Positions 1-19,971 of a stretch of 19,971 bases of DNA are shown in pieces. Below the pieces are notes generated by a model that was given only the letters and a program-made list of their open reading frames with translations, had not been told where the DNA came from and searched no databases. How positions within the stretch are numbered: the first letter of the stretch is position 1; the number at the start of each line of letters is the position of its first letter. This stretch comes from Deltaproteobacteria bacterium (GTDB lineage: Bacteria; Bdellovibrionota_F; JAHFAK01), in assembly GCA_023250585.1 (NCBI GenBank), contig JAHFAK010000028.1, forward strand, positions 1 to 19,971, written 5' to 3'. Position numbers and translations under genes: made by a program.

Positions 1-56
1 AATGTTTAAGAATGTCATTGCTAGACTTGGATGGGAATATCTATTATGGTTCTTAC

Positions 57-1733
57 ATGGAAAACGATACTAAAACTACTCAAACTCATTTTATCAAAGA
101 GATCATCCAAGAAGATCTTAAAAACAACAAACATGGTGGAAAAATTATAACGCGTTTTCCTCCTGAACCAAACGGTTATTTGCATATAGGCCATGCAAAA
201 TCTGTTTGCCTGAATTTTGGTCTTGCGCAAGAATTCAATGGCAAATGTAATTTACGTTTTGATGATACGAATCCTGAAAAAGAAGAGCAGGAATATATTG
301 ATGCAATTAAACGCGATGTACAGTGGCTCGGATTTTCATGGGGAAATCGCGAATACTATGCTTCTGATTATTTTGAAAAAATGTATGAATGGGCACTCAT
401 GCTTATTAAAAAAGGGAAAGCATACGTTGATGATCAAAATGCTGAACAAATCCGTCTTGCACGTGGGACACTTACAGAGCCAGGCAAAAATAGTCCATAT
501 CGAGATAGAAGTGTGGAAGAAAATCTTGCGCTCTTCATCGCAATGAAAGAAGGAAAATTTAATGAAGGCGAAAAAGTTCTACGAGCAAAAATAGATATGG
601 CTTCGCCTAATTTGAATATGCGTGACCCTGTGATGTATCGTATTCTCAAAGCTTCACATCCGCGTACGGGAAATATATGGTGTCTTTATCCAATGTATGA
701 TTGGGCACATGGTCTTGAAGATTCAATTGAAGGAATTACGCATTCAATTTGTACGCTTGAATTTGAAGATCATCGTCCACTCTATGATTGGTTTTTAGAT
801 GAACTTGATGTATATCATCCTCGTCAATATGAATTTGCTCGACTGAATGTAACTTTTGCCGTTATGAGTAAACGAAAGCTTTTGAAACTTGTTCAAGAAA
901 AACACGTTCGTGGTTGGGATGATCCTCGTATGCCTACCATTGCTGGTCTTCGAAGACGCGGGTTTACACCTGAAGCAATACGAAAATTCTGCGATGTTAT
1001 TGGAGTATCAAAAAGCAATAGCATGGTCGAATATGCTCTTTTAGAACACTGCCTTCGCAATGACCTTAATAAACGAGCACCGCGAGTTATGGCTGTTTTA
1101 AAACCTTTAAAAGTAATCATTACCAATTATCCAGAAAAAAAGATTGAAGAACTCGATGTTGACAATAATCCTGAGGATCCATCAATGGGTAAACGCACCA
1201 TTCCTTTTTCACGCGAAATCTATATTGATCAGGATGATTTTCAAGAAGTTCCGCATAAACAGTTTTTTAGACTCGCACCCGGACGCGAGGTCAGATTGGT
1301 CAATGCATATTATATTAAATGCGAAGAAATTATTAAAAATGGAAATACAATTACCGAACTTCATTGTACATATGATCAAAATTCGCGTGGTGGATGGACT
1401 TCTGATGGACGCAAAGTAAAAGGCACTATTCATTGGGTATCGGCTTCACATGCACTACCAGTAGAAGTACGGCTCTACGAACAACTCTTTACCAAGGAAA
1501 ACCCTGAAACCGTACAGGAAGGAAAAGATTTTACGGAACATCTCAATCCAAATTCTTTACAAATTCTATCTTTATGTCTTGTTGAACCAAATCTTATAAG
1601 TGCCCAAGTCGGGAATTTTTATCAATTCATGCGCGTTGGATATTTTTGTGTAGATAAGGATTCAAATAATACAAAGCTTGTTTTTAATCGAAGTGTCTCA
1701 TTAAAAGATTCTTGGGCGAAGGTTGTGAAATAA
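57..1733 (+). CDS. glnS: Glutaminyl-tRNA synthetase (GlnRS)
   Basis: Charges tRNA-Gln directly with glutamine in the cytoplasm (class Ic synthetase). Seen: N-terminal [16 protein letters not shown] with the HIGH motif at residues 43-46, the GlnRS-type second signature VMSKRKL (MSKRK at 270-274), the LRFDDTNP segment after the first motif, and an ending in SWAKVVK that matches the family C-terminus. The 558-aa length fits a complete bacterial GlnRS with catalytic domain and both C-terminal beta-barrels. I start at ATG 57 because [16 protein letters not shown] aligns with the usual N-terminus; an in-frame ATG at 12 would add 15 residues and cannot be excluded because the upstream DNA is outside the window. 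Neither start has a strong Shine-Dalgarno. A genuine GlnRS means Gln-tRNA is not made solely by the GatCAB transamidation route, which argues against Rickettsia-like lineages. Convergent with the nucleotidyltransferase gene. Confidence 0.97.
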
Positions 1734-1751
1734 AATTTATATATCAAAAAG

Positions 1752-1785
1752 GTCCGCGAATAATTTTCTGATAAATAATCGCGAC
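1752..1785. terminator. Imperfect GC-ended hairpin between convergent genes
   Basis: GTCCGCGA at 1752-1759 pairs with TCGCGAC at 1779-1785 (one bulged C), enclosing an AT-rich loop that can pair further with mismatches. It lies in the 71-nt gap between the convergent glnS and nucleotidyltransferase stops. A T-run follows at 1800-1806 on the + strand, about 15 nt beyond the stem, so it is not a textbook intrinsic terminator. A bidirectional terminator is inferred from position. Confidence 0.35.
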
Positions 1786-1804
1786 GATGTTCCAGAGATC
1801 TTTT

Positions 1805-2104
1805 TTAGACATACACAGCCTCTTTAAGAATCTCTTTTTTTACATACGGCTTTATGTATTTTTCTCTGCAAATATCTACATTTTTATGGAGATTTTCTTC
1901 AAGATATTTTCGTAATTCTTGTTTTTTCTCAAAGATATCATTTGTATGAGAATCAAGCTCAATTAGAATATCAATATCGCTTTTTTCGGTATATTCGTTA
2001 CGTGCGTAAGATCCAAATAAGCCAATTTTAGTAACATTATAATTTTTTTTAAACAGAGATTTATTTTTTTTTAAAAAAATTAAAATTTCTTCTTTAGTAA
2101 TCAT
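1805..2104 (-). CDS. Minimal nucleotidyltransferase (MNT-type) protein
   Basis: A 99-aa protein of the small DNA-polymerase-beta-like nucleotidyltransferase fold. Seen: GLFGSYARNEYTEKSDIDIL with G31-S32, metal-binding D44 and D46, a third acidic position at D77 in NVDIC, and the family-typical ending KEILKEAVYV. Known: proteins of this size often act as the MntA antitoxin, which AMPylates a HEPN-domain toxin (HepT) encoded next door. No HEPN gene is visible; downstream only 71 nt separate it from the glnS stop, and upstream is the nitrilase-like gene. It starts 36 nt after that gene's stop on the same strand, so co-transcription is likely. No clear Shine-Dalgarno. The active-site residues are intact, so the protein could be active, but its target is unknown. 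Confidence 0.85.
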   Translation of the reverse strand: MITKEEILIFLKKNKSLFKKNYNVTKIGLFGSYARNEYTEKSDIDILIELDSHTNDIFEKKQELRKYLEENLHKNVDICREKYIKPYVKKEILKEAVYV

Positions 2105-2140
2105 ATATAAAAGATAACAGAAAAATGACTTTAGTTCAAC

Positions 2141-2944
2141 TTACAAATCGTATGTTTTCAATCGATCATCAAAGTATGTAATCTTCCCTCGCACGTGTTT
2201 AATCATATCTCGTTCCACTGATCCAATTACAACTTGCTCTTGATCACTTGGTACACTGGTGGATTCAATTTCTCCTACAGGATTATACAGTGTAGTGTCG
2301 CCGCCAAATTCAGTTTTATCATCAGTTCCTATTCGATTTACGGCGAGGACATAGCACTGATTTTCAATAGCTCGTGCTGAAGATAGAGTAATAAAATGTT
2401 GAATTCTCTTTTTCGGCCATGCTGCAATGACGACAATTACTTCAGCTCCCATGAGAGCAAGCTTACGGGCGTACTCAGGAAAGCGTATATCATAACAAAT
2501 CATAAGGCCCACTGTGCAAAAACCGAGATCATATACTTTTGGATTGTATTTTCCTTGAGTAAAATAACGTTTTTCATTGAGTTCCTCGCACGAAAAAAGA
2601 TGTAGTTTATGATACATGTCGACAAGACCTTTCTGAGGAGTAATCAGCAGTGAGCTGTTATAAAGATGATCATTCTCTGTATATGGCAATCCAGCGATAA
2701 TCGTAGCAGTTGTTTCACTCGCTTTTTTTTCAAGTACTCTGACAATATCAAGTGGTAAAAGCTTTGCTTTTTTTTCTAGGATTCGTGGTGCGTAACCCGT
2801 GAGAAAAGCCTCAGGCAATGCAATCAACTGTGCGCCAAGTTTTGCTGCTTCATCAATCATGGTACATGCTTTTGCCAGATTGGCTTCTTCATTGCCAACT
2901 TCAGAATTCATTTGGATTCCGGCAACTTTAAATACAGCATTCAT
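2141..2944 (-). CDS. Carbon-nitrogen hydrolase (nitrilase superfamily amidase)
   Basis: A 267-aa cytoplasmic amidohydrolase with the nitrilase Glu-Lys-Cys triad: E45 in ALPEAFLTGY, K113 in YHKLHLF and C150 in MICYDIRFPEYAR. The stretch RAIENQCYVLAVNRIG is typical of the Nit/omega-amidase branch, whose members hydrolyse alpha-ketoglutaramate or deaminated glutathione. That branch assignment is inference; substrate cannot be fixed from sequence. Length is normal and the frame intact. I start at ATG 2944 because GGAAAGA lies 6 nt upstream, whereas the in-frame ATG at 2959 has no ribosome binding site. Followed by the nucleotidyltransferase gene after 36 nt, probably as one transcript. Its upstream region is divergent from the nucleotidyltransferase stump at 2998 and contains a perfect AT palindrome. 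Confidence 0.93.
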   Translation of the reverse strand: MNAVFKVAGIQMNSEVGNEEANLAKACTMIDEAAKLGAQLIALPEAFLTGYAPRILEKKAKLLPLDIVRVLEKKASETTATIIAGLPYTENDHLYNSSLLITPQKGLVDMYHKLHLFSCEELNEKRYFTQGKYNPKVYDLGFCTVGLMICYDIRFPEYARKLALMGAEVIVVIAAWPKKRIQHFITLSSARAIENQCYVLAVNRIGTDDKTEFGGDTTLYNPVGEIESTSVPSDQEQVVIGSVERDMIKHVRGKITYFDDRLKTYDL

Positions 2945-2970
2945 TATTTTTCTTTCCATTGATTAAGACA

Positions 2971-2984
2971 TTAATATATATTAA
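2971..2984. promoter_or_regulatory. Perfect 14-bp AT palindrome in a divergent gap
   Basis: TTAATATATATTAA reads the same on both strands. It is centred between the divergent starts of the amidase (-) and the nucleotidyltransferase stump (+). It could supply overlapping -10 boxes in both directions or be an operator half-site pair. Being AT-only in AT-rich DNA, it could also be chance. Confidence 0.2.
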
Positions 2985-2997
2985 TAAGATTCTCGAA

Positions 2998-3135
2998 ATG
3001 AACGATGAATTGCAAGTATTAAAAATAGTTGCCCAGCGTCTAGAAGAAGCACATATTCCCTATATGCTTTCAGGTTCGATGGCATTAAATTTTTATGCAG
3101 AGCCACGTATGACAAGGGATATCGATATTGTCTAG
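2998..3135 (+). pseudogene. Truncated nucleotidyltransferase (AbiEii/DUF6036-like) 5' stump
   Basis: A 45-codon reading frame encodes the start of a nucleotidyltransferase: helix LKIVAQRLEEAHIPYMLSGS, then GSMALNFYAEPRMTRDIDIV and a stop. The GS motif, the R-x-T-R-D-I-D-I-V strand and the spacing match families annotated as AbiEii-like or DUF6036 nucleotidyltransferases, as I remember them. An intact member should run well beyond 100 residues. Here the frame ends in TAG at 3133-3135, straight after the two metal-binding Asp residues, and the next gene starts 11 nt later, so the rest was deleted rather than frameshifted. No Shine-Dalgarno precedes the ATG. Probably non-functional debris, unless the short peptide was retained as a leader. 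Confidence 0.6.
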
Positions 3136-3146
3136 GTATTACATAT

Positions 3147-3416
3147 ATGAAAGACACTTCACCTCATATAGAACAAAAATTTCGAGAGATGCTGATGGCT
3201 CGCAGTAGTGAAGAGCGTATGATGATGGGTTTTTCTATGTTTGATACAGCAAAGAAGATAGTTATTAGTTCCATAAAAAATGAAGATCCTGATATCAGCC
3301 TAGAAAAACTTCGCGAGAAAATTTTTTTGCGTTTTTATGGATCTGATTTTTCAGAATTTGAGAAAGAAAAAATACTAGCTTATTTAAAAAAGCATACGGA
3401 TACACAATGTACATAG
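3147..3416 (+). CDS. Small protein of unknown function linked to a nucleotidyltransferase
   Basis: An 89-aa soluble, predicted all-helical protein. I do not recognise a named domain. The pattern RSSEERMMMGFSMFDTAKKI followed by LREKIFLRFYGSDFS resembles small conserved proteins that I recall beside AbiEii-like nucleotidyltransferase genes; that is memory, not a search result. It begins 11 nt after the nucleotidyltransferase stump, so the two may be remains of one pair with this partner still intact. The 3' end overlaps pyrC by 10 nt, making it part of the pyrC-pyrD transcript; translational coupling to pyrC may be why it survived. No strong Shine-Dalgarno. Not a membrane or secreted protein. 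Confidence 0.7.
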   Translation: MKDTSPHIEQKFREMLMARSSEERMMMGFSMFDTAKKIVISSIKNEDPDISLEKLREKIFLRFYGSDFSEFEKEKILAYLKKHTDTQCT

Positions 3417-4453
3417 ACGCCCATACACATTGTCGTGATTTTGAAGAGGCATATAAAGAAACAATACAGCATGCACTTTTGGTCGCTGAGAATTCTGGAC
3501 TTTCCGGAATTTTTGATATGCCAAATACAAAGCCTCCGCTTATTACACGCGCAGTTGTTGAAAGACGTTTAGAACTCGCAAAAAAATGTGCATCGCCTGT
3601 TTTTTATGGAATTTTCATTGGACTAACTAATAAAAAAGATCAGATTAAAGAAGCTGTCGAAACCTTCAATGAGTTTTTTCCGAACAAAGGTGACGAAAGG
3701 GTAGGCGTGATTGGTCTTAAAATGTATGCCGGAAAATCAACGAATAATTTGACTGTTGAAGACATTCTTTCGCAGCGCTCTGTATTTGCAATTCTTGCGG
3801 AATTAAATTTTAAAGGCGTGATATCTCTTCATTGTGAAAAGGAATCTGTAATGAATGAAAAATTGTGGGACCCGAAAAATCCAATTTCACATTGTGATGT
3901 TCGATCCGAAGAAGCTGAAATTCAGTCAGTAAAAGATCAAATTCAATGCGCGCAAGAAACTAATTTTAAAGGCCATCTTCACATAACTCATATTTCTTCT
4001 CCTCAATCGGTTGATATTGTCAATAAGACAAAACATGCATTACGACTATCGAGTGGTGTTACGTTTCATCATCTCTTATTAGATAAAAATGTAATGACGA
4101 ATGAAAAAGGAATTTTTTATAAAGTAAATCCTCCCTTGAGAAGTCCTGAAAGTCGCGCACAGCTTTTTGCAAAATTTAACAATGGTGAGATTGATATTCT
4201 GGAAACAGATCATGCTCCTCATACCTATGAAGATAAGATAGAACGACATTCTTCTGGTATTCCAAATCTCGCTTCATGGCCAAAAGTAATTGAGATACTT
4301 AAAGCTCGTGGAATTGCAGAAAATTTTTTGCAAAAAGTTGCGTTCGAGAATGTAAATAAAATATTCGGCATAAAAATTCCTCGACGAAAGGCAAAAAATA
4401 ATACTATATATGTTAAGGATTATCTTTTTGATCCGTATGAAAAAATAGTATGA
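3407..4453 (+). CDS. pyrC: Dihydroorotase
   Basis: Third step of de novo pyrimidine synthesis: interconverts N-carbamoyl-aspartate and dihydroorotate, in the cytoplasm. Seen in 348 aa: metal-binding H6 and H8 in DAHTHCRD with substrate-contacting R10, DMPNTKPP at 37-44, likely carboxylated K105 in IGLKMYAG, H142 in SLHCEKE, H192/H195 in LHITHIS, and D268 in ETDHAPH. All key positions are present. The protein is compact, beginning almost at the HxH strand without the N-terminal beta-sandwich extension of longer class I enzymes. Related amidohydrolases (allantoinase, hydantoinase) share the fold; the directly following pyrD settles the assignment. Its start overlaps the upstream gene by 10 nt and its stop overlaps the pyrD start in ATGA, implying translational coupling. 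Confidence 0.93.
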   Translation: MYIDAHTHCRDFEEAYKETIQHALLVAENSGLSGIFDMPNTKPPLITRAVVERRLELAKKCASPVFYGIFIGLTNKKDQIKEAVETFNEFFPNKGDERVGVIGLKMYAGKSTNNLTVEDILSQRSVFAILAELNFKGVISLHCEKESVMNEKLWDPKNPISHCDVRSEEAEIQSVKDQIQCAQETNFKGHLHITHISSPQSVDIVNKTKHALRLSSGVTFHHLLLDKNVMTNEKGIFYKVNPPLRSPESRAQLFAKFNNGEIDILETDHAPHTYEDKIERHSSGIPNLASWPKVIEILKARGIAENFLQKVAFENVNKIFGIKIPRRKAKNNTIYVKDYLFDPYEKIV

Positions 4454-5445
4454 ATTGTATTCGAAAATCTTTTGATTCATTCTATGATCTTTTCAGACCA
4501 TTTCTATTTTTTATTTCAAAAAACGATCCACATCGAGCGCATGAATTATTTGTTGAATTTTCTCGAATCATTCATGGACTTAAACTAGAACGATTTCTTT
4601 TAGACAATGAAACAAACTACAACAAAAGAAAAATTACTCTTTCGAATGCAGCAGGATTCAATAAAAATGGTTCAATTTCGCCATTGTTTTTAAAATATCT
4701 GGGATTCGATCGAGTTGTTATTGGTACCGTAACCGGCGAGCGATGGAAAGGAAACTCGCGTCCTCATATTCTCCGTTTAATTGAATCGGAGTCGCTTATT
4801 AATTGGATGGGATTACCTGGAATTGGCGCAAGCCACGTGCGTCGGAATCTTATGAAATTTCAAAACAGTGAAATTCCTATAACTATTAATATTGCTCCAA
4901 CTCCTCATAAACGAGGAGAAGATGCTCTTCGTGATTTAGAAAAAACAGTCGATGCGCTAAAAATATTTTCATGTGTTGACCGCTTTGAACTGAATATTTC
5001 CTGTCCCAATACTGAAGCGGACAGGAATAATTATCATAAAGAATTGAAGTCGCTCATAAATGCGGTTCAGATATCAATGAATGATTATCAAAAACTTTAT
5101 ATAAAATTATCTCCTGATCTTTTAGAGCATGAAATCGATGAAACAGTTTCTGTTATTCAAGCAATGCATGTTGATGGTATTGTGACGACAAATACTACCA
5201 CACAGCATAGCTATCAAAAGGGTGGAGCAAGTGGTGAGCTTTTATATGAACGATCTTTTGCTATTCAAAAGCATTTTTATGAACGGCTCAAAAATACTCA
5301 TGTCAAAATAGTTGCCTGTGGTGGAATTAACAGCTTAACTCGTCTCAATGAGCGTATAAATTACGGTGCCCAAGAAATACAGATTTTTACACCACTTATT
5401 TTCAACGGACCTCGTTTGCTGCGCGAACTACGAGATGACATTTGA
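4450..5445 (+). CDS. pyrD: Dihydroorotate dehydrogenase, class 2 architecture
   Basis: Oxidises dihydroorotate to orotate, the fourth pyrimidine step. Class 2 enzymes use FMN and membrane quinone. Seen in 331 aa: an N-terminal amphipathic/hydrophobic segment (FYDLFRPFLFFISKNDPHRA) like the class 2 quinone-tunnel helices, AAGFNKNG at 67-74, GTVTGERWKGNSRPHILRL, the FMN-contacting K219 in YIKLSPD, TTNTT at 246-250, and ACGGI at 289-293. Oddity: the catalytic-base loop reads ELNISCPNT, placing Cys185 where class 2 enzymes normally have Ser; Cys at this point is the hallmark of class 1 enzymes. The start is coupled to pyrC by a 4-nt overlap. The C-terminal FMN phosphate region is present in the altered form IFTPLIFNGPRL. 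Complete length for the family. Confidence 0.93.
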   Translation: MNCIRKSFDSFYDLFRPFLFFISKNDPHRAHELFVEFSRIIHGLKLERFLLDNETNYNKRKITLSNAAGFNKNGSISPLFLKYLGFDRVVIGTVTGERWKGNSRPHILRLIESESLINWMGLPGIGASHVRRNLMKFQNSEIPITINIAPTPHKRGEDALRDLEKTVDALKIFSCVDRFELNISCPNTEADRNNYHKELKSLINAVQISMNDYQKLYIKLSPDLLEHEIDETVSVIQAMHVDGIVTTNTTTQHSYQKGGASGELLYERSFAIQKHFYERLKNTHVKIVACGGINSLTRLNERINYGAQEIQIFTPLIFNGPRLLRELRDDI

Positions 5446-5460
5446 GAAATTCATTTCTGA

Positions 5461-5533
5461 TGTCATCCCCGAGAAGGTGGGGATCAAGTCTTTTAAACTA
5501 TGTTCCTGGATTCCTGCTTTCGCGGGAATGACA
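5461..5533. repeat. Interspersed palindromic repeat (REP/dRS3-like, two hairpins)
   Basis: Outer ends TGTCATCCCC (5461-5470) and GGGAATGACA (5524-5533) are near-perfect inverted copies. Inside are two hairpins: ATCCCC/GGGGAT at 5465-5484 with an 8-nt loop, and ATTCCTGC/GCGGGAAT at 5510-5529 with a 4-nt loop. The ATTCCyGC...GCGGGAAT core is the widely scattered bacterial repeat that shows up in many genomes and in ORF tails as CHSRESxNP. It lies between the convergent pyrD and GluRS-like genes, covers the last codons and stop of the latter, and may serve as a bidirectional terminator. It is GC-richer than its surroundings. I see no second copy in this window. Confidence 0.8.
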
Positions 5534-6478
5534 GAAATGTACATTCAGTTCATCCAGTTTCTTTGAATTAAAAATTGGTATGTTTTTTTTAAAATGATCA
5601 AGAGTAAAATTTTCTAGAAAATAATTCATATCAAAAGGTTCTTTATTTTTGTCAGGTAGCGATACATAAAGAGACATTAAATAATGTATAATTGCTTCTT
5701 TTTTGTAGTTCGATTTTTTATAAAAACAAAGATCATGAGCTCCATGCCGGCTTGACAGTTTTTCAATTTTTCCTGTTTCATCTTCACCTCGAAGCATAAA
5801 GAAATGTCCATAGTGCGGTGTGGGCAACTCAAGGATTTCTTGAAGCATTATTTCTTTACAGGTATGACTAAAATACTGTTCTGATCGTAGAACATGTGTA
5901 ATGGGCATTAGAGCATCATCAATACACGCAGCAAAAGTATATGTGGGCGCGCCACTTTTTTCTACGATAACAAAATCTCCGAGAGTAAAATCGGGAAAAG
6001 TGATTTTACCCCGAATAAGATCATGATGAATAATTTCTTTTGCGAGTGTTTTAAAGCGAATAACAGGTTGTCGCCCCTCATCTTCGAATTGTTTTTTTTC
6101 TTCGGATGAAAGATTCCTACAGCGTCCATTGTAATGAGGATTCTGCCAATTTTTGAGCGCTTCTTCCTGGGCTTTTTTTAATTCTTCTTCAGTGCAATAA
6201 CAGTAGAATGCTTTATCTTCATTGAGAAGCTTTTCGGTATATTTTTTATAAATAGATAATCGGTCGCTTTGTCGGAGCGGCTCTGCATTACTCGAAATCC
6301 CAAGCCAGACAAGATCTTCTAAATATTTTGTTTCGATATGCGGGCTATCTTCAATATACACAAAAAATTTTCCCGCATTCTTTTGTGCAAAAATAAAATT
6401 TGTGAGAGCAGTGAAAGTTGAATCGAGGCTCAATGGGTCTTTAAGATTAAGTATACAGCGAGTACGAATTTCTTTCAT
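5498..6478 (-). CDS. gltX: Degenerate, truncated glutamyl-tRNA synthetase-like protein
   Basis: Homologous to GluRS over catalytic and stem-contact domains: YIEDSPHIETKYLEDLVWLG (41-60), CYC at 93-95 with C120 of the zinc-finger-like insert, GAPTYTFAACIDDALMPITH (176-195), then PIFNSKKLDELN (301-312). But HIGH is missing: the matching stretch (RCILNLKDPLSLDSTFTAL) has SLDS at 17-20. The second signature reads KLSSRHG (240-246) in place of KLSKRHG, and the fourth zinc-site residue is Asn122 instead of His. The protein stops at 326 aa, without the roughly 150-residue anticodon-binding domain; the last 11 residues are repeat-encoded. A short GluRS lacking that domain recalls glutamyl-queuosine synthetase, but that enzyme keeps HIGH. 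No strong Shine-Dalgarno. Inference: pseudoenzyme or decaying paralogue, so the symbol marks family only; a functional gltX should exist elsewhere. Confidence 0.8.
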   Translation of the reverse strand: MKEIRTRCILNLKDPLSLDSTFTALTNFIFAQKNAGKFFVYIEDSPHIETKYLEDLVWLGISSNAEPLRQSDRLSIYKKYTEKLLNEDKAFYCYCTEEELKKAQEEALKNWQNPHYNGRCRNLSSEEKKQFEDEGRQPVIRFKTLAKEIIHHDLIRGKITFPDFTLGDFVIVEKSGAPTYTFAACIDDALMPITHVLRSEQYFSHTCKEIMLQEILELPTPHYGHFFMLRGEDETGKIEKLSSRHGAHDLCFYKKSNYKKEAIIHYLMSLYVSLPDKNKEPFDMNYFLENFTLDHFKKNIPIFNSKKLDELNVHFCHSRESRNPGT

Positions 6479-6576
6479 ACATTTTTTGAAAATAGCTGAT
6501 AAAAATTATGTCCAAATATTAAATCTATTATTGCTTTTATAGTGCATCTCAGAATAGGTTAAGTAAAGAAAAAATA

Positions 6577-6604
6577 TTGACAAAATGCATTGATATGTAT
6601 TAAG
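6577..6604 (+). promoter_or_regulatory. Candidate promoter for the 187-aa secreted protein gene
   Basis: A consensus -35 box TTGACA (6577-6582) is followed by TATTAA (6598-6603), with TG at 6596-6597, at a 15-nt spacing; the -10 match is partial. It sits about 130 nt upstream of the 6733 start, in the 254-nt gap divergent from the GluRS-like gene. GGGTACATG follows at 6620-6628, recalling the GGGTCATG that follows the two better promoters downstream. Confidence 0.4.
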
Positions 6605-6732
6605 TTTATATAAATTCAATGGGTACATGAAACTATCATTTCTATCCAAAAATTTCCCATTGACGAATATATGTTTTATGAGATAGGAGAGCATCGTTTT
6701 TCTTCTGTTCATAAAACAGGGGTTAAAGTGAT

Positions 6733-7296
6733 ATGAAAAAAAACTATATATTAATCATCTATATCTGTGTGTGCTTTGGTTTTCAATATGCTCATGCTTA
6801 TGAGGAATTACCAAATACGTGTAATCTTTTTGATGGCTGGAGACCAGAAGATCGAGTTAGTCATATTTTGAATAATCCACTTCTTGCAGCTCATTCAATA
6901 TTTCAAACAGTACAATTGTCGTTAATGGGAATTAATTCTTCTAAAGCTATCCAAGAGTTGAAAGAACAGTACCCTAATAATTTTATAAAAGATTTAGATA
7001 ATTTTGAGAATGCATTAACAATACTTTACTTCGATACATCTCTTTCTCATCCTTATTTTTTACTTATTAAGCAAAATATACTTCAGAAATTTGAAGAGCT
7101 CAGAAAATTTTTCTTACATACATCATTTGATCAATTACAAGACTTAGAATTAGTTACTCGTAAGCTTGCGGAGCTTAAGAAAGATCTTCGTCAGCATAAG
7201 CAATGGAGTCTCGAAATAAAAACTCACCTAAAAGAACAACCCCAAAATTTTCCTTTTGAGTTAGATACTCAACCGCATTCAGTACCTTTACACTAA
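6733..7296 (+). CDS. Small secreted protein of unknown function
   Basis: 187 aa; I recognise no family. Residues 1-22 form a clear signal peptide (MKK, hydrophobic core, then FQYAHA with cleavage before YEEL), so it should leave the cytoplasm. The mature protein is predicted largely helical, with charged helices around residues 110-160 and a Pro/His-rich tail. It has a single cysteine, Cys30, in PNTCNLF, about 8 residues after the predicted cleavage site; the three large secreted proteins downstream have a comparable N-x-C element. GGGG at 6719-6722 is the likely ribosome binding site (spacing 10), within the GGGGTTA motif that recurs upstream of the neighbours, and is touched by a CTGTT/AACAG hairpin (6705-6719). 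Candidate promoter at 6577. Probably a small member or partner of the exported cluster. Confidence 0.85.
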   Translation: MKKNYILIIYICVCFGFQYAHAYEELPNTCNLFDGWRPEDRVSHILNNPLLAAHSIFQTVQLSLMGINSSKAIQELKEQYPNNFIKDLDNFENALTILYFDTSLSHPYFLLIKQNILQKFEELRKFFLHTSFDQLQDLELVTRKLAELKKDLRQHKQWSLEIKTHLKEQPQNFPFELDTQPHSVPLH

Positions 7297-7313
7297 AATA
7301 TCATAATAATTTT

Positions 7314-7463
7314 TTATTTAGGTAAAGTTGACATCCACTCATCAATAGCCTTTACCCCTGGCTCAGTAAAAATGGCCTCATGTCCGCCCTACTCTATATG
7401 ATAAATCTCAAGAATAATGCAACATTTATGTAACACCTTCTGAGGCACTACACAAATATGTAA
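7314..7463 (-). pseudogene. Alpha/beta-hydrolase C-terminal relic
   Basis: The minus strand reads about 50 codons resembling the end of an alpha/beta-hydrolase. It runs VVPQKVL, then ILEIYHIE, an in-frame TAG (7389-7391), GGHEAIFTEPGVKAIDEWMS, and a natural-looking end STLPK with TAA at 7314-7316. The G-G-H followed by an acidic helix matches the catalytic-histidine loop and last helix of that fold. Upstream it runs into the promoter of the next gene, so everything before it is gone. The interrupting stop and missing N-terminus make it non-functional. Assignment rests on a short motif. Confidence 0.4.
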
Positions 7464-7470
7464 GTTTTTC

Positions 7471-7498
7471 TTGACAACTTTACGCACTATGATACAAG
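7471..7498 (+). promoter_or_regulatory. Sigma70-type promoter of the 763-aa gene
   Basis: TTGACA at 7471-7476, a 16-nt spacer, then an extended -10 reading TGA-TACAAG (7490-7498). The same arrangement, with GGGTCATGT directly after it, recurs at 9926-9953 upstream of the paralogous 892-aa gene, which supports function. The predicted transcript has a leader of about 60 nt. Confidence 0.65.
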
Positions 7499-7539
7499 GG
7501 GTCATGTGGGATAAAAAAAATAGTTTCTATAAGATTCTA

Positions 7540-7564
7540 TAACCTGAATAATAATAATGGGTTA
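7540..7564 (+). promoter_or_regulatory. Possible hairpin containing the ribosome binding site of the 763-aa gene
   Basis: TAACCTG (7540-7546) can pair with TGGGTTA (7558-7564), five Watson-Crick and two G-T pairs, around an AT-only loop. GGG at 7559-7561 is the only Shine-Dalgarno candidate before the ATG at 7568, so the stem would partly hide it. The same TAACC/GGTTA pairing is possible upstream of the 892-aa and 1166-aa genes. Confidence 0.35.
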
Positions 7565-7567
7565 GAA

Positions 7568-9859
7568 ATGATACGAAAAAAGTTCTATTTTAGTTTTTAT
7601 TTTTTCCTCGTTATATTTCTCATTAACAATAGTCAACTTAAAGCAGTTTGGCATACTAATCTTTCTACTAATAAGTGTATTCCTTTTGATTCCATTGGTG
7701 GCAAGGGTAGAAAAAAACCAGTAAGTACTACATTAGAAAAAGTAACAAAAAAATCTCAACAACCCTTTGAGTCATTGGGTGTGCGAGGTTTTATACAGAC
7801 CTTTGGTTCTGATACATCAGGAACGACCACTTTAGAGCATGAACTTAACGGAGATTTTGATTGGGGTACTAAATTTTTTATCATGCCGAGCCTTGAGGCT
7901 GCTCAGAAACATGATAGAGAGCGTACTCAGAACCTTGGTATTTGGCAGAAGGCAATGTATCTTATTACTGATGATGATTTTCAGCTCAGTGATCAATATA
8001 TTTCAAAGAGTGGAAAGCCAGAAGACATTAAAGAAGCTAAAGAAAAATTTGAGCATATTGTTCAGAAAAATGGTGTTATTCTGTTTGACCCCTATGGAAG
8101 ACAACAGCATTATGCTTGGGAAGAATTTCAAGGGAGGCTCATTCTCGATGATTTAGAAATTGAACCTGAGGGAAAAGGAAAAAATAGACAACTCTGCTAT
8201 AGACTACTTGGCTGGTTTAATCCCGTTGTGAGAGCTGTTATATATTATAAGAATATTCTCGAGGGGAAAAAAGGAGAAGAATTAAGGAAAATCGGAAATC
8301 GTCTAAAAAATGATGGCTACACTGTTATGGTAACCGCTGATTTTCAAGGCTCTTTTCTTTTTCTCGGTCATCAGAAAAGATTTGGACCTGCTGGTGAACT
8401 AATAAATCGATTCACGATTGAAAAGTATAGAGATGGTATGACGGAAAAATATAGAGAGGATCGTGCGTACTCGCTTGAGTTGTGGCAAGATATTGAAGAG
8501 TATGCGAAACAAAATCCTGATATTATGGCACTTGATAAAGCTCACATCGTTTTTCCTATAAATGATGAGGCAGGTAATTCAAAAAAAATCTATAAAGATG
8601 GTTATTATATCGTTACGCACCAAGGAATTCAGGAAGTTCAAGATCCCCTTAATTTTTTAGTTGAAGAATTTATCACACCTCTTGTGATAAAAAATGGAAG
8701 AGTTCTCATGGGCGGCATTGTTGGGAGCAAAGCAGGAAGGTTATTTCTTGCCGATGTGGTATTTTATCAACCACATCGTGAATTGGATCCTGTTCTCTTT
8801 GCCGATCTCATTCAAGCGCGCGCTCAGGAACTTAAAGCTGATCGAGTTGAGAGACGCTATCAGGCACTTCTTAAGGATAAATTAGCGGCAACGTTACAAC
8901 TGCGTGTCAGTGAACAACAAGCAATAATTGATAGAGAATATAATGCACGAGTTAAGGAAGATGCCGATAAACGTTTTGAAGGATACCATACCAGTGGGTT
9001 AAGCTCTGATGAATATAGAGAACTCAGGAGAAAGACTCGAGATGAGGCTAAGGCTCAGATACGAAAACCTGAAGTAGATAAAAAATCAATTCAAGCTCAG
9101 ATAGAGGTCGAGTTACACGAACGAGCTTCTTCCGAAGAAGTACAGAAGCGAATACAAAAGCACTATGGAAGGCAGATTAAAGAAGAGGTTGAAAAGCGTT
9201 TTTTAATGGCAATACAAGACAGAACCCTAGAGAAAAAAAGAGATAAAGATGAAATTAAAAGAATCCGAGATGAGCTTGAAGCTTCGGTAAGAAACGAAAT
9301 AGTTGATCGAGGCAAAATAGAAGCCGACATAGAAGATGAACTGCGCGAACAAGCTCGTACTGTAGGAGCGAGAAATATAGATATACCTAAGTATGGTAAT
9401 TATGCCCTTGCGGATTTTCTCTATAAAAACTTTGGGATACGCTTCTTTGATGTTCAAGTGGTATCTAATTTTTCGGGAGATTCAACTGCAATAACTATCC
9501 CGAAAAAAGCTCCTCAATCTCAAGAAGAAGAAGCAGCATTTTTGAAACTTGCATATCGTATGTTAGAAGAGCATGTGAGAGAGCAAGTATTGGAAACATT
9601 GCCAGAGGGGAGGCAAGATGATCCTCCATATATAGAAGCTAAAATAGGTTTTGCATTGAATGAAGCAAAAGCCGAATTTTTTGCCAACTATACCACCATA
9701 AAAGATGAAGAAGGCCGATATATAGGATTTGAAGAGTTTCTTAAATCTTTACAAAGCCACGAGGGAGAAAATGCTATTGTTCTTGCAGGCAAAGCAAAAT
9801 GGGTAGAAAATGGACAGGGAGATATTGTATTGGAATGGTCATTTCCCGGAAAAAAATAA
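7568..9859 (+). CDS. Large secreted protein, paralogue A of the exported cluster
   Basis: 763 aa, no family I can name. Signal peptide 1-26 (cleavage after LKA), then a Cys at 37 in TNKCIPF. Layout: module 1 around 96-180 (FDWGTKFFIMPSLEAAQ ... YLITDDDF ... NGVILFDPYG), module 2 from about 249 (GYTVMVTADFQGSFLFLGHQ ... SLELWQDIEEYAKQNPDI), and a highly charged helical region 411-598. That region contains two tandem units of about 70 residues starting near 455 and 529, each ending in an 'I-x-x-x-I-E-x-E-L' helix. A terminal submodule at 598-632 (ARTVGARN ... ALADFLYKNFGI) and a helical tail finish it. The same order is found in the 768-aa protein at 12731. It has its own promoter at 7471 and a GGGTTA ribosome binding site. 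Predicted exported; surface or host-directed role is inference only. Confidence 0.88.
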   Translation: MIRKKFYFSFYFFLVIFLINNSQLKAVWHTNLSTNKCIPFDSIGGKGRKKPVSTTLEKVTKKSQQPFESLGVRGFIQTFGSDTSGTTTLEHELNGDFDWGTKFFIMPSLEAAQKHDRERTQNLGIWQKAMYLITDDDFQLSDQYISKSGKPEDIKEAKEKFEHIVQKNGVILFDPYGRQQHYAWEEFQGRLILDDLEIEPEGKGKNRQLCYRLLGWFNPVVRAVIYYKNILEGKKGEELRKIGNRLKNDGYTVMVTADFQGSFLFLGHQKRFGPAGELINRFTIEKYRDGMTEKYREDRAYSLELWQDIEEYAKQNPDIMALDKAHIVFPINDEAGNSKKIYKDGYYIVTHQGIQEVQDPLNFLVEEFITPLVIKNGRVLMGGIVGSKAGRLFLADVVFYQPHRELDPVLFADLIQARAQELKADRVERRYQALLKDKLAATLQLRVSEQQAIIDREYNARVKEDADKRFEGYHTSGLSSDEYRELRRKTRDEAKAQIRKPEVDKKSIQAQIEVELHERASSEEVQKRIQKHYGRQIKEEVEKRFLMAIQDRTLEKKRDKDEIKRIRDELEASVRNEIVDRGKIEADIEDELREQARTVGARNIDIPKYGNYALADFLYKNFGIRFFDVQVVSNFSGDSTAITIPKKAPQSQEEEAAFLKLAYRMLEEHVREQVLETLPEGRQDDPPYIEAKIGFALNEAKAEFFANYTTIKDEEGRYIGFEEFLKSLQSHEGENAIVLAGKAKWVENGQGDIVLEWSFPGKK

Positions 9860-9864
9860 CATTT

Positions 9865-9882
9865 AATAAGGCATTATTTTTT
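9865..9882 (+). terminator. Weak AT hairpin with T-run after the 763-aa gene
   Basis: AATAA (9865-9869) pairs with TTATT (9874-9878) around GGCA and is followed by more T residues to 9882, 5 nt after the stop codon. The stem has no GC pairs, so termination would be weak. The new promoter at 9926 fits separate transcription of the next gene. Confidence 0.25.
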
Positions 9883-9925
9883 ATGACATTTATCATACAT
9901 AATGCAACATATATTGATTTATTTC

Positions 9926-9953
9926 TTGACATCTTTACTAAGTATGATACAAA
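9926..9953 (+). promoter_or_regulatory. Sigma70-type promoter of the 892-aa gene (copy of that at 7471)
   Basis: TTGACA (9926-9931), a 16-nt spacer, and extended -10 TGA-TACAAA (9945-9953). It is followed by GGGTCATGT and, further down, by TTCTATAACCT, both matching the leader of the 763-aa gene. The two regions are evidently duplicated or conserved. It lies in the 154-nt gap after the 763-aa gene. Confidence 0.65.
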
Positions 9954-9986
9954 GGGTCATGTAGAAGAAAGAGTGCCTACATTCTA

Positions 9987-10010
9987 TAACCTAAGTAGAA
10001 TAGGGGGTTA
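9987..10010 (+). promoter_or_regulatory. Possible hairpin overlapping the GGGGG ribosome binding site
   Basis: TAACC (9987-9991) can pair with GGTTA (10006-10010); an alternative CCTA/TAGG pairing uses the adjacent bases. GGGGG at 10003-10007 is the ribosome binding site for the GTG start at 10014 (spacing 6). It reads as a G-T-wobble version of GGAGG pairing to the 16S tail, and the stem would cover part of it. Confidence 0.35.
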
Positions 10011-10013
10011 GAC

Positions 10014-12692
10014 GTGGTTCGAAAAGTTAGTTCCCTCCAATTATTGATTTCTTTTTTCTGTGTTAATATTAATCAAAATGTTTATGCAAATACAACAAAC
10101 TGTGGATCTGGGCTATTTTCTTTTCCCACACACAGAGAAGAACAATCAACTGTTTTGCCTTCCCTGAAAAATCCTCGAAGCTTTATTGTTACTAAAATAG
10201 ATGCAAAAGATCCTCAATTGAAAACATTAGAATTTGTTCTTGATGGAGGCAAAACCATACAACTCGTCGTTGATGCTCAGTTAGTTGATTCTCAATTATT
10301 TAAAGGATCTGAGCCTATTGTAGAGTCTTATGGAAATCCTATACAGAAGCTGGATGTAGATGTAGATAGTGGCTTCACAACGTTGAGAAACGATAAGGGA
10401 AAAGTTGTTGCTTTAGTTGATTTTAGGCCAATTCCTCCAAGTAATGATATTAATGCATTATCGAGAGAATACTGGGCAAGATATCTTGATCCTAAAAAAA
10501 TTGGCCAAGAGTTAGCTCTTAAGCGTACTGAAAATCTTCTAGAAACTAAAAGCCAATTGGAAAAAGCTGGCGAAACAGCAACAGATTCTTTCTCCGACAT
10601 AAAGAACTTTCTCCAAGAACATGCTATACAAATTATTGATCCGGCTGAGTTACGAAAGAGAATTATTATCTTCATAGCAAAAGTTCTTGACCCTTCATAT
10701 GGTATACCAGCTGTAACAGAAGTAGTAGAGCCACAACCTGAACCCTCATTTGTGTTCGGTACAAATTATCTTGGAAATATGATTAATGCATTAGAAAAAG
10801 CAAAACAAGAATCAAACTTTAGTGATGGAAAAATTACCCTTGATATGGTTGAAGGATTTATAGAGGAGCTGAGCCGGGGTCCTCGAGGTAACGTGTCACC
10901 ATTTCTTGATCCAAAGTCTATTTCAGCTAAGGCTAAATTAGGCTTAGGAACAATTGATTGGGCGGACAAGTTCTATTTCGTTACGAGTGTAGAAGAAGCC
11001 TTACGAGTATATACTGATCTTTGTATGAATGATTCAGCAACGGGTGAACTACGATTAGATCAAAATGTTTCAGGAATTTTTTTCATCGTTGATCAAGCTA
11101 CTCAAAAAAAATTGTATGATAATGATGGTAGTTTACCTCAGGAAGAATATGCTAACTATTTTATTAACAACTCGAACAATGGTGGCTTTTTCTTTGACGG
11201 AGGATCATTGGATCGAGCACGTAATACCTATACTTTAGGCATGCATAAAATGTCTCCAGAAACATTACGAAGATATATTAATGCTCAAGAACTTCAGCGA
11301 TTAACAGTAAATGGAGTGCCAATCTTATATAGCAAAGGATTACGATTCCCGCCGTTTTTAGGTGTATTTGAATATAGGGATTATCGAGGAGTTAAAAAAA
11401 CCGATAATCCCTATTATATGTATCGATCATTAGCTGAAAAATTTATTAAGATGGGTTTAGTTTTTAAGATTAATACTCTTTCTCCTACGGAGGCAATAAA
11501 TTACCTGGTAACTCAACAGCATGAGCATGGTGTCGGTACACGCTATGCAACAGATGAAAAAGCCGTAGACGATTTGGATGGAAACACGGGGCGTATAATG
11601 ACGATATCACAAGGAGTTTATTCTAAATTTCAAAAAGCCGCAGAAGAAGGAAGATTAGTTACCTTTGAAGCTTGGCATATGCTCCCTACTGGTAAGCTTC
11701 AACTTGTTGGTTTTAATATTGGAGAAAGAAATGAGAGAGATGGCCGACTCATAACAACGGAGAGCTTTTTCTATGAAAAGTTTAAATATATGCGACCACG
11801 AGGAGGAGCAGCACGAAATCTAATTGAACTCTATAATTCTGATGCTATTACTATAATGAGAGTTCTTAAATTTTTAGCGATTGAGGAACTACATCAGTTA
11901 GGGATAGACCTTCAAAATGTCGGAATGGTTACAAAAAATTCTGATGAAGCTGGTGCCAAATACAGACCTAGAAGGGAAGTTGTCCCTCAATTCTGGAAGC
12001 TTGCTTATGGTGATCCAGTAAAATTACCCAACGAGCCTAATGTGCTCGAATTAATTGAAGTTAGTAAAAGTGAAGATCCGAAATATCTGAAGAAAGATGT
12101 AAAAGAAAATCAGGCGCCAAACACTCCACTCGGTAGTTGGACGAGCAAACTAAAAACAGCACAAGAGTTATACGGTATGGGATTTTCTGTAGTATTGAAT
12201 CCAAAAGAAATTACTCCTCGAACTTTACAGAATACTTTAATTGAAGAACGCTGGAATGAACATGGAGATGTCTTTGAAACTATCCCACGTGACTATGGCT
12301 TTTTCTCTGTGGCTGTATATCATGACTTTATTGACACTAACGGAAATGTACAACGTCGATTGGCTGTAATACTTGCCGGTTACGGTACAGAAAATGGAGC
12401 CTATACCTTAAGGTCATTTTATGATCAAGACAACTATGGCAAATATCTTTTTGTAAAAAATAAGCCTAATTCTAATGAGGATGACCCTCTTCGTAATAGC
12501 TCAATAACAGGAGAAAATGAAAGTCCAAGAAAATTAGCGAGCCTTTCTGTTTGGGCTTTAGCAGATCGATTACATGATTTAGGGATAAAGTATGAAGTTC
12601 AGAAAGATAATTCTATATATATTTCTCAACTATCGAGAAATGTACTGGCAACTCCGCGACTAAATGGAAAGTGGGAAATTCCTGAAAAGTAG
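10014..12692 (+). CDS. Large secreted protein, paralogue B with an internally duplicated module
   Basis: 892 aa, starting at GTG and placed by GGGGG at 10003-10007; no named family. Signal peptide 1-25 (cleavage after VYA), then Cys30 in TTNCGSGLF. An N-terminal beta-rich segment at 55-140 is followed by module 1 at about 313-395 (TIDWADKFYFVTSVEEAL, GIFFIVDQ, GGFFFDGG). A second module then occurs twice, near 480-645 (MGLVFKINTLSPTEAINYL, EEGRLVTFEAWHM, LAIEELHQLGIDLQNV) and near 721-870 (MGFSVVLNPKEITPRTL, FFSVAVYHDF, VWALADRLHDLGIKYEV). Unlike its two paralogues it lacks the long charged helical repeats. It has its own promoter at 9926. The next gene follows after 38 nt, so the two are probably co-transcribed. 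Predicted exported; no catalytic motif is visible, so a structural or binding role is as likely as an enzyme. Confidence 0.88.
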   Translation: MVRKVSSLQLLISFFCVNINQNVYANTTNCGSGLFSFPTHREEQSTVLPSLKNPRSFIVTKIDAKDPQLKTLEFVLDGGKTIQLVVDAQLVDSQLFKGSEPIVESYGNPIQKLDVDVDSGFTTLRNDKGKVVALVDFRPIPPSNDINALSREYWARYLDPKKIGQELALKRTENLLETKSQLEKAGETATDSFSDIKNFLQEHAIQIIDPAELRKRIIIFIAKVLDPSYGIPAVTEVVEPQPEPSFVFGTNYLGNMINALEKAKQESNFSDGKITLDMVEGFIEELSRGPRGNVSPFLDPKSISAKAKLGLGTIDWADKFYFVTSVEEALRVYTDLCMNDSATGELRLDQNVSGIFFIVDQATQKKLYDNDGSLPQEEYANYFINNSNNGGFFFDGGSLDRARNTYTLGMHKMSPETLRRYINAQELQRLTVNGVPILYSKGLRFPPFLGVFEYRDYRGVKKTDNPYYMYRSLAEKFIKMGLVFKINTLSPTEAINYLVTQQHEHGVGTRYATDEKAVDDLDGNTGRIMTISQGVYSKFQKAAEEGRLVTFEAWHMLPTGKLQLVGFNIGERNERDGRLITTESFFYEKFKYMRPRGGAARNLIELYNSDAITIMRVLKFLAIEELHQLGIDLQNVGMVTKNSDEAGAKYRPRREVVPQFWKLAYGDPVKLPNEPNVLELIEVSKSEDPKYLKKDVKENQAPNTPLGSWTSKLKTAQELYGMGFSVVLNPKEITPRTLQNTLIEERWNEHGDVFETIPRDYGFFSVAVYHDFIDTNGNVQRRLAVILAGYGTENGAYTLRSFYDQDNYGKYLFVKNKPNSNEDDPLRNSSITGENESPRKLASLSVWALADRLHDLGIKYEVQKDNSIYISQLSRNVLATPRLNGKWEIPEK

Positions 12693-12720
12693 GTAAAAGA
12701 CTATATTACAAATACTATTT

Positions 12721-12726
12721 GGGGGT
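12721..12726 (+). promoter_or_regulatory. Ribosome binding site that fixes the start of the 768-aa protein
   Basis: GGGGGT ends 4 nt before ATG 12731. This favours that ATG over an in-frame TTG at 12719, which would put the G-run inside the coding region and add four residues before the signal peptide. ATTAC (12705-12709) could pair with GTAAT (12725-12729), a weak analogue of the hairpins upstream of the neighbouring genes. Confidence 0.6.
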
Positions 12727-12730
12727 AATT

Positions 12731-15037
12731 ATGTTTCTACGAACAATAACTCGATCACTGCTCCTTGTGATGGTTTTGGGCACACTGAGTAGTGTCTTTG
12801 GTTTTGACAAAAATAATTGCGGGACTATATGGTTTAATCCATCTTTCATTTCTTTAGACCTCTCCGAATCAGGTATAAGAACACCAAAAAAACTTCCCGA
12901 TCAAAGAAAAGGTCTTGGATGGAAAAGGTATGTGACTGGTTCAACGAAGGATCCTGAGTTAGCTACATTCTATGAAGGCACAGGAGGATTTTGGTTTCAT
13001 GGAGTGCGTGAGTACGGTGTCGAAACCGAACAAGAAGCGCTTATGCATGAAATTTACTGGGCACTCACTGAAAATGTAGTACGAGGAATTTATTTTCTTA
13101 CTGATTATAAGATTGATCCACATACAATGGTTCAAATTAAAAATACCGAAAAAAGCAATAAAACAGAAGCAGATAAGATGAGAGCTGCTGTCCTCGAAGA
13201 AACAAAAGCTGATTTTTATAAAGTTATTGAAACACAAGGTGTCTTTTGGTTTACCTTTACTGATGAAATAGATCAAGCATTTGCTACTATTAGGGAACTT
13301 GAATTCAAAGATCAAAAAGAAGAAGCTGATACAATTCGTAAGGAATTAATTGAGAAAGTATCGATAGCTTATGCTGAACATATCGAATCAAAAGGGCAGA
13401 AGCCTTTTATCTATGGTGAAAAGAAAACAGCATCTGCGGAAGAAGTACGGAAAATATTAAATAATCCTGATGATTTTACAATTGCCCCATCATTTAGCGA
13501 TGATCCTTCGCGAGATAAATATCCTTACCGTCTTGTTGCGTCAGGATATACTTTTCCTGGACAACGAGGCGTTATTCTCTATGAAGATGCCATGAAAGCA
13601 AAATTTGTAGAAAGAGCAGATAACCTTTTGAAAGAAGGAATTACTGTTACAGTTAACCAACATCTTCCGGTATCTCTTTTCTTCCTTGCCCATTACAGAG
13701 AAGGTGAAGGTGCAGTCAGAGGCATAACAAGTAAAGATCCAAATCGTTATCGAGATCCTCATGTAGTGAATAAAGCAAAACGTAATTTAGAAGAAGGTCG
13801 TCTCTATGCTTTTATGTCATGGCAAGATATAGATTCTTATATGAATGAAAATCCGGATGTCGCTCGTGCATATTTAAATAGTTCGTATGCTGATGATTCA
13901 GAAGGACAATATATAATTTATCATGATGGAAAAATCGAAAAAGTCAATCTTGATTATTTGGAATACGAAAACTTTGTTCTTCCTCTTGTCGTGCGAATGA
14001 ATACTGTTATCAACCCTGAGACTGGTGAAACCGTAGAGAAAAAACAAGTACTCATGGCTGTTATCAAAGGTGTTCAAATGGGAAATATTTTTGGTCCTGA
14101 TGCAGTAGGTTACCAGCCAAGTAGTCGCGAATTAGATAGGGAGTCATATAGTGGTGCATTTCGCAATGAGATACAGCGACGATATGAAATGCTTAAATCT
14201 GAAAGGGTACAATTGCCTGATCGGGGAAAAATGGCCCAGGACCGTTTTATTCTGTATTATAACGAAGAAAAAAACACATATGAAAATCATTTAAAGTTAG
14301 AAGCAGAAAAGCTTTTTGCTAAACGTTATGATTCAAGGTTGTTGGAAGAGTATAAAAATCCAAAAACTACTATGGGTAAAGAAGAGAAGAATCAGATAAA
14401 GCAGCAGTATGTGGCCATGCGAGATGAAGTTAAACGAGTAATTGGGGAGTTTACCGTTGATGAAGAAACACTGCGAGCTCGTATAGAAAAAGAGCTTGAT
14501 CAAGAATCAATGAGATTTAACATGTTGGTCAATGCTCGTATAGTTGAGAGAACACGAGAGATAAAGACAGAATATGAAACACTGATAAAAGCAGAATCAC
14601 AGAGACGTTATAATGAGGAAGTCAGAAGGTTACAAAGCCAAGGAACTATAATCGAGGGAAAACAGATAGGCGATCTAAAAAAGACCATTGCTTTACAAAT
14701 AAAAAGTGAGATTAAAGAGCCTAACGTTGATAGAAGCGCTATTGAAAAAGAAATAGAAGCAAAGCTCTGGGATGAGGCTCGTACTGTAGGTATTCGTAAC
14801 CTTGACCTTGCGCATATGCTCAATACGGCGATGTCGGATATTTTACATACACGTGGTATTGATGTGGTTGATACTCACATGACGAGTCCTTTTTCAAGTA
14901 AACGAGGTGCAAAATATATTCCTGCTGATTATTTCCAAGAGCGGTTAGATAAAAACCCTCGTGAGAAAGTCGTACTTACTCCAGGCCAATGGACTCCTTC
15001 ATGGTGGAAAAAGAAGGCCCCAGAGGAGAGAAGGTGA
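12731..15037 (+). CDS. Large secreted protein, paralogue C of the exported cluster
   Basis: 768 aa, same architecture as the 763-aa protein. Signal peptide 1-24 (LLLVMVLGTLSSVFG), then the only cysteine I can find, Cys30 in KNNCGTIWF. Module 1 from about 85 (GGFWFHG, TEQEALMHEI, RGIYFLTDYKI, QGVFWFTF); module 2 from about 302 (GITVTVNQHLPVSLFFLAHY, then MSWQDIDSYMNENPDVA). YQPSSRELD near 461 corresponds to YQPHRELD in paralogue A. A charged helical region at 465-680 has two repeat units near 515 and 611, including IKEPNVDRSAIEKEIEAKL, which matches IRKPEVDKKSIQAQIEVEL in paralogue A. The terminal submodule is EARTVGIRNLDL ... MSDILHTRGIDVVD. The tail is shorter and basic. Follows the 892-aa gene by 38 nt, probably on the same transcript. 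Function unknown; export is the firm prediction. Confidence 0.88.
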   Translation: MFLRTITRSLLLVMVLGTLSSVFGFDKNNCGTIWFNPSFISLDLSESGIRTPKKLPDQRKGLGWKRYVTGSTKDPELATFYEGTGGFWFHGVREYGVETEQEALMHEIYWALTENVVRGIYFLTDYKIDPHTMVQIKNTEKSNKTEADKMRAAVLEETKADFYKVIETQGVFWFTFTDEIDQAFATIRELEFKDQKEEADTIRKELIEKVSIAYAEHIESKGQKPFIYGEKKTASAEEVRKILNNPDDFTIAPSFSDDPSRDKYPYRLVASGYTFPGQRGVILYEDAMKAKFVERADNLLKEGITVTVNQHLPVSLFFLAHYREGEGAVRGITSKDPNRYRDPHVVNKAKRNLEEGRLYAFMSWQDIDSYMNENPDVARAYLNSSYADDSEGQYIIYHDGKIEKVNLDYLEYENFVLPLVVRMNTVINPETGETVEKKQVLMAVIKGVQMGNIFGPDAVGYQPSSRELDRESYSGAFRNEIQRRYEMLKSERVQLPDRGKMAQDRFILYYNEEKNTYENHLKLEAEKLFAKRYDSRLLEEYKNPKTTMGKEEKNQIKQQYVAMRDEVKRVIGEFTVDEETLRARIEKELDQESMRFNMLVNARIVERTREIKTEYETLIKAESQRRYNEEVRRLQSQGTIIEGKQIGDLKKTIALQIKSEIKEPNVDRSAIEKEIEAKLWDEARTVGIRNLDLAHMLNTAMSDILHTRGIDVVDTHMTSPFSSKRGAKYIPADYFQERLDKNPREKVVLTPGQWTPSWWKKKAPEERR

Positions 15038-15171
15038 AATGAACCTTACGAAGAGAACACAACGTAAGCCTCTTCGACAGTCAAGCATTCAATTTCTTAT
15101 TCTTAAGATCCATTCTTGTATTAGCCACAATTATTTTCACATTAATTTCCCAACAAAGGAGGTATACAATT

Positions 15172-15198
15172 ATGAAGCTCATGGTATCAATGTGCTAA
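15172..15198 (+). other. Eight-codon ORF behind a strong Shine-Dalgarno
   Basis: AAAGGAGG (15155-15162) is the closest match to the standard ribosome binding site that I saw in the window, and lies 9 nt before ATG 15172. The frame encodes only MKLMVSMC before TAA at 15196-15198. It lies in the 221-nt gap between the 768-aa and 1166-aa genes. It may be the leftover start of a deleted gene or a translated leader. An overlapping 59-codon frame (15039-15218) behind AAGGTG is also open but looks unremarkable. Confidence 0.25.
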
Positions 15199-15237
15199 AA
15201 ATACAGCATATTTTTTAGGTAGTACGTAAATAATTTT

Positions 15238-15256
15238 TTAACCATCTGGGGGTTAA
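15238..15256 (+). promoter_or_regulatory. Hairpin overlapping the GGGGG ribosome binding site of the 1166-aa gene
   Basis: TTAACC (15238-15243) and GGTTAA (15251-15256) form a perfect 6-bp stem with a 7-nt loop. The GGGGG at 15248-15252, which places the ATG at 15259, is split between loop and stem. The surroundings are otherwise unlike the leaders of the 763-aa and 892-aa genes, so the pairing is not merely inherited with a duplicated leader. Confidence 0.4.
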
Positions 15257-15258
15257 TT

Positions 15259-18200
15259 ATGGGGTATAAAAAGTTATTCTTAGGGTTATTTTTTTTGATT
15301 GTTAGCTCGATTACACTCTTGTCAGATAGTCAGAGTTCTATAATTCCAAGATTAAAGGACATAAAGAAAAATCAATTTGATGCTGCTGGTACAATTATTG
15401 ATTCTAAGGATTATCTTTTTACCATTCTCGATATTGAAGATAAGGACGTGAGTGATGGAGAAAATCTTGGCGATTATATCGAAGAAGAAATAAATAAAAA
15501 ACAAATCGCTCGTCCTGCAAGTTATGTCTATACTATTCCCCAAGATGTCTGCCTCAATTACATTCCTGACATGCAAGAACTTATTGAAAAAAAAATAAAA
15601 GAGGAATGCGTGGGGAAAACAGGTAATGCTTATAATAAATGCAAAATTTCAGTCCAATGTACGAGGAATGTTAACTGGAGGATTGCAGTACTTGATGATG
15701 GTAAAGGACTACTTTTTTATGATACATTTCATACTCATTTTTTTCATTTGCCAATAGAGGTTCGTGCTTTACGATCAGATAGACGCTTTGCTCAGTCAAA
15801 GGATTATATCTTTTTAGCACCTTTTGATGATTCGCAAGAAGGTTTTTATATGTTTCGGAAAATTGATATTGCTACGAATCTTTTTAGGAATAACAATATT
15901 CCTTATTATTTTTTTCCTCTGCCGGGAATACAGGGTATTTCATCTATTGCACCTGAGATTGAAAAAAAAGAGGATTCAAAGAAAACAAAGCCACAACAGA
16001 CTGTAAGAAGAGAAAAAGAGCTCGAAGCAAGAATAATAGAAAAGTGTAAGGATATGAAAGATGAGAAATATGAAACATGCCACCAATTTAAAGGTAATGA
16101 GAAAGAGTATGAAGAATGTAAGAGATTGAAAGATACTCAGTACGAAGAATGTAAGCTCTTATATACAAATAAGATAGATATGTTTCAACAAAAAGAAGTG
16201 GCTATCCGAGTTTTTCATACAAAAACCAATAAAGAAGGTATTAGTGAAAAAGATTCTGAACGTATACCAATACAAGAACTCGAACAATATGTTTCCATAA
16301 GCATTCTCAGTAATTATATTGATAAATTGGCTCATGAAGATTTGAGTCCAGGTGATGAGGAAATCGAAAAATATCGTATATTCACTCAAGAACTTTTGAA
16401 AATTCAAGATGAGATGGCTGCTGAAATTAATTCAATTTTCACTAATCCTCCTCTAGGATCGATTGATTGGGCTAAGTTTAATCCTCATGGTGAACTTACT
16501 CAAGAGAATGTTTTTGATGCTTTTACTACCGCCTTGGATCGTTTTAATGATAGCAAAACAAAAAATGCTATAGAACAGAAATACGATATAAAAATAGCCT
16601 CTCTTTTGCAAGACTTTTATGCAAAGTATCAGAATGATCACCGTAAGATCTATATTGCTCGGTATTCCCCGGAAGAACTTTTCGATCCCTCAATTGTAAC
16701 ACCAACAGCTCGATGGGAGAAATTAAACTATACCTGGTTAAAAGTAGGAAAAAATGAAGGAGCAGTTATTGATCCTGATGCGGGTTTTGTACATGCGGTT
16801 GGAATGTTACGGAAAGCATGGAGGTTTAGTCGATCAAACATACGGCTCGATGAAGCGCTTAATGCTAACCCCGATGATGCAGAAAGTGCTCATAGCAGTG
16901 CGATGTGGAGTATAGGACTTCCTTTGGGTATACTTTTTGCCAGTCCCCTTGCCCTTAAACCGCTTTTAAAATATTTATACGTAAGAAAGCTTGTTACGGT
17001 AGGGTATTATAAGGGTAATAATGTGTGGGATGTTATGGCAGGAGCTGGATTCATATATCAGCGGATTACAAATGGTAGGCAAATTATGCTTCTTATTCTT
17101 GATCTCCTTGCCGATGCCCTTGACAATCAATATCTTTTTCCGGGAATTCTTAAAAAAGAAATTAAGACCATCAAAGAATCGATAGAAAAACAAGTAGCAG
17201 ATAACTTAAAAAATGTGACCGCCAAGGAACTCCTCATTCAGTCACAGGGATTAATAGACAATTTAACTAAACAACTTGCAAACTGCACTGGTGATGAAAT
17301 GCGTACGATACTTACAGATGCTATAACGGATTTGCAGGGTAATTATGATACATTAAGAGCCGAAATCATTGGAGAAGTTGAAAAATTGGTAAGGATACTT
17401 CTAGGAGAAGAAGGAGTTGCTACATCGCTCGAATATATGAGAGAGATAGAATATCACACAGGACTTTCAAAGTTACGAGTCGTTTCGCCTATTTCTGATG
17501 CAGCAAAAGAAATAGTACAAAGTATTAATTTAAAAGCATTACAAAAGAAGTCATTTCTTACAGAATTAGGTAGATGGCAGAAGGATGGATTAAACAATTC
17601 AGAAATTGCAGCTAAAATTTTTGATGACTATCTCATAAAATATGATAACGCGTATTTAACGAATAGCTCAGCCCGACGTTCATTACGAGAACGATTAAAA
17701 GCACTACGGGGACTTGCTACAATACAAAATATTAAAAAACTTCCTACAAGAGCCTGGAGTGGAAGCTTGGAATTTGGAGTAAACCGTTTTAAAGGTGTGT
17801 ATACGTGGCTTTACAAACTCTTTTATAAAGTCCAGGAAGATACTAAACTACGATTTATTTCAGGTAAAGATATGGAGCGTTCTTTACCGCTGATGCTCAT
17901 TGATGTTATTGCGACTATTCTACCCTCAGAATTAATCGTACGATCATACTACTCAAACGAAGCAAATCCTTTGGATTCAGAAACATCGTTTTGGTCGAGT
18001 TATGAATATCCCTATACCATGACCCATACTGAATGGATACAACAGGATATTAATTTTCGTTTATGGATGAATATTACGCTCGGAATGGTTACAAAATCAA
18101 TACGCTTTCATAACTTAGAAGAAGGAGTAAATAAACTTGCCGGGGCATTGAAGCTTAAATTTTCTGAAAGCTTTGGAAGATTGGATGATGAAATAATTGC

Positions 18201-18759
18201 GCGTGCTCTCATGGGGCATATTCAGGATCTTGAAATTATGAATGGGACAGCACCATTTGCGTTTTTAAAAGGAGACTATTTGAGGTCAAAACTTGCTGCA
18301 CAAAAGATGTGGACAGAAGTAACTACAACTAATGTACGACAAACAATGCTTGCATTACAGTCGAATTTTCTGTCCAGTTTCTACTTTCAGATTACAAAAC
18401 GTGGAACCTTTAATGTGATCCATTGGACATCAAATCTTGCAATTGGATTATTTATTTTAGGCCCAGTATGGACAGTTGCTAAGAGTGTCTCTCGAGCAGT
18501 ATTACCTCCAGGACTCCAAAGAAATGCTATAGCGTATAATCTTACCTATGGACTTTCGGCTGGGCTATCTACCAGTATATTATACAACATTATATGGGTA
18601 AATACCGTTACGGATTATATAAAGATTGAACGAGAGGAAGGGTTTTGGGCAGCCAGTAGTAAAGCCGCAGAAGATTTCCATATTAAGAGTATTGTTAGGG
18701 GAGTCGAAAAGTTTCTTATGAAGATGGTTTCTTCAGAAACAGAAAATGATGGAGATTAA
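15259..18759 (+). CDS. Large exported membrane protein with twin C-x10-C element
   Basis: 1166 aa, no family recognised. Residues 4-22 are a signal peptide or N-terminal anchor (KKLFLGLFFLIVSSITLLS). The first 400 residues look soluble and carry two cysteine clusters: C98/C117/C128/C134, and C263/C274/C287/C298 within a charged helical stretch, where C-x7-Y-x2-C occurs three times (from C117, C263 and C287). Hydrophobic segments that could span the membrane lie near 548-572 (IGLPLGILFASPLALKPLL), 873-893 (LPLMLIDVIATILPSELIV), 1059-1077 (LAIGLFILGPVWTVAK) and 1094-1113 (LTYGLSAGLSTSILYNIIWV). A helical region at about 630-720 resembles coiled coil. GGGGG ribosome binding site at 15248-15252. 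The next membrane protein gene begins 5 nt after its stop. 'LGSIDWAKF' near 399 faintly recalls module 1 of the upstream paralogues. Predicted envelope protein; role unknown. Confidence 0.88.
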   Translation: MGYKKLFLGLFFLIVSSITLLSDSQSSIIPRLKDIKKNQFDAAGTIIDSKDYLFTILDIEDKDVSDGENLGDYIEEEINKKQIARPASYVYTIPQDVCLNYIPDMQELIEKKIKEECVGKTGNAYNKCKISVQCTRNVNWRIAVLDDGKGLLFYDTFHTHFFHLPIEVRALRSDRRFAQSKDYIFLAPFDDSQEGFYMFRKIDIATNLFRNNNIPYYFFPLPGIQGISSIAPEIEKKEDSKKTKPQQTVRREKELEARIIEKCKDMKDEKYETCHQFKGNEKEYEECKRLKDTQYEECKLLYTNKIDMFQQKEVAIRVFHTKTNKEGISEKDSERIPIQELEQYVSISILSNYIDKLAHEDLSPGDEEIEKYRIFTQELLKIQDEMAAEINSIFTNPPLGSIDWAKFNPHGELTQENVFDAFTTALDRFNDSKTKNAIEQKYDIKIASLLQDFYAKYQNDHRKIYIARYSPEELFDPSIVTPTARWEKLNYTWLKVGKNEGAVIDPDAGFVHAVGMLRKAWRFSRSNIRLDEALNANPDDAESAHSSAMWSIGLPLGILFASPLALKPLLKYLYVRKLVTVGYYKGNNVWDVMAGAGFIYQRITNGRQIMLLILDLLADALDNQYLFPGILKKEIKTIKESIEKQVADNLKNVTAKELLIQSQGLIDNLTKQLANCTGDEMRTILTDAITDLQGNYDTLRAEIIGEVEKLVRILLGEEGVATSLEYMREIEYHTGLSKLRVVSPISDAAKEIVQSINLKALQKKSFLTELGRWQKDGLNNSEIAAKIFDDYLIKYDNAYLTNSSARRSLRERLKALRGLATIQNIKKLPTRAWSGSLEFGVNRFKGVYTWLYKLFYKVQEDTKLRFISGKDMERSLPLMLIDVIATILPSELIVRSYYSNEANPLDSETSFWSSYEYPYTMTHTEWIQQDINFRLWMNITLGMVTKSIRFHNLEEGVNKLAGALKLKFSESFGRLDDEIIARALMGHIQDLEIMNGTAPFAFLKGDYLRSKLAAQKMWTEVTTTNVRQTMLALQSNFLSSFYFQITKRGTFNVIHWTSNLAIGLFILGPVWTVAKSVSRAVLPPGLQRNAIAYNLTYGLSAGLSTSILYNIIWVNTVTDYIKIEREEGFWAASSKAAEDFHIKSIVRGVEKFLMKMVSSETENDGD

Positions 18760-18764
18760 ATCAT

Positions 18765-19971
18765 ATGTTTTCTTCTATGAGCATATATAAGGTAATTTTT
18801 CTTTTATTGTTTATAGCGGTTCCTTCATTACTTTTTGGGAATGGAGAAGATCAGTATCTCGGCTTAGAAGATCTCAAAGACATTACCGTTGAAATACCTC
18901 TTTCTGTTGAGAATCCAAAAGAAACTCTTACCGTAACCCTTGATTCATTGATAAACCCAATACACCAAAGTAGACTCGCTAAGATTCAAAATGATCTTAA
19001 AAAAGAGAGAAAGGTATCCAGAGGGAGAATGGAAAGCGCTCGCTTTATATTCTCAGTTATTGTGGTAATAGCTCTTGATGATCTTTTAATTAAAAAGCGA
19101 TTTAAAAACTGGCGTAAGATTCGCATTACCTTTGGCATTGCTAATCTATTCTTATCATGGCTTTTATCTGATTGGATCTTTAACTATGGAGATCGTGTAA
19201 CAGGTGCTACTGAGTATTTTATTAATGATATGACGGAGAGTAAAATCAATGAAGGACTAGATTTATATTCTGGTTTACTTGAAATCTATTCGGACGCAGA
19301 TAATGGAGATCTTGAAAGTGATGATTTTAAGAAACTTATAGAAAAATCATTTAAAAACCCTTTTCTTAATCAACTCATGCGAAACATTATTGCTGATTCA
19401 GGTATTTATTCCGTTGATAGTAATTTAATTAATCAAGATATTGATTTTCAATCTCAATACAATACTAATCTTCTTCTTGAGTCATATTTCATTGATAAAA
19501 ATTTCAGTCAGGATATATCTACAAGTAGTCTTGTCAATACCTATCCTGGAATTCGCTATCTTCCCTATGCTTCAGTTCCCTTACATGCGTACCTTAAAAA
19601 GAGAAACCTTTCGTTCTTGATTCCTCCGAGTCTGGAAGAGCTCAAGCCCTTTCCCATGCTTGGACAGTTTGGAAGAGAAACAGTTGCTCTGATGGCGCTC
19701 ATGTACTTTCCAGAGTTAATGGAGGATGAAGATTCTTTTTCTTTAGTCCCTATTCTCTCTTCTGTTGCGCTATCCTACGCCACATCGAGAGTTGCCTTAG
19801 CAGGAGTATCACGTTTAATAAAGGCCTATAAAGTATTTCGGGCAGGCTCGAAAGCAGCAGCTGTTGGAGAAGCAGCTACTGGTCCATTAGGTTGGAAAGT
19901 ATTTATTCTCAATCAACTTGCAGTAATCACTGCATCGATGCTTTTAGAGGGTCCAATTACTCAATGGTATA
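18765..19971 (+). CDS. Membrane protein with signal peptide, 3' end beyond window
   Basis: An open frame from ATG 18765 runs without a stop to the window edge (402 codons seen). It starts 5 nt after the preceding stop; GGAG at 18751-18754 gives a 10-nt spacing. Residues 8-24 form a signal peptide core (KVIFLLLFIAVPSLLFG). Likely membrane segments follow near 91-108 (ARFIFSVIVVIALDDLLI) and 120-141 (RITFGIANLFLSWLLSDWIF), with more hydrophobic stretches close to the edge (SLVPILSSVALSYATSRVAL; VFILNQLAVITASMLLEG). The intervening part is charged and probably soluble. I recognise no family. Tight spacing and similar build suggest it works with the 1166-aa protein in the envelope. Second in-frame ATG at 18777 is a less likely start, lacking its own ribosome binding site. 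Confidence 0.85.
   Translation, partial: MFSSMSIYKVIFLLLFIAVPSLLFGNGEDQYLGLEDLKDITVEIPLSVENPKETLTVTLDSLINPIHQSRLAKIQNDLKKERKVSRGRMESARFIFSVIVVIALDDLLIKKRFKNWRKIRITFGIANLFLSWLLSDWIFNYGDRVTGATEYFINDMTESKINEGLDLYSGLLEIYSDADNGDLESDDFKKLIEKSFKNPFLNQLMRNIIADSGIYSVDSNLINQDIDFQSQYNTNLLLESYFIDKNFSQDISTSSLVNTYPGIRYLPYASVPLHAYLKKRNLSFLIPPSLEELKPFPMLGQFGRETVALMALMYFPELMEDEDSFSLVPILSSVALSYATSRVALAGVSRLIKAYKVFRAGSKAAAVGEAATGPLGWKVFILNQLAVITASMLLEGPITQWY

What the first reader, a model, noticed from the sequence alone, without database searches (positions are those of the whole stretch)
7568..15037. A family of three tandem paralogous secreted proteins with shuffled modules
The 763-, 892- and 768-aa proteins all have signal peptides. 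All share module 1 ('[D/G]W..KF[YF]...S.E.A' then 'G[IV][FY]F[LI].D' then a 'G[VG]F[FW]F' strand), module 2 ('G[IYF].V.[VL]N/T' then a 'SL.FL'-type strand) and the submodule 'L..[DE].L[HY]..GI...[DE]V'. None matches a domain I know. Tandem duplication with module gain and loss points to a diversifying exported family, plausibly surface or host-interaction factors of an intracellular bacterium.
Basis: partly seen in the sequence, partly recalled or inferred. Interest (0 to 1): 0.75.

Follow-up and report, generated by a model that had tools for sequence, protein, structure and literature searches.

The report
Tandem orphan exported protein family
Three neighbouring genes in a bacterium from a barely sampled phylum encode exported proteins that descend from one ancestor, resemble no protein we could find elsewhere, and sit in a larger block of duplicated exported and membrane protein genes; what they do is still unknown.

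Summary
The three genes are real and related, but not equally closely. P1 (763 aa) and P3 (768 aa) are clear paralogs (28% identity over 532 columns, E = 1e-35). P2 (892 aa) is a far more diverged third member: three collinear patches each exceed shuffles, and a P1/P3 profile scores it 11.1 bits against a shuffle maximum of 2.5. P1 and P2 also share an upstream leader found nowhere else in the genome. P1 and P3, not P2, carry two charged repeats of about 80 aa; P2 has its own N- and C-terminal parts.

The array is larger than reported. The downstream pair of large membrane-type proteins (P4, P5) has a second copy on contig C89, probably adjacent, and P5/P5' look recently homogenised.

No relatives were found in the family libraries, PDB sequences, plasmids, phages, viral contigs, 85,000 genomes (peptide-seeded scans) or the one other genome held of the phylum. 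Structure prediction failed (pLDDT 30-35).

Best reading: a lineage-specific tandem family of Sec-exported envelope or surface proteins. Intracellular life and host interaction are not shown.

The parts
7390..7567 (+). P1 leader, homologous to the P2 leader; 38-nt core at 7470-7507
   Evidence: 64-nt block 78% and 40-nt block 73% identical to the P2 leader; core found only upstream of P1 and P2 in the genome
7568..9859 (+). P1, 763-aa exported protein: modules 1 and 2, two charged repeats, module 3
   Evidence: paralog of P3
7745..8092 (+). P1 module 1 (aa 60-175)
   Evidence: p = 6e-4 with P2 module 1; alignment
8153..8827 (+). P1 module 2 (aa 196-420)
   Evidence: p about 1e-16 with P3 module 2
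8876..9361 (+). P1 two tandem charged, probably helical repeats of about 80 aa (aa 437-598)
   Evidence: repeat 1 against repeat 2 p = 5.5e-7
9338..9637 (+). P1 module 3 (ARTVG.RN..., L[HY]..GI; aa 591-690)
   Evidence: p = 6e-9 with P3, 0.002 with P2
9875..10013 (+). P2 leader, homologous to the P1 leader; core at 9925-9962
10014..12692 (+). P2, 892-aa exported protein (GTG start), diverged third member: own N-terminal part (aa 30-284), modules 1-3 without the charged repeats, own C-terminal part (aa 701-892)
10866..12113 (+). P2 shared region (aa 285-700; modules 1, 2, 3 in the same order)
12731..15037 (+). P3, 768-aa exported protein, closest to P1; begins 38 nt after the P2 stop codon, so probably cotranscribed with P2
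12896..13318 (+). P3 module 1 region
   Evidence: p = 0.026 with P2, 0.095 with P1; weak
13484..14158 (+). P3 module 2
   Evidence: p about 1e-16 with P1, 8e-5 with P2
14234..14794 (+). P3 two tandem charged repeats
   Evidence: P1 against P3 repeat pairs p = 7e-4 to 6e-6; P3 repeat 1 against repeat 2 only p = 0.009
14759..15034 (+). P3 module 3
   Evidence: p = 6e-9 with P1, 8e-5 with P2
15137..15198 (+). 55-nt block (15137-15191) identical upstream of P4 and P4', with AAAGGAGG and an 8-codon ORF (15172-15198, MKLMVSMC)
   Evidence: its 37-nt core has only two copies in the genome
15259..18759 (+). P4, 1166-aa exported or membrane protein; paralog P4' on contig C89; link to P1-P3 by position only
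   Evidence: 31% identity to P4'; TM-like segments
18765..19970 (+). P5, membrane-type protein cut by the contig end; paralog P5' on contig C89
   Evidence: 57% identity, last 121 nt identical
6733..7296 (+). P0, 187-aa small exported orphan protein upstream; membership in the locus uncertain
   Evidence: no family above cut-off

Best explanation
The locus is a lineage-specific tandem array of Sec-exported proteins. An ancestral gene encoding modules 1-2-3 was duplicated with its leader. One line (P1, P3) carries two charged, probably helical repeats between modules 2 and 3; the other (P2) lacks them and has its own N- and C-terminal parts. The array continues with a separately duplicated pair of large membrane-type proteins (P4-P5, P4'-P5'). 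Shown here: common descent of P1 and P3, likely descent of P2, the shared leaders, the duplicated P4-P5 pair, near identity of the P5/P5' 3' parts, and no relatives in the collections searched. Inferred: the proteins leave the cytoplasm by the Sec route, oligomerise through the repeats, and work at the cell envelope or surface as binding or structural proteins, perhaps together with P4/P5, with expression of P1 and of P2-P3 coordinated through the shared leader.
For: P1/P3 homology. P2 by three collinear patches and by profile. Leader shared by P1 and P2 only. Charged repeats. Signal-peptide-like N-termini in P0-P5 and TM-like segments in P4/P5. P4/P5 paralogs. Exact identity of the last 121 nt of C79 with P5', and about 121 nt at the C89 end before the first mismatch, as expected for assembly breaks in a repeat. 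No database family and no homologs.
Against: No fold, enzyme motif or experiment supports any function. The link of P1-P3 to P4-P5 is by position only. No outer-membrane or surface anchoring signal was recognised, so P1-P3 could equally be soluble periplasmic proteins. Pairwise BLAST between P2 and the others is at the edge (E = 0.005 and 0.024).
Confidence: 0.5

Rival explanations
1. They are host- or prey-directed effectors or adhesins of an intracellular or host-associated bacterium, diversified by selection from the host.
For: Exported, orphan, tandemly duplicated, strongly diverged proteins, with sequence exchange in the adjoining P5 pair. The genome has a distant TLC-family transporter.
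Against: No eukaryote-like domain or secretion-system gene was seen in the window. The TLC match is weak (44 bits, 412 aa). Strong divergence of orphan genes needs no host. The organism's lifestyle is unknown.
Confidence: 0.2
2. P1 and P3 are paralogs, but P2 is an unrelated exported protein whose leader came by recombination and whose module resemblances are chance matches between aromatic-rich strand-like segments.
For: Direct BLAST of P2 is marginal. hhalign with a thin profile finds only 37 columns, probability 3.9. The strict motifs fail.
Against: Three separate patches lie in the same order, each with p between 6e-4 and 8e-5. The profile score of 11.1 bits exceeds every reported shuffle. 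The leader similarity runs into the start codon and first codons.
Confidence: 0.15
3. The array is a remnant or cargo of a mobile element or phage.
For: Orphan genes clustered beside housekeeping genes; a dispersed repeat lies nearby at about 5461-5533.
Against: No meaningful PHROG, phage, plasmid or viral-contig match. G+C content equals that of the flank and of C89. No integrase, tRNA or viral gene was seen.
Confidence: 0.05

Closest known systems
Tandem lineage-specific outer-surface paralog arrays (for example OMP-1/P44/MSP2 of Anaplasmataceae, Pfam Surface_Ag_2; Pmp proteins of Chlamydiae, Pfam Chlam_PMP)
   Same: Tandem exported paralogs, strong divergence, sequence exchange between copies (seen here in P5/P5'); the comparison of organisation rests on general knowledge
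   Different: No match to these families in Pfam at E up to 10; no recognised beta-barrel or autotransporter part; only three members
Clusters of orphan exported proteins in poorly sampled bacterial phyla (for example Babela massiliensis, PMC4378268, a literature lead that was not read)
   Same: Signal peptides, no recognisable domains, paralogy within the genome (general knowledge)
   Different: No homolog was found in any searched genome; the host belongs to a phylum with two genomes in the set searched, and no relation to Babela was tested

Membership tests
Known protein families (Pfam, NCBIfam, PHROGs, PADLOC) | Profile match at or near the curated cut-off | tested here: not met
   Best for P1-P3: DUF695 E = 0.044, 14.5 bits against a cut-off of 23.1; nothing in NCBIfam or PHROGs better than E = 0.03; none in PADLOC at E up to 0.01
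Surface_Ag_2 (OMP-1/P44/MSP2) or chlamydial Pmp arrays | Family sequence profile | tested here: not met
   No such match for P1-P3 in Pfam at E up to 10
Surface_Ag_2 (OMP-1/P44/MSP2) or chlamydial Pmp arrays | Outer-membrane beta-barrel or autotransporter domain | tested here: inconclusive
   No profile match and no C-terminal aromatic residue by eye; structure predictions had pLDDT 30-35
One paralogous family P1-P2-P3 | Sequence similarity above chance linking all members | tested here: met
   P1-P3 E = 1e-35; P2 by collinear patches, profile and leader
One paralogous family P1-P2-P3 | Common fold of the shared modules | tested here: inconclusive
   Two AlphaFold2 models with mean pLDDT 35.1 and 29.7; Foldseek on the first gave nothing at E up to 0.001
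Sec-exported proteins | N-terminal signal peptide | tested here: inconclusive
   Basic start, hydrophobic stretch and plausible cut sites in P1-P3 by eye; hydropathy peak above threshold in P1 and P3 but not in P2; no dedicated predictor available

The most novel reading that the evidence does not exclude
A previously undescribed exported multi-protein envelope apparatus of a barely sampled bacterial phylum: P1-P3 and the duplicated P4-P5 membrane pair form one system with new folds, whose copies diversify while their leaders, including a conserved element or tiny upstream ORF, are kept under constraint for coordinated expression.
Probability: 0.15. Interest if true: 0.7.

Novelty: new member of a known kind. 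Interest (0 to 1): 0.38.

Why it matters
The proteins make up an orphan family in a phylum represented by two genomes in the set searched. If the array proves to be an envelope or surface system, it would be a starting point for learning how this lineage builds its exterior and meets other cells. The contrast between well-kept leaders and strongly diverged proteins is a testable sign of shared regulation or of sequence exchange between copies.

Tried and rejected
Structure prediction of the P3 (with P1) and P2 (with P1 and P3) shared regions: mean pLDDT 35 and 30, unusable; Foldseek on the first gave only chance hits. Family searches in Pfam, NCBIfam, PHROGs, PADLOC and PDB sequences: nothing. 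Homologs elsewhere: none. The collection scans need short near-exact peptides, so distant relatives could be missed; only P5 was searched over 386 genomes and P4 over 59. An internal repeat of module 2 in the P2 C-terminal part, suggested by eye, was rejected (p = 0.49). P4 or P5 as relatives of P1-P3: no profile support. Rfam: no match. Promoter and terminator scans gave fewer sites than shuffles and were not used. A pairing across the P1/P2 leaders rests on two sequences and is left as a lead. One literature search gave no close parallel. The organism could not be named.

Full report
What is there. The window is the whole of contig C79 (19,971 bases) of a 2.24-Mb, 164-contig assembly, 96.7% complete. 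Asking for its phylum returned only one other genome, of the same class but another family. Positions 1-6478 hold ordinary genes: glutaminyl-tRNA synthetase, an MNT-type nucleotidyltransferase, a nitrilase-family protein, dihydroorotate dehydrogenase and a GluRS-like protein. From 6733 on, the large same-strand ORFs all encode exported or membrane-type proteins without a known domain.

P1 and P3. BLASTP gives 28% identity over 532 columns, E = 1e-35, and the N-terminal halves score 29 standard deviations above shuffles. The match is strongest in module 2 (p about 1e-16) and module 3 (p = 6e-9); module 1 alone is not significant between these two (p = 0.095). Between modules 2 and 3 both carry two charged repeats of about 80 aa, each ending in a VD...I...IE..L-type segment (P1 repeat 1 against repeat 2, p = 5.5e-7; P1 against P3 repeats 7e-4 to 6e-6; P3 repeat 1 against repeat 2 only 0.009). 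Their composition suggests long helices, which is inferred.

P2. Direct comparison is at the edge (E = 0.024 with P1 and 0.005 with P3), and hhalign with a two-sequence profile is weak. Cut to the shared region, the three proteins align collinearly, and each module gives separate support: module 1 with P1 p = 6e-4; module 2 with P3 p = 8e-5; module 3 with P3 p = 8e-5 and with P1 p = 0.002. A P1/P3 HMM scores P2 at 11.1 bits, and no reported shuffle exceeds 2.5. P2 lacks the charged repeats and has about 250 residues before and 190 after the shared part. I take P2 as a diverged third member, with about 85% confidence.

Leaders. The DNA upstream of P1 and P2 is alike (64 nt at 78%, 40 nt at 73%), with a 38-nt core CTTGACAnCTTTACnnnnTATGATACAAnGGGTCATGT. 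The core occurs twice in the window with zero expected by chance and, as a 36-nt pattern with up to three mismatches, nowhere else in the genome. The similarity runs to the start codons and first codons. P3 starts 38 nt after the P2 stop codon and has no such leader, so it is probably transcribed with P2. The leader thus links P1 with P2 while the coding sequence links P1 with P3; duplication of leader plus gene, followed by sequence exchange or unequal divergence, would account for this. The core may be a promoter or regulator site, but its TTGACA and TATGAT are only 11 nt apart, so a standard sigma-70 reading does not fit. RNAalifold pairs two conserved leader segments around a variable loop; with two sequences this is only a lead.

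The wider array. P4 (1166 aa) has a 31%-identical paralog P4', and P5 (402 aa, cut by the contig end) a 57%-identical paralog P5' (730 aa), adjacent and in the same order on contig C89. The last 121 nt of C79 match P5' exactly, and the outer end of C89 holds a second copy of the P5 3' end that matches P5' for about 121 nt before the first mismatch. That is what an assembler leaves on the two sides of a collapsed repeat. As no third P5 was found, C79 and C89 are probably neighbours, which would give P0-P1-P2-P3-P4-P5-P4'-P5'. The near identity of the P5 3' parts, against about 65% in the first 450 nt aligned, points to recent sequence exchange between the copies. Upstream of P4 and P4' lies an identical 55-nt block with a Shine-Dalgarno sequence and an ORF of 8 or 9 codons; its 37-nt core is present only at these two places.

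Distribution. No relative of P1/P3 was found by peptide-seeded scans of the genome collection (84,980 species) and of viral contigs, nor of P4; none of P5 in 386 genomes, of P4 in 59, of P3 in plasmids, of P2 in viral contigs or phages, or of P2, P3 and the three-protein alignment in the phylum-mate. These scans can miss remote relatives, and the phylum is hardly sampled, so 'orphan' means orphan in these collections.

How it may work. Signal-peptide-like N-termini without a lipobox suggest soluble exported proteins. The charged repeats would suit oligomer formation, and the strand-like modules would suit binding or structure. P4/P5 have several hydrophobic segments and could be membrane partners, but only position connects them to P1-P3. 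All of this is inference. Structure prediction gave no help.

Host interaction. Nothing in the locus shows an intracellular life. A 412-aa protein elsewhere in the genome matches the TLC transporter family at 44 bits, a hint at most. I therefore place host interaction below a general envelope or surface role.

Verdict. A real, diverged, tandem family of exported proteins without known relatives, inside a larger duplicated locus. As a kind, tandem exported paralogs are familiar from many bacteria (general knowledge); the family itself is new, and the kept leaders above strongly diverged genes are its most unusual feature.

Noticed in passing
window 5461-5533: Dispersed palindromic repeat with about a dozen near-full copies and more partial ones in the genome. 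It lies at the 3' end of the GluRS-like gene (5498-6478, minus strand), whose 326-aa product ends in CHSRESRNPGT and shows only the catalytic-domain match.
   Followed up: partly
window 15137-15198; L009 17719-17783 (minus strand): Identical 55-nt block upstream of P4 and P4' with AAAGGAGG and a tiny ORF (MKLMVSMC / MKLMVSIRS), although the P4 proteins are only 31% identical.
   Followed up: partly
window 19650-19971; L009 11875-13300 (minus strand) and 17839-18053: P5 and P5' are nearly identical in their 3' parts but diverged in the 5' part, suggesting recent gene conversion; both contig breaks fall in this repeat.
   Followed up: yes
window 16045-16152 (P4 residues 263-298): P4 has a charged segment with roughly evenly spaced cysteines (C263, C274, C287, C298) that P4' lacks.
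   Followed up: no
window 7325-7400: The minus strand could encode a short fragment resembling the C-terminal end of an alpha/beta hydrolase, perhaps a gene remnant; read by eye only.
   Followed up: no
window 1805-2104 (minus strand): MNT-type nucleotidyltransferase, PADLOC PDC-S09 (E = 2.9e-30), a kind often found in toxin-antitoxin pairs; no partner gene was looked for.
   Followed up: no
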